Origin: a virus
Strand: one strand, 5' to 3'
DNA length: 61,594 nucleotides
Virus record (IMG/VR): IMGVR_UViG_3300021335_001614
Span: 1-61,594 of that record
Numbering within the stretch: the first letter of the stretch is position 1; each line of letters opens with the position of its first letter. Made by a program: the position numbers and the translations under genes. A model generated the notes under the pieces. That model did not search any database. It saw nothing but the letters and a program-made list of their open reading frames with translations, and was not told the DNA's origin. Of this stretch, positions 1 to 61,594 are shown one piece after another.

Positions 1-359
1 TGTACACGTTGACTTGCTCCTTCAATATGACGGACACGTTGCCAGTTATCATGATAATAATCTGCCATACTTTGTCGCCAACGGAACGTCCAGTGATTAA
101 CAAGGAAGCCGTTAAATATTACATTAACAATAATATAGATACCTGCAATGCTGAAAAACTCAAACATGTATCCATAATATTCTTCACTGCTAACAGATCC
201 AGGTTGTGATAATGCACGTTGCAGAGCATCGTAAAATTTACCAAACCATTCGTTAATCTGGACATCTAGTTGCACACTATACCATATAGCAGCAACTATC
301 GTTAGAGTACCTAGTGTACTCCATAGTCTCCAACGACTATCGTAAAAAAATCTAAACAT
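1..359 (-). CDS. sbmA: SbmA/BacA-type inner-membrane transporter, 3' end beyond window
   Basis: Only the first 119 codons lie in the window, from an ATG at 357-359. The visible part holds two hydrophobic helices (about residues 14-31 and 68-88). It ends in a stretch closely matching E. coli SbmA: FRWRQSMADYYHDNW followed by RHIEGASQRV, against FRWRTAMNEYY...NW and RHIEGAAQRV. SbmA/BacA proteins are proton-driven inner-membrane importers of peptides and, in some bacteria, cobalamin or other bulky solutes. The gene starts 27 bases after the methyltransferase stop, so it is probably last or nearly last in the purine/modification operon. A phage-borne copy could change uptake by the infected cell or serve as a receptor or exclusion factor; those roles are inferred. 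Family assignment rests on remembered motifs. Confidence 0.72.
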   Translation of the reverse strand, partial: MFRFFYDSRWRLWSTLGTLTIVAAIWYSVQLDVQINEWFGKFYDALQRALSQPGSVSSEEYYGYMFEFFSIAGIYIIVNVIFNGFLVNHWTFRWRQSMADYYHDNWQRVRHIEGASQRV

Positions 360-385
360 TTATTTCTCTAAATTAAAAAGCTATG

Positions 386-1027
386 TTAAGTTGCATCAAT
401 TTTTTTTTCTGCAATTAAAACTATGAATTCAGCTTTTGGTCTATATTCTGCATTAATTTCTTCAATCTTAGTTATTTCATTAATATAAAATTTTGTCTTG
501 AATGAAAAAGTATCTATAATTTCAAAGTTAGCAGCAAGTGCTTTAGCTTTAAAGTGTTCGATATTGGTTTTACACATTTCTGGAATTTTTGTTCTTGGAC
601 AAAAATCTGCTAGTAATTCAAATAGCGGATATTCAAAATTATTTTCATGCCATAAACAATGAAATATTTTGCCTTTTGGTTTGAGTTTTTTATTACACTG
701 ATTAAATATAAAATCAATTTCTTTTATCCAATGTAAGCATGCTATTGATACAATTAAATCAAAACAATTGTTATCTAATTGATTCCAGACATTTATGTTG
801 CGTAAATCCCCATGAATAAAATTTTTACTATTAGAAAATTTTTCTCTATCAATTCCAATTATTTCGGTTTGATATTCTAATTCAAAATTAAAATTACCAC
901 AGCCTAACTCTAAACACTTACCATTAGGAATTTTTATTTTTCCTTGTGGATGAACAATATAGCCATTGTCTATCCCACAGCTCTTTTCTGAAAATATTTT
1001 TTTAATTTTATTATGTATTTTTTTCAA
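386..1027 (-). CDS. class I SAM-dependent methyltransferase
   Basis: A Rossmann-type methyltransferase: motif I is LELGCGNFNFE (about residues 39-49), the acidic end of strand 2 is IIGIDRE, a post-motif GDLRN follows, motif IV is FDLIVSIACLHW, and then LKPKGKIF. The pattern matches the Methyltransf_11 group acting on small molecules or lipids; the substrate is unknown. The start is unclear. No ATG opens this frame, so the first usable codon is TTG at 1025-1027, without a visible Shine-Dalgarno. An ATG at 1061-1063, directly behind the purT stop, is in the same frame but separated by a TGA at 1034-1036. The gene may use a weak start or carry a 5' nonsense mutation. Confidence 0.75.
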   Translation of the reverse strand: MKKIHNKIKKIFSEKSCGIDNGYIVHPQGKIKIPNGKCLELGCGNFNFELEYQTEIIGIDREKFSNSKNFIHGDLRNINVWNQLDNNCFDLIVSIACLHWIKEIDFIFNQCNKKLKPKGKIFHCLWHENNFEYPLFELLADFCPRTKIPEMCKTNIEHFKAKALAANFEIIDTFSFKTKFYINEITKIEEINAEYRPKAEFIVLIAEKKIDAT

Positions 1028-1064
1028 ATTTTTTCAATCGTTTTTTTTAAAAATTCTAAACATT

Positions 1065-3732
<2,668 letters not shown>

Positions 3733-3758
<26 letters not shown>

Positions 3759-4137
3759 CTTCTCTAATGTATCTTAATAGTTCTTTATCTTGTACATTGG
3801 CTGGAATATTATTTTTATAAAAAATTTCGTAACTGTCGCTTCCGTACTTACCAATACCGTGTAGGTCTTTAGCGTTGTTTTGATCCCATGTTAGGAAGTC
3901 TTGCGACATACGGAATAAACGTTTTGTACGAACTTCTCCCATACCTAGTGGACTTACAAGTTCTTTTACTGTATCAAAGTCTGCTTGTAAAAATTGTTCC
4001 GGAGTACTCCACTGAGAAAAAAATTCAGGTAGTACACGTTTTACCTGCTTGCGATTAGTAAGATTTAAGCAGATAACACCTACCATGTGTTGCCATTTGT
4101 TAGCAACCTGCTGCTGTACCATAAGTTCATCTACCAT
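3733..4137 (-). CDS. small HhH-GPD DNA glycosylase, MBD4-like
   Basis: The protein resembles the catalytic domain of MBD4, the thymine/uracil mismatch glycosylase of the HhH-GPD superfamily. LHGIGKYGSDSYEIF (residues 92-106) matches the MBD4 helix-hairpin-helix LHGIGKYGNDSYRIF. Asp117 in VQDKEL lies where MBD4 has its catalytic Asp (PEDHKL). Upstream, VICLNLTNRK and VKELVSPLG also fit. At 134 residues it is almost a bare catalytic domain. I chose the ATG at 4137 rather than 4149 because GGGGA lies just before it. It overlaps the phosphoribosyltransferase stop by 11 bases. Likely role: removing mispaired or damaged pyrimidines from AT-rich or modified phage DNA, or attacking host DNA. The substrate is inferred. 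Confidence 0.72.
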
Positions 4138-4690
4138 ATTTCCCCACATCTTCCCAAGGATAAACTAACCATACATCCTCTTCTGCTTTGTTTACAGTGT
4201 CTGCATAGTAGTTTACAAGTTCAAAGTTGCTAGACAAGTTTTCAGTAAGCACAGCAAATCTTACACTATTACCCCAGATCTCTTTCCAAGCAACATCACC
4301 CGGAACACAACTACTTTGCCAATCTGTAACAATCCAGTCAAACGTTTTTCCCGAGTCGTTAATATCGTCTACGATTAAGATTTTTTTACGTTTTTCTGCA
4401 ATGCTACCTGTTACGCTGTCAAAATAACCTTCGGTAGGTATAACACCATATCCATATGCATCTTCTGCCATCCAGCAATTGCTTTCTGTGTATAATCCAT
4501 TATCTCGGAAGTTTACTTGTAGTGTGTCAGCAGGAATGTTTGTCATATTGCTGATTATTGTAGCAGGTACATTACCTCCACGGGTAAGACCTACTATATA
4601 ATCAGGCCGCCAATTATCTGCATACAGTTGATTTACAATTTGTATGCACATTGTTTCAATATCATTCCACGAATAATATTTCTTTTTCAT
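4127..4690 (-). CDS. type I phosphoribosyltransferase (purine salvage type)
   Basis: The PRPP-binding loop ILIVDDINDSGKTF (residues 104-117) is the hallmark of type I phosphoribosyltransferases. The N-terminal YIVGLTRGGNVPA matches the pyrophosphate loop of xanthine/hypoxanthine-guanine enzymes, and the C-terminal VWLVYPWE resembles the PWE ending of the Gpt-like group. It probably attaches PRPP to a free purine base to give IMP, GMP or XMP, feeding PurA next to it. The base specificity is not readable by eye. Length (187) is normal. Its stop codon shares one base with the start side of the upstream 102-residue gene, so this is a tight operon. Confidence 0.82.
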   Translation of the reverse strand: MKKKYYSWNDIETMCIQIVNQLYADNWRPDYIVGLTRGGNVPATIISNMTNIPADTLQVNFRDNGLYTESNCWMAEDAYGYGVIPTEGYFDSVTGSIAEKRKKILIVDDINDSGKTFDWIVTDWQSSCVPGDVAWKEIWGNSVRFAVLTENLSSNFELVNYYADTVNKAEEDVWLVYPWEDVGKYGR

Positions 4691-4998
4691 TATGCCTTTT
4701 TATTTTTAGATTTGTAATCAGCTTTTACTAAGTCGTATATTTGTCGGAAATTTCGATAAGCCTTATCTAATGCAGGATATTCTTTAGCCATTTTTTCAAC
4801 TTCACCTGTATTAATAAGTTCATTAAATGTAACAGTGTTATCCCAGATAGTAGTGCTATAAGTAAAGCTATCTGGGTTGACTAAGGAAGTATTATCTGCC
4901 ATTGTATCATAGGTTAAAACTTGTGATTCTTGATCGTCTAACGGTATAGTTATTGTCACAGGTTTGTTATAATTGTATTCTGGATTTACTTTATTCAT
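4690..4998 (-). CDS. hypothetical protein, 102 aa
   Basis: Not recognised. The first half is polar and strand-rich (TITIPLDDQESQVLTYDT), the second half helical and charged, ending in KADYKSKNKKA. There are no cysteines, signal peptide or membrane segment. It overlaps the glycosyltransferase stop by 4 bases and abuts the phosphoribosyltransferase start, so it is translated as part of the same operon. Proteins of this look are common in T4-like marine phages without assigned function. Confidence 0.6.
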   Translation of the reverse strand: MNKVNPEYNYNKPVTITIPLDDQESQVLTYDTMADNTSLVNPDSFTYSTTIWDNTVTFNELINTGEVEKMAKEYPALDKAYRNFRQIYDLVKADYKSKNKKA

Positions 4999-6059
4999 TT
5001 TAATGCATTATAAAGACGTGTACCAGAAAAGAATTTATTTTCTAAAAATTCTTTTTGTTCAATTATTTGTCCTTTATACTTACTATAGTTTTCCATGAAA
5101 TGTAATATTCTCTCCATTAAACTAATTTTATATTCTTTATAGGTATCAAAACTAGCAGTCCACGCACTAGGATATTTAAAATCATCTTGCGCCATTTCTT
5201 TGTAACTCAATCTATCTGGAACCATAGGAATACAATCTACAAGTAATCCTTCATACCAACTGATTCCTAAAGTTTCTTGTAAGTTTGCACTAAAAACAAT
5301 TTTAGCTCGTCCTAATAATTCATGATACTCTTTTTTAGTTAATTTTTTATCTTGGCAAGTTACAAATTCATATTGTGGTAAAGATTCTTTTAGGTCTAAG
5401 AAAATATCATGTTGTTTTTCTGGAGCAATTCTGTGCGGAAAAACTATAATATTTTCTTTCTGTCGGCCTCTATTACCAAACATACTGTCATGTAAATATT
5501 CCATTGGCCAACCGACACGTTTGATTTTATGTAATTTTTGTTCATCTATTTCAGCTGTGTCTTTCCAAAATGTTTCAGTAAATAAATCAATATGAAATTC
5601 TGTTGCAAAAAAATTGTCATCGTAGCATTCATACATGCTCATTTCTGCATGTCTGACCCACGGAGAATCACCAATTAGTCTACCTAAGAAATCATGGTGA
5701 TCATATGATCCAGCATGCCACATACCGCCAATTTTGATTTTATAGCCTAAAAGTTCAGCCATATATTTTAATTGAATAACAGTAGGATTCCATGCATCAG
5801 TATACAAGAAATAATCCCCGTCTTGTATTTCATTATTACAAAACATTTCTGCAATTATTTCTTGTTGTTTACTTTTGTAGACATTAGTACCACCAAAATT
5901 TAAAAAAGCTCCAGGAGTAGTATCTTGAGGAATTTCACCTCCGCTAATTGTTATAACAGATGCGCCGGTAGCTTTTTCAATTTGTTTAGGAAGCCAGTCT
6001 TTCCATTGTTTAGTATATCTAGTTTCAACAGCTTCTAAGTCAACTATATAGATAGTCAT
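4995..6059 (-). CDS. GT-B glycosyltransferase-like protein
   Basis: Over 354 residues the second half has the pattern of a GT4-type Rossmann domain: IIVFPHRIAPEKQHD (donor-domain entry, about residues 204-218), then AKIVFSANLQETLGISWYEG, where the late Glu residues correspond to the E-x7-E nucleotide-sugar motif, followed by IPMVPDRLS. The N-terminal half carries GGMWHAGSYDHHD. Acceptor and sugar are unknown. In T4-like phages such enzymes may glycosylate DNA bases, virion proteins or host surface sugars. Lying between DpdA/QueD-like genes and purine genes, it could decorate a modified base, but that is inference. Confidence 0.68.
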   Translation of the reverse strand: MTIYIVDLEAVETRYTKQWKDWLPKQIEKATGASVITISGGEIPQDTTPGAFLNFGGTNVYKSKQQEIIAEMFCNNEIQDGDYFLYTDAWNPTVIQLKYMAELLGYKIKIGGMWHAGSYDHHDFLGRLIGDSPWVRHAEMSMYECYDDNFFATEFHIDLFTETFWKDTAEIDEQKLHKIKRVGWPMEYLHDSMFGNRGRQKENIIVFPHRIAPEKQHDIFLDLKESLPQYEFVTCQDKKLTKKEYHELLGRAKIVFSANLQETLGISWYEGLLVDCIPMVPDRLSYKEMAQDDFKYPSAWTASFDTYKEYKISLMERILHFMENYSKYKGQIIEQKEFLENKFFSGTRLYNALK

Positions 6060-6060
6060 C

Positions 6061-6234
6061 TTACCCTTTATTTTTACTGTTATACTTCTGCCAAATTAAG
6101 TAACTTTCCCATACTCGGTCGCCTTTTTTATATAAACTAGATTCATGGAAGGGTTTCCCTTCAAATCTACAATAATCGCGAAATGCATCTAAATCATCAA
6201 AAATTTTTCGAATAAGTGGATCTTTAATTGCCAT
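6061..6234 (-). CDS. small conserved-looking protein, 57 aa
   Basis: This short gene fills the otherwise empty gap between the glycosyltransferase and the QueD-like gene. The ATG is at 6232-6234 and the TAA at 6061-6063, one base before the next gene. The product is charged and helical: MAIKDPLIRKIFDDLDAFRD, then FEGKPFHESSLYKKGD and RVWESYLIW. The exact fit between neighbours and the aromatic-rich composition support a real gene. Similar short proteins occur in T4-like cyanophages as I recall, without function. Confidence 0.65.
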   Translation of the reverse strand: MAIKDPLIRKIFDDLDAFRDYCRFEGKPFHESSLYKKGDRVWESYLIWQKYNSKNKG

Positions 6235-6236
6235 TT

Positions 6237-6623
6237 TTATTTCTCTTCATAGTCGTTATAAATTATTTGACAGCCATTTTCGCCGTCTTCTGCAACATCA
6301 ATTACAACAAATCGACCTGGGTATTTTGTATGAATTTGTTCATACAATTCGTCCGCAATCATTTCACAACTTTTATAGTCTAACTGTACTGTTCCTGTGT
6401 TATACAGATTTTCACACCAACGCTTAAATTGTATAAATTCAATTTCTCGATCATCATGGAATACTTCAATTTGAACTTTAAAATGAAAAATGTGTCTATG
6501 TGGATGACCTAAAAAACTTACATCATATTCATCACCTGTTGCTAGATTAGGATCTGTTAATGCTGCAGGATACTGATGAATTCCTTCTTTTTTAAAAGTT
6601 ACCCAAATACTTCGTTTACTCAT
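6237..6623 (-). CDS. queD: QueD/6-pyruvoyl-tetrahydropterin synthase-like protein
   Basis: A 128-residue tunnelling-fold candidate. IHQYP places His16 where QueD has its first zinc ligand. GHPHRHIFHFKVQIEV gives an H-x-H pair (about 42 and 44) followed by a strand, like the HGHNYxVEV zinc site. REIEFIQFKRW matches the GMVxDFxxLK segment, CEMIADELYEQI matches the ENIAxWIxxxL helix, and VAEDGENG holds a candidate pocket Glu. QueD makes 6-carboxy-tetrahydropterin on the way to preQ0. I chose the ATG at 6623 because AAAGG precedes it; the upstream ATG at 6671 would overlap the previous gene by 37 bases. The match is by pattern, and cyanophage homologues are often left unnamed. Confidence 0.5.
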   Translation of the reverse strand: MSKRSIWVTFKKEGIHQYPAALTDPNLATGDEYDVSFLGHPHRHIFHFKVQIEVFHDDREIEFIQFKRWCENLYNTGTVQLDYKSCEMIADELYEQIHTKYPGRFVVIDVAEDGENGCQIIYNDYEEK

Positions 6624-6634
6624 AATACCTTTAT

Positions 6635-7162
6635 TTATTTTAAAATTGTGTCTTGAGTGTAATCTTTCCATTTTGTAAATTTATCACTCGCCATTAAGTC
6701 ATGTAATCTATGACACCATACTCCGGGATTAGAAACATTAAAAGAAGTGTCATCTATTTTAATCATTGTATTGTAATTCCATAATTTAACATATGGTACA
6801 GGTATTCTAAGTTGCGGAATAAAGTTATTAAACTCACATAGTCCACCCTCGTTAAATTGTTCTATTGCATTAAAAGGAATATCTAAACTGCACAGATGTC
6901 CTTCTTTTAGAAAGTGTTCTACCATCTGTTCCCATTGATCCCAATCTTCTGGTGTTTGTGGATTAAACGAATGATTAGCACCAAAGAAAATGTGTTCTGC
7001 TTTAAGTTTTCCTGCAGCATTAGTAATGTCTAATATAGGTTGTATTCCTACAACAAATAATGTATTCATTAAATAAGCAGGAGTTTTTTCTACTTCTCTA
7101 CCATAAAAGAATCTAACATTATCTCTATTTAACTTTTCGTTACTATAGTTTCTGTCCATCAT
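6635..7162 (-). CDS. conserved phage protein next to dpdA, 175 aa
   Basis: I know this type of protein from T4-like marine phages but not its function. Recognisable segments are FFYGREVEKTPAYLMNTLFV (residues 19-38), GIQPILDI, HIFFGANHSFNPQTPE, HLCSLDIPFNAIEQF and SNPGVWCHRLHDLM. Alternating strands and helices suggest part of an alpha/beta fold, possibly a partial TIM barrel. There is no CxxxCxxC, so it is not a radical SAM QueE. The start ATGATGA overlaps the dpdA stop, and a QueD-like gene follows, so a role in base modification is a reasonable guess. Confidence 0.65.
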   Translation of the reverse strand: MMDRNYSNEKLNRDNVRFFYGREVEKTPAYLMNTLFVVGIQPILDITNAAGKLKAEHIFFGANHSFNPQTPEDWDQWEQMVEHFLKEGHLCSLDIPFNAIEQFNEGGLCEFNNFIPQLRIPVPYVKLWNYNTMIKIDDTSFNVSNPGVWCHRLHDLMASDKFTKWKDYTQDTILK

Positions 7163-8703
7163 ACCTCTTCAATATGTTCGTTATATTTTGTGATTGGATT
7201 AGTCATCTTTTTACCTACAGCGCCTCTTGTGCCGATAATAGTGTCTAAAAATGGTCTGTAATCGTCACAAATTTTATTTGCTTTTTCTTTATCATCAGTT
7301 GAGAATATTTCTTCAACTACTTCACGAAAAGCAATCTTCTCAAATTTTTCATGCAGTAACATAGAAGGAAAAATTCCTGCATCATATTTCCGATTTGCTT
7401 CTTGTACTGCGTTTATATGCATCCAAACATTATGACCCATCATCAATGCATAGCTAAAACTATCCCAGCTAGTTGAATCTTTATCTCTAATAATAGGATT
7501 GCCGTCTTTATCTAATTTTATAGATCCATCTTTGTTTAATTCTGGATCTCCAGCAAGTACTTTGATAGCACCAACTTTATTTTTATCACCTATGTTATAC
7601 ACACAAATGTCATTTGTAAGTAATTTATCAGAAATAGGACTATCCATAAATGATGTATGATTACCTTCTCTAACAAATGCTTTTCCGAATGGAGTAGTAT
7701 CAGTTGCTAAATGCAAACTGTCTATGCTAGGAACCATTCTATAAACCCATTTTGATCTATCATCAGTTTCTAGTTCACAATAAATTTGACCATTAGCAGT
7801 TGCTAAAAACGGACTTGCACAATCAAATGTTATTGTGAAATTTTCATTATGATGTTTTCTAATTGCTCTTTGTACATCTGTTAGTAACGCAGCCCACTCA
7901 AGTTTACTTGTACCTAAGAAATGCATTACATCATGTGTACCTTTTTCTAGCAAACCATCATATCTTAATGCTATAAGTCTTTTAAGTGCTAAGTGTATAT
8001 CACACATATTTTGTCCGCCCATACTCCAACCATTAAAGTGATTAGAAGGATATTTTTTTGGATCACAATAGTCTTTCATTTGTTGATACCAATCCTCTGC
8101 TTCTGTATGGTTTTCACCTTGTAACACATTTAAAAATTTACAAGCACTTGATCTATTTTTTAAAAAATAATTGTTATTAATTCTTGTTGCATCGACTGCT
8201 TGTTGGTAAGTGGTAACTCCTGTAGCTTTTTTTCCTTCGTCACTTCTAGCTACCCAGGCAGGAATGTCTAGTATCATTCCATAATCCATGTATTTGTCCA
8301 TCCAGCGCAAAACGTCATTTCGTTTCTTACTAGCTTTAGGACAACTAGGATCTTTCCAGTCGCCTTCCCAAACACCTTTACCTATTTGGAACCCACCACT
8401 GTCACCAAGTACCCAAGTATCTTCTCGGTTTCGATTCCTTATCATATCTTCGTTTGGGTCATCTTTCGTTATATCCAAGTTTGCATGACCTGCAGAATAC
8501 AGTGTCCACTTATAATAAAACTTGCCTTCTTGTTTATTAATGTAGTTTAAACTTTCGACACCGTTGTTTAAATGTTTAGGAATCCTTGTTTTATCAACAT
8601 AGTCTTCAAATCTTTGTTTGCCCACAAATGTAGCATAGAATCCGCTAAGTGCAGGCAAGAATACTGCATAATCTTTTTGTGTGTTTGTTAAATTTGTGTT
8701 CAT
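7159..8703 (-). CDS. dpdA: DpdA-like tRNA-guanine transglycosylase paralogue (DNA 7-deazaguanine insertion)
   Basis: A 514-residue TGT-superfamily protein. DSGGFQIGKG (101-110) carries the conserved Asp of the TGT active site. FLNVLQGENH (190-199), GWSMGG (225-230) and HFLGTSK (261-267) line the base pocket. FDCASPF (293-299) puts Asp294 at the nucleophile position of TGT (FDCVxPT). The CxCxxC zinc site of true tRNA enzymes is not visible in the C-terminal part. Phage DpdA enzymes exchange guanine in DNA for preQ0-type bases, which blocks restriction. The ATG at 8703 overlaps the clamp stop as TAATG; the longer frame starts at a TTG. A QueD-like gene lies two genes downstream. Other preQ0 genes (FolE, QueE, QueC) are not in this window. 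Confidence 0.78.
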   Translation of the reverse strand: MNTNLTNTQKDYAVFLPALSGFYATFVGKQRFEDYVDKTRIPKHLNNGVESLNYINKQEGKFYYKWTLYSAGHANLDITKDDPNEDMIRNRNREDTWVLGDSGGFQIGKGVWEGDWKDPSCPKASKKRNDVLRWMDKYMDYGMILDIPAWVARSDEGKKATGVTTYQQAVDATRINNNYFLKNRSSACKFLNVLQGENHTEAEDWYQQMKDYCDPKKYPSNHFNGWSMGGQNMCDIHLALKRLIALRYDGLLEKGTHDVMHFLGTSKLEWAALLTDVQRAIRKHHNENFTITFDCASPFLATANGQIYCELETDDRSKWVYRMVPSIDSLHLATDTTPFGKAFVREGNHTSFMDSPISDKLLTNDICVYNIGDKNKVGAIKVLAGDPELNKDGSIKLDKDGNPIIRDKDSTSWDSFSYALMMGHNVWMHINAVQEANRKYDAGIFPSMLLHEKFEKIAFREVVEEIFSTDDKEKANKICDDYRPFLDTIIGTRGAVGKKMTNPITKYNEHIEEV

Positions 8704-9434
8704 TATTTTGTTTGACAAGGAATGATGTAATCATAAGTAGCTAATCCGCTATCTACTGAAATTTTCATCACACCTGTATCTGAAATACTTATAGTAGAAT
8801 TTCCTGATAAACTTAAAATGCTTTGAACTTCTTGCACAGGATAGCTTTTTTGAGTAGTTAAATTGCCACCAGCTTTGTGTTTGAATACAAATTCACCTTC
8901 GTGCGTCACGCTATCGCCAAATGAAAATATAAGATTACCATTATCTGATTTTACGTTAAAATGTAAATTTTCAGAGTGAACAGCACTCATTAGTTTCATT
9001 CTTGTGATACTTGCTACAGGTGGTTCAAATTCAACACCCCACTGAGCACCTTTAAATCTTACACTTTTTAAATTCTTTTCAATAATATCTTTGTTAATAA
9101 ACTTGTACTCATTTTTAAAATCTCCAATGACATTTTCAAAGTATAATCCAGCTGGATATTCTTCGTCATTTTTTGATTTGCGTACTACTTCAATTTTAGC
9201 ATCTTCTTTATATTCAGGACTTTTTAGTAACAAGTTTAATTTATCTAAATTCCCCATACCAAATATTCCATCGAATTCATTAATTCGATCATGAGTGGTG
9301 CCAAATAAAATTACACCTCTATTTTCTGTAATGCTGTTAATAGATGTTGAAGTAGAGTCTGTTGAAATTTTTAGTGTATTTAAAAATCCTAATCCATGTG
9401 TGTGTGATACGATGTCTTGTAAAATATCTTGCAT
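8703..9434 (-). CDS. 45: sliding clamp, gp45-like
   Basis: A 243-residue protein with the layout of T4-like processivity clamps: an N-terminal helix (MQDILQDIVSHTHGLGFL), a strand ladder, then FDGIFGMGNLDKLNLLL (54-70) where gp45 has its YDLNxFL segment, a middle VRFKGAQWGVEF, and a C-terminal strand pair ISISDTGVMKISV (215-227) plus YDYIIP (234-239). Clamps encircle DNA, tether gp43 and, in T4, drive late transcription. It lies two genes from gp43, and gp44 is elsewhere in the window. The gene follows the 1175-residue clamp-like gene by 15 bases. The assignment is by pattern and context. Confidence 0.65.
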   Translation of the reverse strand: MQDILQDIVSHTHGLGFLNTLKISTDSTSTSINSITENRGVILFGTTHDRINEFDGIFGMGNLDKLNLLLKSPEYKEDAKIEVVRKSKNDEEYPAGLYFENVIGDFKNEYKFINKDIIEKNLKSVRFKGAQWGVEFEPPVASITRMKLMSAVHSENLHFNVKSDNGNLIFSFGDSVTHEGEFVFKHKAGGNLTTQKSYPVQEVQSILSLSGNSTISISDTGVMKISVDSGLATYDYIIPCQTK

Positions 9435-9449
9435 TTATCCTTTATAGTT

Positions 9450-12400
9450 TTAAGTTTTTTCTGTTCCTTGTAGTATATAATTGTATATACCATTTGGGCT
9501 CTTTACAGTTATCATTAAACGGCCTTCGTCGGAAATTCGCATAACCTTGTTACCGTCTAACAATTGAATGGCTAAAATTTGAGGCACGTTGTACGTCCAA
9601 CGTTTATCTAAGTAGCTAACAGGCATCAGGTACGAATCTCGTTCATTTATAAATATTTTAACTTGATTTTCTGCTCCTGTCAAGATCGGATTGTTTTTTA
9701 TGCTGTTAATTAAATCTTGGCGTATTTCGAAAGCGTACACATATTTTTTATCTAATTCTGTAAGCGATACTGGTCGCCTTAGATCAAAACCTCTTACTAC
9801 ATTCTGATCAGAATATTGCGGAGTTACTGGAGGCAATGCTGGCGGTACTGAAATATTGCCAGCCATGTGTGTATGACGTGGGCAATAGTAATAATATGTG
9901 TTATTTTCTTCTACAGTCCAATTTACAGTGGCAGTACCATTTCCGTATGATCCTGGTGCCGGGTATCTTGTCTTCTTTTCTAGTTTAGTTTTTATCCAAA
10001 AAGGATGAACAACAGGCGAATCTACAATAAATTGGACTTTATCTCCTACATCAAATGTTAAAGATGGCATTATTTCTAAGTTAAAAGTACCATTTTTATC
10101 TTCACCTGTCATGACAAAGTTTTCCTGGTCAACAGTCACAGTAATTATGTAGTCTGGTGTAAATCCAGGTGACCATGCATTTCTTCCATAAATGTAATCA
10201 TTTTCTTCATAATAGTATGGAGCCCATAAAGTTGAATCCTGTGGGAAAGGTAAGTTTACGTCATTAAAAATATGTTCATAGGGAAGTTCATTTGGAATAG
10301 GATCTAAATCTGGATGATATAAATTTTGCCGTGTATATATGACAGGCGGTTTGCCTATGCTTGATAAGTTTTGTGCAGAATAACTGCTGAATACAAATCC
10401 ATTTCCTGTGTCGTGTCGTATAAAAAATTCATTAGGTGTGTCATAGAACTTTAGTACCTCGCCGTCTAAAGTATCTGTAATTTGTAATCTTCGGTTATTT
10501 AATATATTTTTAATAAAATACTGTTGATTAGTAGATAACGTTGCCGCAGTAACTGCGGTAGGATCATTATAAGATTCAAATTGTATTGGCATATTCAATC
10601 TGAACCAACCTGTATCGTCAACTTCTAATTCATTTGCTTCATGGTAGATGAAAAATTCAAAATTGCTATATGGCACAGGTTTAACAGGACCACCTATAGT
10701 TTCGCTTATAGTGAATTCTAATCTTACAAAATCCATTTTCATTTCAAATTCAAAATTGCTGTATGGTAATAGCAACTGTTCACCGTCTGGTTCTGCTGAC
10801 AGTGTAAAAAATCCGTCTTTATATACGTCTTTTATATAATATTTTTTAAAAGGATCAGGTGTAACAGGATCTTCTAGTTCGGCTTCTACTAATGCGCCAG
10901 TAGAGTCTGGTAAATTTGAAAAGTAAACTTCAAGTCCTGGATATAAAACATCTATAAATTCTTTGTCAGCAGGCACATCTAACGATAAAATTCCGTCACT
11001 ATCTATACCAGTGACTAAAAATGATTCTTCTCCATCATAAAACTTTGTTATTTCTTTTACATAATACGTTTGTAAAGGATCTAGTTCTGCTTGTAATAAT
11101 GCATCAGTAGAATCAGGGGGATTCCTAAATTTAACAGGCATGTTAGGTTCTAAGTATTTCCATAATTCTTTTCCATCAGTTTGTGCATATGAAGAATTAA
11201 AATCAAAAATTTGATAGATATTTAGGTCAACGGTCAAAAATAGTTCAAAATTTGTAAACGGTAATATATGAGCAGGTCCCCCTACTGAGTCAGAGAAAGT
11301 GAACCTTTCGCAATCTAATATTTCTTTCACATAGTATGTAGAAGTTGGATCTAATCCAGCAGCTACTACAGCATCTGCACTATCTGGAGGACTACTGAAC
11401 CGTATAGGATTGTTTACTTTTAAAATAGAAGTATCTTCTATAGTAATAATGTCATTTTCCTCATCAAGGAATGGTCCTATAAAATAGTTTCTATAAGGCA
11501 CTTGCCTATATATAGTATTAGTGTATTCAGCAAATGTTCTTGTTATAGTTTTGAATTCATCAATAATTCTAGGAATATATGTTCCTTTTATGTTTTGTTC
11601 CCAGGTTATCTTACCAAAATTAGGATTATCTTCACCAAAATAAAATTCTAAATCATGTTCAGCAAATACATTTGATGCGGTTACGATCCTTGCTAAAAAA
11701 TCAAAATTTGAATAAGGAAGTAATAATTGATTGCCGTTCAAAGTATCTGAGATAGTGAAAGATCCGTTGCTGAATGATGTAAGAACATAATAAATGGTAT
11801 TTGGTAATAATCCAACACCTGACAATGCATTTGATGAATCGCTAGGATTGCTAAAAATTAATTTTGTACCAGGAGATACTATTAATGTATCACTTAACAA
11901 TCTACTATTATTGTCAATGCCAGAGATAATATTTGTATTTTTATTATTAGTGTATAAATCAAATGTTACGTAATCTACATACGCAAGCGCCATTAGATTA
12001 AATCTAGATTTTTGTAATTCAGTAAGATTAAGGCTAAAGTTCCAAAGACTATTTTTAAAGTCGATCATTTCATGTTGTGACGGGACGACGGTTCTATCTA
12101 TTAACTGCCATTCATCTTTAAATGTAGGATTGTCAAAATTTAATTTTGTACTAACAAATTCATTGTTTTCGTCTACATTGGTAACAATGATATTATTGTC
12201 AGTTGGATATTCTTGTAAATTTTCTAAATAATTGAATAGTTTGTAAAGATCAACCATGCCAAACTCAGCATTAAAATCAGATATTTTTTCATCTGTTCTA
12301 GCATCTAGATATACTACTTTATCTTCAGTGACACCTTCTATAAAAGTTTGATCTTGGATTATTTCGAAGCTTGTTGTTATTGCATTAGAAAAATGCAAAA

Positions 12401-12977
12401 AATTATAGTGAGAATCTTTTACGGTATTAGGTAAGTGTTGGGATGAGCTAATTCGAATTTTGTTGTCTTCTAGTATTTCATATACAAAATATTTTGTTAA
12501 TAGTTGTAACCCTGCTAAAGATACTTTATTTCCATAGATAGGAAATTCTTCAAAGACTAGACGCATACCTATATCTAACCAACTTGTATCTTTTATTATC
12601 AGATAACTACGATCAAATTTTATATTAAAGCTTCCTGTAGGTGTAGTTAAAGGTAATACTTCTCCAGGAAGTTCGGTTTCGCCTATACTGAATTTTACGC
12701 AGGTTGTATCTCCTACAATATTTTTAACATAATAATATTTTGCAGGATTTATTTCTGTAGATATACCTTCAAATCTAACTTTCATTTTAGATTCTAACCA
12801 CGGCACATTATTAGTTGTTGTTACAAGTTGATTATTTTCAACATCTACTCTTGTAATTGTACCTGTTAAATCAGGTATTATTTCAACAACCTCACTTTTA
12901 ATATGATATAGTTTTAAAAAATGAAATAATGTATTGTTATAAGTATATTCTAATATTTCTTGTAGTGTTGCTCTCAT
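9450..12977 (-). CDS. giant clamp-like protein with virion-type repeats and a cupredoxin-like insert, 1175 aa
   Basis: Parts of this protein parallel the adjacent 243-residue clamp. The N-terminus MRATLQEILEYTYNNTLFHF resembles its first helix; DFNAEFGMVDLYKL (234-247) matches EFDGIFGMGNLDKL; IDFKNSLWNFSL (305-316) matches VRFKGAQWGVEF; and the end, YNVPQILAIQLL, MRISDEGRLMITV (1146-1158) and YNYIL (1165-1169), matches the clamp C-terminus. Between them are at least five repeats of the form PDSxxALxxAxLDPxxTYYVKEI...LPYSNFEFF (for example 530-553 and 620-643), known from marine phage tail proteins. Residues about 957-1045 form a cupredoxin-like domain with His991, Cys1032, His1035 and Met1038. 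It may be a clamp paralogue with domains inserted in loops, or a virion protein on a clamp fold. A GTTAAATA box precedes it at 13005. Confidence 0.7.
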   Translation of the reverse strand: MRATLQEILEYTYNNTLFHFLKLYHIKSEVVEIIPDLTGTITRVDVENNQLVTTTNNVPWLESKMKVRFEGISTEINPAKYYYVKNIVGDTTCVKFSIGETELPGEVLPLTTPTGSFNIKFDRSYLIIKDTSWLDIGMRLVFEEFPIYGNKVSLAGLQLLTKYFVYEILEDNKIRISSSQHLPNTVKDSHYNFLHFSNAITTSFEIIQDQTFIEGVTEDKVVYLDARTDEKISDFNAEFGMVDLYKLFNYLENLQEYPTDNNIIVTNVDENNEFVSTKLNFDNPTFKDEWQLIDRTVVPSQHEMIDFKNSLWNFSLNLTELQKSRFNLMALAYVDYVTFDLYTNNKNTNIISGIDNNSRLLSDTLIVSPGTKLIFSNPSDSSNALSGVGLLPNTIYYVLTSFSNGSFTISDTLNGNQLLLPYSNFDFLARIVTASNVFAEHDLEFYFGEDNPNFGKITWEQNIKGTYIPRIIDEFKTITRTFAEYTNTIYRQVPYRNYFIGPFLDEENDIITIEDTSILKVNNPIRFSSPPDSADAVVAAGLDPTSTYYVKEILDCERFTFSDSVGGPAHILPFTNFELFLTVDLNIYQIFDFNSSYAQTDGKELWKYLEPNMPVKFRNPPDSTDALLQAELDPLQTYYVKEITKFYDGEESFLVTGIDSDGILSLDVPADKEFIDVLYPGLEVYFSNLPDSTGALVEAELEDPVTPDPFKKYYIKDVYKDGFFTLSAEPDGEQLLLPYSNFEFEMKMDFVRLEFTISETIGGPVKPVPYSNFEFFIYHEANELEVDDTGWFRLNMPIQFESYNDPTAVTAATLSTNQQYFIKNILNNRRLQITDTLDGEVLKFYDTPNEFFIRHDTGNGFVFSSYSAQNLSSIGKPPVIYTRQNLYHPDLDPIPNELPYEHIFNDVNLPFPQDSTLWAPYYYEENDYIYGRNAWSPGFTPDYIITVTVDQENFVMTGEDKNGTFNLEIMPSLTFDVGDKVQFIVDSPVVHPFWIKTKLEKKTRYPAPGSYGNGTATVNWTVEENNTYYYYCPRHTHMAGNISVPPALPPVTPQYSDQNVVRGFDLRRPVSLTELDKKYVYAFEIRQDLINSIKNNPILTGAENQVKIFINERDSYLMPVSYLDKRWTYNVPQILAIQLLDGNKVMRISDEGRLMITVKSPNGIYNYILQGTEKT

Positions 12978-13004
12978 TTTAGCTCCAGGTCATTATATAC
13001 ATAG

Positions 13005-13012
13005 TATTTAAC
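13005..13012 (-). promoter_or_regulatory. late promoter box GTTAAATA
   Basis: A six-of-eight match to the T4 late box, continuing CTATGTA exactly as at 26263. It lies 28 bases before the ATG of the 1175-residue clamp-like gene, with CTGGAG as ribosome site. Late expression of this gene would favour a virion role. Confidence 0.45.
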
Positions 13013-13029
13013 TAAATTTAAATGACTGG

Positions 13030-13584
13030 TTATGCAGCATCGTCAAATGTTTTAGGCAAGTTGTTTATAATTATTTCAATCTTGTTGTCGTCGTCTTTTA
13101 ATTTTATAGATATGTTTTGATGTTCTTCTAAGATCGCTTTGTGTTCTATTCCGTCTTGTTTAATAGTAATTTCTTTAGCTTGAGACATTTTGTTAAGTTC
13201 AATACCACCGAATATTGCATTATGTAAATCCATATAACCACAATCCATGCCAACACCATACATGCTCATATCAAATCCAAATACTTGATATAGGACGTAT
13301 CTATAGCTTCCGTTTTTCTCATAGTCACCTTTGTGTATACGTTTACATACAGCATAAAAAGCTTTTTCTCTTTCTTCTTCAGAAAGCTTGTCCCACCATT
13401 CGTTATTGTCAGCTTCGTATTGTTCAGTGGCTTCTTTGTAGGCTTTTTGTGCTGCTATAAATTCTGGAGAGTTAATACTATCTAATAATCTTTTCTTTTT
13501 AAGTTCAACTGCATGCCCATTATAGGACTCTTCCCAGTTAGAGGCTATTTCTTTTAATTTTTCTGGAGTTTCTTCTTTAGTCAT
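13030..13584 (-). CDS. hypothetical protein between gp43 and the clamp genes, 184 aa
   Basis: Not assigned. The N-terminal 80 residues are highly charged and helical, possibly coiled coil, with NEWWDKLSEEEREKAFYAV at 60-78. The centre has KGDYEKNGSYRYVLYQVFGF and GMDCGYMDLHNAIFGG. The last 50 residues are strands rich in Asp, Ile and Asn. The stop lies 52 bases before the 1175-residue gene and the start 3 bases from the gp43 stop, so it is cotranscribed with the polymerase. A replication accessory role is guessed from position only. Confidence 0.7.
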   Translation of the reverse strand: MTKEETPEKLKEIASNWEESYNGHAVELKKKRLLDSINSPEFIAAQKAYKEATEQYEADNNEWWDKLSEEEREKAFYAVCKRIHKGDYEKNGSYRYVLYQVFGFDMSMYGVGMDCGYMDLHNAIFGGIELNKMSQAKEITIKQDGIEHKAILEEHQNISIKLKDDDNKIEIIINNLPKTFDDAA

Positions 13585-13587
13585 TAT

Positions 13588-16257
13588 TTAATCCCACTCA
13601 AAAAAGCTGTTGAAAGTATTTTCTTGTTTTGTTTCATCTAGATTATAATTTAAAACACCGATTAGATTATCTAATTTTTTATCAATAATTGCTTCTTCCA
13701 TTGCGTCACTATCAAATGGAAGTTCTTTAAACCAATCAGGTAATCTAAGTTCATCTACAGGATATGCAACACTTGTATAACCTATTGGATTAGGCTTTAA
13801 TTTACAAACTATAACTTTCATTCCGTCAACAATATCCATACTATATCTATCGTTATTAATATGTTTTAAAGAATTCCAATTTAAACTTGCTCTTACGTGA
13901 CCTGGAAGATTAGCTTTCCCTTTAGATTCTTCTAGTCTTTGATAGTGTCCTATCTTATTAGCACGTTTAGGAGATCCTTTTTCCCAACCTGGTCTATCTT
14001 TAAATTCTTTTCTAAAGTCAGTAATTCTTTGAATAATTTCTTCTTCTGGTGTTTCTTTTAAAACCATCATTAATATTTCCATCAAAAATTCCTGCATAAA
14101 AACCGGAGTGTCAGATCTTCGAAGATCTAAGCCCATTGCTTTTACTTTACCTGGCTTACCGTCTATATCTTTACGTTCACCTTCTAAGTCATATACTAAA
14201 GCAGCATATCTTTTTTTCGTAATATATAATCCCGATTCTGCAACAATTTCTCTACCTGCTGCAATTACTGCAGATCTGCTAGCTGGACAATGGAATGCAT
14301 TTAACATAAAGTCTTTAAAGGTAGTATTAGCTTCTTCTGCTACTTGATCATATAGTGTAATCACTGCTTCTTTTGACCAAGGAATGCTTCCATTGTCTAT
14401 TTCTGTTTTTAATACAGGATATGCACTAAAGTAAACTGAATCTGTATCGCCATATATTACGGCCTTGCCAACGTGATTGTAATCACCAGTTATAACTTTA
14501 TTAACTTCTGCGCTCATATGCTTTACAATTTGCCTGCCAGTTAGCGTAGTTGATTGTCCTATACGCTTATCAAAAAATCTACATCCTGGATTTAAAATTG
14601 CACCGTATAATGAATTTAGATTAATTTTCTTTACAAGTTGCCGTTTGTCCCAAAAAGCAATTTCTAGCGGATTACCTGCTTCGATAGCTTTCTTTTTCAT
14701 TGCTTGTAGTTCTTTACGCTCTGCATACCAACGTTTTAATATTCCTGGAATTACTCCTTCAAATTCAGTTGTGAATATTGTACCATTCGCACTTAACATC
14801 CAAGGCATTCCGCTATCAAATACCAGCTTGTAAACTTCGGCTCCACTTAGTGTTTCAGATCTTCCATCCTCGAAATCTAAAGTTAGTACAACATCTTTAC
14901 GTTGATCGATCACTGCTTGATATTCTTCTGTACCAAAGCGGCCTTCCCAAGCACCTGCAAATGATTTTTTTTCTAGCGTAATTGCTTCATGAATAATGCT
15001 GTCTGTCATTTCAGGACGTAATTGTCCAATGATTGTTTCAGGTGCCATGTTTAATGCACGAATAACACTTGGATATAGACTGTTTAAATCCATACTACCT
15101 ATCCATTTGTGTACACCTTTTTTTGGAAATGCAACATAAGCACCTGCAGCCGCTGTATTTTCGTCATCTCTCTTAGGGCGATTAGGTACACGCATGCCTC
15201 TTTCGTGTGCTTCGTTAATAATCGCTTGTTCTGTAACTGCTACAGCACCCATTGTGGTTTGTAGCAATACAGTATTTGCATGGGCAAGTTCGTTGCTTAG
15301 ATCAATAAATTTTAGTTTTTTGTCTAATTTATCTAGCAGTGCAACGTCTTGTCTGTTGTATTCAATAAATGTTTTAAAATCGTTATTGTATAACTGGTCA
15401 AGTGTACCTTCGTAAACAGTTTTACGCTCACCTACTTCCATTTCGCCAATTGCATCTAGTCTATAGCTATGTCGTTCTTCGTATGTGTACTTCCTATATA
15501 GTTCAAGACTGTCTAAATGTACACGGCCAACAAGATCAAACGTTTCGGCTTTTTTGCCAAACTTTTCATATTCTCTTTTCTTAGGCAATTGCTTCCACAA
15601 GCAAAAGCGTCTAGTATCATCTTTACTTAAAATCCTACTTACACGATTTACAGTGTAGGGAATATCATAACCTTCTGAATTCCAACCGCTTAAGACATCG
15701 GCATCTTCTATAAGATCTAGGAACGTTTCAAGCATGTCTCCTTCGTCGGTGAACAATAAAACTTCCTCACCCCATTGTGCTACTTCATGCTTTGCTTGAT
15801 CTAATGAAAGTGTTTTAGGAGGAAGGGCTAATGTAATAAGAACATCTAACCATTGTAGATTTACAGTAATTGCAGTAATTGGCATGAAAGGATCTGCAGG
15901 ATCAGCAAATCCTCTATCAGGATCAAAGTCTGTTTCAATGTCAAAAAATGCAATATTTAATTTTGGTGCATCTTGATTTAAATAATTTTCACTTAGACAT
16001 TGGAAAATAGGATTTACATCACTTTCAAATAAAGTTTTGTCTCTATTAATTGCTATTTCTTTACGAAAATCTTTTGTGTTTTTACAGATAATTTTTGAGA
16101 GGGGATCTCCGTAAATACTTAAATGTTTTCCCTTAGGATCTTTGTAATAAAAAATATATTTTACTGGATGTTCTACAAATTTCCTCTTACCTTCATGTCT
16201 TTCTACGACACGAATAAGGTCTTCATTTCTATCAAATATAGCGTCAACGTAACTCAT
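13588..16257 (-). CDS. 43: family B DNA polymerase, gp43-like
   Basis: The replicative polymerase, 889 residues, as in T4-like phages. The exonuclease domain has FFDIETD (105-111, Exo I), WNSEGYDIPY (192-201, Exo II) and YNRQD (300-304, Exo III). The polymerase domain has MDLNSLYPS (389-397, motif A), KKINLNSLYG (motif B) and YGDTDS (about 601-606, motif C). The C-terminus NTFNSFFEWD is aromatic like the clamp-binding tail of T4 gp43. The clamp-like genes lie directly downstream. A GATAAATA box at 16318-16325, 60 bases upstream, may add a late promoter besides read-through from the sigma-70 promoter at 18009. Confidence 0.96.
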   Translation of the reverse strand: MSYVDAIFDRNEDLIRVVERHEGKRKFVEHPVKYIFYYKDPKGKHLSIYGDPLSKIICKNTKDFRKEIAINRDKTLFESDVNPIFQCLSENYLNQDAPKLNIAFFDIETDFDPDRGFADPADPFMPITAITVNLQWLDVLITLALPPKTLSLDQAKHEVAQWGEEVLLFTDEGDMLETFLDLIEDADVLSGWNSEGYDIPYTVNRVSRILSKDDTRRFCLWKQLPKKREYEKFGKKAETFDLVGRVHLDSLELYRKYTYEERHSYRLDAIGEMEVGERKTVYEGTLDQLYNNDFKTFIEYNRQDVALLDKLDKKLKFIDLSNELAHANTVLLQTTMGAVAVTEQAIINEAHERGMRVPNRPKRDDENTAAAGAYVAFPKKGVHKWIGSMDLNSLYPSVIRALNMAPETIIGQLRPEMTDSIIHEAITLEKKSFAGAWEGRFGTEEYQAVIDQRKDVVLTLDFEDGRSETLSGAEVYKLVFDSGMPWMLSANGTIFTTEFEGVIPGILKRWYAERKELQAMKKKAIEAGNPLEIAFWDKRQLVKKINLNSLYGAILNPGCRFFDKRIGQSTTLTGRQIVKHMSAEVNKVITGDYNHVGKAVIYGDTDSVYFSAYPVLKTEIDNGSIPWSKEAVITLYDQVAEEANTTFKDFMLNAFHCPASRSAVIAAGREIVAESGLYITKKRYAALVYDLEGERKDIDGKPGKVKAMGLDLRRSDTPVFMQEFLMEILMMVLKETPEEEIIQRITDFRKEFKDRPGWEKGSPKRANKIGHYQRLEESKGKANLPGHVRASLNWNSLKHINNDRYSMDIVDGMKVIVCKLKPNPIGYTSVAYPVDELRLPDWFKELPFDSDAMEEAIIDKKLDNLIGVLNYNLDETKQENTFNSFFEWD

Positions 16258-16317
16258 TTATTCTTTCTCGTTATTTTTTGGCTAACGTACCGTCTACATG
16301 CTTAATGCGTAAAAGTT

Positions 16318-16325
16318 TATTTATC
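16318..16325 (-). promoter_or_regulatory. late-type box GATAAATA upstream of gp43
   Basis: A seven-of-eight match to the T4 late box at the end of the 95-residue membrane gene, 60 bases before the gp43 ATG. It may give late expression of the polymerase block; chance occurrence in AT-rich DNA is possible. Confidence 0.35.
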
Positions 16326-16611
16326 AATACCATCCCATTGCTCTGCCAAAACCAAAAATATGCAAAAATGCAAAATAAATAGTCATTACCAAAGGCCAAC
16401 CTACTCCTCTCCTTATAAATGCAACAATACTAAAAACTGCACCAGTGAAACTTACAGGATAAATTAAATGCATAGGAGGATGTTGTGCAGTTAAAGATAT
16501 CCACGTCATGCTTGTAAAAACACAAATACTAGCAATTGTTTCAAAATAGAATGCAGTCCTATCGCTAGTATAACTTCTTATCCAAAATTCTTTAATTTTA
16601 TTCCATAGCAT
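16324..16611 (-). CDS. three-helix membrane protein, 95 aa
   Basis: Three hydrophobic stretches (about 24-42, 47-65 and 72-90) with IRRG in the second turn and FGFGRAMGW at the end. It is a paralogue of the 92-residue protein at 59392-59670: both have a basic N-terminus, an F-x-E in helix 1, a Pro-rich turn and IRR between helices 2 and 3. Similar small membrane proteins are common in T4-like cyanophages; the function is unknown. It overlaps the radical SAM stop by 14 bases. Confidence 0.7.
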   Translation of the reverse strand: MLWNKIKEFWIRSYTSDRTAFYFETIASICVFTSMTWISLTAQHPPMHLIYPVSFTGAVFSIVAFIRRGVGWPLVMTIYFAFLHIFGFGRAMGWY

Positions 16612-17716
16612 TTTCTTTAGTTCTTTCTACAAATAAATCATCAACTGATCTTTGTTTATTTTGTTTTATTCCACATTCTAACCAACATTTTTTTATTGTC
16701 TTTTTCTTCCAGCTTTTGTGGAAAATATCTAAAACTTTATTATTGTTTAGTATACTTTCTAAACTATAATAGTGTAAGTTATTATTGTTTCCTATTTTCT
16801 TTTTTATCTCTTTAACTTCTGATATAACAGATGTAAATGGTAATGTGTTTGCACTACCGCCTACAAAACAACATGGATATATACTGCCTGTATGATCAAT
16901 ATAAATTTCAACCATTTTTTGATCATGCATTGGCGGTGGTAATGTTCTAAAAGAGTTACAATCTATATAACCATCTTCTAAAGTGTTTTCTGGTAATGGT
17001 GCAACATATTCAGTAGTACATGGTGTATATGAAATAATAGGAAAGCCAGTATAATGCAAGATGTTATATACTTTTTTAAAATCTTTGTTGTAAACTGGCA
17101 TAGCATATTCTTCAACACCAAATGGATTTTTAAGCCTAAATTCTACATTTAAGCTTTTTGCTAATGCTTTAGCTTCGTCTATCTGATGATTATTATAGTA
17201 AAATCTTAGATAATCCCATGCTGTTTTTGCACCGGTTTTAGCAAAAGATTTTAAATTAGAAAAGGCTTTTTCCCACTTTACGTTTCTCCTGTATATATGG
17301 TTAGTATCACTTAGTCCGTCTAGAGAAAAAACGACTTCTCTATTTACACCGTCTTTTTTGCTTGCGGTATATAAGATTTCTCCTAAGGTTTTATAAAATC
17401 TTTCATTTCTAATACCTCCATTTGTATTAATTTGAATCGATCCAGGGCTATACTCACACACATAAGCAACAATATCAAGTAAATCTTTGCAAGTCATTGG
17501 ATCACCGTGTGTTCCACAAAAAATCCAATTCTTAATTTTTTTTAAAATAAATGGGCTTAACCAAGATTGAAAATCTTCAAAACTTATATCCTGCTGTACA
17601 AGATCTTTATTTACATTAGGTGAATTGAAAATAAATCTTGGACAGCCAGGACAGGCTGCATTGCATTTACTGCTTAATTCAAAATGGATTGCATTAAAAT
17701 TTTCGAAAGTCCACAT
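16598..17716 (-). CDS. radical SAM/SPASM-domain protein
   Basis: The radical SAM motif CNAACPGC at residues 18-25 binds the catalytic [4Fe-4S] cluster. GTHGDP matches the SAM-binding GGEP-like motif, and VVFSLDGLSDTNH is a typical core strand. The C-terminal half has cysteines (YPCCFVGG and CWLECG) consistent with a SPASM domain holding auxiliary clusters. SPASM enzymes often modify peptides or mature other enzymes; the substrate here is unknown. It is not QueE, which is shorter and lacks SPASM. Electrons could come from the ferredoxin and clusters from the A-type carrier encoded in this window. Confidence 0.82.
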   Translation of the reverse strand: MWTFENFNAIHFELSSKCNAACPGCPRFIFNSPNVNKDLVQQDISFEDFQSWLSPFILKKIKNWIFCGTHGDPMTCKDLLDIVAYVCEYSPGSIQINTNGGIRNERFYKTLGEILYTASKKDGVNREVVFSLDGLSDTNHIYRRNVKWEKAFSNLKSFAKTGAKTAWDYLRFYYNNHQIDEAKALAKSLNVEFRLKNPFGVEEYAMPVYNKDFKKVYNILHYTGFPIISYTPCTTEYVAPLPENTLEDGYIDCNSFRTLPPPMHDQKMVEIYIDHTGSIYPCCFVGGSANTLPFTSVISEVKEIKKKIGNNNNLHYYSLESILNNNKVLDIFHKSWKKKTIKKCWLECGIKQNKQRSVDDLFVERTKENAME

Positions 17717-17727
17717 AAAATTTTATT

Positions 17728-17988
17728 TTAATGATCTTTACCTACAGTAGCTACGAGCGTTTCTAAATCTTCAAATTCGTCTGCAACACGATGCCAATCT
17801 GCTTTATGTGCAATCTTAATCGCTTTGTTTATTAAACTTGGTTTTACATTAAGTTCTTCTGCAACAGCTTTTACTGTATCTTTTAATCCTTCTTGTAAAT
17901 CTTGAATTTCTTGTAACACTGTACAACCCTCGTTGACTAGTCTTTCTAGCTTTGCTTTTTCGTCAATACCATAGACTCTATCGCTCAT
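17728..17988 (-). CDS. dsbA: DsbA-like double-stranded DNA-binding protein
   Basis: An 86-residue helical protein resembling T4 DsbA, which binds dsDNA near late promoters and aids late transcription. The order is similar: an N-terminal acidic helix, a central helix (LQEGLKDTVKAVAEELNVKP) corresponding to the IRxRAKDELGVDGK region, then SLINKAIKIAHKADWHRV and an acidic tail. It is the first gene after a near-perfect sigma-70 promoter (18009-18037), with AAGGAG upstream of the ATG, and so is expressed early together with the downstream radical SAM and gp43 genes. Confidence 0.65.
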   Translation of the reverse strand: MSDRVYGIDEKAKLERLVNEGCTVLQEIQDLQEGLKDTVKAVAEELNVKPSLINKAIKIAHKADWHRVADEFEDLETLVATVGKDH

Positions 17989-18008
17989 ATTTCTCCTTTA
18001 AATAATTA

Positions 18009-18037
18009 ATTATAGTGGTTAAAATCTTATTTGTCAA
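18009..18037 (-). promoter_or_regulatory. sigma-70 promoter before dsbA
   Basis: On the minus strand TTGACA (18032-18037) and TATAAT (18009-18014) are separated by exactly 17 bases. Both hexamers are perfect consensus. The promoter would be read by unmodified host RNA polymerase and start the dsbA, radical SAM, gp43 and clamp block early in infection. Confidence 0.85.
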
Positions 18038-18039
18038 TA

Positions 18040-18675
18040 TTATTCTGATTTCCAGTAGTACTCATCTGTGTCGCCAAGTCTATATGTGTAACCATTTTCT
18101 ACTTGATAGAATTGAGTGCTTACTTTGAAATCAGGATTTTTAGGTTGCTTTGGGGTTAAGCTATTATCATATACACGCATCCTATTGTTCGGATAGGCTG
18201 CATACTGTCCGTTATCTAGTTCTAATATATTAAAACTTTTATGTTCTTCGGGTATTTCACTAGTGCTGTAATCTATTTCGTCAGCATTTTCATGGTAATT
18301 ATCTAGTGTTAATACATAAGTACCTTTTAATACCTTATGACTACGTGTAAATATTTCAAAATCCATGCTGCCTATAAATTGTTTATATATAGCAGTTACG
18401 CCATAATCCATTGCATTCCAAAATTGTAGGTCTTGCAAAGGTAAATCAGGTTCTGGTTTTTTAGGTTCGCTTACAAAAGCACTGATAGGAAGTTTGTCGT
18501 AAAGTGCGGCATATTCGGGGAGATAAGTTTCAAAGTAAAAAGCTCTACCAGGTATACTTTTTACAGTTACCCAGTGTCCTTCTACAAATTCGCCATGTCC
18601 GCTTTTATGATCCATTAAGTATTCTTTACGGACATAGACTTTTGTGTTAGGTAAGTTTGCTAATAATGCACTCAT
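18040..18675 (-). CDS. hypothetical protein, 211 aa
   Basis: Not assigned. It is soluble, rich in Tyr, Pro and Asp, with no membrane segment. Visible segments are TKVYVRKEYLMDH, GEFVEGHWVTVKSIPGRAFY, FWNAMDYGVTAIYKQFIGS and NNRMRVYDNSLTPKQPKNPD. The C-terminus is probably beta-rich. It starts in the stop region of the 159-residue gene (4-base overlap), so it is the last gene of the block that runs from about 21 kb down. The early promoter for dsbA begins right behind its stop, so the two blocks are separately controlled. Confidence 0.7.
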   Translation of the reverse strand: MSALLANLPNTKVYVRKEYLMDHKSGHGEFVEGHWVTVKSIPGRAFYFETYLPEYAALYDKLPISAFVSEPKKPEPDLPLQDLQFWNAMDYGVTAIYKQFIGSMDFEIFTRSHKVLKGTYVLTLDNYHENADEIDYSTSEIPEEHKSFNILELDNGQYAAYPNNRMRVYDNSLTPKQPKNPDFKVSTQFYQVENGYTYRLGDTDEYYWKSE

Positions 18676-19151
18676 GCTTTAACACATGAGCCTTTCTCAC
18701 CTCTCCTTTTGCCAGGAACTTTTCTATAACCATCCCAGCATTGATCATACATTTTATCATTGCCGTGTGCTTCGTCTACTTCTTTATCGTCTACTTTTTT
18801 TTTAGATTTTTCTTGTAGATTTTTGGTTAAATGTCTTGCAAGGCTGCCTTTGTACGCACTTTCAAACGGCATTTCTACTTCCATGTCACTAGGCTCGTTC
18901 TGTTTTTCAAAATTCATCTTGTAATCGAGATTATGGTAAACATTGCCTAAACCTTCCGCAGCTTTTGTAATCTTAGCCTGTACCCAACCTTCTAAACCTT
19001 CTTGCTCGCTGACACCTTTGAGCATTTCGTGAAGCTTAATTGCATACTTTGCGATTTTATACAGATCTGATCTAGCCATTTGTACTTCATGATCTAGCTC
19101 TGCTGCATGGGCTAAGTCGCCTAAACCTTCTTTAAATTCTTCTTTACGCAT
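18672..19151 (-). CDS. helical protein with C-terminal CWDGY...SC motif, 159 aa
   Basis: The first 110 residues are amphipathic helices (for example SDLYKIAKYAIKLHEMLKGV). The C-terminus CWDGYRKVPGKRRGEKGSC (139-157) is a compact basic motif with two cysteines. I have seen variants of it at the ends of several marine phage proteins; its role is unknown. A GATAAATA late promoter (19175-19182) and a GGAG ribosome site precede the ATG, so the gene is expected late. Together with the coupled small genes upstream it is a candidate internal or structural virion protein. Confidence 0.72.
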   Translation of the reverse strand: MRKEEFKEGLGDLAHAAELDHEVQMARSDLYKIAKYAIKLHEMLKGVSEQEGLEGWVQAKITKAAEGLGNVYHNLDYKMNFEKQNEPSDMEVEMPFESAYKGSLARHLTKNLQEKSKKKVDDKEVDEAHGNDKMYDQCWDGYRKVPGKRRGEKGSCVKA

Positions 19152-19174
19152 GAGTTCTCCAAATATATTTTGTA

Positions 19175-19182
19175 TATTTATC
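19175..19182 (-). promoter_or_regulatory. late promoter box GATAAATA
   Basis: This matches the T4 late -10 box (TATAAATA) in 7 of 8 positions. The predicted start at 19169 gives an 18-base leader containing GGAG before the ATG of the 159-residue gene. It overlaps the last codons of the upstream 70-residue gene. Confidence 0.6.
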
Positions 19183-19390
19183 TCTTTATAACGCCGCCCA
19201 TTAGATTGATATCTGTATCAATAGCATTCTTAGCAGTACCGTCTTTGTTCAATGCTTGCGGTGCTTTTGGTAATCCGTTTTTACCTTTTTTAATTTTCCT
19301 ATATGCTGCAGGAACACTTGCTACTGTTGCAATATTACCTGCTGCAGTAGATCCTGCTGTTGCTGATTCTAATATTTCTCTTACAATCAT
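19178..19390 (-). CDS. small protein with capsid-targeting-like N-terminus, 70 aa
   Basis: The N-terminus MIVREILESATAG resembles T4 capsid-targeting peptides: a short amphipathic start ending in I-L-E followed by a small residue, the specificity of the T4 prohead protease (L/I-x-E). Next comes an Ala/Gly/Thr-rich stretch (GSTAAGNIATVASVPAAYRK), then KIKKGKNGLPKAPQ. It is basic and probably unstructured, as are T4 internal head proteins. The start overlaps the upstream stop by 4 bases. Packaging in the head is inferred. Confidence 0.62.
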   Translation of the reverse strand: MIVREILESATAGSTAAGNIATVASVPAAYRKIKKGKNGLPKAPQALNKDGTAKNAIDTDINLMGGVIKR

Positions 19391-19641
19391 TTTAAAAAAC
19401 CACCATCCATCTTAGACGTTCGTTGGCGTCTTTGTTGCTGTTGCTTTTGTTGCTGTTGTCTTTTCTCTTGTTGACGTCTTTGTCCATACTGGTCTAATTC
19501 GTCTGGTATTTTTTTATTGAAAATCCAATTTGAAGCATCTCTTGCTAGTTGGGTAGGAGTTAGCCTACTTATGCTTCTTCCAAGGCCAGTTTTTCCAAAG
19601 TCAAATTCTAAAAGTTTAGAGTCAACTTCATGTATTTTCAT
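19387..19641 (-). CDS. Gln/Arg-rich small protein, 84 aa
   Basis: The N-terminus MKIHEVDSKLLEF has an L-L-E followed by Phe, a possible prohead-protease site. The middle is a helix (SRLTPTQLARDASNWIFNKK), and the end is a striking low-complexity run of Gln and Arg (positions 53-74, units such as KRQQQQKQQQQ). Such basic tails bind nucleic acid. It is coupled by 4-base overlaps on both sides. Suggested role: internal head or assembly protein. Confidence 0.6.
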   Translation of the reverse strand: MKIHEVDSKLLEFDFGKTGLGRSISRLTPTQLARDASNWIFNKKIPDELDQYGQRRQQEKRQQQQKQQQQRRQRTSKMDGGFLK

Positions 19642-19853
19642 TTTTTCCTTCCTCTAAATTGCACAGGACCTGTCATGTAAGGCTTACTGAACCAAAGTTT
19701 AAACCAATCTTGGTCTCCTGGTTTTAAACCCATTTCCTTTTCTTTTTTCTTTAATGCAGTTGCAGTTTCACTGGGATTTTCATCTATCTTATATTCTGTA
19801 TATCCTGTAAATTCTGTTATACCTGCTAGTTTTTTAAGCTCGTCTAAATTCAT
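19638..19853 (-). CDS. small protein with LKKLAGITE N-terminus, 71 aa
   Basis: It starts MNLDELKKLAGITEFTGY. The helix ending in I-T-E fits the L/I-x-E cleavage rule of T4 prohead proteases. The rest is polar with WFKLWFSKPYMTGPVQFRGR at the end. No known domain. It is coupled by 4-base overlaps to the nucleotidyltransferase upstream and the Gln-rich gene downstream. Confidence 0.58.
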   Translation of the reverse strand: MNLDELKKLAGITEFTGYTEYKIDENPSETATALKKKEKEMGLKPGDQDWFKLWFSKPYMTGPVQFRGRKK

Positions 19854-20698
19854 TTTTTTGGCTGATGCACTTCAGGATGTTGGTGAGTGCCACCAATTTC
19901 TTTATACTTTGCACCCATCTTGTCTAGCATTCGTTTCATATGAGACATTTCTGCCGGAGTGCTAAACGTCATTACTGTATCGGAGTCTTCTTGTCCGTAT
20001 TCTTTTGGATCTTGTTGTGCAAGTGTAGGATAATGTTGTCCTAGTTTGTACCAATCTAGATCACCAGGTGTGTCTATTACCAGTGTTAGTTTAGGTTGTG
20101 GAATAATAGTATCATGGCCTACCATATGTGCTTCATTTACGCTTAAAAGTTCTTGTAATTTTTTAAACATGTCTTCTGCGTAGGGTTGTGCAGCTTGTGT
20201 TATACCTGATTGGAATGCATCAAAATCATTATCCACTACACTTTGTCTAAGTTTTGTTGCACTCATGCCTCGGGCTCCGGGATCATCTGGGTCTCTTTCT
20301 AATCTAACTAGATCAATATTATCAAAATTATAGTTGTGCATTGCAGCTTCTACACCATTATATTTTTTAATAACAGTGCCCATCTTAGCTTCTCCCTCTA
20401 GATATATTAAATTTGTATATCCCATTTTGTATAATCTGTCTGCAGCAACTAAAGCATTTTTTGCTAAACCTACAGCAATATTATTAAAGCTTTTTTGTGC
20501 CCAGTCTAATTTTTCTGCTGCTGATAAAGGATCCGAAGGAAGTTTAGCAGGTCTATCACTTAAAAAGAGGAAAGCATCTCCAGGTTGTTTGACTATTTCT
20601 TGTACTAAAAGCTCATGACCATTTGTTGCAGGATTTAATCTGCCAAAAGCAAATGCAGCAGTTTTACCAGGTGCTTCAAATAGCTGTCTTAACCTCAC
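19850..20698 (-). CDS. nucleotidyltransferase-like protein with capsid-targeting-like N-terminus
   Basis: A 282-residue HIGH-superfamily nucleotidyltransferase. FGRLNPATNGHELLV (18-32) holds the N-x-G-H form of the catalytic motif, and GMSATKLRQS corresponds to the ISSTxxR motif. Relatives are adenylyl- and cytidylyltransferases (NadM, CoaD, TagD types); the substrate is not readable. The start MRLRQLFEA ends in L-F-E before Ala, as in T4 capsid-targeting peptides, so the enzyme may be packaged into the head and cleaved. The C-terminal quarter (LTLVIDTPGDLDWYKLGQHY onward) is an extra strand-rich domain ending HQHPEVHQPKK. Confidence 0.75.
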   Translation of the reverse strand: MRLRQLFEAPGKTAAFAFGRLNPATNGHELLVQEIVKQPGDAFLFLSDRPAKLPSDPLSAAEKLDWAQKSFNNIAVGLAKNALVAADRLYKMGYTNLIYLEGEAKMGTVIKKYNGVEAAMHNYNFDNIDLVRLERDPDDPGARGMSATKLRQSVVDNDFDAFQSGITQAAQPYAEDMFKKLQELLSVNEAHMVGHDTIIPQPKLTLVIDTPGDLDWYKLGQHYPTLAQQDPKEYGQEDSDTVMTFSTPAEMSHMKRMLDKMGAKYKEIGGTHQHPEVHQPKK

Positions 20699-21030
20699 TT
20701 ATAATCACCTTTTTCTATCTGCTTTAATTCTTCTTCACGTATTTTATTCAATAATCTACGTCTATGGTCTTCGTGGAAGATGTCATCTGGCATATTAGCA
20801 AGTTTATATTCCTTGCAATATCTGTTTATGCCTCTTGTAACCATAGGCGACAATATTGAATCAGGATCAAAAGAAGATCCTCCTCTATGCATATCAGCCA
20901 TTTTAGCAACAGTAGGGTAATAATCTTTCCTATAAAACATAGGATCATTTCGCATGAATACTAAAGCATCTTCTACTAAATCAAAATCTATGTTCTTTTT
21001 TAAATTTATTCCTAATTCATTTAATTTCAT
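20695..21030 (-). CDS. hypothetical protein, 111 aa
   Basis: Not assigned. It is a helical protein: DLVEDALVFMRNDPMFYRKD, then VAKMADMHRGGSSFDPDSIL and a basic C-terminus (HEDHRRRLLNKIREEELKQI). The HRGG and Asp/Arg pattern is conserved-looking but I cannot name it. The N-terminal MKLNELGINLKKN resembles its neighbours' starts without a clear cleavage site. It is the first gene of the 4-base-overlap series that leads to the nucleotidyltransferase. Confidence 0.62.
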   Translation of the reverse strand: MKLNELGINLKKNIDFDLVEDALVFMRNDPMFYRKDYYPTVAKMADMHRGGSSFDPDSILSPMVTRGINRYCKEYKLANMPDDIFHEDHRRRLLNKIREEELKQIEKGDYK

Positions 21031-21086
21031 TTTTTATGCCCATGCTTTACAAGACCAATATTTAGCACTGGTTTTTGGTCCAGGTA

Positions 21087-21476
21087 TCAATGATTTAATA
21101 AAATAGATTTTACAGTTCCATCAGTCCAATTAGATACCTTAATCCTTACCCAAACAAAGTTACCTGTAAAATTATATATAAAACTTCCATTTCTACTATT
21201 GTCATCACTTATAACTGATTCATGTGTTGTTAATGGTAAAGTAACCCAATCTTCGTCTGTAGGAGTTGATGTTAATGTTCCTTGTACAACTATGGAACCT
21301 AATAATCCAGTTAGATTATACTGAACAGTATGAAATCCATCTGATCGGCCGTAATAACCATCACCTTTTAATTTATCAGAAATGTTTTGTTGTACACTAC
21401 TATCTCCAGGATGTGTTAATTGTACAACTTGTGTTGATTCTACTGTAAAATTAAATGTTTCACTTGAGTTTGCCAT
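21087..21476 (-). CDS. probable virion-associated beta protein, 129 aa
   Basis: Almost entirely predicted strands with aromatic and Asn/Thr residues: ESTQVVQLTHPGDSS, FHTVQYNLTGLLGSIVVQG, NFTGNFVWVRIKVSNWTDG, ending ILLNH. I recall similar proteins in T4-like marine phages, probably virion surface proteins. No Shine-Dalgarno precedes the ATG. A GATAAATA box (21482-21489) places the predicted transcript start exactly on the ATG, so the mRNA may be leaderless. Confidence 0.65.
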   Translation of the reverse strand: MANSSETFNFTVESTQVVQLTHPGDSSVQQNISDKLKGDGYYGRSDGFHTVQYNLTGLLGSIVVQGTLTSTPTDEDWVTLPLTTHESVISDDNSRNGSFIYNFTGNFVWVRIKVSNWTDGTVKSILLNH

Positions 21477-21480
21477 ATAA

Positions 21481-22194
21481 TTATTTATCTAAATCTTTGC
21501 GATAAACAAGCTCGTCAGTACGTCCTAGACTATTTCCTGCCATTAAAGTTACAAGTGTTAAGACAGATTTATCACGTACATACATCATACATCCCTCTAG
21601 TCCATAACCTTTTTCCATATATTCTAATGTGCTTGCAGATACTTTTACTTTATCAGTGTTGTTCTTACACCATTTACCAAAACTAGGAATACCTTTGTTA
21701 CTGTTAAATTTAACCTTCCATTTGTATTCCGGAGGCTTGTCAACAAGGATAATATGACCATTCGCTAACAATGCCTCGACATATTTAGGATCTGGTTGAT
21801 GGAATTCTTGAGCACATTCGATTCTAGTAGCCATTTCTAATAACCATGCTTTATCATTTGCGTAAAACTTACCAGTATATGGCCAATCTATCCTAATCTT
21901 AAATTCTCTACTAACTAATTTTTCAGTAAGACATTTATAAATTGTTTGTGCATCCCTAAAATGACGATATTTAATTTTGCCGTTGCTAATATCGTCACGT
22001 ATATGATGCGGTATATCTGAGGTTAATCTATGCTTATCTTCAAAGTAAAGGCGAAGCCCGTCGAGTATTCTCATTGCCCAAGCAGGACCACTTGATTGGC
22101 AGTTACGAAAAATTACCAGTAAAGGATTTTGGCATTTCAGCGCATAAAGATATTCATTATAAAATAACTTATTTGTCTCAATGTGCTGCAACAT
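21481..22194 (-). CDS. hypothetical protein, 237 aa
   Basis: Not assigned. It is a soluble alpha/beta protein with FRNCQSSGPAWAMRILDGLR (29-48), a basic middle (RHFRDAQTIYKCLTEKL), IRIDWPYTGKFYANDKAWLL and a C-terminal MEKGYGLEGCMMYVRDKSVL plus GRTDELVYRKDLD. Conserved-looking tryptophans and a Cys near the end suggest a folded enzyme or binding protein. It overlaps the clpA stop by 17 bases and is therefore cotranscribed with it; a link to proteolysis is speculative. Confidence 0.66.
   Translation of the reverse strand: MLQHIETNKLFYNEYLYALKCQNPLLVIFRNCQSSGPAWAMRILDGLRLYFEDKHRLTSDIPHHIRDDISNGKIKYRHFRDAQTIYKCLTEKLVSREFKIRIDWPYTGKFYANDKAWLLEMATRIECAQEFHQPDPKYVEALLANGHIILVDKPPEYKWKVKFNSNKGIPSFGKWCKNNTDKVKVSASTLEYMEKGYGLEGCMMYVRDKSVLTLVTLMAGNSLGRTDELVYRKDLDK
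21482..21489 (-). promoter_or_regulatory. late promoter box GATAAATA, possibly leaderless
   Basis: Seven of eight bases match the T4 late box. Counting the box as -13 to -6 puts +1 at 21476, the A of the ATG of the 129-residue gene. It overlaps the stop codon of the upstream gene. Confidence 0.45.
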
Positions 22195-24415
22195 GCTCCT
22201 CCTCTACTGTAATATCAAACTCGTTATCTTTAATCACAATCTTACATTTCCCGCCATTTTTTAAACTACCAAACAACATTGCTTTACTAAGAGGTTTCTT
22301 GATTTCTCTATCAATAATTCTCTGCAACGGTCTTGCACCCATTTTGCTATCATACCCTTTTTCAACTAGCACATCTAATGCCTCATCATCTATTGAGATA
22401 GTGATGTTTTTATCTTTAATCTGTTCTCGTAAAGCAAATAAAAATTTGCCAACAATTTTCATCATAATTTCTTTGCTTAATTTGCCGAAAGTAACTACCC
22501 CATCTAATCGATTCCTAAACTCAGGAGCAAAAAAGTTTTTAAGCTCTGTATCGGAATATTCTTGATCAAATTCATTACCAAAACCTATTGTGTTTTTCTC
22601 TGCTTCTTCTGCACCAAGATTTGTTGTAAGGATTAAAATACAATTTCTTGCATCAGCTTCCTTACCGTGCGACCCTGTAATCCTTCCATTGTCCATAATT
22701 TGTAGTAAAATCTGCGATACATCCGGATGAGCTTTTTCTATCTCATCTAGTAATAAAACACAATTAGGATTTTCTTCTAATTTTGTAATAAGAAGGCCGT
22801 TATTCTCCTCGTAGCCTACATAGCCTGGAGGAGACCCGATTAGTTTTGCAACACTGTGCTTTTCTTGATACTCGCTCATGTCAAATCTTACAAGTTTTAC
22901 ACCTAAATGATTAGCGAGCTGTTTCGCAGTTTCTGTTTTACCAGTTCCTGTAGGACCCATAAACACAAAACTACCAATCGGCTTAGTTTCGTCTTTTAGC
23001 CCAGCCTGTGCAATAAGGATTTTATCGACTAAATCTTCAATAGCTTTATCTTGCCCGTAAACACTGTCTTTGATATTCTTTTCTAGATGTACAAGATTTT
23101 CAGTTTCTCTTTCTGCTACTTGTTCAGCTGGTAGATTAATCATTTTTGCAAGTTCAAATTGAATTGATTTATCGTCAATCTTTTTTTCAATTTCATCTTC
23201 TATAAGGTTAAATCTACTACAGGCAACGTCAATTAAATCTATAGCTTTATCTGGTAATTTCTTGTCATTTTGGTATTTTACACTTAGTTTGATTGCTGCT
23301 CCAATAGCTTCGTCAGTTATGATAACTTTGTGAAACTCTTCGTAATACTTTTTAATACCGTTAAGGATATCAACAGTGATTTCTGGTGACGGTTCGTCTA
23401 CAGTTACTCTTTGAAATCTACGCATTAATGCTCGGTCTTTTTCAAAATACTTTCTATACTCGTCCCATGTCGTACTAGCAACTACTTTAATATTTCCTTT
23501 ACTTAGAGCAGGTTTAAGCATGTTTGCTAGATCATTTGAATCTTTGCCACCCCCGGCACCTGCGCCATTAATCATGTGGGCTTCGTCAATGAAAAGGATT
23601 GTTTTGCCTTTGCTTTTCAAGCCTTGCAAGATTAGTTTTAATCTTTCCTCAAAATCGCCTCGGTATTTTGTGCCTGCTAACAATCCACTTATATCTAGAT
23701 TGTAAACTTGATATTCTTTCAAAAAATCAGGTACCTCATCATTTACAATTTTGTAAGCTAATCCTTCTATAATTGCTGTTTTGCCAACACCTGGATCACC
23801 TACTAGTATGATATTATTTTTTTGCCTACGGCCTAATGCAAGTGCTACTGATTCTAAAATGTCTGCTCTTCCTATTACAGGATCAATTTTGTTTTTTTCT
23901 GCCTCTTTATTTAGATTCACAGTAAATGATTTAAGTGCTTTTAATGCTTGGCTGCTGATTTCTTCTTCTTCTAGTTCAGGCTCAATTTCACTGTGCAAAT
24001 AATCAGTTAGTTGGTCTTTAGAAATACCATTCTTTTCTAAATAGAAAGCAGCCATTGATTTTTTTTCTGCAAGTATGCTTAGAATAATATCGGTTAAATC
24101 AATAGTAGACCTTCCGCTAAAGAGACACTGTGTAAAAGCCCTATTTAATACACGTTCAACCGATTGGGTTTTTTTTGGTTTATAACCTTCTTTGTCAGTT
24201 GTAATGTCTGCATATTCACTTTTTAAATATTTTTCAAGGCTAGATTTAATCGTATCTACATCGGCACCAAATCCTTTTAATATATTGTAAAGGTTTTCGC
24301 TGCACATAGCAGCAAAAAGTAAATGCTCTAATGTCACATACTCGTGGCTTAGGTTTTTTGCGTCTTTAACTGCTTTGTCAAAAACTAATTTTAACTCTTC
24401 GTTAGGTTCTACCAT
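22178..24415 (-). CDS. clpA: ClpA-like AAA+ unfoldase with ClpP-binding loop
   Basis: A full-length ClpA (745 residues). The N-domain (LEHLLFAAMC) is followed by AAA1 with Walker A GDPGVGKT (206-213), Walker B ILFIDEAH (273-280) and pore loop KYRG, and AAA2 with Walker A GPTGTGKT (487-494), Walker B VLLLDE (553-558) and pore loop GYVG. The tripeptide IGF at 610-612 sits where ClpA has its ClpP-docking loop, so it should work with host ClpP. No phage ClpP is seen here. It would feed selected proteins into host protease during infection. A sigma-70-like promoter (24445-24473) lies upstream, so it may be early. Confidence 0.94.
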   Translation of the reverse strand: MVEPNEELKLVFDKAVKDAKNLSHEYVTLEHLLFAAMCSENLYNILKGFGADVDTIKSSLEKYLKSEYADITTDKEGYKPKKTQSVERVLNRAFTQCLFSGRSTIDLTDIILSILAEKKSMAAFYLEKNGISKDQLTDYLHSEIEPELEEEEISSQALKALKSFTVNLNKEAEKNKIDPVIGRADILESVALALGRRQKNNIILVGDPGVGKTAIIEGLAYKIVNDEVPDFLKEYQVYNLDISGLLAGTKYRGDFEERLKLILQGLKSKGKTILFIDEAHMINGAGAGGGKDSNDLANMLKPALSKGNIKVVASTTWDEYRKYFEKDRALMRRFQRVTVDEPSPEITVDILNGIKKYYEEFHKVIITDEAIGAAIKLSVKYQNDKKLPDKAIDLIDVACSRFNLIEDEIEKKIDDKSIQFELAKMINLPAEQVAERETENLVHLEKNIKDSVYGQDKAIEDLVDKILIAQAGLKDETKPIGSFVFMGPTGTGKTETAKQLANHLGVKLVRFDMSEYQEKHSVAKLIGSPPGYVGYEENNGLLITKLEENPNCVLLLDEIEKAHPDVSQILLQIMDNGRITGSHGKEADARNCILILTTNLGAEEAEKNTIGFGNEFDQEYSDTELKNFFAPEFRNRLDGVVTFGKLSKEIMMKIVGKFLFALREQIKDKNITISIDDEALDVLVEKGYDSKMGARPLQRIIDREIKKPLSKAMLFGSLKNGGKCKIVIKDNEFDITVEEEHVAAH

Positions 24416-24444
24416 TTTACATCCTGATTAAAAGATTATAGTTT

Positions 24445-24473
24445 ATATTAGCAAAATATTTTGTGGTGGTCAA
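24445..24473 (-). promoter_or_regulatory. sigma-70-like promoter before clpA
   Basis: TTGACC (24468-24473) and TAATAT (24445-24450) on the minus strand are spaced by 17 bases, within the 3' end of the DnaJ-like gene. A second possible -10, TATAAT, is at 24435-24440 without a clear partner. Confidence 0.45.
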
Positions 24474-25308
24474 TCGATTTTTTTAAATTGCTAATTTGTT
24501 CTTTTGATAATTTTGGTATAATACACTTAACCTCAACAAAAAGATTACCTTTGCGTCGAGTATTCATGTCAGGTACTCCGTGCTCACTGATACTGAAAAC
24601 TGTATTAGGTCCTGTACCTGGTGGAATAGTAAGGTTAATTTTTTTATTTTCTGGAGATGTTATTTCTTTAGATATTCCTGTTATTAAGTCAAACGCTGAT
24701 ATTTCTTCAATGGTATAAATATCATTTCCCTCTCTTCTGAATTTAGGATGCGGTTGTATGTTAATGCTAATAATTAAATCTCCTCGAGGTAAATTAGGAA
24801 TACTATTATCTCCATAACCCTGGAATTTAATATTATCTCCTTGTCTAATGCCTGGAGGAATTTTAACATCTAAAACTTCAACTTTTCCGTTTAATAATTT
24901 ATAAGATAGTGTGTCAGTTTTTCCAGTAAATTGATGTTCAAATTTTATGGTCCAGTTTAATCTAATATCTTTATTTCTCCTGGATCTTTGGTTTGCAAAG
25001 CCGTGTCCAAATTGGTGACCAAACCCAAAGTGTCTTAGTATATCATCAAAATCAGCTCCTGCTCCTGATGTAAAATGGAAACCACCTTGGTTCATCTGTG
25101 CTTGCTGCGGATCAGTTGTACCAAACTGGTCATACATCTGTTTTTGCCGCGGATCAGATAATGCCTGGTAAGCTTCGTTTATCTGTTTAAACTTTTCAGG
25201 ATCGCCACCCTTGTCAGGATGGTTTTTCATTGCTTGTCTTTTATAAGCGGTTTTAAGTTCGTCTGCCGAGGCTGACCGCTTAACCCCGAGTAAATCGTAG
25301 TAGTCCAT
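24448..25308 (-). CDS. DnaJ/CbpA-like J-domain co-chaperone (type II)
   Basis: The N-terminal J domain (1-63) has the HPD motif at 30-32 and AYQALSDPRQKQMYDQFG. A Gly/Phe-rich linker (FGFGHQFGHGFANQ) follows, then two beta C-terminal substrate domains with VEVLDVKIPPGIRQGD and IPNLPRGDLIIS. There is no CxxCxGxG zinc finger, so it is the CbpA/type II kind. It would recruit host DnaK to phage clients. Its neighbours, ClpA downstream and the lysis genes upstream, make a proteostasis/lysis block. Confidence 0.92.
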   Translation of the reverse strand: MDYYDLLGVKRSASADELKTAYKRQAMKNHPDKGGDPEKFKQINEAYQALSDPRQKQMYDQFGTTDPQQAQMNQGGFHFTSGAGADFDDILRHFGFGHQFGHGFANQRSRRNKDIRLNWTIKFEHQFTGKTDTLSYKLLNGKVEVLDVKIPPGIRQGDNIKFQGYGDNSIPNLPRGDLIISINIQPHPKFRREGNDIYTIEEISAFDLITGISKEITSPENKKINLTIPPGTGPNTVFSISEHGVPDMNTRRKGNLFVEVKCIIPKLSKEQISNLKKSIDHHKIFC

Positions 25309-25381
25309 AATACTACTTAGTTATAATTAAATACTACCTTTGCTAATTAGAAGTTTATAATGCCGTAGCTAAACACCAACA

Positions 25382-25780
25382 TTAACGTTTACTCCCTGTA
25401 TATAATCCAAACCAAGCAGCACCTGCCCCAACTACTATGCTTATAAGCCCAGATTGTTCTAGAGTAGGATTTGGTAATTCCATATACCATAGCACACTCT
25501 TATGTAATAATACAATATAGGTTAGGATAAAGATACGTGGAAAAATTCGCCAGCTGTCTACAGCATGGGCAAGATGTATCCATTTTGCAAAAGGATTTAC
25601 ACCAAGGTCTTTTGCTGTTGCATCTACTTCTAAATCTAATTTTACCCGTTTTGTTGCCCTTCCTTCAGAAGCAGGAACAGCAATTTCTTCGTCATATTTG
25701 TATTTGTCAAATCCTGTTTCAGTTTTATTTTCTACTATGTTTGTTTCCTCATCCTTCGAGAGGGGATGTGCCCTTGGCAT
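25382..25780 (-). CDS. holin-like membrane protein, 132 aa
   Basis: The N-terminal 75 residues are charged and cytoplasm-like (DKYKYDEEIAVPASEG). Two hydrophobic helices follow, about 79-99 (IFPRIFILTYIVLLHKSVLW) and 110-129 (SGLISIVVGAGAAWFGLYTG), with a very short basic tail. The Gly-rich second helix resembles a family of small phage holins. It sits with endolysin and spanins, which supports a lysis role. It overlaps the MscS-like gene by 32 bases. The long soluble N-terminus is unusual for a holin. Confidence 0.6.
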   Translation of the reverse strand: MPRAHPLSKDEETNIVENKTETGFDKYKYDEEIAVPASEGRATKRVKLDLEVDATAKDLGVNPFAKWIHLAHAVDSWRIFPRIFILTYIVLLHKSVLWYMELPNPTLEQSGLISIVVGAGAAWFGLYTGSKR

Positions 25781-26240
25781 CTTTGTTTACCTCCAATGGT
25801 TTTTTGTATGTTGATTGAGCTTTTGCTATCAGCTCCATTATCTGTTGCCCTTTTTCTATATCAGTATCTAAGTGTAGGTCTCTGTGTACAATTTTCTCTA
25901 ATTTGTGGTATTCAATTTTTTCATTTGGTACATATTGCCAGGTGTAACCTTTGTCCGTGTATCTACCAAATACAGTTTCTTTCATACCTATCTTAATAAT
26001 CATAGCATCGTGTCCGTCTAAGATGACTTGATCGCCCTCACGAAAGTTGCCACCATATTTAAACGCCATACCAGCCACAAGATTTTGTGCAAAATCTTTA
26101 AACCAAAATGCTGCTGCTATACTAATTAAGATTGCTATCCAAGGTACTATCATGTCAGTTAGATGCATGCCTAACATCTGAAAACTCTCAGAGTGTGTCA
26201 TACCTTGTACTTGTTGTGCTAAATCCATATTTGCCCCCAT
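25749..26240 (-). CDS. truncated MscS-like membrane protein
   Basis: In 163 residues it has one hydrophobic helix (VPWIAILISIAAAFWFKDFA, 32-51), which continues into the MscS pore-helix-like segment QNLVAGMAFKYGG, and then the beta domain: FREGDQVILDGHDAMIIKIG and WQYVPNEKIEYHKL, matching the FRAGE...VIPNGK motifs of MscS. The C-terminal cage domain is mostly missing. MscS channels open under membrane tension. Within a lysis cassette it could be an accessory holin, or could delay or tune lysis. The start is preceded by a late box (26263) and a GC-rich hairpin. Confidence 0.72.
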   Translation of the reverse strand: MGANMDLAQQVQGMTHSESFQMLGMHLTDMIVPWIAILISIAAAFWFKDFAQNLVAGMAFKYGGNFREGDQVILDGHDAMIIKIGMKETVFGRYTDKGYTWQYVPNEKIEYHKLEKIVHRDLHLDTDIEKGQQIMELIAKAQSTYKKPLEVNKDAKGTSPLEG

Positions 26241-26243
26241 TAC

Positions 26244-26255
26244 CGCCCTCGGGCG
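26244..26255 (-). promoter_or_regulatory. leader hairpin over ribosome site of MscS-like gene
   Basis: The minus-strand leader contains CGCCCGAGGGCG, a self-complementary GC block just before the ATG, striking in this AT-rich DNA. GAGGG, the only Shine-Dalgarno-like sequence, lies inside it, so the hairpin may restrain translation. Confidence 0.45.
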
Positions 26256-26262
26256 TACATAG

Positions 26263-26270
26263 TATTTAGC
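26263..26270 (-). promoter_or_regulatory. late promoter box GCTAAATA
   Basis: This variant of the T4 late box lies 23 bases from the ATG of the MscS-like gene. The sequence continues CTATGTA. The same TAAATACTATGTA string precedes the 1175-residue gene (13000-13012), which supports it as a promoter. Confidence 0.5.
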
Positions 26271-26295
26271 GGTACGAATGTTACATTAGATCTGG

Positions 26296-26727
26296 TTATT
26301 TTGTAACATTTTCGTAGTAGTTTTTATATTGTTTTATTATTTCGTTTTGTTTAATTATGTATGCACGGATTTGTGCAAAGTTTTTGCTTAGAGTTTCGTA
26401 ATTATCATCTGTCAAACCAAAAAGAACAACATCTGCATTTTTTTCTTTTAATTCTGCAAATACATCTGCGTAATTATCTTCGGTTATTAGTATCCAATTT
26501 ACTTTGCTCATTTCTACTGGGGCAGGTTTGTCTAAGTTGAGGGGAGTTTTTTCTATATATTTTGTTACTGTTTCTATTTTTTTAACAGGAGGAGGGGTTA
26601 TGTCTTTTGTACAACTGTTTACAAAAAACAATACGGGTAATATTAATGCAAATATTTTAATACTGTACGAATTTAGGATTCGCAATGCTAGTACATTCAG
26701 GATTGATCTGTGATTTTTTTGTTGCAT
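26296..26727 (-). CDS. o-spanin-like lipoprotein (Rz1 analogue)
   Basis: A signal sequence with hydrophobic core IFALILPVLFFVNSC ends in a lipobox-like F-V-N-S-C (Cys39), followed by the Pro-rich DITPPPVKK typical of outer-membrane spanins. The rest (KVNWILITEDNYADV and a C-terminal helix) is longer than lambda Rz1. It overlaps the coding end of the i-spanin-like gene by 71 bases in another frame, the usual Rz/Rz1 arrangement. It would join with the i-spanin to fuse inner and outer membranes, so the host is Gram-negative. Confidence 0.72.
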   Translation of the reverse strand: MQQKNHRSILNVLALRILNSYSIKIFALILPVLFFVNSCTKDITPPPVKKIETVTKYIEKTPLNLDKPAPVEMSKVNWILITEDNYADVFAELKEKNADVVLFGLTDDNYETLSKNFAQIRAYIIKQNEIIKQYKNYYENVTK

Positions 26728-27169
26728 TTTTTTCTTCTTCTGTAAGTGGACTACCCATAGCTATCTCTACACATCTTAAGGCATTGGCACTTGCACGATT
26801 AACAATTTTTTCTATTGCTTTTGTTTTTTGTACAGCAAGATTACCAATGTCTCGCTTTTCTCCACTTGCATTAATCTTGTTAAATTTTGTGTCAAGTGCT
26901 GCATACTCTTTTACTAATTTTTGATTTACATTTTCTAGTTTTTTATTTGCTTCTGTAATGTCTTTAAAATCTTTTTGTAATTGGTCAAGCACTTCTTGCT
27001 GTTTACCTATTTCATTTTCTAACAATTGTGTGTTTGCTTCGGATGTTGCTAGGTTAGCTTTTGTTTGTTCTAAATTTACACGTAAATCTATTACATAATC
27101 ATATGCTGCAAATCCAGCAAGTAATACAAGTGCTATTAAGCCATATTTTATGCCAGCAAAAATACCCAT
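26657..27169 (-). CDS. i-spanin-like protein (Rz analogue)
   Basis: One N-terminal membrane helix (GLIALVLLAGFAAYDYVI, 10-27) anchors a long periplasmic coiled coil (NLEQTKANLATSEANTQLLE through KLVKEYAALDTKF), then a small C-terminal region with two cysteines (NALRCVEIA and INPECTS). This is the layout of Rz-type i-spanins. It lies directly downstream of the endolysin gene and overlaps the o-spanin-like gene. Confidence 0.78.
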   Translation of the reverse strand: MGIFAGIKYGLIALVLLAGFAAYDYVIDLRVNLEQTKANLATSEANTQLLENEIGKQQEVLDQLQKDFKDITEANKKLENVNQKLVKEYAALDTKFNKINASGEKRDIGNLAVQKTKAIEKIVNRASANALRCVEIAMGSPLTEEEKNATKKSQINPECTSIANPKFVQY

Positions 27170-27171
27170 AA

Positions 27172-28023
27172 TCAGCCTAATAGTTTTTCAATTGTCTTAG
27201 GACCTACTATACCGTCTGGATAAAGTCCGTTATCTTCTTGCCAAATTTTTATTATTTCTTCAGTTCCTGGACCAAATATGCCATCTGCAGGTTTAATATC
27301 TAATCGTTCTTGTATTTCTGTGACTAATGCCCCCCTACTGCCTTTTTTAACAATTTGATTACGGTCAACACTGTGAGAATCAAGATCGCCTCCTAACACA
27401 TCTAATGCATGTTCCCAGTGCTTCTTGCGATCTTCCAAACCAATTGTACCGCCATTAATGCGTTTAGTCATACCCACGATATCTTGATCGTCACAATAAC
27501 GATTTATGTTGTTTGTGTCCCAAAACCAGCATGCACTATCTAAGGCACCTTTTTTTGTCCTTACATAGTTTACACTGTCATCTACAGTAATTCCCATTTC
27601 TTTTGCAAATGCTGTATAGTTATTACAACCTGTTAACTGCAGTATACCTCCGCCTCTATATTTCCAGCCGTCACCACTAGCCTCATCACCGTTACCCATG
27701 CGATCAGCGTAGATTACATTTGCAATACGTTCTGGTTGTCTATGATATTCTTGTGCATTTCTACCTGCACGGATGAAATATTTTGGAAAGATTCTATTAA
27801 GTGCGGCTGCTGAATAGTTTAGGTTTTCGGTGAGCACAGAAAAGTTACGAGATTCATGACCGCATTGTGCAATAAATCCTGCTACACGGTCAATTGTGTT
27901 TATTTCCCAAAGCGGCAAAATCTCACACATTGCATTATACCAATTATTCCATTCAATATTTCCATGTAATAATTCTTTAACCATTGGCGGTTCAAATGCA
28001 AATTTAAAATCGGATTTTGCCAT
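27172..28023 (-). CDS. endolysin: GH19-type glycosidase with peptidoglycan-binding domain
   Basis: The N-terminal 200 residues match the chitinase class I/GH19 lysozyme-like fold of phage endolysins. AGFIAQCGHESRNFSVL has Glu57 as the general acid, TENLNYSAAAL follows, and YRGGGILQLTG (120s) is highly conserved. Residues about 215-283 are a PG_binding_1 domain (SRGALVTEIQERLDI, DGIFGPGT and DGIVGPKT). It cleaves the glycan strand of peptidoglycan. There is no signal peptide, so it needs the holin. A Shine-Dalgarno AAGGAGAAC precedes the ATG. Confidence 0.9.
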   Translation of the reverse strand: MAKSDFKFAFEPPMVKELLHGNIEWNNWYNAMCEILPLWEINTIDRVAGFIAQCGHESRNFSVLTENLNYSAAALNRIFPKYFIRAGRNAQEYHRQPERIANVIYADRMGNGDEASGDGWKYRGGGILQLTGCNNYTAFAKEMGITVDDSVNYVRTKKGALDSACWFWDTNNINRYCDDQDIVGMTKRINGGTIGLEDRKKHWEHALDVLGGDLDSHSVDRNQIVKKGSRGALVTEIQERLDIKPADGIFGPGTEEIIKIWQEDNGLYPDGIVGPKTIEKLLG

Positions 28024-28033
28024 TATGTTCTCC

Positions 28034-28750
28034 TTAAGAAATGCGTTCTACAACTAGTGTTTTTCCTTTGTTTTCTAACGTCAATTTATTACCATATTTG
28101 GTAATATTATAATCGCCTATATATTTTGATAGATATATAATTTCTGCAAAATCCCATGGATTAAAGCTTTCTGTTAATCTATCAAATACATCTTGTTTGT
28201 TGCCAAAATCTAAAAACCTTAGTTGTAATCGTTCTGAGTATGGTTTTTGTAATACAATAGTTTCACTTAACATTTCAATGTTATCACAATAGCTATTACT
28301 AAAGAAATGTTTGTAATTTTCCATTGTTGTTTGTTCTAGTTTTACACTGTAATCATCTGCACTTGTCGGTATTGTTTCTGTTAATGCTTCTAGTGTTGCT
28401 TCTTTGCTGTTGAAGTTTTTATAATAACGGAATTTTAAATTATTTACGCCGCTTATTTTTTTAACGCCATCAAGCATTTCGTATAGGTTTTCGCTTATAT
28501 GTCTATCTCTTTCAATCTCCACAAAAACTTTATAGTTTCCATCTTTTAATTCTCCTGCCGATACGTCTGCATCAAGTATAAAACTATACCCGTTTTCTAA
28601 AAATTTGACTAAATCATCTGCAGGGGCTTTATCTTTCATTGTAAAACTAACAACTACAATGTCTTGATCTTCTCCCATTTTACTACTGTATGAATCAACT
28701 TCAAAAATATCATACATCATATATTTTAAATCATGCTTATGTAGACTCAT
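28034..28750 (-). CDS. hypothetical protein, probable virion component, 238 aa
   Basis: Not assigned to a family. It is a mixed alpha/beta acidic protein: IVVVSFTMKDKAPADDLVKF, KVFVEIERDRHISENLYEML, KFRYYKNFNSKEATLEALTE and a C-terminal ITKYGNKLTLENKGKTLVV. I recall similar proteins in T4-like cyanophages beside structural genes. It overlaps the 197-residue gene by one base (a TAATG-type junction) and ends 10 bases before the endolysin, so it belongs to the late transcript started at 29359-29378. Confidence 0.65.
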   Translation of the reverse strand: MSLHKHDLKYMMYDIFEVDSYSSKMGEDQDIVVVSFTMKDKAPADDLVKFLENGYSFILDADVSAGELKDGNYKVFVEIERDRHISENLYEMLDGVKKISGVNNLKFRYYKNFNSKEATLEALTETIPTSADDYSVKLEQTTMENYKHFFSNSYCDNIEMLSETIVLQKPYSERLQLRFLDFGNKQDVFDRLTESFNPWDFAEIIYLSKYIGDYNITKYGNKLTLENKGKTLVVERIS

Positions 28751-29343
28751 TATACTGCTCCTGCTGGTGCTGCTCCAGCTTCAGGTGGTGCTGCTCCAGC
28801 TTCAGGTGGTGCTGCTCCGCCCATATCCATTCCTTCTGGCATTCCACCGGCTGCTAAATCATCAGCTGGCTGCTCAGTACCAGGTGCTGTTGCTTCTGTT
28901 GCAGGATCTGTTATCCAATCCCATTTTTCTTTGTAGCTACCATATATATCAGCTAATAATTTTTTAGGCATCATAATGCTTACAATCCAAATAGGACGAC
29001 GATCGAGTTTACCTTTCTTTGTACCTGGGCGCATGTCATCGGGTTTTCGTATTTTCCTAGGTTTAAGCATGTAAGTTTTTTGATAGCTAATTTTGCAATC
29101 ATAATCTAATAATCTTTTACCGCCCATAGGATCTGGCATCTTATTCCTATCCCAGAAAAATTTACATGTAACCCAATGTCTATCAATAATCGGCCCTTCG
29201 GCTAATTCACCATCTTCCCAATTGTCATATACATATAAGTCTAATTCATCTAATACACGCTCGAAATCTTTTAGGATTTGAAAACCTGTATTACTTTCAT
29301 ATATTCTTTCTACGTTTTTAATTACGTCATAAATGTCTTGCAT
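28750..29343 (-). CDS. conserved phage protein with C-terminal PPEAGAA repeats, 197 aa
   Basis: The N-terminal 130 residues look folded and conserved in marine T4-like phages: QILKDFERVLDELDLYVYDN, GPIIDRHWVTCKFFWDR, GGKRLLDYDCKISYQKTY. The C-terminal 45 residues are low complexity, Ala/Pro/Gly/Glu-rich, built from 7-residue PPEAGAA units encoded by a 21-base tandem repeat. It is the first gene of a late transcript; two late boxes precede it. Probably structural; function unknown. Confidence 0.7.
   Translation of the reverse strand: MQDIYDVIKNVERIYESNTGFQILKDFERVLDELDLYVYDNWEDGELAEGPIIDRHWVTCKFFWDRNKMPDPMGGKRLLDYDCKISYQKTYMLKPRKIRKPDDMRPGTKKGKLDRRPIWIVSIMMPKKLLADIYGSYKEKWDWITDPATEATAPGTEQPADDLAAGGMPEGMDMGGAAPPEAGAAPPEAGAAPAGAV
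28769..28819. repeat. 21-base tandem repeat, about 2.4 copies
   Basis: Units start at 28769, 28790 and 28811 (partial). They are in frame within the C-terminus of the 197-residue protein and encode AAPPEAG. Copy number may vary between strains by slippage. Confidence 0.85.
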
Positions 29344-29358
29344 TTCAGATAATCCTAT

Positions 29359-29378
29359 ATTTATTACTTTTATTTATC
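29359..29378 (-). promoter_or_regulatory. tandem late promoter boxes
   Basis: GATAAATA lies at 29371-29378 and AATAAATA at 29359-29366 on the minus strand, 16-28 bases before the ATG of the 197-residue gene. Together with the plus-strand box at 29413 they make this a divergent promoter region. Confidence 0.55.
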
Positions 29379-29412
29379 GTATTTTAAGGTAAGTTTCGCT
29401 TTAAAAGATATA

Positions 29413-29420
29413 GCTAAATA
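29413..29420 (+). promoter_or_regulatory. late-type promoter box GCTAAATA before phoH
   Basis: The same GCTAAATA variant as at 26263, here on the plus strand. The predicted start, about 29426, would give a 62-base leader that contains the hairpin at 29428-29460. Confidence 0.45.
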
Positions 29421-29427
29421 TTTGTGT

Positions 29428-29460
29428 AGGGCAGTAGCCTTACTGTTAAGGTTAAGCCCT
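29428..29460 (+). promoter_or_regulatory. leader hairpin followed by T run, possible attenuator
   Basis: AGGGC (29428-29432) pairs with GCCCT (29456-29460), and CCTTA (29438-29442) pairs with TAAGG (29447-29451) around a CTGT loop. It is followed by ATTTTTTA. The shape fits an intrinsic terminator or attenuator in the phoH leader. Confidence 0.5.
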
Positions 29461-29487
29461 ATTTTTTATCCAACAAGGAGGAACTTA

Positions 29488-30210
29488 ATGGGTGCAAGAC
29501 GTTCGGCTCGTAAGCCGAGATATGAAGAAGCAACTAATAACGTTGTTGAATTTGATGCATATAAGAAAAAGCGTCAAGTTAGAGTCCTACCACGTAATAG
29601 AAATCAAGAAACTTACATGTTAAAATTGCTAGACAAAGATAAAGACATCGTCTTTGGAATAGGTCCAGCTGGTACAGGTAAAACATTATTAGCAGTACAA
29701 ATCGCTATAAAACTGTTTAAGGAAGGTGAGGTTGAAAAAATTATTGTTACTCGTCCTGCAGTTAGCGTCGATGAAGACTTAGGATTTTTACCAGGAACGC
29801 TAGAGCAAAAGATGGCTCCATGGACTAGACCTATATTCGATGTCATAAGAGAATATTTCACTGCCAGAGAAATAACTATGATGATCGACGAAGGCATTAT
29901 AGAAATAGCACCACTAGCATACATGCGAGGACGGACATTTAAGAACAGTTTTATTCTAGCAGATGAAATGCAGAATGCAACACCTAATCAAATGAAGATG
30001 TTATTAACACGCATTGGAGAGGGTTCTAAGATGGTTGTTACTGGTGATTTAGCACAAGCAGATAGACTTACAGACAATGGTTTAGTGTCATTCATAAAAC
30101 ATTTGTACACTCGTGATTTAACCCGGTTAGATATAGTAAACTTTGAGCATCGTGACATTGAACGCCACGAAGCAGTTAAAGAAGTATTAGCTATCTACGG
30201 AGACGAATAA
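29488..30210 (+). CDS. phoH: PhoH-like ATPase
   Basis: A 240-residue P-loop ATPase of the PhoH family, very common in marine phages. Walker A is GPAGTGKT (59-66) and Walker B is in FILADEMQNATPNQMK. ITRPAV-like VTRPAVSVDEDLGFLPG and VVTGDLAQADR complete the family pattern. PhoH is linked to phosphate starvation and probably RNA metabolism, but its phage role is unproven. I chose the ATG at 29488 because AAGGAGG lies 9 bases before it; the frame opens earlier at 29422 inside the leader hairpin. It is one of only three plus-strand genes. Confidence 0.95.
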   Translation: MGARRSARKPRYEEATNNVVEFDAYKKKRQVRVLPRNRNQETYMLKLLDKDKDIVFGIGPAGTGKTLLAVQIAIKLFKEGEVEKIIVTRPAVSVDEDLGFLPGTLEQKMAPWTRPIFDVIREYFTAREITMMIDEGIIEIAPLAYMRGRTFKNSFILADEMQNATPNQMKMLLTRIGEGSKMVVTGDLAQADRLTDNGLVSFIKHLYTRDLTRLDIVNFEHRDIERHEAVKEVLAIYGDE

Positions 30211-30225
30211 CCCATTACGTAAGGA

Positions 30226-30245
30226 AGGGGGTCGAAAGGCCCCTT
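30226..30245 (+). promoter_or_regulatory. GNRA-capped hairpin between phoH and the SGNH-like gene
   Basis: AGGGGGTC and GGCCCCTT form an 8-pair stem with two G-T pairs around a GAAA tetraloop. No long T run follows, so it looks more like an mRNA-stabilising or processing element than a terminator. The purine-rich AAGGAAGGGGG ribosome site is partly within the stem. Confidence 0.55.
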
Positions 30246-30250
30246 AAACT

Positions 30251-30901
30251 ATGAAAACAAAACTATGGATTTTTGGTGATAGTTTTGCAGATCCAAACTA
30301 CAATCCTACAAATAATTTTTTAGTTTATCATTATGCATTAGAAAAACATTTTGAAGTACAAAATTATGCAAAAGCAGGATCAGGACCCGAGTGGAGTTTG
30401 CAGACATTTTTACGTTTAGATAGAGAAATGAGCTTTGATGAAAAAAAGAATACAAATATTCTTTTTATAGCAAGTGATTGGACTAGGTTTAATTTTAAAT
30501 TTATTAAAGATCCTACTGAACAAGTCTTTGCTTTACGATCAGCCCTAGGCAGGAAAAAATACCCATTCTGGGCGAAATATAAAAAATATATTAACTTTAT
30601 CGACTGGTTTATAAGATATTATGTTGACTATAATGATACTTTTGCTTTACAAAATATGTTGTTAGTCAAACATTATAGTAGACACTACAATAAATGTATT
30701 TATTGGCCGGTTTTTACTGCCATAGAAAAAGAAGTTAGAGAGTTATATAATTCAAAAAATTTTTATATACCAGATTATATATTAGATACTATACATATTC
30801 CGGAGCCTTTTGGGAAGGGAACTTATCCTAATCACATGTCAAAAGAATCACATGACAAAGTTTATCAACTAGTTATAGATGTATTCAATGAAACTTCCTA
30901 A
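30251..30901 (+). CDS. SGNH/GDSL-hydrolase-like protein
   Basis: The N-terminus LWIFGDSFADPNY has the GDS block I of SGNH esterases (nucleophile Ser at about 11). YAKAGSGPEW gives a block II-type Gly, and the C-terminal YPNHMSKESH could supply the late His. Whether it hydrolyses sugar acetyl groups or lipids is unknown. Length 216 is normal. It runs tail-to-tail with the dCMP deaminase gene, overlapping it by 17 bases, without a terminator between them. Confidence 0.65.
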   Translation: MKTKLWIFGDSFADPNYNPTNNFLVYHYALEKHFEVQNYAKAGSGPEWSLQTFLRLDREMSFDEKKNTNILFIASDWTRFNFKFIKDPTEQVFALRSALGRKKYPFWAKYKKYINFIDWFIRYYVDYNDTFALQNMLLVKHYSRHYNKCIYWPVFTAIEKEVRELYNSKNFYIPDYILDTIHIPEPFGKGTYPNHMSKESHDKVYQLVIDVFNETS

Positions 30902-31379
30902 CTTCTACTCCAGCTCTTTGTAGGAAATCTAATCCAGCATTAAGCCTATATGGTTCTTTAAAATAAACTGTTGATATACCACTTTGATAAATTAATTTCG
31001 CACAGTCTAAACAAGGTTGATGTGTAATAAACATTGTTGCACCATTGCCACTTTCACTACTGCGGGCAAGTTTAGCAAGGGCATTACTTTCCGCATGTAA
31101 TACTTCTGGCCGAGTTTTTAATCTTGTCCAGTTACCTTTTTCAGTTTCAGTGTAGCCCTGTGCAACCATATCATAGCCTTGCGCTTCGTCCTTTGTTACA
31201 AAAATAGTTGCCTCGCAATTGTTGTCCCAACCGCTAGGCATTCCGTTATAACCAATTGAAATAATCCTGTTGTCTTTTACAATAATTGCACCTACTTGCA
31301 GTCGCTTTGCAGTAGATAGTTTGCTAAAACGTTCCGCAACGTCCATAAATGCATGGATAAATTTATCCTTCATCAACAA
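30885..31379 (-). CDS. deoxycytidylate (dCMP) deaminase
   Basis: Zinc site HAE (95-97) with the catalytic Glu, and PCLDC (122-126). The N-terminal LQVGAIIVKDNRIISIGYNG and an insertion rich in charged residues (about 60-85) fit the dCMP deaminase family. It makes dUMP, the substrate of ThyX in the next gene. The start region overlaps the thyX stop by 17 bases, so the pathway pair is coupled. Confidence 0.93.
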   Translation of the reverse strand: MLMKDKFIHAFMDVAERFSKLSTAKRLQVGAIIVKDNRIISIGYNGMPSGWDNNCEATIFVTKDEAQGYDMVAQGYTETEKGNWTRLKTRPEVLHAESNALAKLARSSESGNGATMFITHQPCLDCAKLIYQSGISTVYFKEPYRLNAGLDFLQRAGVEVRKFH

Positions 31380-32052
31380 AGCTCATGATGTTTGGAAAGA
31401 TTTTTGCAATTACTTCTGCACAAGCATGAGCGATTTCCATGTGCTCTTTTTGTGTACCGTTATCACTTCGAAGGTCAATGTAGTGGATCCAACTTCGAAG
31501 TGTACCGTTCATGTAAAGGCGTGTCTTTGTATTTCCTTCTGGCAGTACAACCCGTGCTTGTTCTTTAGCAATACCGTTTTCAATAGCCCATTCATATGCT
31601 TTTTTAGCAGCCGCGATAACTTCTCGCTGCTTATGTATCCAATGTGCTTCTAATTCCGGGTTGTCTGTTTCAATGCTGTTTTGCCTATTCTTTTCATCTT
31701 GTAATCTAGCTTCGCGAATAACAAACTGATCTCCAAATTCAGCTGGATCTGCATACCGCTGACTAAATTCTTGGAAGCTAAAACTGCGATGGCGTACAAT
31801 TTGATGTGCAATGTCTCTAGTGGTTTCAATTTCTAAACAAGCACTTACCATTTCAAAAGGACTCCAGTGTTTGTGTTTAACCAAATATTTTAATAAACGT
31901 TCACTGGTTTCTGTGTTCATTTGGTTTGTAGGGTTAGACACCCTTGCACAATATGCAATTAAATCTTGTGTATTGTGATGTACGTGGTCTTCGCTTGCAG
32001 CTCGTGTGAAATCTGCAGACGGTTGGGAGTAGCTAACTAATTTTACTTTCAT
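31363..32052 (-). CDS. thyX: flavin-dependent thymidylate synthase ThyX
   Basis: The ThyX signature [14 protein letters not shown] is at 87-100, and [19 protein letters not shown] near the C-terminus completes the dUMP/FAD site. The enzyme methylates dUMP to dTMP using methylene-tetrahydrofolate and FAD. A 229-residue length is normal. It is paired with dCMP deaminase downstream and a ferredoxin upstream by 4-base overlap. Such a supply of dTMP suits an AT-rich genome. Confidence 0.96.
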
Positions 32053-32420
32053 TCATCTTCCTCTGGTTGATCCCCTTTTCCGGGTTTTTCTGAAAAATGT
32101 TCTTCTAACTTGTTTGGGCGATATGCCCATGCTGCTGCATCCGCTGGCACATCTTCTTTACGTTGCACAGTAATATTAGGCCATACTTGCGACCACTTGT
32201 AATTAAAATCTACCCAAAACTGTCGCTTCTCGGGTGAGACTTTCGTGTCAGGCCAAATTGCATCTACAGGGCATTCTGGTTGGCAGACCCCGCAATCAAT
32301 ACATTCGTTTGGGTTAATGACTAAAGTATTTTCGCCTTCGTAAAAGCAGTCTACTGGACACACTTCTACGCAATCCATGTGTTTGCAATTTATACAATTA
32401 TCATCTATTATATAAGTCAT
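32049..32420 (-). CDS. fdxA: seven-iron-type ferredoxin (FdxA-like)
   Basis: Cysteines at 9, 12, 17, 21 and 25 ([17 protein letters not shown]) and at 40, 43, 46 and 50 ([11 protein letters not shown]) fit a [3Fe-4S][4Fe-4S] ferredoxin. The sequence around them ([19 protein letters not shown]) is very like alphaproteobacterial FdxA, and so is VWPNITV near residue 80. The last 30 residues are a polar extension. It could pass electrons to the radical SAM enzyme or another reductase. It probably came from a host; the donor group is inferred. Confidence 0.93.
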
Positions 32421-33331
32421 AATCTACTCAATTTAATTAGTACAGCCGCAAGATTAATTTCAGGGTCTACAACTAGTGTATGATCTACCAAGCCTTGCTT
32501 GATAATTAATACTGCTGAATCTTGTTTTTCATCATCGCCGAATAATTCTAAATTTTCATATAGCCATCTATAGATATCTTCCATTTCTTCTGGTCGAACG
32601 GTACCGCATAATAATTTTCGTGCATCTTGGATTTTACCCGCTTTAAAAAGTTCTACCATTTCAAGCTTCCAATCAGTTTCTCCCGAATCATTTTCATGTG
32701 GTGCTATCAAGCTTTTATCTTGTACGTTCATCTGCACCATATTTATACACTTGCGTAAGTCTGGATATGTAGCTTTGACATATGTGTCAAGGATATCAAG
32801 ATCTGGTGTCACGTTTTCTGCAATTAAAATTTCTGCTACTCTAGCTGTAAATTCTGTTTGATCTACCCGTGCAATATGAAAGCCTTGACATCTGCTATGG
32901 ATTGCAGGAATAATTTTATTAGGATAATTACACGTTAATATAAATCTAGCAAACTCGTGATATTCTTCCATCACACCACGTAAAGCGGCTTGAGCATTTG
33001 GCGAAAGATAATCAGCTTCATCTAGCAATACAACTTTAAAATCGCCAAAAGGAATCATTTGTACAAAGTTTACAATTTTATCTCTAACATCGTCAACGGA
33101 GTTTGTTCTACTAGCGTTAATTTCAAGGATGTCAAGATCTTCAACTGTCAATTCATTTAGCAGTAATTTTGCTAAAGTTGTCTTGCCTATTCCTGCATTT
33201 CCACTAAAAAGCAAATGTGGGATACTTTGGTCTTTAATCCATTGTTGTATTTGCTTTTTCTGTGCTTCATCTCTAAAAACGTATCCCTCAACAGTTTTAG
33301 GTCTATATTTTTCTACCCAAAGTTCTTTCAT
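32417..33331 (-). CDS. 44: clamp-loader large subunit, gp44-like
   Basis: An AAA+ clamp loader of 304 residues. It opens with LWVEKYRPK. Walker A is GNAGIGKT (44-51), Walker B is [11 protein letters not shown] (100-110), and SRC at 146-148 gives the arginine finger. It loads the sliding clamp on primed DNA for gp43. The small subunit gp62 is not visible in this window. It overlaps the ferredoxin and MazG-like genes by 4 bases each. Confidence 0.95.
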
Positions 33332-33606
33332 TTAATTAATTCACTCCAAGTTTTAAGTTTATCCTGTTTAATTGACACACGATGCCTAAGCTCTTCCCAG
33401 TTGGTGATTTTGTGTGCTACTAGTAATTCTAGCATACACAATACATCGCCTGCTTCCTCTACAAATTTTTGTCTTTGCTCTTCTTCTATTTCCTCTATTG
33501 TAGCATACTTTCGTATAATCTTGCTACATCTTTGTGTAAGTTCTCCGCATTCTTCTGCGGTTATAATCATTAATTGCTGTAGGGTGTTTATAGGGCTAGG
33601 TTGCAC
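33328..33606 (-). CDS. MazG-like nucleotide pyrophosphohydrolase, 92 aa
   Basis: A helical protein with EECGEL (18-23) and EEAGDVLCMLELL (50-62), the two acidic metal-binding motifs of the all-alpha NTP pyrophosphohydrolases. It may hydrolyse (d)NTPs or ppGpp. The start is a GTG at 33604-33606 with GGAG upstream. It is the first gene behind the promoter at 33642-33669, leading into gp44, ferredoxin, thyX and dCMP deaminase. Confidence 0.8.
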   Translation of the reverse strand: MQPSPINTLQQLMIITAEECGELTQRCSKIIRKYATIEEIEEEQRQKFVEEAGDVLCMLELLVAHKITNWEELRHRVSIKQDKLKTWSELIK

Positions 33607-33625
33607 AGTGTCTCCGTATGGTCAT

Positions 33626-33664
33626 AAAAAATCCTACTATAATAATAGCATACTATAGTAGGAT
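33626..33664 (-). terminator. intrinsic terminator after the Bax-inhibitor-like gene
   Basis: A perfect 11-base inverted repeat (33654-33664 with 33631-33641) with a 12-base loop, followed on the minus strand by at least five T (33626-33630). It lies 14 bases past the stop of the upstream gene. It overlaps the promoter at 33642-33669. Confidence 0.8.
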
Positions 33665-33669
33665 GTCAA
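33642..33669 (-). promoter_or_regulatory. sigma-70 promoter overlapping the terminator
   Basis: TTGACA (33664-33669), 16-base spacer, TATTAT (33642-33647). The transcript would begin about 33635, inside the downstream arm of the terminator hairpin, so new transcripts lack the full hairpin while read-through transcripts carry it. Confidence 0.65.
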
Positions 33670-33677
33670 TGGTTAAA

Positions 33678-34367
33678 TTATTCTCTAGTGCCAATAAGGT
33701 GTAAGATCATTTGGAAAAGGTTGATGAAATTAAGGTACAAGTTAAGTGCAAATTGAACACCGTATTTAGGATCTCCAGTGGCATGATAGATCTCCTTTGC
33801 TTGCTGACTATCATAAGCTGTCAGGCCTGTAAAGATAATTATACCTAATATACTTATTACAAACGAAATCATCGGACTACCAAAAAACAAATTTATTAAA
33901 CCAGCTATTAGTATGCCAATCAGGCCAACAATTAAAAAGCTACCCCAACTGGTTAGATCTCTTTTTGTAAAATAACCATAAGCACTTGCAGCACCAAATG
34001 TTAAGGCTGTTGCTAAGAATGCTTCTACAATACTGGTGCTAGAAAATACAGCAAAAACACTGCTCATTCCAATACCCATGACTATTACAAAACTGTAATA
34101 AAATTTGGTTATAGCAGAAACATCCCAATCCTGTCCTTTAAAACTGTAATACAGTATCATGCCGAGCGGAGCTAGCATTGTAATCCAAAGCATAATACCG
34201 CTTAGGAATATGTTAATAAGACCGGTAGCATACACCATATAAGATGTAAAACCACTAACAGCTAATCCTGCGGCTGTATGATTATACATTGTAGTCATAA
34301 ACTGCTGTAATCCAGCATCGTCTGTTTGTCTAATAGAATTAACGTTAGATTGAAATAGAGTGTTCAT
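33678..34367 (-). CDS. Bax inhibitor-1/YccA family membrane protein
   Basis: Seven hydrophobic helices over 229 residues and the family signature FTGLTAYDSQQAKEIY near the C-terminus (the conserved Asp pair region of BI-1/TMBIM proteins), followed by YLNFINLFQMILHLIG. Bacterial relatives (YbhL, YccA) act as proton/calcium leak channels or as inhibitors of the FtsH protease. A phage copy could protect phage membrane proteins from FtsH or alter ion leak before lysis; both are inference. I used the ATG at 34367, 9 bases after AAGGA; another lies at 34376. Confidence 0.88.
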   Translation of the reverse strand: MNTLFQSNVNSIRQTDDAGLQQFMTTMYNHTAAGLAVSGFTSYMVYATGLINIFLSGIMLWITMLAPLGMILYYSFKGQDWDVSAITKFYYSFVIVMGIGMSSVFAVFSSTSIVEAFLATALTFGAASAYGYFTKRDLTSWGSFLIVGLIGILIAGLINLFFGSPMISFVISILGIIIFTGLTAYDSQQAKEIYHATGDPKYGVQFALNLYLNFINLFQMILHLIGTRE

Positions 34368-34379
34368 AACAATCATTCC

Positions 34380-34694
34380 TTAAAAATTGTTTTTGTAAGC
34401 GTCAAAGAAAATTGCTGTCGTACAATTATCTGTTGAGTTATCAGTACTGTTATCTGTAGCAGTAGCACAGGCAGTTGCTGTAGCAGTTGCTGTAGCCGTT
34501 AATGTGCTGTTATCAACGAAAGTAATATTATCGGTATCAGTTGAGTTAATATTATTAGTGTTAGTGTTATTAACATTTATGATAATGTCTGGTGTTTTTG
34601 TGACGTCTTGTCCTTTACTATCGTCTATCATAGGCTCGGTGCAACCAATTGCACCTGCTAATAGTAAAATACTTAATCCTGTGAAGTAATACAT
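34380..34694 (-). CDS. Asn/Thr-rich lipoprotein, 104 aa
   Basis: The signal peptide FTGLSILLLAGAIGC has a good lipobox (A-I-G-C, Cys18). After it the protein is low complexity: NVNNTNTNNINSTDTDN, then an alternating Thr-Ala run and two DNST repeats, ending CTTAIFFDAYKNNF. An exposed lipoprotein could mask the receptor (superinfection exclusion), as in T5 Llp; this is inference from its type only. It is preceded by AAGGAG and lies next to the Bax-inhibitor-like gene. Confidence 0.7.
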   Translation of the reverse strand: MYYFTGLSILLLAGAIGCTEPMIDDSKGQDVTKTPDIIINVNNTNTNNINSTDTDNITFVDNSTLTATATATATACATATDNSTDNSTDNCTTAIFFDAYKNNF

Positions 34695-34703
34695 ATCGTC
34701 TCC

Positions 34704-35114
34704 TTATAAATCGCCTTCTTTACGGTTTTCGCTGTAGTATACATCGAACTCACCGTCTGGATATCTTGCTTTAAGCTTATTTACATTTTCTTCAATCACT
34801 GAATTCGGGTCAAGCCCAATTGCACGAACACTATTAATCCAATACCAAAGTATATCACCAAGTTCTCGTTTGATATGGAACCTAGTATCCTGGTCAAGTG
34901 GCTTGCCTTGGAATACGCATTTTTTAACAATTTCTGCAAATTCTCCTCCTTCCGATGAGAGTCCAATAGCACCTGTTAAAAGTAGTGCCATATTTACGTT
35001 AGTTTCAGTTTCAATTTTCTTTAATCGTTTTGTCATAGCATTTGTATCGTTACTTTCTGCTGACGTAACTGCTGATACAAATTCTTTGTATTTGTTTAAA
35101 TCAATTTGACTCAT
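34704..35114 (-). CDS. MazG-like nucleotide pyrophosphohydrolase, 136 aa
   Basis: The second MazG-type protein here. GLSSEGGEFAEIVKK (51-65) and IKRELGDILWYWIN (82-95) are the acidic helix motifs for metal and NTP binding, followed by NVNKLKARYPDGEFD typical of this phage group. It probably hydrolyses aberrant or signalling nucleotides. It overlaps the GroES-like gene by 4 bases. It differs from the 92-residue protein in length and motif context, so the two are not recent duplicates. Confidence 0.85.
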   Translation of the reverse strand: MSQIDLNKYKEFVSAVTSAESNDTNAMTKRLKKIETETNVNMALLLTGAIGLSSEGGEFAEIVKKCVFQGKPLDQDTRFHIKRELGDILWYWINSVRAIGLDPNSVIEENVNKLKARYPDGEFDVYYSENRKEGDL

Positions 35115-35455
35115 TCTACACCTGTAATAACATCTGCCGGTTTTTCTTCGCTTGCCATAAGGATGTCTTTATTATCAACCATCCTTACAGTAATTTCGCC
35201 TGTGTCTGTTTCTAATTTAATACCGTGAGTCCAACGTCCGTGATCAACTAACACCCAATCACCAACTTCGTAGTCTTCTTTATTTGTAGGTCCCTTGGCC
35301 CATACACGACCCCATCTAGGATGTATGCCGTGTGTTTTTCCGTCGTCGTCACGTAAGATTATTCCTGTAGCCGTAACTTGTTCTCCAAAATGCATTTCAC
35401 TAACAAGCACTTTATCTTTAATTGGTTTTAAGTTGCCTTTTACTGTATTGTACAT
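35111..35455 (-). CDS. GroES-like co-chaperonin (gp31 analogue)
   Basis: The 114 residues follow the GroES beta-barrel order: LKPIKDKVLVSEMHFGEQ at the start, the mobile-loop region ATGIILRDDDGKTHGIHP, then WGRVWAKGP, YEVGDWVLVDHGRW and a late VDNKDILM. T4 replaces host GroES with gp31 to fold its capsid protein; this protein probably caps host GroEL similarly. Its mobile loop keeps the G-I-I-L type hydrophobic contact. Confidence 0.85.
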   Translation of the reverse strand: MYNTVKGNLKPIKDKVLVSEMHFGEQVTATGIILRDDDGKTHGIHPRWGRVWAKGPTNKEDYEVGDWVLVDHGRWTHGIKLETDTGEITVRMVDNKDILMASEEKPADVITGVE

Positions 35456-35462
35456 ATATCCT

Positions 35463-35708
35463 TTAATAATCGATTATAGGGTCGTAAACACGATCTTCTT
35501 CGTGATTTTTATTATAAAAGTTGATTTCAAAAATTTTAAATCCCAGTAAGTAAAAGGACCAATAAAATCCTTTATGTGATCCTTTTAATCTAATATCCAT
35601 TGTGTAATTAAGTATTGCAAACCAACCTAAAGAAATAAAAGATTTAAAAAAATCTAATTCAACTAGCCAATTTTTTGTTATATAGAAAACAAAAAATCTA
35701 CGCATCAA
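35463..35708 (-). CDS. hypothetical protein, 81 aa
   Basis: Aromatic-rich and compact: FFKSFISLGWFAILNYTMDI, RLKGSHKGFYWSFYLLGFKI, FEINFYNKNHEEDR. It may be membrane-associated or a small beta protein; no clear continuous helix. I recall like proteins in T4-type marine phages without function. The stop/start overlap with the upstream gene is 4 bases. Confidence 0.62.
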   Translation of the reverse strand: MMRRFFVFYITKNWLVELDFFKSFISLGWFAILNYTMDIRLKGSHKGFYWSFYLLGFKIFEINFYNKNHEEDRVYDPIIDY

Positions 35709-36058
35709 GCTTCCTTAGGTAAAAAATTTCCGTCTTCATCTTCTATCCACTCTTCTTGCACTTTTACTTGTTTCTTTTTAGAAGGTTTAGTAGATGTAGT
35801 GTCTTGTACCTTGACAGTATTTCTACTTGTTATCATTTGTTCATCTGGCATTCTCTGTGATGAATTATAATAATCTTTTAGTATTTCTTCTCTTTTTCTT
35901 ATAATTTTACCTCCAGGGCCAAGCTCATCTCCTCTAGCGTTTACACGCATGTTTCCAACAGCAGGTGTTAGCTCGTTTTTTTGCCTAAGTAAATCCATAT
36001 CAATTTGTTTTCCTTGTAAGGTTTTATACGTTGTTCTACCTTTATCGCGCATTGGCAT
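35705..36058 (-). CDS. conserved T4-like phage protein, 117 aa
   Basis: The N-terminal half YKTLQGKQIDMDLLRQKNEL and TPAVGNMRVNARGDELGPGG, then KIIRKREEILKDYYN, is a pattern I associate with an unnamed protein of T4-like cyanophages. The C-terminal half is Lys/Thr-rich and acidic at the end (EEWIEDEDGNFLPKEA). It is probably a structural or assembly protein; no enzymatic motif. AAGGAGT precedes the ATG. Confidence 0.66.
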   Translation of the reverse strand: MPMRDKGRTTYKTLQGKQIDMDLLRQKNELTPAVGNMRVNARGDELGPGGKIIRKREEILKDYYNSSQRMPDEQMITSRNTVKVQDTTSTKPSKKKQVKVQEEWIEDEDGNFLPKEA

Positions 36059-36068
36059 GATACACTCC

Positions 36069-36587
36069 TTATCTTAAAAATTCTTGCCAGTTCAAATTAT
36101 ATTTAATTGGGTTAATTCTATTTATACCTATTAAGTATAAGACAAAACTAGATACACTCGAGCCTCTACCTACACCCCAAACAATATTATTTTGTCGTAG
36201 TGTATCTACAAGATAAATCATAAAAGCTAATATAGGAAAAAGATTTTTTTGTTTATAGCATTCAAGTTCTTCCAAAGCTCGATCTTGTTCTTCTTTGTTT
36301 GTACACTTATCTAAAATAAATTTATCTATATCAATATTTTGATACTCTACAGGGATTAAGTAATTGCTTTGAAATATGCTATCAAGTTCAGCTTTATTTA
36401 TATTTTGAGATTTGTAAATATTTAATTTTTTATAATTAAATAGATGTGCATGTTTGTTGAATTTTATTGTATCTTCGTTTTTTTCAACAAAGACGTGATG
36501 CAAGCTATTTTCTTTGCCTTGATATAACAAATCAAATTGATTAGCGTTATTTAATACTGCTAATCCTAAAGAATCAGTTTTAACCAT
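36069..36587 (-). CDS. DnaE-like fragment with GRGSS motif, 172 aa
   Basis: The C-terminal 45 residues, NNIVWGVGRGSSVSSFVLYL then IGINRINPIKYNLNWQEFLR, match the start of the palm of bacterial DNA polymerase III alpha (GRGSAAGS...GIxxxxPLxYxLLFERFL). The catalytic Asp motif PDxDxD that should follow is absent because the protein ends. The N-terminal half is unassigned. It cannot be a polymerase alone. It may be a preserved regulatory or PHP-adjacent piece. A sigma-70 promoter places +1 on the ATG. Confidence 0.7.
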   Translation of the reverse strand: MVKTDSLGLAVLNNANQFDLLYQGKENSLHHVFVEKNEDTIKFNKHAHLFNYKKLNIYKSQNINKAELDSIFQSNYLIPVEYQNIDIDKFILDKCTNKEEQDRALEELECYKQKNLFPILAFMIYLVDTLRQNNIVWGVGRGSSVSSFVLYLIGINRINPIKYNLNWQEFLR

Positions 36588-36593
36588 ATTGAT

Positions 36594-36622
36594 AGTTTAC
36601 ACTACTTTGATTAAGTTGTCAA
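36594..36622 (-). promoter_or_regulatory. sigma-70 promoter, predicted start on the ATG
   Basis: TTGACA (36617-36622), 17-base spacer, TAAACT (36594-36599). Counting the -10 as -12 to -7, +1 is 36587, the first base of the ATG of the DnaE-like gene, which has no Shine-Dalgarno. Confidence 0.6.
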
Positions 36623-36812
36623 CATCATTATTATTTGTATTATCCCTTTTTCTTCTATCAGCTTCCCATTTTATATCGTCAACAATTAACGCAATTTGTG
36701 CTTGCACAGCAGGATTATTTGTCATCCAATATTTTTTTGTTAAATCCTGCAATTGTTCATATAGTTCTTTATCGCTTAAACTTTGTAAATTGTTTACTAA
36801 TGGATGAGACAT
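36597..36812 (-). CDS. small conserved phage protein, 71 aa
   Basis: A helical protein: MSHPLVNNLQSLSDKELYEQ, then LQDLTKKYWMTNNPAVQAQI and a C-terminal helix IVDDIKWEADRRKR. I recall the MSHPLVNNL start from T4-like cyanophage proteins of unknown function. The ATG shares one base with the stop of the fibre gene upstream. The promoter for the next gene lies in its last codons. Confidence 0.68.
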   Translation of the reverse strand: MSHPLVNNLQSLSDKELYEQLQDLTKKYWMTNNPAVQAQIALIVDDIKWEADRRKRDNTNNNDVDNLIKVV

Positions 36813-37366
36813 TAAATAAACTCACCTAAGTATTGAGCAAAAACAGTTGATCCTCCGTCACTAGTCCAGAAATCAAAAATCTTTGGGTTAGTGCTAGATT
36901 CTATTGTAAACGCAATAGGAAAGCCTGTAATAGCTTTAATATTGTTTCCTTGCGTAGATGCCCAAGATAGATTGTGCGCCCCTTGGTCATTTCCATAAAC
37001 TTCAACTCGTAATTTAGCATATCTACCACTCACAGGCCAATTAGACAATGTTAAAGTTAAATCATCTGTAGCAGTTATAGTTTGATGCTGCCCATAAGAC
37101 CAGTTGATATTAACAGAAGTAGCTGTTGCTTGTGATATTGTTTTTTCTGTAGAATTAAATAGGACAGCTTGTTGGATTTCGTTATTGTTGAAATCATTGT
37201 CAAGATTTAATTTTGCAGTATTTTCTTCTAAACTTGTTATCTCTGATTTTGCAGTTGCTAATGAATTTTTTATAATGTTAAAATTATCTCTAAATCCCTG
37301 GCTATCGTTGTCTTGCCCAGCAATAGGAAAATTTTCATCTATATCAATTGATATAATATTTGACAT
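36812..37366 (-). CDS. tail fibre/baseplate-associated protein, 184 aa
   Basis: The N-terminus IDENFPIAGQDNDSQGFRDN, then FNIIKNSLATAKSEI, is the adapter-like helix motif seen at the start of many marine phage fibre proteins. The rest is beta-rich (TITATDDLTLTLSNWPVSG, YAKLRVEVYGNDQGAHNLSW) and ends VFAQYLGEFI. An AATAAATA box precedes it at 37383. It is probably a virion protein attaching to the fibre or baseplate. Confidence 0.72.
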   Translation of the reverse strand: MSNIISIDIDENFPIAGQDNDSQGFRDNFNIIKNSLATAKSEITSLEENTAKLNLDNDFNNNEIQQAVLFNSTEKTISQATATSVNINWSYGQHQTITATDDLTLTLSNWPVSGRYAKLRVEVYGNDQGAHNLSWASTQGNNIKAITGFPIAFTIESSTNPKIFDFWTSDGGSTVFAQYLGEFI

Positions 37367-37382
37367 TTTTATTTCTCCGTTT

Positions 37383-37390
37383 TATTTATT
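37383..37390 (-). promoter_or_regulatory. late promoter box AATAAATA
   Basis: Seven of eight bases match the T4 late box, 17 bases before the ATG of the 184-residue fibre protein; CGGAG lies between them as ribosome site. Confidence 0.5.
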
Positions 37391-37395
37391 CAGTG

Positions 37396-39921
37396 TTATA
37401 CGTTATGAGCATAATTATGGAAAACTAAATATTGCTCGTTTGAATTACCTTCTGTAGAATCTACGATGTATCTATCTACATCAATATTGAAATTTTGGAA
37501 GGAAACTCTAGCTCTATTCAGCGCAGTTAAAATTTCTTTACTAGTATTTGGTTTACAAAAACACAATGGTATTGCTGGTTTATAACCTAAAAAATTAATA
37601 TTATTTTCTTGTGCAGTACGCATCCATAATGGTAAAAATTCAATCTCAGTTTCACCTACATTTTTTATATTATTCCTAACATGAGTTAAATTAGAAATAT
37701 ATTTTTTATTTTTTTGTGCGCCATCAATTGTTATCCCATCAAAATCTACTTTCATAGTATTATCAGGAACTGGTCTAAACCTAAAAGGTTCATTAGGTCC
37801 TTCTAATAAATTACCAACTAATTTTCTGTCATTTATTACTAAAGGATTAATATCAATGTAAATTTCTTCACCATTCCGTCTATCAATTACAAAATATGGG
37901 TTAAAATAATGTTCCACATCTCCATATTCGTTTGTGCCTATTACTATGCCCATTGGTTTTGCATTTTCTACACTATAAGGATCTAAATTATACAAACTTT
38001 GATCTACAGTCATTTTGTTTGGATTATCTATGTTAATATATTTTTTAGTTTCATCTATTCCGTTTTGATCTGGATCTATAACTTCTACATATACTACTTC
38101 GTATACAATTGTATTTGTTCCTGGTTTTTTTGCTACTGCAGTTTTGATTTGTCCTAGCTTATACTTTTTCCTTTTATTATTTTTTGATATGGCAGACACA
38201 TAGTGACCTGCAGCTTTAGTTTCAATTCCTGCATAAATTAGCATTTGTATTTTCTTTTGTATACCAAAACTTGGATCATTAGGTCTATAAATAAATTCAT
38301 CACTAAAATAATCTTTGTTACTAATTAAATCATTATATGCAATTCGTTGATTCTCTTTCAATAATGGTCTTGCATAGATGTTGCTATAAAGTTTATCATC
38401 AGGATCTGTTATTTTTATACTAAATGTTTTCTCGATAGCACTATATCCATAATGATCTCTGGCTTTTGCGATAAAAGTATATGAGCGGTCAATGGTAGTA
38501 ACATTTTGATCAAATTTTGTGTTGCTGCTATCAAACGTTGTAACACCTGGTGTTTCAGCACTACCAAAACTATTAATTTTGCCTATTATTTCTCCGTCAT
38601 AGCTTAGTCTGAGTCCAGGGGGAAGCTTACCTGATACTAAATTATAAATTAAAATACTATTAGGTACATTCGTTGTTGCTTGTAAATTCAAAGTGCTTTT
38701 GTAATTTGTATTAATTGTGCCTAAGTTGCCAGGTGTAGACCAGGTCATTGTACTATCTATTTCGCCTAGCATTTTTACAGTAAATGTTTTATCTTTATCT
38801 GTTTCTTCTGTTGTATTTGGTACTCTGCGTAATGCTCTTATTGTAAATTTGTATTCTTTTGTAACTGCTTGTTGATAAGGAACACGGCCTGCTATCTCTC
38901 CATTCGATTCATCTAGTGTTAATCCTAATGGTAAAGTACTTGGACTTCCGTCATCATTTGTATTTTCTAAAGAATAAGTTATTATACCTGTTAGTGTATC
39001 TAAATCTAAAACATCTAAAAATAAAGTTACGAAATTATTTGCTCTCCTATACCCAAAGTTACGAGGAGTTAGCCAAATTGGTGTTCTTATGTGAGTGTTA
39101 TCCGCGGTAAACACTCCGTTGGCAATTTTCATTATAGTATTATCAGCTCGTAGGAAATCGTCACCTACAACGTAAATTTGAAATTGCCTTTTCACAATCT
39201 CTATTCCGTCTGTAACACTTACTTTAAAGTCATAGAATCTATTTAATTTTTTTGGACTTTGGGTAGGAACAAAAGTGTCATAAATGATAGTGTCATAAAA
39301 AAAACTGTCAAATCCATTGTCTGAAACACTACCACCGAAATCAAATGGATAGCTCCCATACAAGTTGCTATCATAGGCACCGTTACCTCCTTCTGCTGCA
39401 ATAGCAAGAATAGGTTCGACAATACCTACAAGTCTTCCGTCTGCAGTTAATTTGATTCCAGGCGGTAATTCTCCGTCACCTGGTTGGATATAATATTCTA
39501 AATCATCTCCTGCAATAGTATCTGGATCGATTGCAATAAGTTGAAAATCAATAACAGCACTATCTAAAATAAAATATTTGTCATTTGAACCTACAGGCAA
39601 ATTACCTTCTGGAGTAACCCAAACAGGATCATCAGGGCCTTTCACTATAATTTTGTAAGTTCTGTCATCTATATGACCATACTGTTCTGCTCTTATTACA
39701 AATGAATAAACAGTATCAATTTCTACCTCATAAGGTGTACCTAGTATTTGATAGTTTTCTAATCTCATGCCTCGTGGCAAGTTTCCGGTTAATATCGATA
39801 ATTTTAAATTATTATCTTGTAACGGAATAAACTGTAATTTGATTGGTAGATCTAAACTCGTTGTTTTTCTTTCTTCAAGCTCTGCAAGTATAGTATCGGA
39901 AGGTTTAGTCCAAAAATTCAT
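37396..39921 (-). CDS. structural protein with repeated Ig-like (He_PIG type) domains, 841 aa
   Basis: Repeated beta-sandwich units have the He_PIG signature: GNLPRGMRLENYQILGTP (45-62), then GELPPGIKLTADGRLVG, STLPLGLTLDESNGEIAG and GKLPPGLRLSYDGEIIG, each followed by a strand pair with YSFVIRA, YDFKVSV, YKFTIRA or YTFIAKA. After about residue 480 the sequence changes to a non-repeated C-terminal region ending FHNYAHNV. Such proteins decorate tail fibres or baseplates and bind cell-surface polysaccharide. A perfect TATAAATA lies 18 bases before the ATG. Confidence 0.82.
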   Translation of the reverse strand: MNFWTKPSDTILAELEERKTTSLDLPIKLQFIPLQDNNLKLSILTGNLPRGMRLENYQILGTPYEVEIDTVYSFVIRAEQYGHIDDRTYKIIVKGPDDPVWVTPEGNLPVGSNDKYFILDSAVIDFQLIAIDPDTIAGDDLEYYIQPGDGELPPGIKLTADGRLVGIVEPILAIAAEGGNGAYDSNLYGSYPFDFGGSVSDNGFDSFFYDTIIYDTFVPTQSPKKLNRFYDFKVSVTDGIEIVKRQFQIYVVGDDFLRADNTIMKIANGVFTADNTHIRTPIWLTPRNFGYRRANNFVTLFLDVLDLDTLTGIITYSLENTNDDGSPSTLPLGLTLDESNGEIAGRVPYQQAVTKEYKFTIRALRRVPNTTEETDKDKTFTVKMLGEIDSTMTWSTPGNLGTINTNYKSTLNLQATTNVPNSILIYNLVSGKLPPGLRLSYDGEIIGKINSFGSAETPGVTTFDSSNTKFDQNVTTIDRSYTFIAKARDHYGYSAIEKTFSIKITDPDDKLYSNIYARPLLKENQRIAYNDLISNKDYFSDEFIYRPNDPSFGIQKKIQMLIYAGIETKAAGHYVSAISKNNKRKKYKLGQIKTAVAKKPGTNTIVYEVVYVEVIDPDQNGIDETKKYINIDNPNKMTVDQSLYNLDPYSVENAKPMGIVIGTNEYGDVEHYFNPYFVIDRRNGEEIYIDINPLVINDRKLVGNLLEGPNEPFRFRPVPDNTMKVDFDGITIDGAQKNKKYISNLTHVRNNIKNVGETEIEFLPLWMRTAQENNINFLGYKPAIPLCFCKPNTSKEILTALNRARVSFQNFNIDVDRYIVDSTEGNSNEQYLVFHNYAHNV

Positions 39922-39938
39922 TATAACTCCTTACTACA

Positions 39939-39946
39939 TATTTATA
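39939..39946 (-). promoter_or_regulatory. late promoter box TATAAATA
   Basis: A perfect match to the T4 late promoter. The predicted start at 39933 gives a 12-base leader with AAGGAG before the ATG of the Ig-like structural gene. Confidence 0.75.
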
Positions 39947-39950
39947 GGAA

Positions 39951-40667
39951 TTATATTATAGTACCTTCATCTAACACGATAGCATAAGGTGCAATAAACG
40001 ATCCAAAATCAATATCTGTTGTTAGATAAATGTAATCTATTATGTTATTAAGACTAAATATGAAACCGCCAAAATCAAATTCTAAAATAGCGTCACTAAG
40101 TGTCCTCATGTCAATATTGTAGACTGTTCCGTTTAGGTTACCTATAAAAGTATTAGATGTAATACTGTTAATATCGGTAATATTGTTATTATTACCAATT
40201 AAAGTTCCGCCTAGGTGAGGATCTTGATCAAGTGCTAATAAACCATCCCCTTTAACATTAATTTTTAAAAACGACTCTCCGTCCTGAACATCGACTGTAG
40301 TACCTATATTTACACCGCCAAATACATTTAAAAGTTGTTGCCCACCTGGTAAAATAATACTTCCGGATTCACTTAGGACTATAATTTGTTCAAGTCCAGA
40401 ATCAGCTGTAAATGTAATACTATCGCCGTGTTCAGTTAACAGTATATTGTTTCCCTGGATCAGTGTTTTAAATTGTAAAATATTACCTAATTTTTCTTTA
40501 AATATAGGTTTGCCTAAGCCAATATTTTCTCCCGTGACTTCTATAGTATTTTCTAGTAATGATTGCATTTCATCAAAGTTATCATTAACTTTGATGAAAG
40601 CTTCTCTTAAATCATCACCTGTACCGTCATTTGCTAAGTATCCGATATTAATTTTCTTAATTGCCAT
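39951..40667 (-). CDS. tail fibre protein with NIG-NDGTGD-LR adapter motif, 238 aa
   Basis: The N-terminus INIGYLANDGTGDDLREAFI (residues 6-25), then KVNDNFDEM, is a fibre adapter motif that also opens the 76- and 2504-residue proteins. The rest is repetitive beta sequence with Gly/Asn/Asp turns (LGGTLIGNNNNITDINSI). It probably forms a short fibre or connector in the same appendage. Confidence 0.78.
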   Translation of the reverse strand: MAIKKINIGYLANDGTGDDLREAFIKVNDNFDEMQSLLENTIEVTGENIGLGKPIFKEKLGNILQFKTLIQGNNILLTEHGDSITFTADSGLEQIIVLSESGSIILPGGQQLLNVFGGVNIGTTVDVQDGESFLKINVKGDGLLALDQDPHLGGTLIGNNNNITDINSITSNTFIGNLNGTVYNIDMRTLSDAILEFDFGGFIFSLNNIIDYIYLTTDIDFGSFIAPYAIVLDEGTII

Positions 40668-40676
40668 TCTTTATCC

Positions 40677-43600
40677 TTATAAAACACCGACTGCAATTTC
40701 TATAACTTTGATTTCTGTATCATTGCTAGCTTCTATTGCTTTACCTATTATTGCTCCGCCTATAAATTCTTGTGTTGCTATTGCTACTCCTGCTATATCA
40801 CTAGCAACCAACATGTCACCTTTTTCTACTTTTCCTATGACTAAGCATGGAACACGCCCTTTTAATGCTATAGCTGTGCCATTTTCTAGTTTACTATTCA
40901 TTAAGTATGCAGGATCAGTAGAAACAACACCTATTACTTTCGTAGTTGCTATACCTTTTGCCGCAGTAACTTCTTTATCTCCTCCGAACATCATCACAGT
41001 GCCAGGGGTATAATGTTTGTCTGCCATATACATTTCTGCTAAGTCAGCGTATTGCGCTGCAGTGGCAGTTCCTGCAAATGTTCCTGCATAAACAGTATTC
41101 CATCTAAGAGATGATGATCCAAGGTTTCTTTGGTTGTCAGTACTTGGAAGAAGATTACTATCTGCTCTTCCAGTAAATGTAATTGTATCAGTAGTTTGAT
41201 TACCTAAGTCAACATCTCCTTCAAATGATGCAGTTGAAGTAACAGTTAACCCACTTGTACTTACACTGGTACTTGCAACAAAAGATACTGCATTAGCAGT
41301 AGTAACGTGTAAATTTGCCCATACGTTAGCGGACGATCCTAAATCTTTTGAATTATTACTTCCTGGTTCTAAACTGCCTGCAGTAACATAAGAAGTCAAT
41401 GTAGGCGTCTGTCCTCCTGTGCTTGCATAGAATCTTAAATTACCAGATTCACTACCATTTGCTAGATTGGTTGCTGCAGCATCTATGTATGCAAAATCAA
41501 AATCAGCAGCAGTGCTATCATCATTTCTCCAAATTATAGATCCAATTGAAGTATTAACTGCCTTAGCACCTCCGTCAATTATTATACCAGTGGTAGTATG
41601 ATCGCCAGTTTCTATTGCTTGCGTTGATGTAGCGCCATTGGTTAAAATTTGATCTAATGTTAAAGCAACATCTGCTGTTCCTATGCCTGTAACGTGTCCA
41701 TACGTGTCTAGAGTTATATTAGCAATTACTGTTCCAGCGGCATTATTTGTTGATGCTTGAGAACTTGTATCTGCATGAGAAATAGTGTAACTTGTAGCTT
41801 CGCCTGCTGTGCCAGTTATAGTTAATCCTGCAGTGCTGTCTACTTCGCCTATTGAGATATCTGCTGCATAATTTCCTGTAGTATCTGTTCCTAATGTAAC
41901 AGCATCAGCAACTGGTGAAACAGTAATTTCTACATTACCTAGGTTAGACATCGTTGCAGATCCACTTACTGAACCGGTTATACTTATAGTAGGATCATTA
42001 ACATCAAAATTAAGAACTGCGTTCGCATCATCGTAGGAAACACTTATACCGTTTTCAGAATTACCTACAACCATGCTGCCTATAATATCTTGGACTGCTT
42101 CGTCAACCAATGTCAAAACCACATTGCTTACATCGCCTGAGCCGTCTATTGTAAAACTACCTGTTACGCCTGTTGTAGTTGGTCCATCGTCTGCAAAAGT
42201 TATTGTTCTTGCAGTAGCCCATTTATCTGCAGAAGTTGCATTTCCTTCAAAACCTACAGTAGCAGTTGATTTAAACACAAAGCCGTCCGCATCTAAGTCT
42301 TTATTAATACTCCAACTATCTGTTACACTGTTGTAGTATAATATTGCGTCTGTCAATATGTCGCCAGTATTAACAGTCAAGCCTGCACCATTTGCTTCTG
42401 TTGTAGATGTAGCATTTTTCGCAACTGTTATGTTTAGATCTTCAACCTCTAAAATAGTAGTATTCAAAGTAGTGGTAGATCCTTCGACAGTTAGATTTCC
42501 TGTCACTGTTAGGTTATCATTTATAGTGGTTTCGCCTGTTGCAGAATCTATTATTAAATCTCCTGCAACAGTATCTATTTCATTAGATCCGTTAACAGCA
42601 ATCTGAACATCGCCGATTGTAGCACTATTAAGGATTAAATTACCAGTCCAGGAAGGATGTCCGTTACCGTCAACTGTTAAAATGTCATATTGATTACCTA
42701 TTGCTAAAGTTGAAAGACTAGAACTATATGCATTTCCAGTGGGCAACGCTGTGGCTGCAAAAAGTATGTCACCTGCTGCATATGCAGATAAATTAGTTCC
42801 TCCATGCTCAATTGGCACATCTCTTGATAAGTTTACAGGATTTCGATAATATGATGCAGGTTGTTGCGATAAGTATTTTGCATCAATTTCGCCTCCGTCA
42901 AATGTTGATTTAGTTGTTACTAGACCATCTGATGTTATATTAAAGAAATCAAACGCAAATGCAGCAACACCTACTGTTTCTTCGTTAGCTAAAGGATTAG
43001 CTGGATTTAAATAGCCAGCTTTTTCTATTTTTAAATCTAAATCTCCATAATATATATCATGGAGTCCGTCATTGTAAAAACTTCCTGTAATAGTTAATGG
43101 ATCATTAAGTGTAGTATTTTTTAAGCCTGAAACAGCATACCACCAAGAATTATCTCCCCGTAAATATGTGCTGGTATTTGCACTACCTGTACCTAATCTT
43201 GCAGGATTAATTATACCACTAATGATATTATCTGCGTCAATAGTAGTAGATGTTAAGTTACTCCAACTGGTTTCTAATTGTCCACTTGTATTAGCATCAC
43301 CGGAAATGATAACTGTCTGTTTTCTTAAAGATATATCCCCTGTTCCTAATACTAGATAATTTTGTGATGCAACAACTAAACCATTGGCACTACTCAATGC
43401 CGATCCGCGAGCATCATGTAAAGTAAATGTATTTGTAGTAACACTACCTACAAATAAAAATTCTCCATCTATCATTCCACTTGGCGGGTCTGCTGTTGTA
43501 ACCTTTACAGCATCCCCTGTGCTAAGTCCGTGTGCAGGAATATAAAATCTATCTACATCAATTGAAACATGATCTGTCAGTAAAATATGAGCTGCTTGTC

Positions 43601-46600
43601 CGCCAGGCGCACTCGTTAAATTAACTAGGTTTTGTCCTTGTAAACCATAGTCAGTATATAATTGGATAGTTGTGGCATCAATAACTTTTACATAATAAGT
43701 ATCCTGATTAGTTAAGCCGCCAATTACCTGCGGGTTATTATTTACGTCATATTTTACATGATCACCGTTTACATACGGATGGGCGCTTTGGAATATGATA
43801 TAATCATTTGCTTGGTCTACTCCAGTTACATCTCCTATAAAACTGGTTTGGAAAGAACTACCTTGCGTTACTAAAACTGAAATATCAGTGTCATCTATTA
43901 TAAAATCTAAATTAGTGTTTGTTGCATTGAATTCTAATCCAGCACTTAATTCTAATGTTATATACAGTCTGTTTTCAATATTTGAAATAGCTATTTCTAA
44001 ATCTAAACCGGCAGCAGTCCTTGGTACATAAGCTGCACCAGTTAAAGTAACTTGTGCAGGTGTAGTCGGAACGGTTAGTAATTCGGCTTCAGCATATCCG
44101 TAACCGCCTCTTTTAATATCTATTGTGGTAATTGTGCCTTGAGCGTCTACTGTGACGTCTGCTAGAGCAAACTGGCCGAGCTTAGAACCTGGACTACCAG
44201 TAGCATATACCATTTGCACGTCAACATAATTACCAGGTGTATATCCAGTACCTCCAGGAAGATCATTGATAATATCAAGTCCTGTTAACACGCCTTCTCT
44301 ATATTCGTCTATAGTTGCTACCGCACCACTAACAGCGCCTTGTATCTGTGTTTGATCTAAGATCAATTGACTAAACGTATACGTTTGAGAAGGATCAGTG
44401 ATTAAATATTGTTTTGCACGACTTGTTGTAATGAAATAATTTTCTCTGATTTCACTTGGTCCTGCTATAATTATAGGATAAACACCTTGTGGCGGACCTT
44501 GGTTGTCGACTAAAGGACCGCTTACTGAACCTTGAAGGGTATTAGCAGTTACATTTGTTGTAAAAGTACCAAAGAAAGGTTCGATTAATTTTACTTCTGT
44601 TGCATTTAGATAATTAATTTTAACAATACCACTTGCAATGACAGTACCAAATTCATCAACTTGTTCAAGGACTTCGTCTTTAACAAGCGTGACAGTATAG
44701 TTTGTTGTTAATGTAATTTCGTCATATTCCTCAATTACAATGTCGCCTGCATTTAAGTCTGTTACCGGTATTGTTTCATGTAGTTCAAGTCTACCTTCGT
44801 ATTCTTCAACAATGTAAGCAGTAAAATTTCCTTGTGGTGGAATCAAGTCTGAGTTAATTTGTCCGCTGCTGTTAAGTTGAACAACTGAACTAGGAATGGC
44901 ATTTGCTGATACTTGCTTGTCAATAAAGTCACCTAATCTGTTTTCTAAGAAACTTCTAATTGCCAACTGCGTAATTAATCTACTATTGCTCGGACCTCCA
45001 ATTTCATTATCACCTAATTCTATATCGCCTGAAATTGAACTAACAACTATACCTGAACTTAAACTTAAACTCAAAGAATCTAATTCTCCAATGTTCACTT
45101 TGTTTTTAAAATCAATATTACCAGTTCTATTATAGGCTCTAACAAAGGTACCTACTTTAAAATCACCAATTTCATTTGTTCCCGAGCTATATACTCTTCC
45201 TGGAACAGTGCTTACTTGTTCAAAAAATTCATCCGTTAATCCACCGTTTTGCGGTAAAGCATTATAATCAATACCACTTCCTGCAAATTCCCATGTATGA
45301 GCTGATGAGTTACAAATTGAAGGTCTGTGGAAAAATACCTGTTTGGTTACAGTATTTCCAATATCCTCAATGCCTGTATTTTCTGTAGTTAGTATTTTGA
45401 AATCACTTGTAAATAGATCAGTTCTAGGAGCAGTGCTTAATACCGTTATATCTCCTCCTGGTAAACTATGTAAAGGCCCATTTGGAATTGTAGTTCCTGC
45501 GTCACCTAGATTCCTTACTTGATCATTACCTTCTGTTACATATTCTATACTAACTGTTAATGTTTTTGTGTCGAAATCCCAAGCAGCAACTGCAGCGTTT
45601 ACTACTTTTCCATTTGTGTTAGTTGCTGTAAAAAAGTTACCTACAATTACACCATAATTTACTGTTTGTCCGGCTTCGGTTTCTGGTAAAATCCAATCTT
45701 GATATGTATTATGTGTTTCTATAACTTCTTCTACATAGATATACTCGTCGCCTTTTCTAAAATAATGTGTTCCTGTACAAACTGATGCATCTAAAGTTCT
45801 TACTGGTTTGCCAAAATCCGCATCATGGTATAAAATAATTGAAGTTGGACTTGGAACAGAGACATAATATTTTACTTCATTTAGTAAGCCTACTATTTCT
45901 GCGTCACCGTTTGCATCATATTCTACATAATCTCCTGTAAGGAAATTGTGTGCTGTAGGAAAAGTAATTTGATTTCCTGTTACATTTGTAATATCTGGAT
46001 CTATTGCTTCTGCAAAAACTAAATTATTATTTTCATTAAATAAGAACTGATCAGTTATATCAGCACTACCTTGATTATTTTTTAATCTTAACACGTAATG
46101 TTCTAAAGGTGCTCTTTTTAAACCTAAAACACCAAAAGTCTGGAAGCCTTCGATTTCTAATTGCTTGAATATATATCCACGATCATAAATGAAACTGTTT
46201 TGACTAAATCCTGTTGATCTTAAACTGAAGAGTCCAAAGTTTGATGCAGAGTTTGTAATAGACAAATATCCACCATTTTGTGTTAAACATCCGTTCTCAC
46301 AAAAAATAACGAAGCAACTTACTATCTGTGCATAAGCGTCATTAATTACCCTCCATGCATTACCGCCAAATGATAATATAGTAAATGCATTAGCAACCAT
46401 AGATTTACCTTGTTCGGGTATACCATCTGTTAGGTCTACAGGATTTTCTGCTTCTATGTTTGTGGGTGGTACATTAGGTACATCAACTAAGTTACCGTCA
46501 ATTTCTACACCATTACCACCTAAGAATGAAATTACAGAACAGTTTTGTATATATGGAGAAGTGAATATTTTTGGTCTAGTTACTGGTAAATCACCGTACC

Positions 46601-49433
46601 CTGCTCTACTCGTAGCTGTATCTAAAGGATTGTCAAAACTTACACAATATCTAAAAGTATAATCAGGTGTGCCTGTAGAGTCTAAATGATCTCTAAAAAC
46701 TATGCCTGTGGCATATACACTGTTACGAACTTTGAACATGTCCTTATTTGCATTCTTTGGACGTATAATTGCTCTACGTAAGTTGTCACCTACTATGCTT
46801 ACATTATCAGGTAGAATTAATGGATTATCTTCAATGTAATCACCAGTAGCAACCATAATTGTTACATTGTTAATTTTGTATTCACCATAAACTTTTACCG
46901 GAGCAAGCCCTATATCACCAATAATATCATTTATAAGATCCATGCTTGCTTCTAAGGCAGTAGCTCTAGATCCAGTTAAGTAAGTTGCAGCAAGTGTTTT
47001 GGCATATGCAATTGCGCCTTGTGTTTCTGTTACTTGTCCTACAATATATAGGTTGTTGTTTGCATCGTAATAAGATTCACCTGCAGCAACTGTTCTACTA
47101 TTTCCGCCATAGCGCAGATCATAAATGACACTATCGATTATTTCTTGTACATCTCTATGACATTTAATAGAATCATAAAAATTATATTGAACATTGATAT
47201 AATTTATAACTTCATTTTTTATTAACGATTGATTTTTCTTTATTAAAGCATTTGCTGCATTACGTCTTATATCCGACCATCGAGTATCTGGAAAAATTGT
47301 TCTAGTAATATTGTCTAAGGAATTATCGTTTATCACTTTAATAACAATTTCTATCAATTCTTCTAATCTTAATGCTTCTGTAATAGTAGCATTGTTGCCA
47401 GTAAAATCTTGGGGAGTTACATTTCCTGTTGTAGCAGTTACAGTCTGTCCCTGGACTATCTGTTTAACTATTGCAATCATATGCGTATATGCAGCAGCAG
47501 TTGCAGTTTCTTGACCTACACCTAATTGTCCAGAGGTGCCGACAAAATATGCTTTTGCATTGTTAATCGAGCCAAAATTACCGCCATATAATATATCGTG
47601 TTGTAATGCTTCAAATATATAACCAATGTCTCTTCTACATTTTGCGCTATCATATGTTAAGCTTGGATAATTTTCTGCAATCCAAGCAGTTACTTCATCT
47701 TGAACAAAAAGTACATTTGCATATAGACGGTCTTTAGCATCAACTGCATTTGGAGTTGGTAAAGTTGTTGGTGTTGGATATGCAATTGGATTAATTACTC
47801 CGATGCCATTATCAATTGCATCTCTAATTTGATTTATACCTGCGTTTATATCAGTTAAAGCAGTTGTCCAAATTTCATAATTAGCAATTTGATTTTTTAA
47901 TTCATTTAGGGCACCTATTGTTGTTGTATTTTGGTTTCCTAATGTATAAGCAGCATTGGCTCTATAGTAAGAATTTGCTGCCACAACTTGGTTATAATTT
48001 GTTCCAAGTGCTTGGTCTAATAATACAGCATCTAAGACATAATCCATGTCTCTTCTACATTTGATCGTGTCATAACCAAATGTATTACCATATGTATCTG
48101 CTATATATTTTATTGTTGCATCTGCAATGTCTTTTTTAGCAGCTCTTAATAAGCTGGTTTCATGTTCTACAAGTTCATCTTTCGTAACCGGCTCAAAAAC
48201 CATTCCACCGGCTATTTGAGCAGCCCTTTTAATTGTTCGGACTGGTGCTGTAATTCCGTCATTTTCATCGTCACCGTATTCTTTACTGACATATACTCTG
48301 TTTCCTCCCCATATATCAGCACTTACAAATTCTACAGCACCTTGCCCATTAGTTTTCATAATTTGGTTTACAGAGCCATCAGTTAACGGTAGTTCGTATT
48401 CATTTATTAAAGCTCTTTCGCTAATATGCAGATTTCGCCACTTAAATTCATTTTTACCAATTTCATATGTATCAGTAATTTTAGGAATTATGTTACCATC
48501 TATTTTACTGTAAAGGGTGAATGTATCATCGACAGAGTCGCCAATAGTTATATCCCCCGACAGATCTACCGATTGTTCTAGCTCTAAAGTACCTACCTTT
48601 AGCACATCAATTTCAACAGCAACCGATGGATCAAAAATAACAGTATCGTCTGTTATAGTTACACGCAAAACTCCGTCGGTGTAAAACAACAGCCTGTCGT
48701 CACTAGCTCCTGGAGTTGTTTCTCCTAAAATAAAGTTTTCACCATCTAATGAGCGGACGCCTCCTAGGCTCGACCAACCAGTTCCATTATAACCTTCAAA
48801 ATTGTTTAGTTCATTGTTAAATCGGATTGCTCCTTGTACGTTTGGAGCACGGTTATTTGAATCGCCTACTGGTATTACTAAGCTTGTTGGTGATTCAATC
48901 CTTACAGATCCTAGTCCATTAGGTTGTATTATAATAGATTGATTTACTGCTGTGTTTGATATTGTGTTAACATCTAAACTTAAATTTCCAAAATTTACAT
49001 CTGTAATATCAACAAAACTAAAATTTCCAGCACCATCGGTTTGTAAATATTGGCCAGCTGTACCGTCGTCTATATTTAGATCAAGTAAGCTGTCAGGGAT
49101 GTCTGGTGGTTGAGCAACGTTTTCCCATAAAACGCTAATCGTCTGAAAAGTAAAATTTCCGTCACCATCTGTTCTTAGGAATTGTCCCTCTAAACCATCT
49201 TGTATTCCTAAATCTACCAATCCATTTGGAATAAATGGAGGATCAGCTAGGTCACTATAATTACCAGTAAAGCTAGTTACAGGACCAGTTGGTAGTGTTA
49301 TTGTTCCTGTTACTGTAATATTTTCAACTGAGCAAATATCTGATCCAGTTAAATCTAAACAGTCGTCTATTGGAAGTTCAATAATCCTATTATTATTTTC
49401 TGTGTCAACTACAAGGGGAAATCGTTTTGCCAT
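40677..49433 (-). CDS. giant tail fibre protein, 2918 aa
   Basis: Modules in order: an N-terminal attachment segment (RFPLVVDTENNNRIIELPID); two TDGxGNF repeats; a parallel beta-helix start (VYVSKEYGDDENDGI and NVSIVGDNLRRAIIRPK); three YDxxKCxRD...YG modules (DNA about 48.06, 47.64 and 47.16 kb); a long beta region with DTYYVKVI-type units; and a C-terminal QYADLAEMYMADKHYTPGTV domain about 130 residues long. The last part is nearly duplicated in the 2504-residue protein and resembles a folding/trimerisation end domain. It would be the host-recognition fibre. A GATAAATA box lies 27 bases upstream. Confidence 0.85.
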   Translation of the reverse strand: MAKRFPLVVDTENNNRIIELPIDDCLDLTGSDICSVENITVTGTITLPTGPVTSFTGNYSDLADPPFIPNGLVDLGIQDGLEGQFLRTDGDGNFTFQTISVLWENVAQPPDIPDSLLDLNIDDGTAGQYLQTDGAGNFSFVDITDVNFGNLSLDVNTISNTAVNQSIIIQPNGLGSVRIESPTSLVIPVGDSNNRAPNVQGAIRFNNELNNFEGYNGTGWSSLGGVRSLDGENFILGETTPGASDDRLLFYTDGVLRVTITDDTVIFDPSVAVEIDVLKVGTLELEQSVDLSGDITIGDSVDDTFTLYSKIDGNIIPKITDTYEIGKNEFKWRNLHISERALINEYELPLTDGSVNQIMKTNGQGAVEFVSADIWGGNRVYVSKEYGDDENDGITAPVRTIKRAAQIAGGMVFEPVTKDELVEHETSLLRAAKKDIADATIKYIADTYGNTFGYDTIKCRRDMDYVLDAVLLDQALGTNYNQVVAANSYYRANAAYTLGNQNTTTIGALNELKNQIANYEIWTTALTDINAGINQIRDAIDNGIGVINPIAYPTPTTLPTPNAVDAKDRLYANVLFVQDEVTAWIAENYPSLTYDSAKCRRDIGYIFEALQHDILYGGNFGSINNAKAYFVGTSGQLGVGQETATAAAYTHMIAIVKQIVQGQTVTATTGNVTPQDFTGNNATITEALRLEELIEIVIKVINDNSLDNITRTIFPDTRWSDIRRNAANALIKKNQSLIKNEVINYINVQYNFYDSIKCHRDVQEIIDSVIYDLRYGGNSRTVAAGESYYDANNNLYIVGQVTETQGAIAYAKTLAATYLTGSRATALEASMDLINDIIGDIGLAPVKVYGEYKINNVTIMVATGDYIEDNPLILPDNVSIVGDNLRRAIIRPKNANKDMFKVRNSVYATGIVFRDHLDSTGTPDYTFRYCVSFDNPLDTATSRAGYGDLPVTRPKIFTSPYIQNCSVISFLGGNGVEIDGNLVDVPNVPPTNIEAENPVDLTDGIPEQGKSMVANAFTILSFGGNAWRVINDAYAQIVSCFVIFCENGCLTQNGGYLSITNSASNFGLFSLRSTGFSQNSFIYDRGYIFKQLEIEGFQTFGVLGLKRAPLEHYVLRLKNNQGSADITDQFLFNENNNLVFAEAIDPDITNVTGNQITFPTAHNFLTGDYVEYDANGDAEIVGLLNEVKYYVSVPSPTSIILYHDADFGKPVRTLDASVCTGTHYFRKGDEYIYVEEVIETHNTYQDWILPETEAGQTVNYGVIVGNFFTATNTNGKVVNAAVAAWDFDTKTLTVSIEYVTEGNDQVRNLGDAGTTIPNGPLHSLPGGDITVLSTAPRTDLFTSDFKILTTENTGIEDIGNTVTKQVFFHRPSICNSSAHTWEFAGSGIDYNALPQNGGLTDEFFEQVSTVPGRVYSSGTNEIGDFKVGTFVRAYNRTGNIDFKNKVNIGELDSLSLSLSSGIVVSSISGDIELGDNEIGGPSNSRLITQLAIRSFLENRLGDFIDKQVSANAIPSSVVQLNSSGQINSDLIPPQGNFTAYIVEEYEGRLELHETIPVTDLNAGDIVIEEYDEITLTTNYTVTLVKDEVLEQVDEFGTVIASGIVKINYLNATEVKLIEPFFGTFTTNVTANTLQGSVSGPLVDNQGPPQGVYPIIIAGPSEIRENYFITTSRAKQYLITDPSQTYTFSQLILDQTQIQGAVSGAVATIDEYREGVLTGLDIINDLPGGTGYTPGNYVDVQMVYATGSPGSKLGQFALADVTVDAQGTITTIDIKRGGYGYAEAELLTVPTTPAQVTLTGAAYVPRTAAGLDLEIAISNIENRLYITLELSAGLEFNATNTNLDFIIDDTDISVLVTQGSSFQTSFIGDVTGVDQANDYIIFQSAHPYVNGDHVKYDVNNNPQVIGGLTNQDTYYVKVIDATTIQLYTDYGLQGQNLVNLTSAPGGQAAHILLTDHVSIDVDRFYIPAHGLSTGDAVKVTTADPPSGMIDGEFLFVGSVTTNTFTLHDARGSALSSANGLVVASQNYLVLGTGDISLRKQTVIISGDANTSGQLETSWSNLTSTTIDADNIISGIINPARLGTGSANTSTYLRGDNSWWYAVSGLKNTTLNDPLTITGSFYNDGLHDIYYGDLDLKIEKAGYLNPANPLANEETVGVAAFAFDFFNITSDGLVTTKSTFDGGEIDAKYLSQQPASYYRNPVNLSRDVPIEHGGTNLSAYAAGDILFAATALPTGNAYSSSLSTLAIGNQYDILTVDGNGHPSWTGNLILNSATIGDVQIAVNGSNEIDTVAGDLIIDSATGETTINDNLTVTGNLTVEGSTTTLNTTILEVEDLNITVAKNATSTTEANGAGLTVNTGDILTDAILYYNSVTDSWSINKDLDADGFVFKSTATVGFEGNATSADKWATARTITFADDGPTTTGVTGSFTIDGSGDVSNVVLTLVDEAVQDIIGSMVVGNSENGISVSYDDANAVLNFDVNDPTISITGSVSGSATMSNLGNVEITVSPVADAVTLGTDTTGNYAADISIGEVDSTAGLTITGTAGEATSYTISHADTSSQASTNNAAGTVIANITLDTYGHVTGIGTADVALTLDQILTNGATSTQAIETGDHTTTGIIIDGGAKAVNTSIGSIIWRNDDSTAADFDFAYIDAAATNLANGSESGNLRFYASTGGQTPTLTSYVTAGSLEPGSNNSKDLGSSANVWANLHVTTANAVSFVASTSVSTSGLTVTSTASFEGDVDLGNQTTDTITFTGRADSNLLPSTDNQRNLGSSSLRWNTVYAGTFAGTATAAQYADLAEMYMADKHYTPGTVMMFGGDKEVTAAKGIATTKVIGVVSTDPAYLMNSKLENGTAIALKGRVPCLVIGKVEKGDMLVASDIAGVAIATQEFIGGAIIGKAIEASNDTEIKVIEIAVGVL

Positions 49434-49459
49434 ATTTTAAAATCCTAAATTACTTTTTG

Positions 49460-49467
49460 TATTTATC
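49460..49467 (-). promoter_or_regulatory. late promoter box GATAAATA
   Basis: A seven-of-eight match to the T4 late box, 27 bases before the ATG of the 2918-residue fibre; it sits in the short gap behind the 76-residue gene. Confidence 0.6.
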
Positions 49468-49477
49468 CTTGTTCTAA

Positions 49478-49708
49478 TTAGGCACCTGTGCCGCTATTTA
49501 ATGTTTTGATTAGAGCTGCTAATCTATCAATTGCTTCTCCGAAGGTTGCAGGTGCTGTATTTGCCCAGTCGTCTACAACAGCTGGATTATATTCTAATGC
49601 TGCATAGTTTTCGTCAAAGTTTTCATTTATCTTTTGGAATGCAGTCCTTAACGGATCACCGTCACCTTTATTTTCACTGGTTCCGATATTTACAGTTTGT
49701 TTTGCCAT
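49478..49708 (-). CDS. small fibre adapter-like protein, 76 aa
   Basis: It is little more than the NIG motif module: VNIGTSENKGDGDPLRTAF (residues 5-23), then QKINENFDENYAALEYNP, and a helix ending LNSGTGA. The same module opens the 238- and 2504-residue fibres. It may be a free connector or a remnant of an exchanged fibre gene. Its start shares one base with the stop of the 2504-residue gene. Confidence 0.7.
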   Translation of the reverse strand: MAKQTVNIGTSENKGDGDPLRTAFQKINENFDENYAALEYNPAVVDDWANTAPATFGEAIDRLAALIKTLNSGTGA

Positions 49709-52700
49709 TATAATCTTCCTACTACAATTTCAACAACGCCCTTCCCGTCGTCGGTTTTTTCTCCTACTGCCTTACCTAAGACAGTTCCTATTCGCGGATC
49801 ATTATCAACTATTGCATAACCTGGTATAGCACTGGTTACTAACATATCACCTTTAGCAACCTTACCGATAACTTTACATGGTACACGCCCTTGTAATGCT
49901 AATGGAGTAACATGCTCTCCTTGTAATGCTTCATTCATTAAATGTGCTGGGTTTGTAGAAACTACTCCTGCAACACGTTTATCGCCTTTTGTGCTAGTTA
50001 CAGTAATTTCAGCATCTCCACCAAATACTAATACTGTACCTTCAAAGTATTCGTCGTCTGCTAGGTAATTTTCTGCCAAGTCAGCATATTTTGCCTTTGT
50101 TGCATATCCGCTTAAGACGTTTGCATAGCACGTTCCAAATGGATTTGCTACTGATCCGAGATTTGCTGCATTGAACGCTTCGAAGCTATTTTCATCTATT
50201 CTATACCTATCTTGACCTTTTGACCAAAATACTATACTGTTATTTGTAGCATTTGTAGTTCCACCTGGTCCTAGATAGATATTTGCGCCAACTGAGAGGT
50301 CAGCATCGTTTGAATTAACAACTGTATTAGTGCTTGCAATACCGTTTGTGTAAACATGTGGTGCTGCTAAATATCCAGAACCTGTTTGAATAGTAGTGCC
50401 TGCTGGTGCTGTGTCGTTAACCCTAATTTGCCCTGTACCTCCACTGCTGAAAATATCACGGACTGTCCCTGATTGATTAAATTTAACTTTGCCGCCAAAT
50501 ACAACATCAACCACATTTACAGAGCCAGCTGCATCTCTTTGAACTAAATTACTTGCTGTTGCAGTAGTTGAATATGCAAGGGTGCTCCAACTATCAGCTC
50601 CGGTTTTAATAAGGACACCATTATTTGTAAAATAACTTTTTAAAAGTGCGCCGCCACCGCTAGATATATCAGAAAAACTAATCACTTCTACAGGACCTGA
50701 GTTGGCTGATGTCCTTCCCAAAACAGTGCCTGAATTTATATCTTGCAGTTTTGATAAAATAACCCCACTATTTTTTATAGAAATCCATCCATTATCTGCC
50801 GTAAATTCAGTATCCTTAAAAGAGCTAACACCTAAATCTGCTTGAGTGATACCTGTTGCGTCTGCTCTCGTTGATGCAGCATTTAGAGACAATTTACTTT
50901 GTAATATTCCTGCATCACTTTTAACATCAGCATTTATAATAGAATCTGGTCTAATAGCCATTACTAATCTTGCACTATCTGTTTCTCGAATAGTTGTAAC
51001 AAGGATATCGTTACCTTCACTTGCAAGGCCATTTACAGCATTTGTTAATTCACTATATGAACCACCAACTGAAAATAAGTTTAAAGAATCTATTAGTAAA
51101 AGTCCCCTATCATCTGCAAGACCTGTTCCAGGAGTATAAGTTCCTCCATAAATTGCCGAATCTATATTACTATCAATTGGTCGTAAATTTAAACCATTTC
51201 CTTGATCTTCTTCTTGCAGGCTATAAACAATCTTTCTAACATTACCATATTTGTAGTCGTAATAGGCATAGGATTGGATTATGTCTCCAAATATAGTTGC
51301 ATTCGCAGGATCTGCAGCATTTCTAAGGATTTCTCCATCTAAAAATTCTCCAGTTATATCATCTGTTGTAATATAAATTACATATTTTCCTGTACTTACT
51401 ATGATTTCATTATCAGCTTTTGGTTTTGGACCACTGCTAGGAGACGCCGATATCCTTTCAGCTGGCATAAAATCTTTCATCTTACCAAAGGAATCATACG
51501 TGCCTATATTGCCATCTACATAGTTTTTATTTACAGCATCAGTGCCATTTACCGGTAGCGCAACATCTTGTATTTTGTTTCCGCCCATTCCTAAATCACC
51601 TGCCATTTCTTTTGGGAAAGGTTGGTTCAATCCAGATAATGGAAGGAATCCTGATCCTGGAAATTGTGGATTATTGTGCGGATCTATTCCTAGTACTTGT
51701 GCAATATAACTCCTGACTGCTTTTTCTGTAGGTACAGCTGATCCGCTATCGTCTGACATTGTTTCATCTGCTGAAAATTCGTCTATTGTAACACCTTTTT
51801 TGAATCCTAATGCATTTGCATTTGATATGCCCACTTCTCCACTAAAGGTGATTGCACCTGTTCCTTGGTCAACACTGAAGAATCTACCTACACGGAAAAA
51901 CCCATATTGGTCAGTACTTACCCAAAAAACTCTACCTTTACGTTTTTCCCATACCTGAGCAGATGTTTGTCCACTAGGATCATTACTCCAATAAACATCT
52001 GTTAATGGAATAAGTGGATCGCCTAAAATTACATTAGGATAGTTACTGGTGTTGTATCCTCCAGTTCCAATCTGGGTGAAATCATGCCCTGTTGCACGTA
52101 ATAAGGATATAGCAATTGTAATTTCAGCAGTAGAATTTTCTGCTAGACCTGCTAATATAAACTCGTAGTTTGCTGAAATGTCATCCGCTAATCCTGTACC
52201 TACTCCTGCGATATCAAGTTCGTCTGTAAATTGGATTAAAGCAGAAGGCGTTGTAGGAATAGTAAGTATAGCACTGGTATGGATACCTGGTATAGGTGCG
52301 CCGTTATGGGCAATAGCTATTGTGTTATCAAACGTTCCTGTAACGTCATACACTTCTATATCAGCACCAGTATGAGCATAGGCAACTTTTGCACTAAAGC
52401 CGTTTGTTTGTGTTATATTGTCGTCTTTTACTACTGTAATAACGCTTCCTAAATTTTGTATTTCTTCTACAACAGAATATTTTGTTACTCTATGCGATCT
52501 TCCTTTAAATGAAAATATTTTTGGACTTATTGCGTCTACTATTCTTACATCGTCTGTATAAGTACCTCCTGAAGAAAGCGGTAAAATAGAAAGCCAATCA
52601 TTCCCTGTTAAATTATATCCATTGCCTGTTTGCGTATGGAATATTTCTAAATTGATAAAGTCAAAATTGTTTTCAAGGGTAACTCTAATTTCATCAGCTG

Positions 52701-55700
52701 CTAATGAATTGCCGTATGGATCTTCTGTTTGAAAGTCTAAGCTTCTGTAAGTTATTTCGTCACTTTCGTCAAAATTAATTGCTGTACTTGGACGAGTTAC
52801 AAGTTTGCCAGGATTTGCTACACCTGATAAATTTACCTGTATATTATCTGTATAATCTATGAATGTTGCATTGGAAAGGTCAGCTTGCACTAATCCAAAA
52901 TAATCCTCTACAATAACATCATCTGCTCTTAGCTCTAGCCTATAGATTGTATTGTCTACGGTACTAGTGGATACATCGCCTCCTGATAACGCGGTAATGT
53001 TACTTACTGAGGCAATTCTATAGTGTAACACATTTATCGCATCTCCGTCCGCATTCAATGTGCCAGCGTGGTCTACTGTAATAATACTTTGCGGCAGTGG
53101 TGCATCAACCATAGCTGTTACAAGCACAAAACTACTACCCTCATTATTTGTATATGTAGCTCCAGAAACCGAACCTATACCTGCATAAATTTGTGCAGGT
53201 CTTGTCATAGTTTCTTTTAATAAAACCTGATCCGGAATCTCATTTGGATCTGCGCCTTCTGACACTAATCCAAAATTACCATATCCATTTGATCCGTTTA
53301 GGGACCGAATTTCTGCTCCATTTGCTGAATAGTATGCTACATGGCAGTAATATGTAAACATAGATACCATTTCGGAGAAAGCACCATTTGTTACAACTAA
53401 ACCGTAACCTAAATCATTTACTTGTGTAAAGTCGTTACCAAGTAGTGATCTATTACCAGCCGTTTGTAAGAAAATATTTAAGCCCTCAACTGGAATTAAT
53501 GCTGTATCAAATCCCTGCCCTACTCCGCCAATTGTAGGCCCAGATGTCCTATCTAAATATATGTAAGCACTTCCAAGAGCTTGGTCATAATTTGATATTG
53601 CATTAACTTGGTACCTTATTCCATCATAATAAAAAGGACATGGAAGCTGAGGAGGTCTAATGAACAGTCCTTCTCCAGGATTGCTTGTTGCATATAATTT
53701 AAATGCAGAATTTTCAGGGTCTTGTTGTAATACAACAGGAATGTTACCTACATATGCATCTACAAACATTCCGCCTGCAAATACTTGTTCATTTTTACTA
53801 CGAGAAAAACTTGAAGCCGTTTGCGTATATGGTGATTTTGTTAGTATTTGACCATCTGGGTCCAATACGCACATGAAACCACCGTGACCTCTACATGTAA
53901 CATTTCTTATGATAGTTGTATCTCCTAATAGGAAAACATCCATCTCGTCTGCTCTCTTAGGCGGGTTGTAATTTGCGGTATCAAAAACAAATTTCATTTT
54001 GTCTACCATTTTAATTACATTAGTTGCTGTGCCGTCTTCGCCTTGTAATTGTTGGTCAACTACATTTCTTAAAATCACAGGTTCTTCGTTGGTATTATTG
54101 TAAGTAGGTACGTTTCCTAATAAAAGAGTGTTCGCTTGGTCACGTAATTCATTCATTGCTGCAATAGTAGCGGTTTCTTGCTCTGGGTAATTTAGCAATA
54201 TTTGATTATATTCTGTTTCTGTTCCATGATATAAACCTTGTATTTCTTTAGTTTTAGATTCTTTCCCATATCTAAAATCATAAACTAAAGCATCGACTAT
54301 CTCATTTAAATCTCTGCTTAATTTTTCAGCATTATATACAGGAACGGGAGCTAAATTATTTACGATATGTATAGCTTCGGCAATGAAAAAGTCTTTATTC
54401 CTTTGTAATATTTCACTTGCGGTATTATTCCCATACGGATTGTTAATTTCTATTCCATTATCAACATTTATTGGCTTAGATGGATCTTCTAAATAATGAT
54501 AGCCAAACCAACCTTGAGCTTCGCCTAATTGATTTATAAATTGACTTGTACCATTAGAGGCTACTGTTAAACCATCAAAATAACTGTCTCTATAAAAATA
54601 TGTATTTGCCCATTTACTCTGCGATATTCTAGGCAAGTTTGAACCAGTTTCAATTTTAGGTTGAATTATGACTCTTCTAAATTCGTCACCTTTTATTGAT
54701 ACATTATTGGCTACTTTTATTGGATAGTCTTCATAATAATTACCAGCTTCTATCCTGATAACTACTTCTTTTTTCTTTATGTAATTGGCGTATTCTAATT
54801 CTTCGCCTGTTACGAAATCTTTAGCAGATAGTAGGTGTAAAGAGAAGATTGTAGGCCTTTGTTCAACCTCTCCTGTAATAGGATCAGTCGTGATATTGCT
54901 GTTGTCTGTAGGATTTTCATATTCGACTATTCTACCTATTGCTTTAGATTGTTTTCCTCTGATAACTTTTCCTGGAAGTGCGTCTGGATTTCCATCTGCT
55001 GTTTGATCAAGGTAGCCAATATTTTTATTTTTAGTTAGAATTTTATATACTGCACCATAATTAATGTTTGGTAAATTTGGATGATCTAAGCCTAAAGTTA
55101 TAATATCTACTATTAAATCCCATTTATTTGTTACTGCATTTATTTCTGCAGTTGCAACATCGGTAACTGTTTCATCGAATACTTGTCTTTCAACAGTTTG
55201 ATAAATTTTTCCAAAGTATGCATCATCACCTATATTTGAGTAAGGACTACCAAACCCTTCTGTGCTAAATGGATTTATTAAATTTTCATCAGTAAATAAT
55301 CTTAAATTTAATCTAATTCCTCCCCCTTCTGAGATATCATCAATGTTAATATAGAAAGATTGCTCATTTAATTCAGACATAGGATGGGTATCTGGTATAC
55401 CTCGGAACGTTATTAAATCTCCATCTTGATATTCTTCTGGTAGAGATACTTGCACAGTTACTATTCCTGGAGAAGATAAACCTATACTTTGTACAAGGAT
55501 GCGCTCGGATAAGACTTGATTTAATATATCTAAAGACAAATCTGATGCAAATTCTATTGCAGATACAGTTTCATTTTGTTGTATCGTAATAGCCCGCCTT
55601 CCACTAACCGAAGAATAATATCTTTCTGCTGCTTGGAAGGTTAAAGTGTTTGTGTTCAATCCCCTAAGTATGTCAAATATAATTGCATCAACAAGTAGTC

Positions 55701-57222
55701 CGATATCACGCTCACAGTATTCTTTGTCATATGCAAAATCTGGGAAATTTTTATCTATCCAAGCTATAGTTTCTTTTTGTATGAAGCTTCTATTTTGAGA
55801 AAGTAAAGTTCTAGAATCAAGATTATAGCCGCCTGCTTCTGTTCCGCCTTCAATATACGTGTCTAATACGTAGGTATCTTGCGTAACATTATTGTCTGTA
55901 TATGTAACAGTTTGTAAATATGGTCCGAGTGTGGATTCAGATGTTCGTATCAACTCAGCAGCTCTCGCAGCAGCAGCACCTACGGTTGCGAATGCATATG
56001 CATTCGCAGTTCCTTCTTTACCTTGTGGTACCCCTTGCATAGAATCATCGCCGTCTGTGCTGACAAATAAAACTTCGGGTGAACTGTAAGCCGCTCCTTG
56101 ATCTACATAAAGTTTTGTTGCAGCTTGTAAGTCTTCTTCGCCATTAGGCGTACCACTGCCTCTTAAATCACCAGGATGGTCGGATAGATATAAAGGACCA
56201 GTCATAGAATCTCCTCCTCGGAGCACAACTGATTTCCTTGGCACAGCTTGATTAGAAAGGAAGTTACCTGTTAAGGTCGTATCTAATGCAGCTAGAACTA
56301 TAGTATGAGTATCTCCATCTGGAATAGATGCTTGTGAAACATCTAAAAAGTTATTTGCAGCTTCAGCCGGATCTTGAGAAATAGCATACTCTTTATTTGT
56401 GAATATCCATAAATGTTCTGGACTTATTACTCGTATATACAAGTGTTCATAAACATTACCATTGGGATTACTTGGAGTAACTGAAAGAGGATCTATAAAT
56501 GCTGTAGGTATAGTTACTTCCGCATTAAAATAAATTTCAGTACCGTTACTCGAACTGTCCAATCCATGTCCATTAACAACTTCATTTTGTGTATATGGAT
56601 CTTTGTGAGATACAATATAGATACTTCCTTTATATATCCCCTCGGTTTCGATATAATCAAAAATTTCCCATGTGTAATGAGCAACTCCAGTAGGTTCATT
56701 GGCAATAGGAATGCTAGCATTACGAGTAACATACTGCAGATCGGCCCATCCTTTAGTAATAGTTACATTATCTAAGGTCAAGTTAGTTTCTTGCTGTATG
56801 TTTAATAAATCAAGTGCTTCTTGGTCTACTACATTTCCTGCTATAACAAAATTACTACCGTAGAGTGATCCACCTAGCTTTGGTGTAGTATCATCAGCTA
56901 CTCTTGTAAAACCTGCTTTAATTATCAATTGACCAGGTGTATCGCCTACGCCGTCAGTAAATTCAAACTCTACTGAGCCTGTTGGATCTGTAGCTAATTC
57001 TACCAAGCTTATAAAATCACCAGCAGAATTAACTAACGGCACAGTATGTGGAGTTAGAACATCAGGTGTATCACTTAAAGTAGTGAATTCAATCCTGCCT
57101 CCTAAACCAAAAACTGCGTACAGTTCAATAAAATTTTCATTAACTTTTTTAAAACTGGCTCTAATACTATCACCAGTGCCGTCATTTCCCTCGACACCTA
57201 TATTAACTTCTTGCCTAGCCAT
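49708..57222 (-). CDS. giant tail fibre protein, 2504 aa
   Basis: A paralogue of the 2918-residue fibre. It opens with the adapter VNIGVEGNDGTGDSIRASF, then has a beta-helix region (VLFVSTDGDDSMQGVPQ and NVSIKGDEFRRVIIQPK) with two YxxxxCxRD / YxxxxLxRD modules at about 55.71 and 54.32 kb, a long beta-rich body, and the shared C-terminal domain KYADLAENYLADDEYFEGTV ending in EIVVGRL. It may be a second receptor-binding fibre or part of the same one. The Cys of the module is Leu in the last copy. Confidence 0.85.
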   Translation of the reverse strand: MARQEVNIGVEGNDGTGDSIRASFKKVNENFIELYAVFGLGGRIEFTTLSDTPDVLTPHTVPLVNSAGDFISLVELATDPTGSVEFEFTDGVGDTPGQLIIKAGFTRVADDTTPKLGGSLYGSNFVIAGNVVDQEALDLLNIQQETNLTLDNVTITKGWADLQYVTRNASIPIANEPTGVAHYTWEIFDYIETEGIYKGSIYIVSHKDPYTQNEVVNGHGLDSSSNGTEIYFNAEVTIPTAFIDPLSVTPSNPNGNVYEHLYIRVISPEHLWIFTNKEYAISQDPAEAANNFLDVSQASIPDGDTHTIVLAALDTTLTGNFLSNQAVPRKSVVLRGGDSMTGPLYLSDHPGDLRGSGTPNGEEDLQAATKLYVDQGAAYSSPEVLFVSTDGDDSMQGVPQGKEGTANAYAFATVGAAAARAAELIRTSESTLGPYLQTVTYTDNNVTQDTYVLDTYIEGGTEAGGYNLDSRTLLSQNRSFIQKETIAWIDKNFPDFAYDKEYCERDIGLLVDAIIFDILRGLNTNTLTFQAAERYYSSVSGRRAITIQQNETVSAIEFASDLSLDILNQVLSERILVQSIGLSSPGIVTVQVSLPEEYQDGDLITFRGIPDTHPMSELNEQSFYINIDDISEGGGIRLNLRLFTDENLINPFSTEGFGSPYSNIGDDAYFGKIYQTVERQVFDETVTDVATAEINAVTNKWDLIVDIITLGLDHPNLPNINYGAVYKILTKNKNIGYLDQTADGNPDALPGKVIRGKQSKAIGRIVEYENPTDNSNITTDPITGEVEQRPTIFSLHLLSAKDFVTGEELEYANYIKKKEVVIRIEAGNYYEDYPIKVANNVSIKGDEFRRVIIQPKIETGSNLPRISQSKWANTYFYRDSYFDGLTVASNGTSQFINQLGEAQGWFGYHYLEDPSKPINVDNGIEINNPYGNNTASEILQRNKDFFIAEAIHIVNNLAPVPVYNAEKLSRDLNEIVDALVYDFRYGKESKTKEIQGLYHGTETEYNQILLNYPEQETATIAAMNELRDQANTLLLGNVPTYNNTNEEPVILRNVVDQQLQGEDGTATNVIKMVDKMKFVFDTANYNPPKRADEMDVFLLGDTTIIRNVTCRGHGGFMCVLDPDGQILTKSPYTQTASSFSRSKNEQVFAGGMFVDAYVGNIPVVLQQDPENSAFKLYATSNPGEGLFIRPPQLPCPFYYDGIRYQVNAISNYDQALGSAYIYLDRTSGPTIGGVGQGFDTALIPVEGLNIFLQTAGNRSLLGNDFTQVNDLGYGLVVTNGAFSEMVSMFTYYCHVAYYSANGAEIRSLNGSNGYGNFGLVSEGADPNEIPDQVLLKETMTRPAQIYAGIGSVSGATYTNNEGSSFVLVTAMVDAPLPQSIITVDHAGTLNADGDAINVLHYRIASVSNITALSGGDVSTSTVDNTIYRLELRADDVIVEDYFGLVQADLSNATFIDYTDNIQVNLSGVANPGKLVTRPSTAINFDESDEITYRSLDFQTEDPYGNSLAADEIRVTLENNFDFINLEIFHTQTGNGYNLTGNDWLSILPLSSGGTYTDDVRIVDAISPKIFSFKGRSHRVTKYSVVEEIQNLGSVITVVKDDNITQTNGFSAKVAYAHTGADIEVYDVTGTFDNTIAIAHNGAPIPGIHTSAILTIPTTPSALIQFTDELDIAGVGTGLADDISANYEFILAGLAENSTAEITIAISLLRATGHDFTQIGTGGYNTSNYPNVILGDPLIPLTDVYWSNDPSGQTSAQVWEKRKGRVFWVSTDQYGFFRVGRFFSVDQGTGAITFSGEVGISNANALGFKKGVTIDEFSADETMSDDSGSAVPTEKAVRSYIAQVLGIDPHNNPQFPGSGFLPLSGLNQPFPKEMAGDLGMGGNKIQDVALPVNGTDAVNKNYVDGNIGTYDSFGKMKDFMPAERISASPSSGPKPKADNEIIVSTGKYVIYITTDDITGEFLDGEILRNAADPANATIFGDIIQSYAYYDYKYGNVRKIVYSLQEEDQGNGLNLRPIDSNIDSAIYGGTYTPGTGLADDRGLLLIDSLNLFSVGGSYSELTNAVNGLASEGNDILVTTIRETDSARLVMAIRPDSIINADVKSDAGILQSKLSLNAASTRADATGITQADLGVSSFKDTEFTADNGWISIKNSGVILSKLQDINSGTVLGRTSANSGPVEVISFSDISSGGGALLKSYFTNNGVLIKTGADSWSTLAYSTTATASNLVQRDAAGSVNVVDVVFGGKVKFNQSGTVRDIFSSGGTGQIRVNDTAPAGTTIQTGSGYLAAPHVYTNGIASTNTVVNSNDADLSVGANIYLGPGGTTNATNNSIVFWSKGQDRYRIDENSFEAFNAANLGSVANPFGTCYANVLSGYATKAKYADLAENYLADDEYFEGTVLVFGGDAEITVTSTKGDKRVAGVVSTNPAHLMNEALQGEHVTPLALQGRVPCKVIGKVAKGDMLVTSAIPGYAIVDNDPRIGTVLGKAVGEKTDDGKGVVEIVVGRL

Positions 57223-57239
57223 TCATTACTCCTATTAGT

Positions 57240-57614
57240 TTACCAGGTTGGCGTAAACACTGGTTTTTTCTCTGTTGGTAAGGTACTAACATCAAAGCTT
57301 ACACTGGTACCACAACCACAACTGGATTTTGCATTTGGATTTCGTATGTCAAAATTAGATCCTACTATACTGGTTACGTAATCTATTTCTGTACCCATTA
57401 AGAACAACATGCTTTTTTTGCCTATTGCTAAATTACCATCACCCGTGTTTATTACTTCGTCATGTCTCGTTGGAGCATCAGTCACTCCCCAGTCATATTG
57501 ATATCCTGCACATCCACCACCTTTTAGATTAAGTGTGATTGCATATACATTATTTTCTTTGCATAGTTGATTTATTTTTTCTTTTGCTTTATCTGTGATT
57601 ATTACAAATGACAT
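57240..57614 (-). CDS. iscA: A-type iron-sulfur carrier (IscA/HesB family)
   Basis: A 124-residue A-type carrier with the three conserved cysteines: GGGCAGYQY (Cys about 35) and SSCGCGTS (about 97 and 99). The core IGKKSMLFLMGTEIDYV is also typical. Such proteins pass [2Fe-2S] or [4Fe-4S] clusters to targets. Relatives (hesB-like) are known auxiliary genes in marine myoviruses. Targets here could be the ferredoxin and the radical SAM protein. A CATAAATA box (57633) lies 19 bases upstream, with AAGAGG as ribosome site. Confidence 0.92.
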   Translation of the reverse strand: MSFVIITDKAKEKINQLCKENNVYAITLNLKGGGCAGYQYDWGVTDAPTRHDEVINTGDGNLAIGKKSMLFLMGTEIDYVTSIVGSNFDIRNPNAKSSCGCGTSVSFDVSTLPTEKKPVFTPTW

Positions 57615-57632
57615 GGTTACCTCTTATGAATA

Positions 57633-57640
57633 TATTTATG
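57633..57640 (-). promoter_or_regulatory. late promoter box CATAAATA
   Basis: A seven-of-eight match to the T4 late box; the predicted start at 57627 gives a 13-base leader containing AAGAGG before the Fe-S carrier gene. Confidence 0.55.
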
Positions 57641-57663
57641 TGTTAATTTTATAATCTTAATGT

Positions 57664-57671
57664 AGTAAATA
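57664..57671 (+). promoter_or_regulatory. late-like box AGTAAATA, possibly leaderless
   Basis: A weaker six-of-eight match on the plus strand. The predicted +1 is 57677, the A of the ATG of the zinc-finger gene. Confidence 0.35.
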
Positions 57672-57676
57672 CTTAT

Positions 57677-57964
57677 ATGTATATCGGAGAACGTGTACAA
57701 AAAAATTCTTACATGCGAAAGTCTAAAAAGGGTTGTAATCATACCTATTATAGAAACAGTATAGAGCTTATTTTACGGTGTGATTGTTGTAATGAAGTTT
57801 TTACTCGCACAAGAGGTAAGATGGATCCTAATAGGATCAACAACAATGTGTTTCATGTATGCGGAAATTGTGATGCAAAGAGGTTTGCACAGCGGAAAGG
57901 TCAGGAAAGGAAAGCAGTTTGGGATTTACCAGCTAGTAGCAATTTAGATATCAGTAAACTTTGA
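57677..57964 (+). CDS. zinc-ribbon-like protein, 95 aa
   Basis: CDCC (about residues 35-38) and CGNC (about 62-65) form a treble-clef or ribbon-type zinc site around FTRTRGKMDPNRI. Flanks are basic (MRKSKKGCNHTYYRN, KRFAQRKGQERK), so nucleic-acid binding is plausible. It overlaps the 3' end of the amidoligase gene, which runs the other way, by 21 bases. The first ATG has no Shine-Dalgarno; a second in-frame ATG at 57713 is possible. Confidence 0.7.
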   Translation: MYIGERVQKNSYMRKSKKGCNHTYYRNSIELILRCDCCNEVFTRTRGKMDPNRINNNVFHVCGNCDAKRFAQRKGQERKAVWDLPASSNLDISKL

Positions 57965-59362
57965 CGGATCTATTTCAACAAACCTCCTTACTTCCATAAA
58001 TCTTTTGTTTTTTGGAGTAACCATTGCAAGGACTCTGTCTAACTTAGCTTCGTCTTTTTTGTCTTTTACAATTATTTTATTTGTTTCGTCTATGGTAGGA
58101 ACACGGAAAAACATCCTGCCGTGATTTTCGAAGAATGATATGTCTTTCGCAATAAAATTACAATGCCGAAAAACAAAGCTTAGAAGAACTCCTGCATCTC
58201 TAGCTTCAACCCACTTATTATCGATGACAATATCTTCTCTTCTAATAAATTCTTTTGCAACTATCGGAAATTCTGCCGATACAAGATAATCTTCTTTTAT
58301 TGATAACTGGTATTCATTAAAACGATCATATAAGTAATTTAAAAAAGGTGCAGCAGTTCTAAGGTTGTTTTTGAAAACGCTATTTGCTCTAGCCCAATAT
58401 TGTTTTTTATATTTTGGTTGCTGCAACTGTTTTGAAAAGTAGGTAATAAAGATCTTTTGCATTCCGTTGTTAAGACCTGAAACTTTTATTAAAGGAATGA
58501 TGTTTGATTTAACTTCTTGTTGTTTTTCTATACCATAACTGGCACCGTGTTCTTGTAAATCCCGCATCTTAACACCAGCTATAGAAAGTTCATTATACTT
58601 GTTCATTATCATTTTAATTGTTCTAGCAAAACTTAATGCAAGTTTAAAAAAACCTAGTATAGTTTCATAGTTAATGTTTTGTCTTTTATCGTTTAGTACT
58701 CCACGCAACCCACGCCATTCAAGTGTACCTTGTCCATGTGGAAAGAGTGCTGAATATTTTTCAAACTCGTCTCGGTTAAACAAATTATCGAATAGATATT
58801 CAACTATTTCCTCTTTGTCCTCGCCTTCGCCTTTCATTTCTTGAGCCATGTGTACTATTTCATCTACGCTGTCTTTCACAGTTTGTACATTAGCATAATC
58901 ATTGTCGTAGAGATTTTGTCCTTTATACGTGGTATACAGTTGCTCGAATAAAGGACTCTGTAACATCATAACAGCGACCCAACTAGACTCAACGGTACTC
59001 ATCTTAGTGATAGGACCTAAACCAAAATGTGCATGCATTCCGCATGTTCGATTTGTGTAAGCACCAAGTTTAAAAAGATCATGTACAAAGTTTGCACAGG
59101 TCATGATGTTAGCAGGTGTAGCAGCCATCTGTCCACCTTTTGCTAAAGCACCTATCCTAAACTCCATTCCAATTTCGTTTCCGTAGACAGTATTAGGCTG
59201 TATGCTGGAATCACTGCCACCATCTACATTGTATTTTTTTGCAAGATCACTATAGACTTTGACCATATCTCCGTCTATAACGCATTCAATTTCAAACCCT
59301 ATAGTAATATCGCTTAACTGTGCTTCGTTTAATTGTTGTTCAAATAACTGTCTTAATAGCAT
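57944..59362 (-). CDS. amidoligase-family enzyme with capsid-targeting-like N-terminus
   Basis: The features of the amidoligase (COOH-NH2 ligase, glutamine-synthetase-like) family are present: TIGFEIECVIDG near the start, DGGSDSSIQPNTVYGNEIGM then EFRIG, and CGMHAHFGLG. Members join amino to carboxyl groups using ATP; in phages they may modify peptides, cell wall or polyamines. I chose the ATG at 59362, where MLLRQLFEQQLNEA mirrors the packaged nucleotidyltransferase's MRLRQLFEA and has an L-F-E site. The earlier ATG at 59452 would overlap the upstream gene by 61 bases. The protein is 472 residues from this start. Confidence 0.75.
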   Translation of the reverse strand: MLLRQLFEQQLNEAQLSDITIGFEIECVIDGDMVKVYSDLAKKYNVDGGSDSSIQPNTVYGNEIGMEFRIGALAKGGQMAATPANIMTCANFVHDLFKLGAYTNRTCGMHAHFGLGPITKMSTVESSWVAVMMLQSPLFEQLYTTYKGQNLYDNDYANVQTVKDSVDEIVHMAQEMKGEGEDKEEIVEYLFDNLFNRDEFEKYSALFPHGQGTLEWRGLRGVLNDKRQNINYETILGFFKLALSFARTIKMIMNKYNELSIAGVKMRDLQEHGASYGIEKQQEVKSNIIPLIKVSGLNNGMQKIFITYFSKQLQQPKYKKQYWARANSVFKNNLRTAAPFLNYLYDRFNEYQLSIKEDYLVSAEFPIVAKEFIRREDIVIDNKWVEARDAGVLLSFVFRHCNFIAKDISFFENHGRMFFRVPTIDETNKIIVKDKKDEAKLDRVLAMVTPKNKRFMEVRRFVEIDPSKFTDI

Positions 59363-59391
59363 TCGGTCTACGCTCCGGCTCTTTGCTTTAT

Positions 59392-59670
59392 TTAGCCTAA
59401 AAAGAACAACTGTATAAAAGCCCATCCATTCATAGCAGTAAACCACAGGCATAAGACTATAGCACTGCTACGACGGATATAAGTGCTTATAACCGCCAGT
59501 ATGCTACCTACTAGGTAAAGTGGTATAAAGATAGTAGTGGCAGGGTCTAGGATTGTAAAACTAAGTATAGCACTTGCTACGATTAAAAAAGATGCTTCAA
59601 GCAGCTCGCAATATGTTGCCAGCGGACTTGCCTGATAGCTCTCCTTGAAGAACTTGATTATTTTTTGCAT
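59392..59670 (-). CDS. three-helix membrane protein, 92 aa
   Basis: A paralogue of the 95-residue protein at 16324-16611. Three hydrophobic helices (about 24-42, 45-63 and 69-90) with YIRRS between the second and third, an E in the first helix and FIPLYLVGSILAVIS in the second. It lies 4 bases after the nitrilase gene. The function is unknown; a small inner-membrane protein, perhaps for membrane takeover or superinfection immunity. Confidence 0.7.
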   Translation of the reverse strand: MQKIIKFFKESYQASPLATYCELLEASFLIVASAILSFTILDPATTIFIPLYLVGSILAVISTYIRRSSAIVLCLWFTAMNGWAFIQLFFLG

Positions 59671-59674
59671 ATGG

Positions 59675-60496
59675 TTAAAGTTCTAGGTTAGCGTTAACAA
59701 AAGGATTAGAATATGGATCGAATGTAAGATATGATTTATTAATGCCATAAGTAAAATTGTATTCCCCTTTATCTGGCACTTCAACTTGACTTCTACCTAA
59801 TATCCAAACTCCGCTAGGACTAGCGGTACGACCATTGTATGGTTGCCCATCTATGCCGCAACTGTTATCAACTGAAATTATAGGCAGCATATGATATCTT
59901 GACATCATTTGTAGCCAGGCAGTATGCCAATCCCAATATACTTTGTCGTGGGTTTTGCCAATGCCTCTATCACCATTCGTTAAATGAATGAATATATTTG
60001 CGCCGCCGAGTTGTGCGTGTTGTGTCGGCATTGTAGGTGCATTGATCATAGGCGATCCCCAGAAGTCATTACAAATCATTATGCCTGCTCTAATATCAGG
60101 ATGACTTGGTAAAGGAATTGTTTGGAGTTTATTTCCGGGAACAATGCCTAAATGTTGATCTAAAGGAATTATTAAAGTTTTACTATAATGATCTACAATG
60201 CCACCATCTTTGTCTAAAATTAAACAAGTATTTTCTGGATGCATTTGATCAAATTTCCAAATAGCTCCTAAAAATACTGCTGTTTGATTTCTGCGAGCAG
60301 CCTGAGATACAATATCTAATGCTTCCTCTGCATTCATTTGCCAAAGATTAGAATATCCTGTTAAAGCACATTCAGGAGTTACTGCATACTCAGCTTGGGG
60401 ATTTTCATCTATAGCATTTGCTATAGTTTTTGCATTGTGTAAAGGATCTGGTGTGCAATCCATTTGAATGCCTAAAAAGGTAATTTCATTGTTCAT
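59675..60496 (-). CDS. nitrilase-superfamily carbon-nitrogen hydrolase
   Basis: The catalytic triad is visible: Glu42 in VTPECALTGYS, Lys106 in HYSKTLIIP and Cys142 in GIMICNDFWGSP. The 273-residue length is usual for amidases of this superfamily. Possible substrates include carbamoyl-putrescine, omega-amides, glutamine or NAD-related amides; nothing chooses between them. It overlaps uvsE by 4 bases and is followed by a membrane protein and an amidoligase, so amide chemistry is encoded on both sides (hydrolysis and ligation). Confidence 0.88.
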   Translation of the reverse strand: MNNEITFLGIQMDCTPDPLHNAKTIANAIDENPQAEYAVTPECALTGYSNLWQMNAEEALDIVSQAARRNQTAVFLGAIWKFDQMHPENTCLILDKDGGIVDHYSKTLIIPLDQHLGIVPGNKLQTIPLPSHPDIRAGIMICNDFWGSPMINAPTMPTQHAQLGGANIFIHLTNGDRGIGKTHDKVYWDWHTAWLQMMSRYHMLPIISVDNSCGIDGQPYNGRTASPSGVWILGRSQVEVPDKGEYNFTYGINKSYLTFDPYSNPFVNANLEL

Positions 60497-61512
60497 GGAA
60501 TACTTTCATAAAATTCAATGCTTGCAAGATTTTTGCATTTGGATTCGCACATGATATCTGCTGTTTCTCTGAAACTAGCAGCCCATTCATTTACAACAGG
60601 GTTTGGATAGTAGTCACTATGTGCTCTCAGCTTCTGCTTCTTACAACCTTGTGCAAGTAATTTTTCCATATTAGGAAAATCATCGTGTGCAAAGTTTTCC
60701 GGTAAATGCTCATTGCGACTGTAGGAATAATGTATAGTAGGACGTAAACCTCGCCAACTGTCTACTACACGTTTATATCTATCATCTGTGGGTTGGATGT
60801 ACTCACCTGTTTTAATCCAGTGGTGGTGTATGTCAAGTACGAGTGCGAGATCTTTTTCCAGCTCAAGGCTTGCTTCAAGTCCCCACGAGTTTTCGTCATT
60901 CTCAATTGTGATGGTATTCCTTGCTTCTGGGGATAATCTTGGCAGTACAGCTTTGATGCCTGCCGGACCTTGTCTACCTGCAATGTGTACGTTGATTTTA
61001 AAGTCTTGGAATCTTTTACCGTAGCCCAACCAACGTGCGATATCCACATGATATTCAAACTCCTCTATACTACGTTCAACAATATCGGCATTATCACTTG
61101 CCAGTACAGTAAACTGGCCAGGATGCATAGATAGGCGTACGTCACACGCACGACTGATTTCTCCAACTTTTCGTAATTCATTTTCTGCATAGTCACGTAC
61201 ATCAGTACGCCGCCAATAATAGCTCCAATTGGGCTCAGTGTATACAGGAAGTATATCACTGCCCAGTCTAACCATTCGTAATTCATCTGGTAAACCTCCT
61301 ACATAACGGATCAGCAATTCTAACGATTTTATGTTATGTACCATAATATCCCACAATCGCTGTTCTGCTACGTTCCTTTCTTGTCTATTCAACCACGCAA
61401 CAGTGGTGCATTTCGTATTTAGTGGTCTTTGACATTCTTCTAACTGCTGCTTTTTTAATGTTTGATCATGATGCATATACTTGCATGCAAAACCTATTCT
61501 TTGTATATCCAT
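60493..61512 (-). CDS. uvsE: UV damage endonuclease UvsE/UVDE
   Basis: A TIM-barrel UV damage endonuclease of 339 residues. Signature segments are IGFACKYM at the start, RLSMHPGQFTVL (about 126-137), INVHIAGRQG, TIENDENSWG, LVLDIHHHW and LRAHSDYY; the His and Glu residues bind the metal cluster. It nicks DNA 5' of pyrimidine dimers without a lyase, giving repair suited to sunlit waters. T4 uses the unrelated DenV for this. The upstream gene overlaps its start by 19 bases. Confidence 0.93.
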   Translation of the reverse strand: MDIQRIGFACKYMHHDQTLKKQQLEECQRPLNTKCTTVAWLNRQERNVAEQRLWDIMVHNIKSLELLIRYVGGLPDELRMVRLGSDILPVYTEPNWSYYWRRTDVRDYAENELRKVGEISRACDVRLSMHPGQFTVLASDNADIVERSIEEFEYHVDIARWLGYGKRFQDFKINVHIAGRQGPAGIKAVLPRLSPEARNTITIENDENSWGLEASLELEKDLALVLDIHHHWIKTGEYIQPTDDRYKRVVDSWRGLRPTIHYSYSRNEHLPENFAHDDFPNMEKLLAQGCKKQKLRAHSDYYPNPVVNEWAASFRETADIMCESKCKNLASIEFYESIP

Positions 61513-61594
61513 GTTTTTTTAATGTAAGGATCGTCGCATAAGTGCGGATTAGGATCTCCATGGAAGACGGCAATACAACAATCTTCAGGAGGTG
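61494..61594 (-). CDS. C-terminal end of a protein cut by the window edge
   Basis: An open frame runs from the edge to a TAG at 61494-61496. The last residues, PPEDCCIAVFHGDPNPHLCD then DPYIKKTWIYKE, resemble the FHGxPxPH...W endings of phage sugar-transferase-like proteins as I recall them. It overlaps the uvsE start by 19 bases, so the two are coupled. The frame is real-looking; the family is uncertain. Confidence 0.5.
   Translation of the reverse strand, partial: PPEDCCIAVFHGDPNPHLCDDPYIKKTWIYKE

Follow-up and report, generated by a model that had tools for sequence, protein, structure and literature searches.

A predicted giant paralogue of a PCNA-type sliding clamp with virion-type insertions in a marine jumbo-type phage

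Few shapes in DNA replication are as well conserved as the sliding clamp. In a marine jumbo-type phage, a 1175-residue ORF lies beside a protein that is, by its predicted fold, an ordinary clamp, and the locus raises the question of how the two are related, what the additional sequence of the larger protein is, and whether that protein still works in replication. We analyzed the whole of a 61.6-kb virus record (the window), which is probably a piece of a larger genome. On its minus strand, a 184-aa ORF (p184), the 1175-residue protein (the giant) and the 243-aa clamp lie between the family B DNA polymerase gene (polB) and a DpdA-like ORF, and polB, p184, the giant and the clamp form a same-strand run of replication genes. 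The main features of the window are:

7159-8718, flanking the clamp: DpdA-like ORF, 519 aa, with a tRNA-guanine-transglycosylase-like look by eye
8703..9434, minus strand: predicted PCNA-fold sliding clamp, 243 aa (AF2 model, Foldseek, Z to yeast PCNA)
9450..12977, minus strand: putative giant clamp paralogue, 1175 aa (ORF, clamp profile, conservation, dN/dS, three inserts)
13588..16257, minus strand: family B DNA polymerase, polB (phrog_262, E 2.3e-199)
32417..33331, minus strand: gp44-like clamp loader ATPase (phrog_168, E 2.5e-75)

The DpdA-like ORF was without a match in Pfam, PHROG or NCBIfam. In PA5oct and Vibrio 2.275.O, 7-deazaguanine genes are found near the clamp.

By its model, the 243-aa protein is a PCNA-fold sliding clamp across the whole chain, which bears out the sequence-only reading of this neighbor as a gp45-like clamp. 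The AF2 model, built from 30 sequences, had a pLDDT of 87.7, matched a PCNA-type clamp among solved structures (Foldseek E 3.4e-11, probability 1.00) and superposed on yeast PCNA with Z 19.1 over 224 residues (rmsd 3.1 A), spanning residues 1-243. Sequence searches with the family gave no clamp match in solved structures or in Pfam, and the fold alone revealed it; a look for the gp45 C-domain, PF09116, in three phage records was negative. Clamp partners are encoded in the window, namely the AAA+ gp44-like loader and polB, whose C-terminus, QENTFNSFFEWD, resembles a clamp-binding (PIP-like) tail. The tail motif, TFNxLF[ED][WF], is present in nearly all relatives; RB69 gp43 has a clamp-binding tail with which it may be compared.

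The 243-aa protein belongs to PHROG 12062, filed until now under unknown function and identified here, from the predicted fold, as a clamp family. The members encountered measure about 240-260 aa and occur in one copy per genome, and full-length relatives adjoin or lie near polB in PA5oct, Vibrio 2.275.O, Phosso, Atu_ph07, GAP32 and CBB. The RaK2 and CBB papers each report a clamp loader and no gp45 (PMC3622015 and PMC5259590, respectively). PHROG 12062 is apparently the missing, unrecognized gp45 clamp of RaK2/GAP32/PA5oct-type jumbo phages. For the PA5oct orthologue, the annotation is that of a virion protein detected by MS; gp265, the clamp of CBB, goes unmentioned in the examined text of the CBB virion-proteome paper.

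On sequence comparison, the giant is a homologue or paralogue of this phage PCNA-type clamp that has kept the clamp chain. Pairwise BLASTP aligned giant residues 189-347 with clamp residues 10-167 (E 7e-12) and residues 1123-1169 with 192-238 (E 1e-5), in the same order as in the clamp. A profile of the 243-aa family detected the giant with E 2.4e-31 through pieces collinear with the clamp (hmm 27-173 to giant 208-353, 165-191 to 440-466 and 191-241 to 1122-1172) and matched no further large ORF in the window or in the relatives' loci examined. The PHROG 12062 profile alone also matched (E 3.1e-5, residues 199-329), which makes that family, whose other members were seen without inserts, a direct homologue of the giant. 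In shuffle controls, giant segments 200-350, 435-475 and 1115-1175 outscored every shuffle (0/300 or 0/1000 reached them). The sequence-only claim that the two neighbors share ordered segments is thus upheld, by the profile comparison and the shuffles, for the core and C-terminal pieces and not for the N-terminal helix, which was not significant alone: with residues 1-40 tested, the window copy was scoreless and 26/1000 shuffles reached the copy in the related contig L007. The helix match rests on position and predicted helicity. A MAFFT alignment of the giants with clamps placed nearly all clamp residues on the giant, with three long gaps between them. Since the giant ends with clamp sequence and, weakly, starts with it, the extra parts are best read as insertions into a clamp, which divide the ORF as follows:

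12936..12977, minus strand: putative first clamp helix alpha-A1, residues 1-14 (helix in the model; sequence match not significant alone)
12384..12896, minus strand: insert 1, about residues 28-198, two modules (breakpoint somewhere between clamp residues about 14 and 28)
11919..12383, minus strand: clamp core segment, residues 199-353, clamp about 20-173 (domain E 1.1e-19; BLASTP 7e-12)
11661..11918, minus strand: insert 2, residues 354-439, one module (beta-B2/beta-C2 turn)
11580..11660, minus strand: clamp core segment, residues 440-466, strands beta-C2 and beta-D2 (outscores 1000/1000 shuffles)
9615..11579, minus strand: insert 3, residues 467-1121, four modules and a half module, linkers and a cupredoxin-like domain (beta-D2/beta-E2 loop)
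9837..10160, minus strand: cupredoxin-like domain, residues 940-1047, inside insert 3 (PHROG matches; invariant residues)
9462..9614, minus strand: clamp core C-terminal segment, residues 1122-1172 (domain E 3.7e-9)

The full-length model of the giant, made from a shallow alignment that included clamps, was of low confidence (pLDDT 45, pTM 0.27); most clamp secondary-structure elements were present in it, in order. When the model was realigned, clamps were the top solved matches (Z 8.4 to the Sulfolobus PCNA heterotrimer and 8.3 to yeast PCNA), a result that is not independent evidence because clamps stood in the model's alignment. Foldseek returned no significant solved match for it, the best being PCNA 3k4x (E 0.024, probability 0.04). 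The matches in a viral structure library were tail-like proteins that superposed poorly, and they were set aside.

The inserts measure about 170, 86 and 655 residues, or about 910 extra residues in all. We take the site of insert 2 to be the PCNA turn that holds K164 and that of insert 3 to be the PCNA D2-E2 loop. The faces on which the inserts leave the ring were assigned from the strand order of the model against PCNA topology, not from coordinates. Ubiquitin at PCNA K164 sits on the back side, away from the polymerase pocket (PMC5295019). By topology, inserts 2 and 3 exit on the back face, opposite the polymerase-binding face; insert 1, between helix alpha-A1 and strand beta-C1, may exit on the other face.

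By their profile matches, the inserts are virion-type and related to tail-fibre proteins of related contigs. Seven modules of ~80 residues were recognized, distributed as two, one and four over inserts 1, 2 and 3, with a further half module in insert 3, and they are mutually homologous (leave-one-out profile scores of 24-76 bits, against <=8 for shuffles). Their profile matched two ORFs of a related contig (G011), of 1907 aa (E 4.7e-10) and 775-777 aa (E 4.3e-5), both of which match tail-fibre PHROGs; weaker matches were to further large tail ORFs and a pectin-lyase-fold protein. The tail-fibre proteins of related marine contigs (phrog_9851, phrog_5342) carry a module of the giant's kind, and no clamp segments were found in them. 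The module of insert 2 resembles an SH3-like barrel (FeoA, Z 6.7, on the low-confidence model). No module scored above threshold in the large fibre proteins that the window itself encodes, nothing significant came up in named phages when three modules served as queries, and a search of bacterial and archaeal genomes with patterns gave no relative. A 775-aa tail-fibre protein (L161:3051-5378) has five carbohydrate-binding CBM5/12 (chitin-type) modules.

Within insert 3, residues 940-1047 match phrog_9158 (E 7.8e-14) and the tail family phrog_677 (E 1.1e-8); the match to Pfam Copper-bind (E 0.016) is below cut-off. This stretch is related to the C-terminal cupredoxin domain of a 644-aa subtilase in a related marine phage contig (G004; L154:3606-5540), whose Copper-bind match is above the Pfam cut-off and whose gene adjoins a repetitive fibre-like ORF. 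Residues H991, C1032, H1035 and M1038 are invariant across the giants and are candidate copper ligands. The module and tail-PHROG matches sustain the sequence-only view that the loops of the giant took up virion-type domains; its estimate of roughly 800 residues of repeats is amended to the three separate inserts, all of which carry the mutually homologous repeats.

The giant occurs in five other IMG/VR contigs at 71-100% identity, intact in L003, L004, L005 and L007 and running to the contig end in L006. It is always downstream of p184 and, wherever the contig continues, upstream of the clamp, with a replication-gene neighborhood in all giant-bearing contigs. The order of its modules is conserved, and a dN/dS of about 0.14 indicates purifying selection. 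A close relative, L011, has a clamp and polymerase 95-96% identical to those of the window, with p184 followed directly by the clamp; no giant and no module were found in that 66-kb contig. A search with a giant-plus-clamp profile yielded at least 461 clamp loci, and no other clamp with inserts was found among the best 80, which were examined for them. In each of eleven further records, which include five named jumbo phages, there is a single clamp. ORFs of 237-251 aa near the clamps of relatives, considered as extra clamps, look by eye like sugar-nucleotide/HAD-type enzymes and gave no clamp-profile match.

A single gain of the giant with a loss in L011 is the simplest history, because L007 branches before L011 by polymerase identity; exchange is a possible alternative. 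The giant had been read from the sequence as a duplicated clamp. Its homology to the neighboring clamp stands, and the tree places the giants elsewhere, as one clade on a long branch among other contigs' clamps and not with their own neighbors, although a topology constrained to group them with those neighbors was not rejected (AU p 0.098). What lies between polB and the clamp varies among relatives (L011 5380-6120; L012-L064): the giant, nothing, or nucleotidyltransferase/HAD/UDP-sugar dehydrogenase-like genes. Several relatives (GAP32, CBB, PA5oct and Vibrio 2.275.O) have genes for tail fibres or adhesins immediately upstream of polB and the clamp, which makes recombination of tail modules into the region plausible and these genes a possible source of the modules. 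In L012 (1-4030), polB is in two pieces with a 314-aa ORF between them, and the PA5oct polB is likewise split by a Hef-like homing endonuclease. The ordinary clamp is only 70% identical between the window (8703-9434) and L007 (9561-10289) at 92% polB identity, against 81-95% clamp identity in other pairs at that polB distance; the adjacent DpdA-like gene is 74% identical. The divergence could reflect changed constraint, a mixed ring, or a recombined block that includes the DpdA-like gene.

Several clamp features are retained in the giant and others are lost. The aromatic/hydrophobic pattern of the two interface strands is retained, and every giant has kept K246 and R325, two residues of the inner helices. 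At the clamp-invariant P239, the C-terminal proline of the partner pocket, every giant has Q, and 3/9 conserved connector-loop positions are kept; the conserved partner pocket, judged by this proline and the connector loop, was not recovered. The net charge of the inner helices is 0, 0 and -3 in the giants, compared with 0 to +4 in clamps, and the whole protein is strongly acidic (-71).

We tentatively favor the reading that the giant is a trimeric display or structural ring rather than a replication clamp. With its clamp chain retained in full and modules of tail-fibre type inserted in three of its loops, the protein would still close into a three-membered ring, which may serve as a display platform for the modules; with inserts 2 and 3 on the back face, the polymerase-binding face would stay free. 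The giant probably no longer serves the polymerase, because it lacks the C-terminal proline and its inner helices have a charge within or under the range of clamps, and its module content suggests a role in the virion or its assembly, as a structural ring in the virion or en route to it. Clamp homology, modules akin to tail fibres and a cupredoxin-like domain akin to tail PHROGs argue for this reading, as do the virion annotation of the PA5oct orthologue and purifying selection. Against it stand the poor model of the giant, the CBB clamp that the examined proteome text does not name, and the face of insert 1; K246 and R325 would suit DNA binding, and the replication-gene neighborhood together with the lack of a late-promoter-like motif points to replication. 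That motif, ATAAATA, was absent within 75 nt upstream of the giant in the window and L004, and a late-promoter reading of this upstream region found no support. Elsewhere in the window, this T4-late-promoter-like sequence occurs 18 times on both strands, including shortly before virion-type and some other genes (28750-29343, 36812-37366, 37396-39921, 40677-49433 and 57240-57614).

The replication-gene neighborhood speaks for a DNA-encircling display clamp, a reading we consider doubtful. On this view the giant would be loaded on phage DNA, either by itself or together with the 243-aa clamp in a mixed ring, and its back-face modules would tether that DNA to the membrane, to assembling virions or to a partner. 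A clamp loader is encoded, back-face inserts 2 and 3 would leave the loader/polymerase face free, and the two inner-helix residues are kept; a mixed ring could also explain the unusual divergence of the ordinary clamp, except that the L007 divergence covers the DpdA-like gene as well, so that block recombination is possible. The changes at P239 and in much of the connector loop, inner helices whose charge is not raised and the acidity of the protein argue against it. We regard as unlikely its fuller form, in which a DNA-encircling ring, perhaps mixed with the ordinary clamp, shows tail-fibre modules and the cupredoxin-like domain on its back face and links phage DNA to virion assembly or the cell surface. 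An intact frame in the window and the other IMG/VR contigs (one cut by a contig end), the low dN/dS and conserved module order weigh against a relic of modular accretion, that is, a clamp copy in a recombination hot spot that gathered tail-fibre modules and whose product is marginal or a decoy that, for example, titrates partners; the variable polB-clamp interval and the absence of the giant from the same site in L011 would fit such a relic, which we find improbable. That the giant is an unrelated protein or a chimeric assembly of a clamp and a tail gene is hardly credible: beyond the surprising mix of domains nothing speaks for it, clamp sequence (E 2.4e-31) flanks every insert except the first, and the same architecture in conserved relatives from independent metagenome assemblies (71-86% identity) refutes an artefact.

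The two-domain chain of PCNA and T4 gp45, with its interface strands, connector loop and four inner helices, can be followed in order through the aligned and predicted segments of the giant, which differs in its three enlarged loops, in the lost pocket proline and in not being Pfam-recognizable. Heterotrimeric clamps (archaeal PCNA1/2/3, Rad9-Hus1-Rad1) also have paralogous subunits with separate roles, as the giant and the clamp would, but are without virion-type insertions. In ubiquitin- or SUMO-modified PCNA, a cargo domain likewise projects backward from the K164 turn; enzymes attach that cargo, whereas in the giant it is encoded in the chain. An open-access literature search for a clamp with inserted domains found none, and the mixing of a replication ring with virion parts in one protein appears to be undescribed. 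We know of no earlier clamp that acts as a display scaffold, and the giant would be the first. With some 910 virion-type residues, it would show directly that tail modules can recombine into a gene for replication.

Two other genes of the window deserve mention. An adenylosuccinate synthase (2192-3460), which its PHROG name would make a 2-aminoadenine-pathway enzyme, passes the PurA cut-off and not that of PurZ, which leaves that assignment unsupported. At 22178-24415, the phage encodes a ClpA-like double AAA+ ATPase (TIGR02639 below cut-off) that belongs to phrog_4871.

Follow-up and report, generated by a model that had tools for sequence, protein, structure and literature searches.

The four consecutive minus-strand genes that run from position 20,698 to 19,178 of the window, a 61,594-base fragment from an uncultured T4-like bacteriophage, quite probably encode, as a set, capsid-targeted cargo that is packaged into the head and cut by the prohead protease. 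The first-pass annotation had likened their N-termini to the sites cut by the T4 prohead protease on internal head proteins and suggested that the products might be effectors injected with the DNA. The reading as capsid targeting and gp21 cleavage is now well supported by the occurrence of the tag on unrelated bodies, a segment common with the capsid protein, the gp21 homologues of relatives and a virion-marked protein of Pseudomonas phage PA5oct. Its parts differ in strength: we infer packaging on good grounds, cleavage after the tag glutamate is predicted by analogy with T4, and delivery into the host is plausible from the same analogy.

The operon and its N-terminal tags

The four genes are coupled by 4-base overlaps exactly as first described, and the N-termini read at that time recur in the ORF translations. 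The first gene (19,850-20,698) has a GTG start and encodes a 282-aa nucleotidyltransferase (NTase) that begins MRLRQLFE-A, with codons 1-8 at 20,675-20,698 and a predicted cut after E8. It is followed by the gene of a 71-aa protein (19,638-19,853, minus strand) with the N-terminus MNLDELKKLAGITE-F (listed as MNLDELKKLAGITEF; codons 1-14 at 19,812-19,853), which combines an LKKLAGITE-F start with a KPGDQDWFKLWF module. The third gene (19,387-19,641, minus strand) encodes an 84-aa protein starting MKIHEVDSKLLE-F (listed as MKIHEVDSKLLEF; codons 1-12 at 19,606-19,641), and the fourth (19,178-19,390, minus strand) a 70-aa protein starting MIVREILE-S (codons 1-8 at 19,367-19,390), in which E8 is directly followed by the capsid-like segment SATAGSTAAGNIATV (19,322-19,366, minus strand). 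An antisense open frame of 81 aa (19,170-19,415, plus strand) covers this last gene. A caller that picks the longest ORF therefore passes over it, so that automatic counts in the window miss the 70-aa gene.

Upstream of the NTase gene, and overlapping it by 4 bases, lies the gene of a 111-aa protein (20,695-21,030, minus strand) without L/I-x-E near its start. The downstream edge of the slot in which cargo is exchanged is formed by a 159-aa DHEVQMAR-family protein (18,672-19,151, minus strand) that begins MRKEEFKE-G; F occupies P3 in the window protein, and L/I-x-E is found in several relatives. Neither the 70-aa nor the 159-aa protein matched anything in the phage collection. Far from the operon locus, a 472-aa protein (57,944-59,362, minus strand) also has an NTase-type tag, MLLRQLFE-QQLNE-AQ, when translation is taken to begin at the in-frame ATG at 59,362 (ORF callers start upstream). 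It is likely to be a further cargo gene, and its one match was a weak one to Amidoligase_2 (Pfam, E 0.15).

The earlier suggestion that one of the four is a nucleotidyltransferase proved right in fold, which is of the NMNAT/PPAT type in the model and its structure matches, while PHROG 3041 names the family cytidyltransferase. The domain model (pLDDT 89.7) aligned with NMN adenylyltransferase 1ej2 over 152 residues (Z 15.1, rmsd 2.5 Å, model residues 13-189); the best Foldseek matches were PPAT chains, and NMNAT and PPAT chains scored within 1 Z unit of each other against the model. G27, H28 and S146 are invariant and R151 is nearly so, and we take the first two to be the xGH nucleotide-binding motif and S146/R151 to be the late S..R motif. 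By its modelled fold and these motifs, the NTase is assigned to the HxGH adenylyltransferase superfamily (NMNAT/PPAT). Residues 1-10 have a pLDDT of 61 and the first strand spans residues 13-19; because the 1ej2 match starts at residue 13, the predicted cut after E8 would spare the whole enzyme fold. The typical start among 58 distinct NTases is M-x-L-R-[EQ]-L-F-E. Of the 35 NTases aligned, 34 retain E8, that of HTVC008M being the sole exception, and in the NTases of 33 relatives this residue belongs, like G27, H28 and S146, to the 15 invariant columns. Column entropy averages 1.07 bits for residues 2-8, 1.96 for residues 9-14 and 0.82 for residues 15-30.

Capsid-site segment, head genes and cargo exchange

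The window fragment was searched for gp21 and the capsid protein and neither was found, the queries or their parts matching other records, so comparisons with head genes rest on relatives; we count this negative result against the cargo reading. A gp21 homologue (PF03420) is present in 10 of the 14 relatives' records searched, and for the capsid comparison we used relatives' contigs that carry both this locus type and head genes. After MIVREILE, the 70-aa protein continues with about 15 residues that are common with the relatives' major capsid protein behind its predicted gp21 site, YLAE-SATAGATSAGNVATL. This site reads ...YLAE-SATAGATSAGNVATLNRV in G002 and ...YLSE-AAGTGATSAGNIATLNRV in G001 and is similar in G006, G008, G019 and G020; the comparison of N-termini with capsid processing sites that the first-pass annotation had proposed thus revealed a resemblance in these relatives, at predicted sites. 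The relatives' site was aligned by eye with ...FLTE-AEIGG of T4 gp23, the point at which T4 cuts that protein.

The pattern of the capsid-like segment was written after the segment had been seen, and the counts obtained with it are therefore descriptive: 5691 ORFs (tile repeats included) contained it in 34 distinct contexts, 4 capsid and 30 cargo-type, and in nothing else. In the locus set, all 28 distinct contexts have E immediately ahead of the segment, and 18 of them have L/I at P3; the other 10 ATAG sites, which have no L/I at P3, count against the cargo reading. For a second body family (GRIVKG...), every one of 31 distinct N-termini places E one or two residues before the body, and 28 have L/I at P3. 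LKKLAGxxE, the type of tag seen on the 71-aa protein, also directly precedes the ATAG segment inside longer proteins, and the two tag types thus look interchangeable.

Near-identical phages swap the cargo in this slot while mostly keeping the N-termini. Across the upstream gene, the NTase gene and the 71-aa gene, the DNA of L002-L005 is 88.5-96.3% identical to the window, and what sets these loci apart is the body of the third (84-aa) gene, where homology with the window stops within the first codons and resumes at the gene end; the third gene is missing in L005, and its L004 allele, MKLNEIDLSLKD, is without L/I-x-E, which counts against the cargo reading. L004 and L005 have extended versions of the fourth gene, with 174 and 153 additional codons, respectively. 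The homologies that flank the insertion overlap in the window by 14 and 12 bases, which are the codons for E8, S9, A10 and T11, so that a 12-14 bp repeat encoding E-SAT bounds one cargo insertion. Since the inserted stretch ends ...ENIKE-SATAG, both joints of the insertion read hxE-SAT. A fusion of the 84-aa and 70-aa genes occurs in L006, FLE-SATAG forming the junction. We tentatively raise the possibility that the prohead-protease site serves as the joint for cargo exchange, the DNA for the tag and E-SAT acting as a short repeat by which modules enter and leave.

The inserted domain of L004 and L005 was considered as an ADP-ribosyltransferase and rejected, neither such a family nor any other being found in Pfam, PHROGs or NCBIfam and the model having a pLDDT of 50.3. 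Small, basic, Cys-containing modules, such as CWxxYKxVGTKKKNGKxVPNCVP and RRKSFRARHNCDNPGPRTKARYWSCRKW, occur at the ends of differing proteins in L002-L009, L030, L042 and the Melnitz-3 NTase. Other bodies fill the operon in more distant relatives: a 5'-nucleotidase-type domain, a ParB-like domain and a domain resembling polynucleotide kinase that immediately follows a tag.

A control scan of T4 recovered MKTYQEFIAE in IPII and IPIII, MAKINELLRE in gp24 and MELITELFDE in Alt. A 489-aa protein of L011 and its relatives has the N-terminus MKTFQEYLKE-A. T4 gene 61.1 (NC_000866, 18,966-19,130), a 54-aa hypothetical, begins MKTFKEFIKE-D, very like the IPIII tag, and gp61.1 is possibly an unrecognised T4 head protein. 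In the T4 system, the targeting peptides attach to the scaffold core, gp21 cleaves behind L/I-x-E, and the targeting residues are distinct from the processing residues (PMC9026906). That distinction would suit a tag that docks onto some component of the virion or core and stays uncut, its conserved glutamate being part of a docking helix. So would the small gene after the portal in relatives, at the position of core genes 67 and 68 in T4: its product starts MILREL[FY], close to the MLLRELFE of many NTases, and has no E following, which implies that docking can be separate from cutting. Docking alone is nonetheless unlikely to account for our proteins, in which E is kept at varying distances from the body starts, the segment after E is the capsid segment after the predicted cut, and inserted and fused bodies keep hxE at the joint.

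Virion evidence and frequency of the tag in relatives

The capsid protein of G002 is about 67% identical to that of PA5oct, the record of which marks virion proteins found by ESI-MS/MS. Two of the marked proteins are pertinent: gp281 holds ...KVEETASAGASSAGGIASV, the sole match to the segment pattern in 478 ORFs (tile repeats included), and gp333, encoded right after the portal gene, has the N-terminus MKINDIITE. The virion mark was carried by 7 of 16 PA5oct ORFs with the strict motif versus 83 of 444 without it (one-sided P 0.022); we count the 9 strict-motif ORFs that are without the mark against the proposal. The cytidyltransferase of PA5oct, gp177, has neither a tag at its start nor a virion mark. 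The cyanophage-core cytidylyltransferase T4-GC190 was detected in S-SM1 virions (PMC3037559). The S-PM2 copy of the NTase is without the tag, although its family is virion-associated in S-SM1, and it counts against the cargo reading together with the HTVC008M NTase, which is without E.

Proteins resembling lysozymes or transglycosylases, with peptidoglycan-binding domains, have the same kind of tag in L042 (MRLLELFE-A) and L061 (MRYAEFKLFE-E), and from these N-termini wall hydrolases may also be loaded via the tag. Such proteins could sit in tails, which we count against head cargo and which would favour the view that the tagged proteins are virion parts of the neck, baseplate or tail, with the motif acting as an assembly signal there. 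A location outside the head is very improbable, since the motif is linked with the capsid protein segment, with the gene that follows the portal and with the N-termini of the T4 internal proteins, gp24 and Alt.

Within the window alone, [LI]xE ends at residues 7-10 in 4 of 64 ORFs versus a control rate of 4.0% (P = 0.25), which is no enrichment, and by the same loose measure none of six other genomes taken singly had a significant excess (seven sequence sets, the window included). These null results count against the cargo reading. T4 taken singly gave P = 0.009 once a filter for K/R at residue 2 or 3 was added. The excess of [LI]xE is thus not significant inside the window, and it is the relatives that decide the matter. 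For these, 48 of the 80 loci found via the NTase were used, near duplicates having been removed by hand. They yielded 1086 ORFs, which were grouped on their bodies (from residue 16 onward, at 60% mutual coverage) into 372 clusters given a weight of one each. Of the 170 clusters having a member no more than 4 kb from the NTase, 14.2% carry an [LI]xE that ends at residue 8 and 10.0% one that ends at residue 9, compared with a background of about 0.85% per position (residues 20-59), and the Poisson expectation is exceeded with P of about 3e-21 and 4e-13, respectively. In the other 202 clusters, farther from the NTase, residue 8 is at background (P = 0.51) and residue 9 is raised (P = 8e-5). Single-linkage clustering, in which 315 proteins were merged via shared modules, gave no difference between near and far clusters (strict motif in 6 of 82 versus 9 of 166) and was replaced by the clustering with 60% mutual coverage. 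At this locus, the L/I-x-E propeptide-like tag sits on many unrelated bodies. Chance, or an N-terminal helix needed for enzyme folding or oligomerisation with no targeting, would agree with the lack of a significant excess in the window or in single genomes, but is scarcely credible given the position-specific excess among the clusters of the locus, the conserved E of the NTases, the segment common with the capsid protein, the retention of N-termini through body exchange and the position of NTase model residues 1-10 outside the fold.

Proposed packaging model, known systems and implications

In the reading that we prefer, a short N-terminal peptide, either with the core M-x-[LI]-x-[EQ]-[LIF]-[LF]-E or of the longer type LxxLAG[IV]xE, would dock each protein onto the prohead core, and a gp21-family prohead protease would cut after the glutamate and free the mature protein in the head before DNA packaging. 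The NTase and the small proteins would afterwards accompany the genome in the head and, if the analogy with the T4 internal proteins and Alt applies, may pass into the host together with it. Our confidence in packaging plus cutting is highest for the 70-aa protein and the NTase and lower for the products of the 84-aa and 71-aa genes.

The principle is already known from the internal proteins of T4: IPI, IPII, IPIII and Alt likewise have unrelated bodies behind a short N-terminal peptide that ends in L/I-x-E or similar, and gp21 is a feature of the T4 system found also in relatives of the window phage. The present set differs from them in its tags, which are of 8-9 residues or of the LAG type, in the presence of enzyme and multi-module cargo in one operon, and in the reuse of the capsid-site segment as cargo together with internal hxE sites. 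PA5oct (Arenbergviridae) has the same segment and tag form on its ESI-MS/MS-marked gp281 and gp333, but differs in that its cytidyltransferase gp177 has neither a tag nor a virion mark. T4-GC190 of cyanophages, whose S-PM2 copy was found with the window protein, belongs to the same enzyme superfamily as the window NTase, whereas the S-PM2 copy has an additional N-terminal domain where the tag would be. The polyvalent proteins of phages (PMC5512222) are multi-domain, effector-like and presumably packaged and injected, and some cargo of our relatives is also multi-domain; in contrast to those proteins, the domains here are joined by hxE sites and have T4-type tags, and the window cargo is small. 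A literature search for "capsid targeting sequence" and "phage" gave nothing on marine myoviruses as judged by titles and the beginnings of abstracts, which leaves absence from print unproven. As far as our searches reach, what is new is an operon-scale cargo set in an uncultured clade, a capsid-site segment that recurs as a cargo module and a predicted cut site that may double as the exchange joint.

If the cut site does act as such a joint, any enzyme placed behind the tag would be loaded, freed and delivered, and multi-domain cargo would be cut at each hxE. A packaged enzyme of the NMNAT/PPAT type would then act in the first minutes of infection, and it might do so, for example, on NAD-type cofactors drained by host defences. 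The tag is a natural, modular loading signal with many alleles, which makes it useful for testing what determines entry into the phage head, and the existence of a cultured relative, PA5oct, makes the cargo idea testable at once. The findings place an adenylyltransferase and other enzymes among the proteins likely to be packaged and provide a sequence rule by which head-travelling genes may be predicted among the unannotated genes of uncultured T4-like marine phages.
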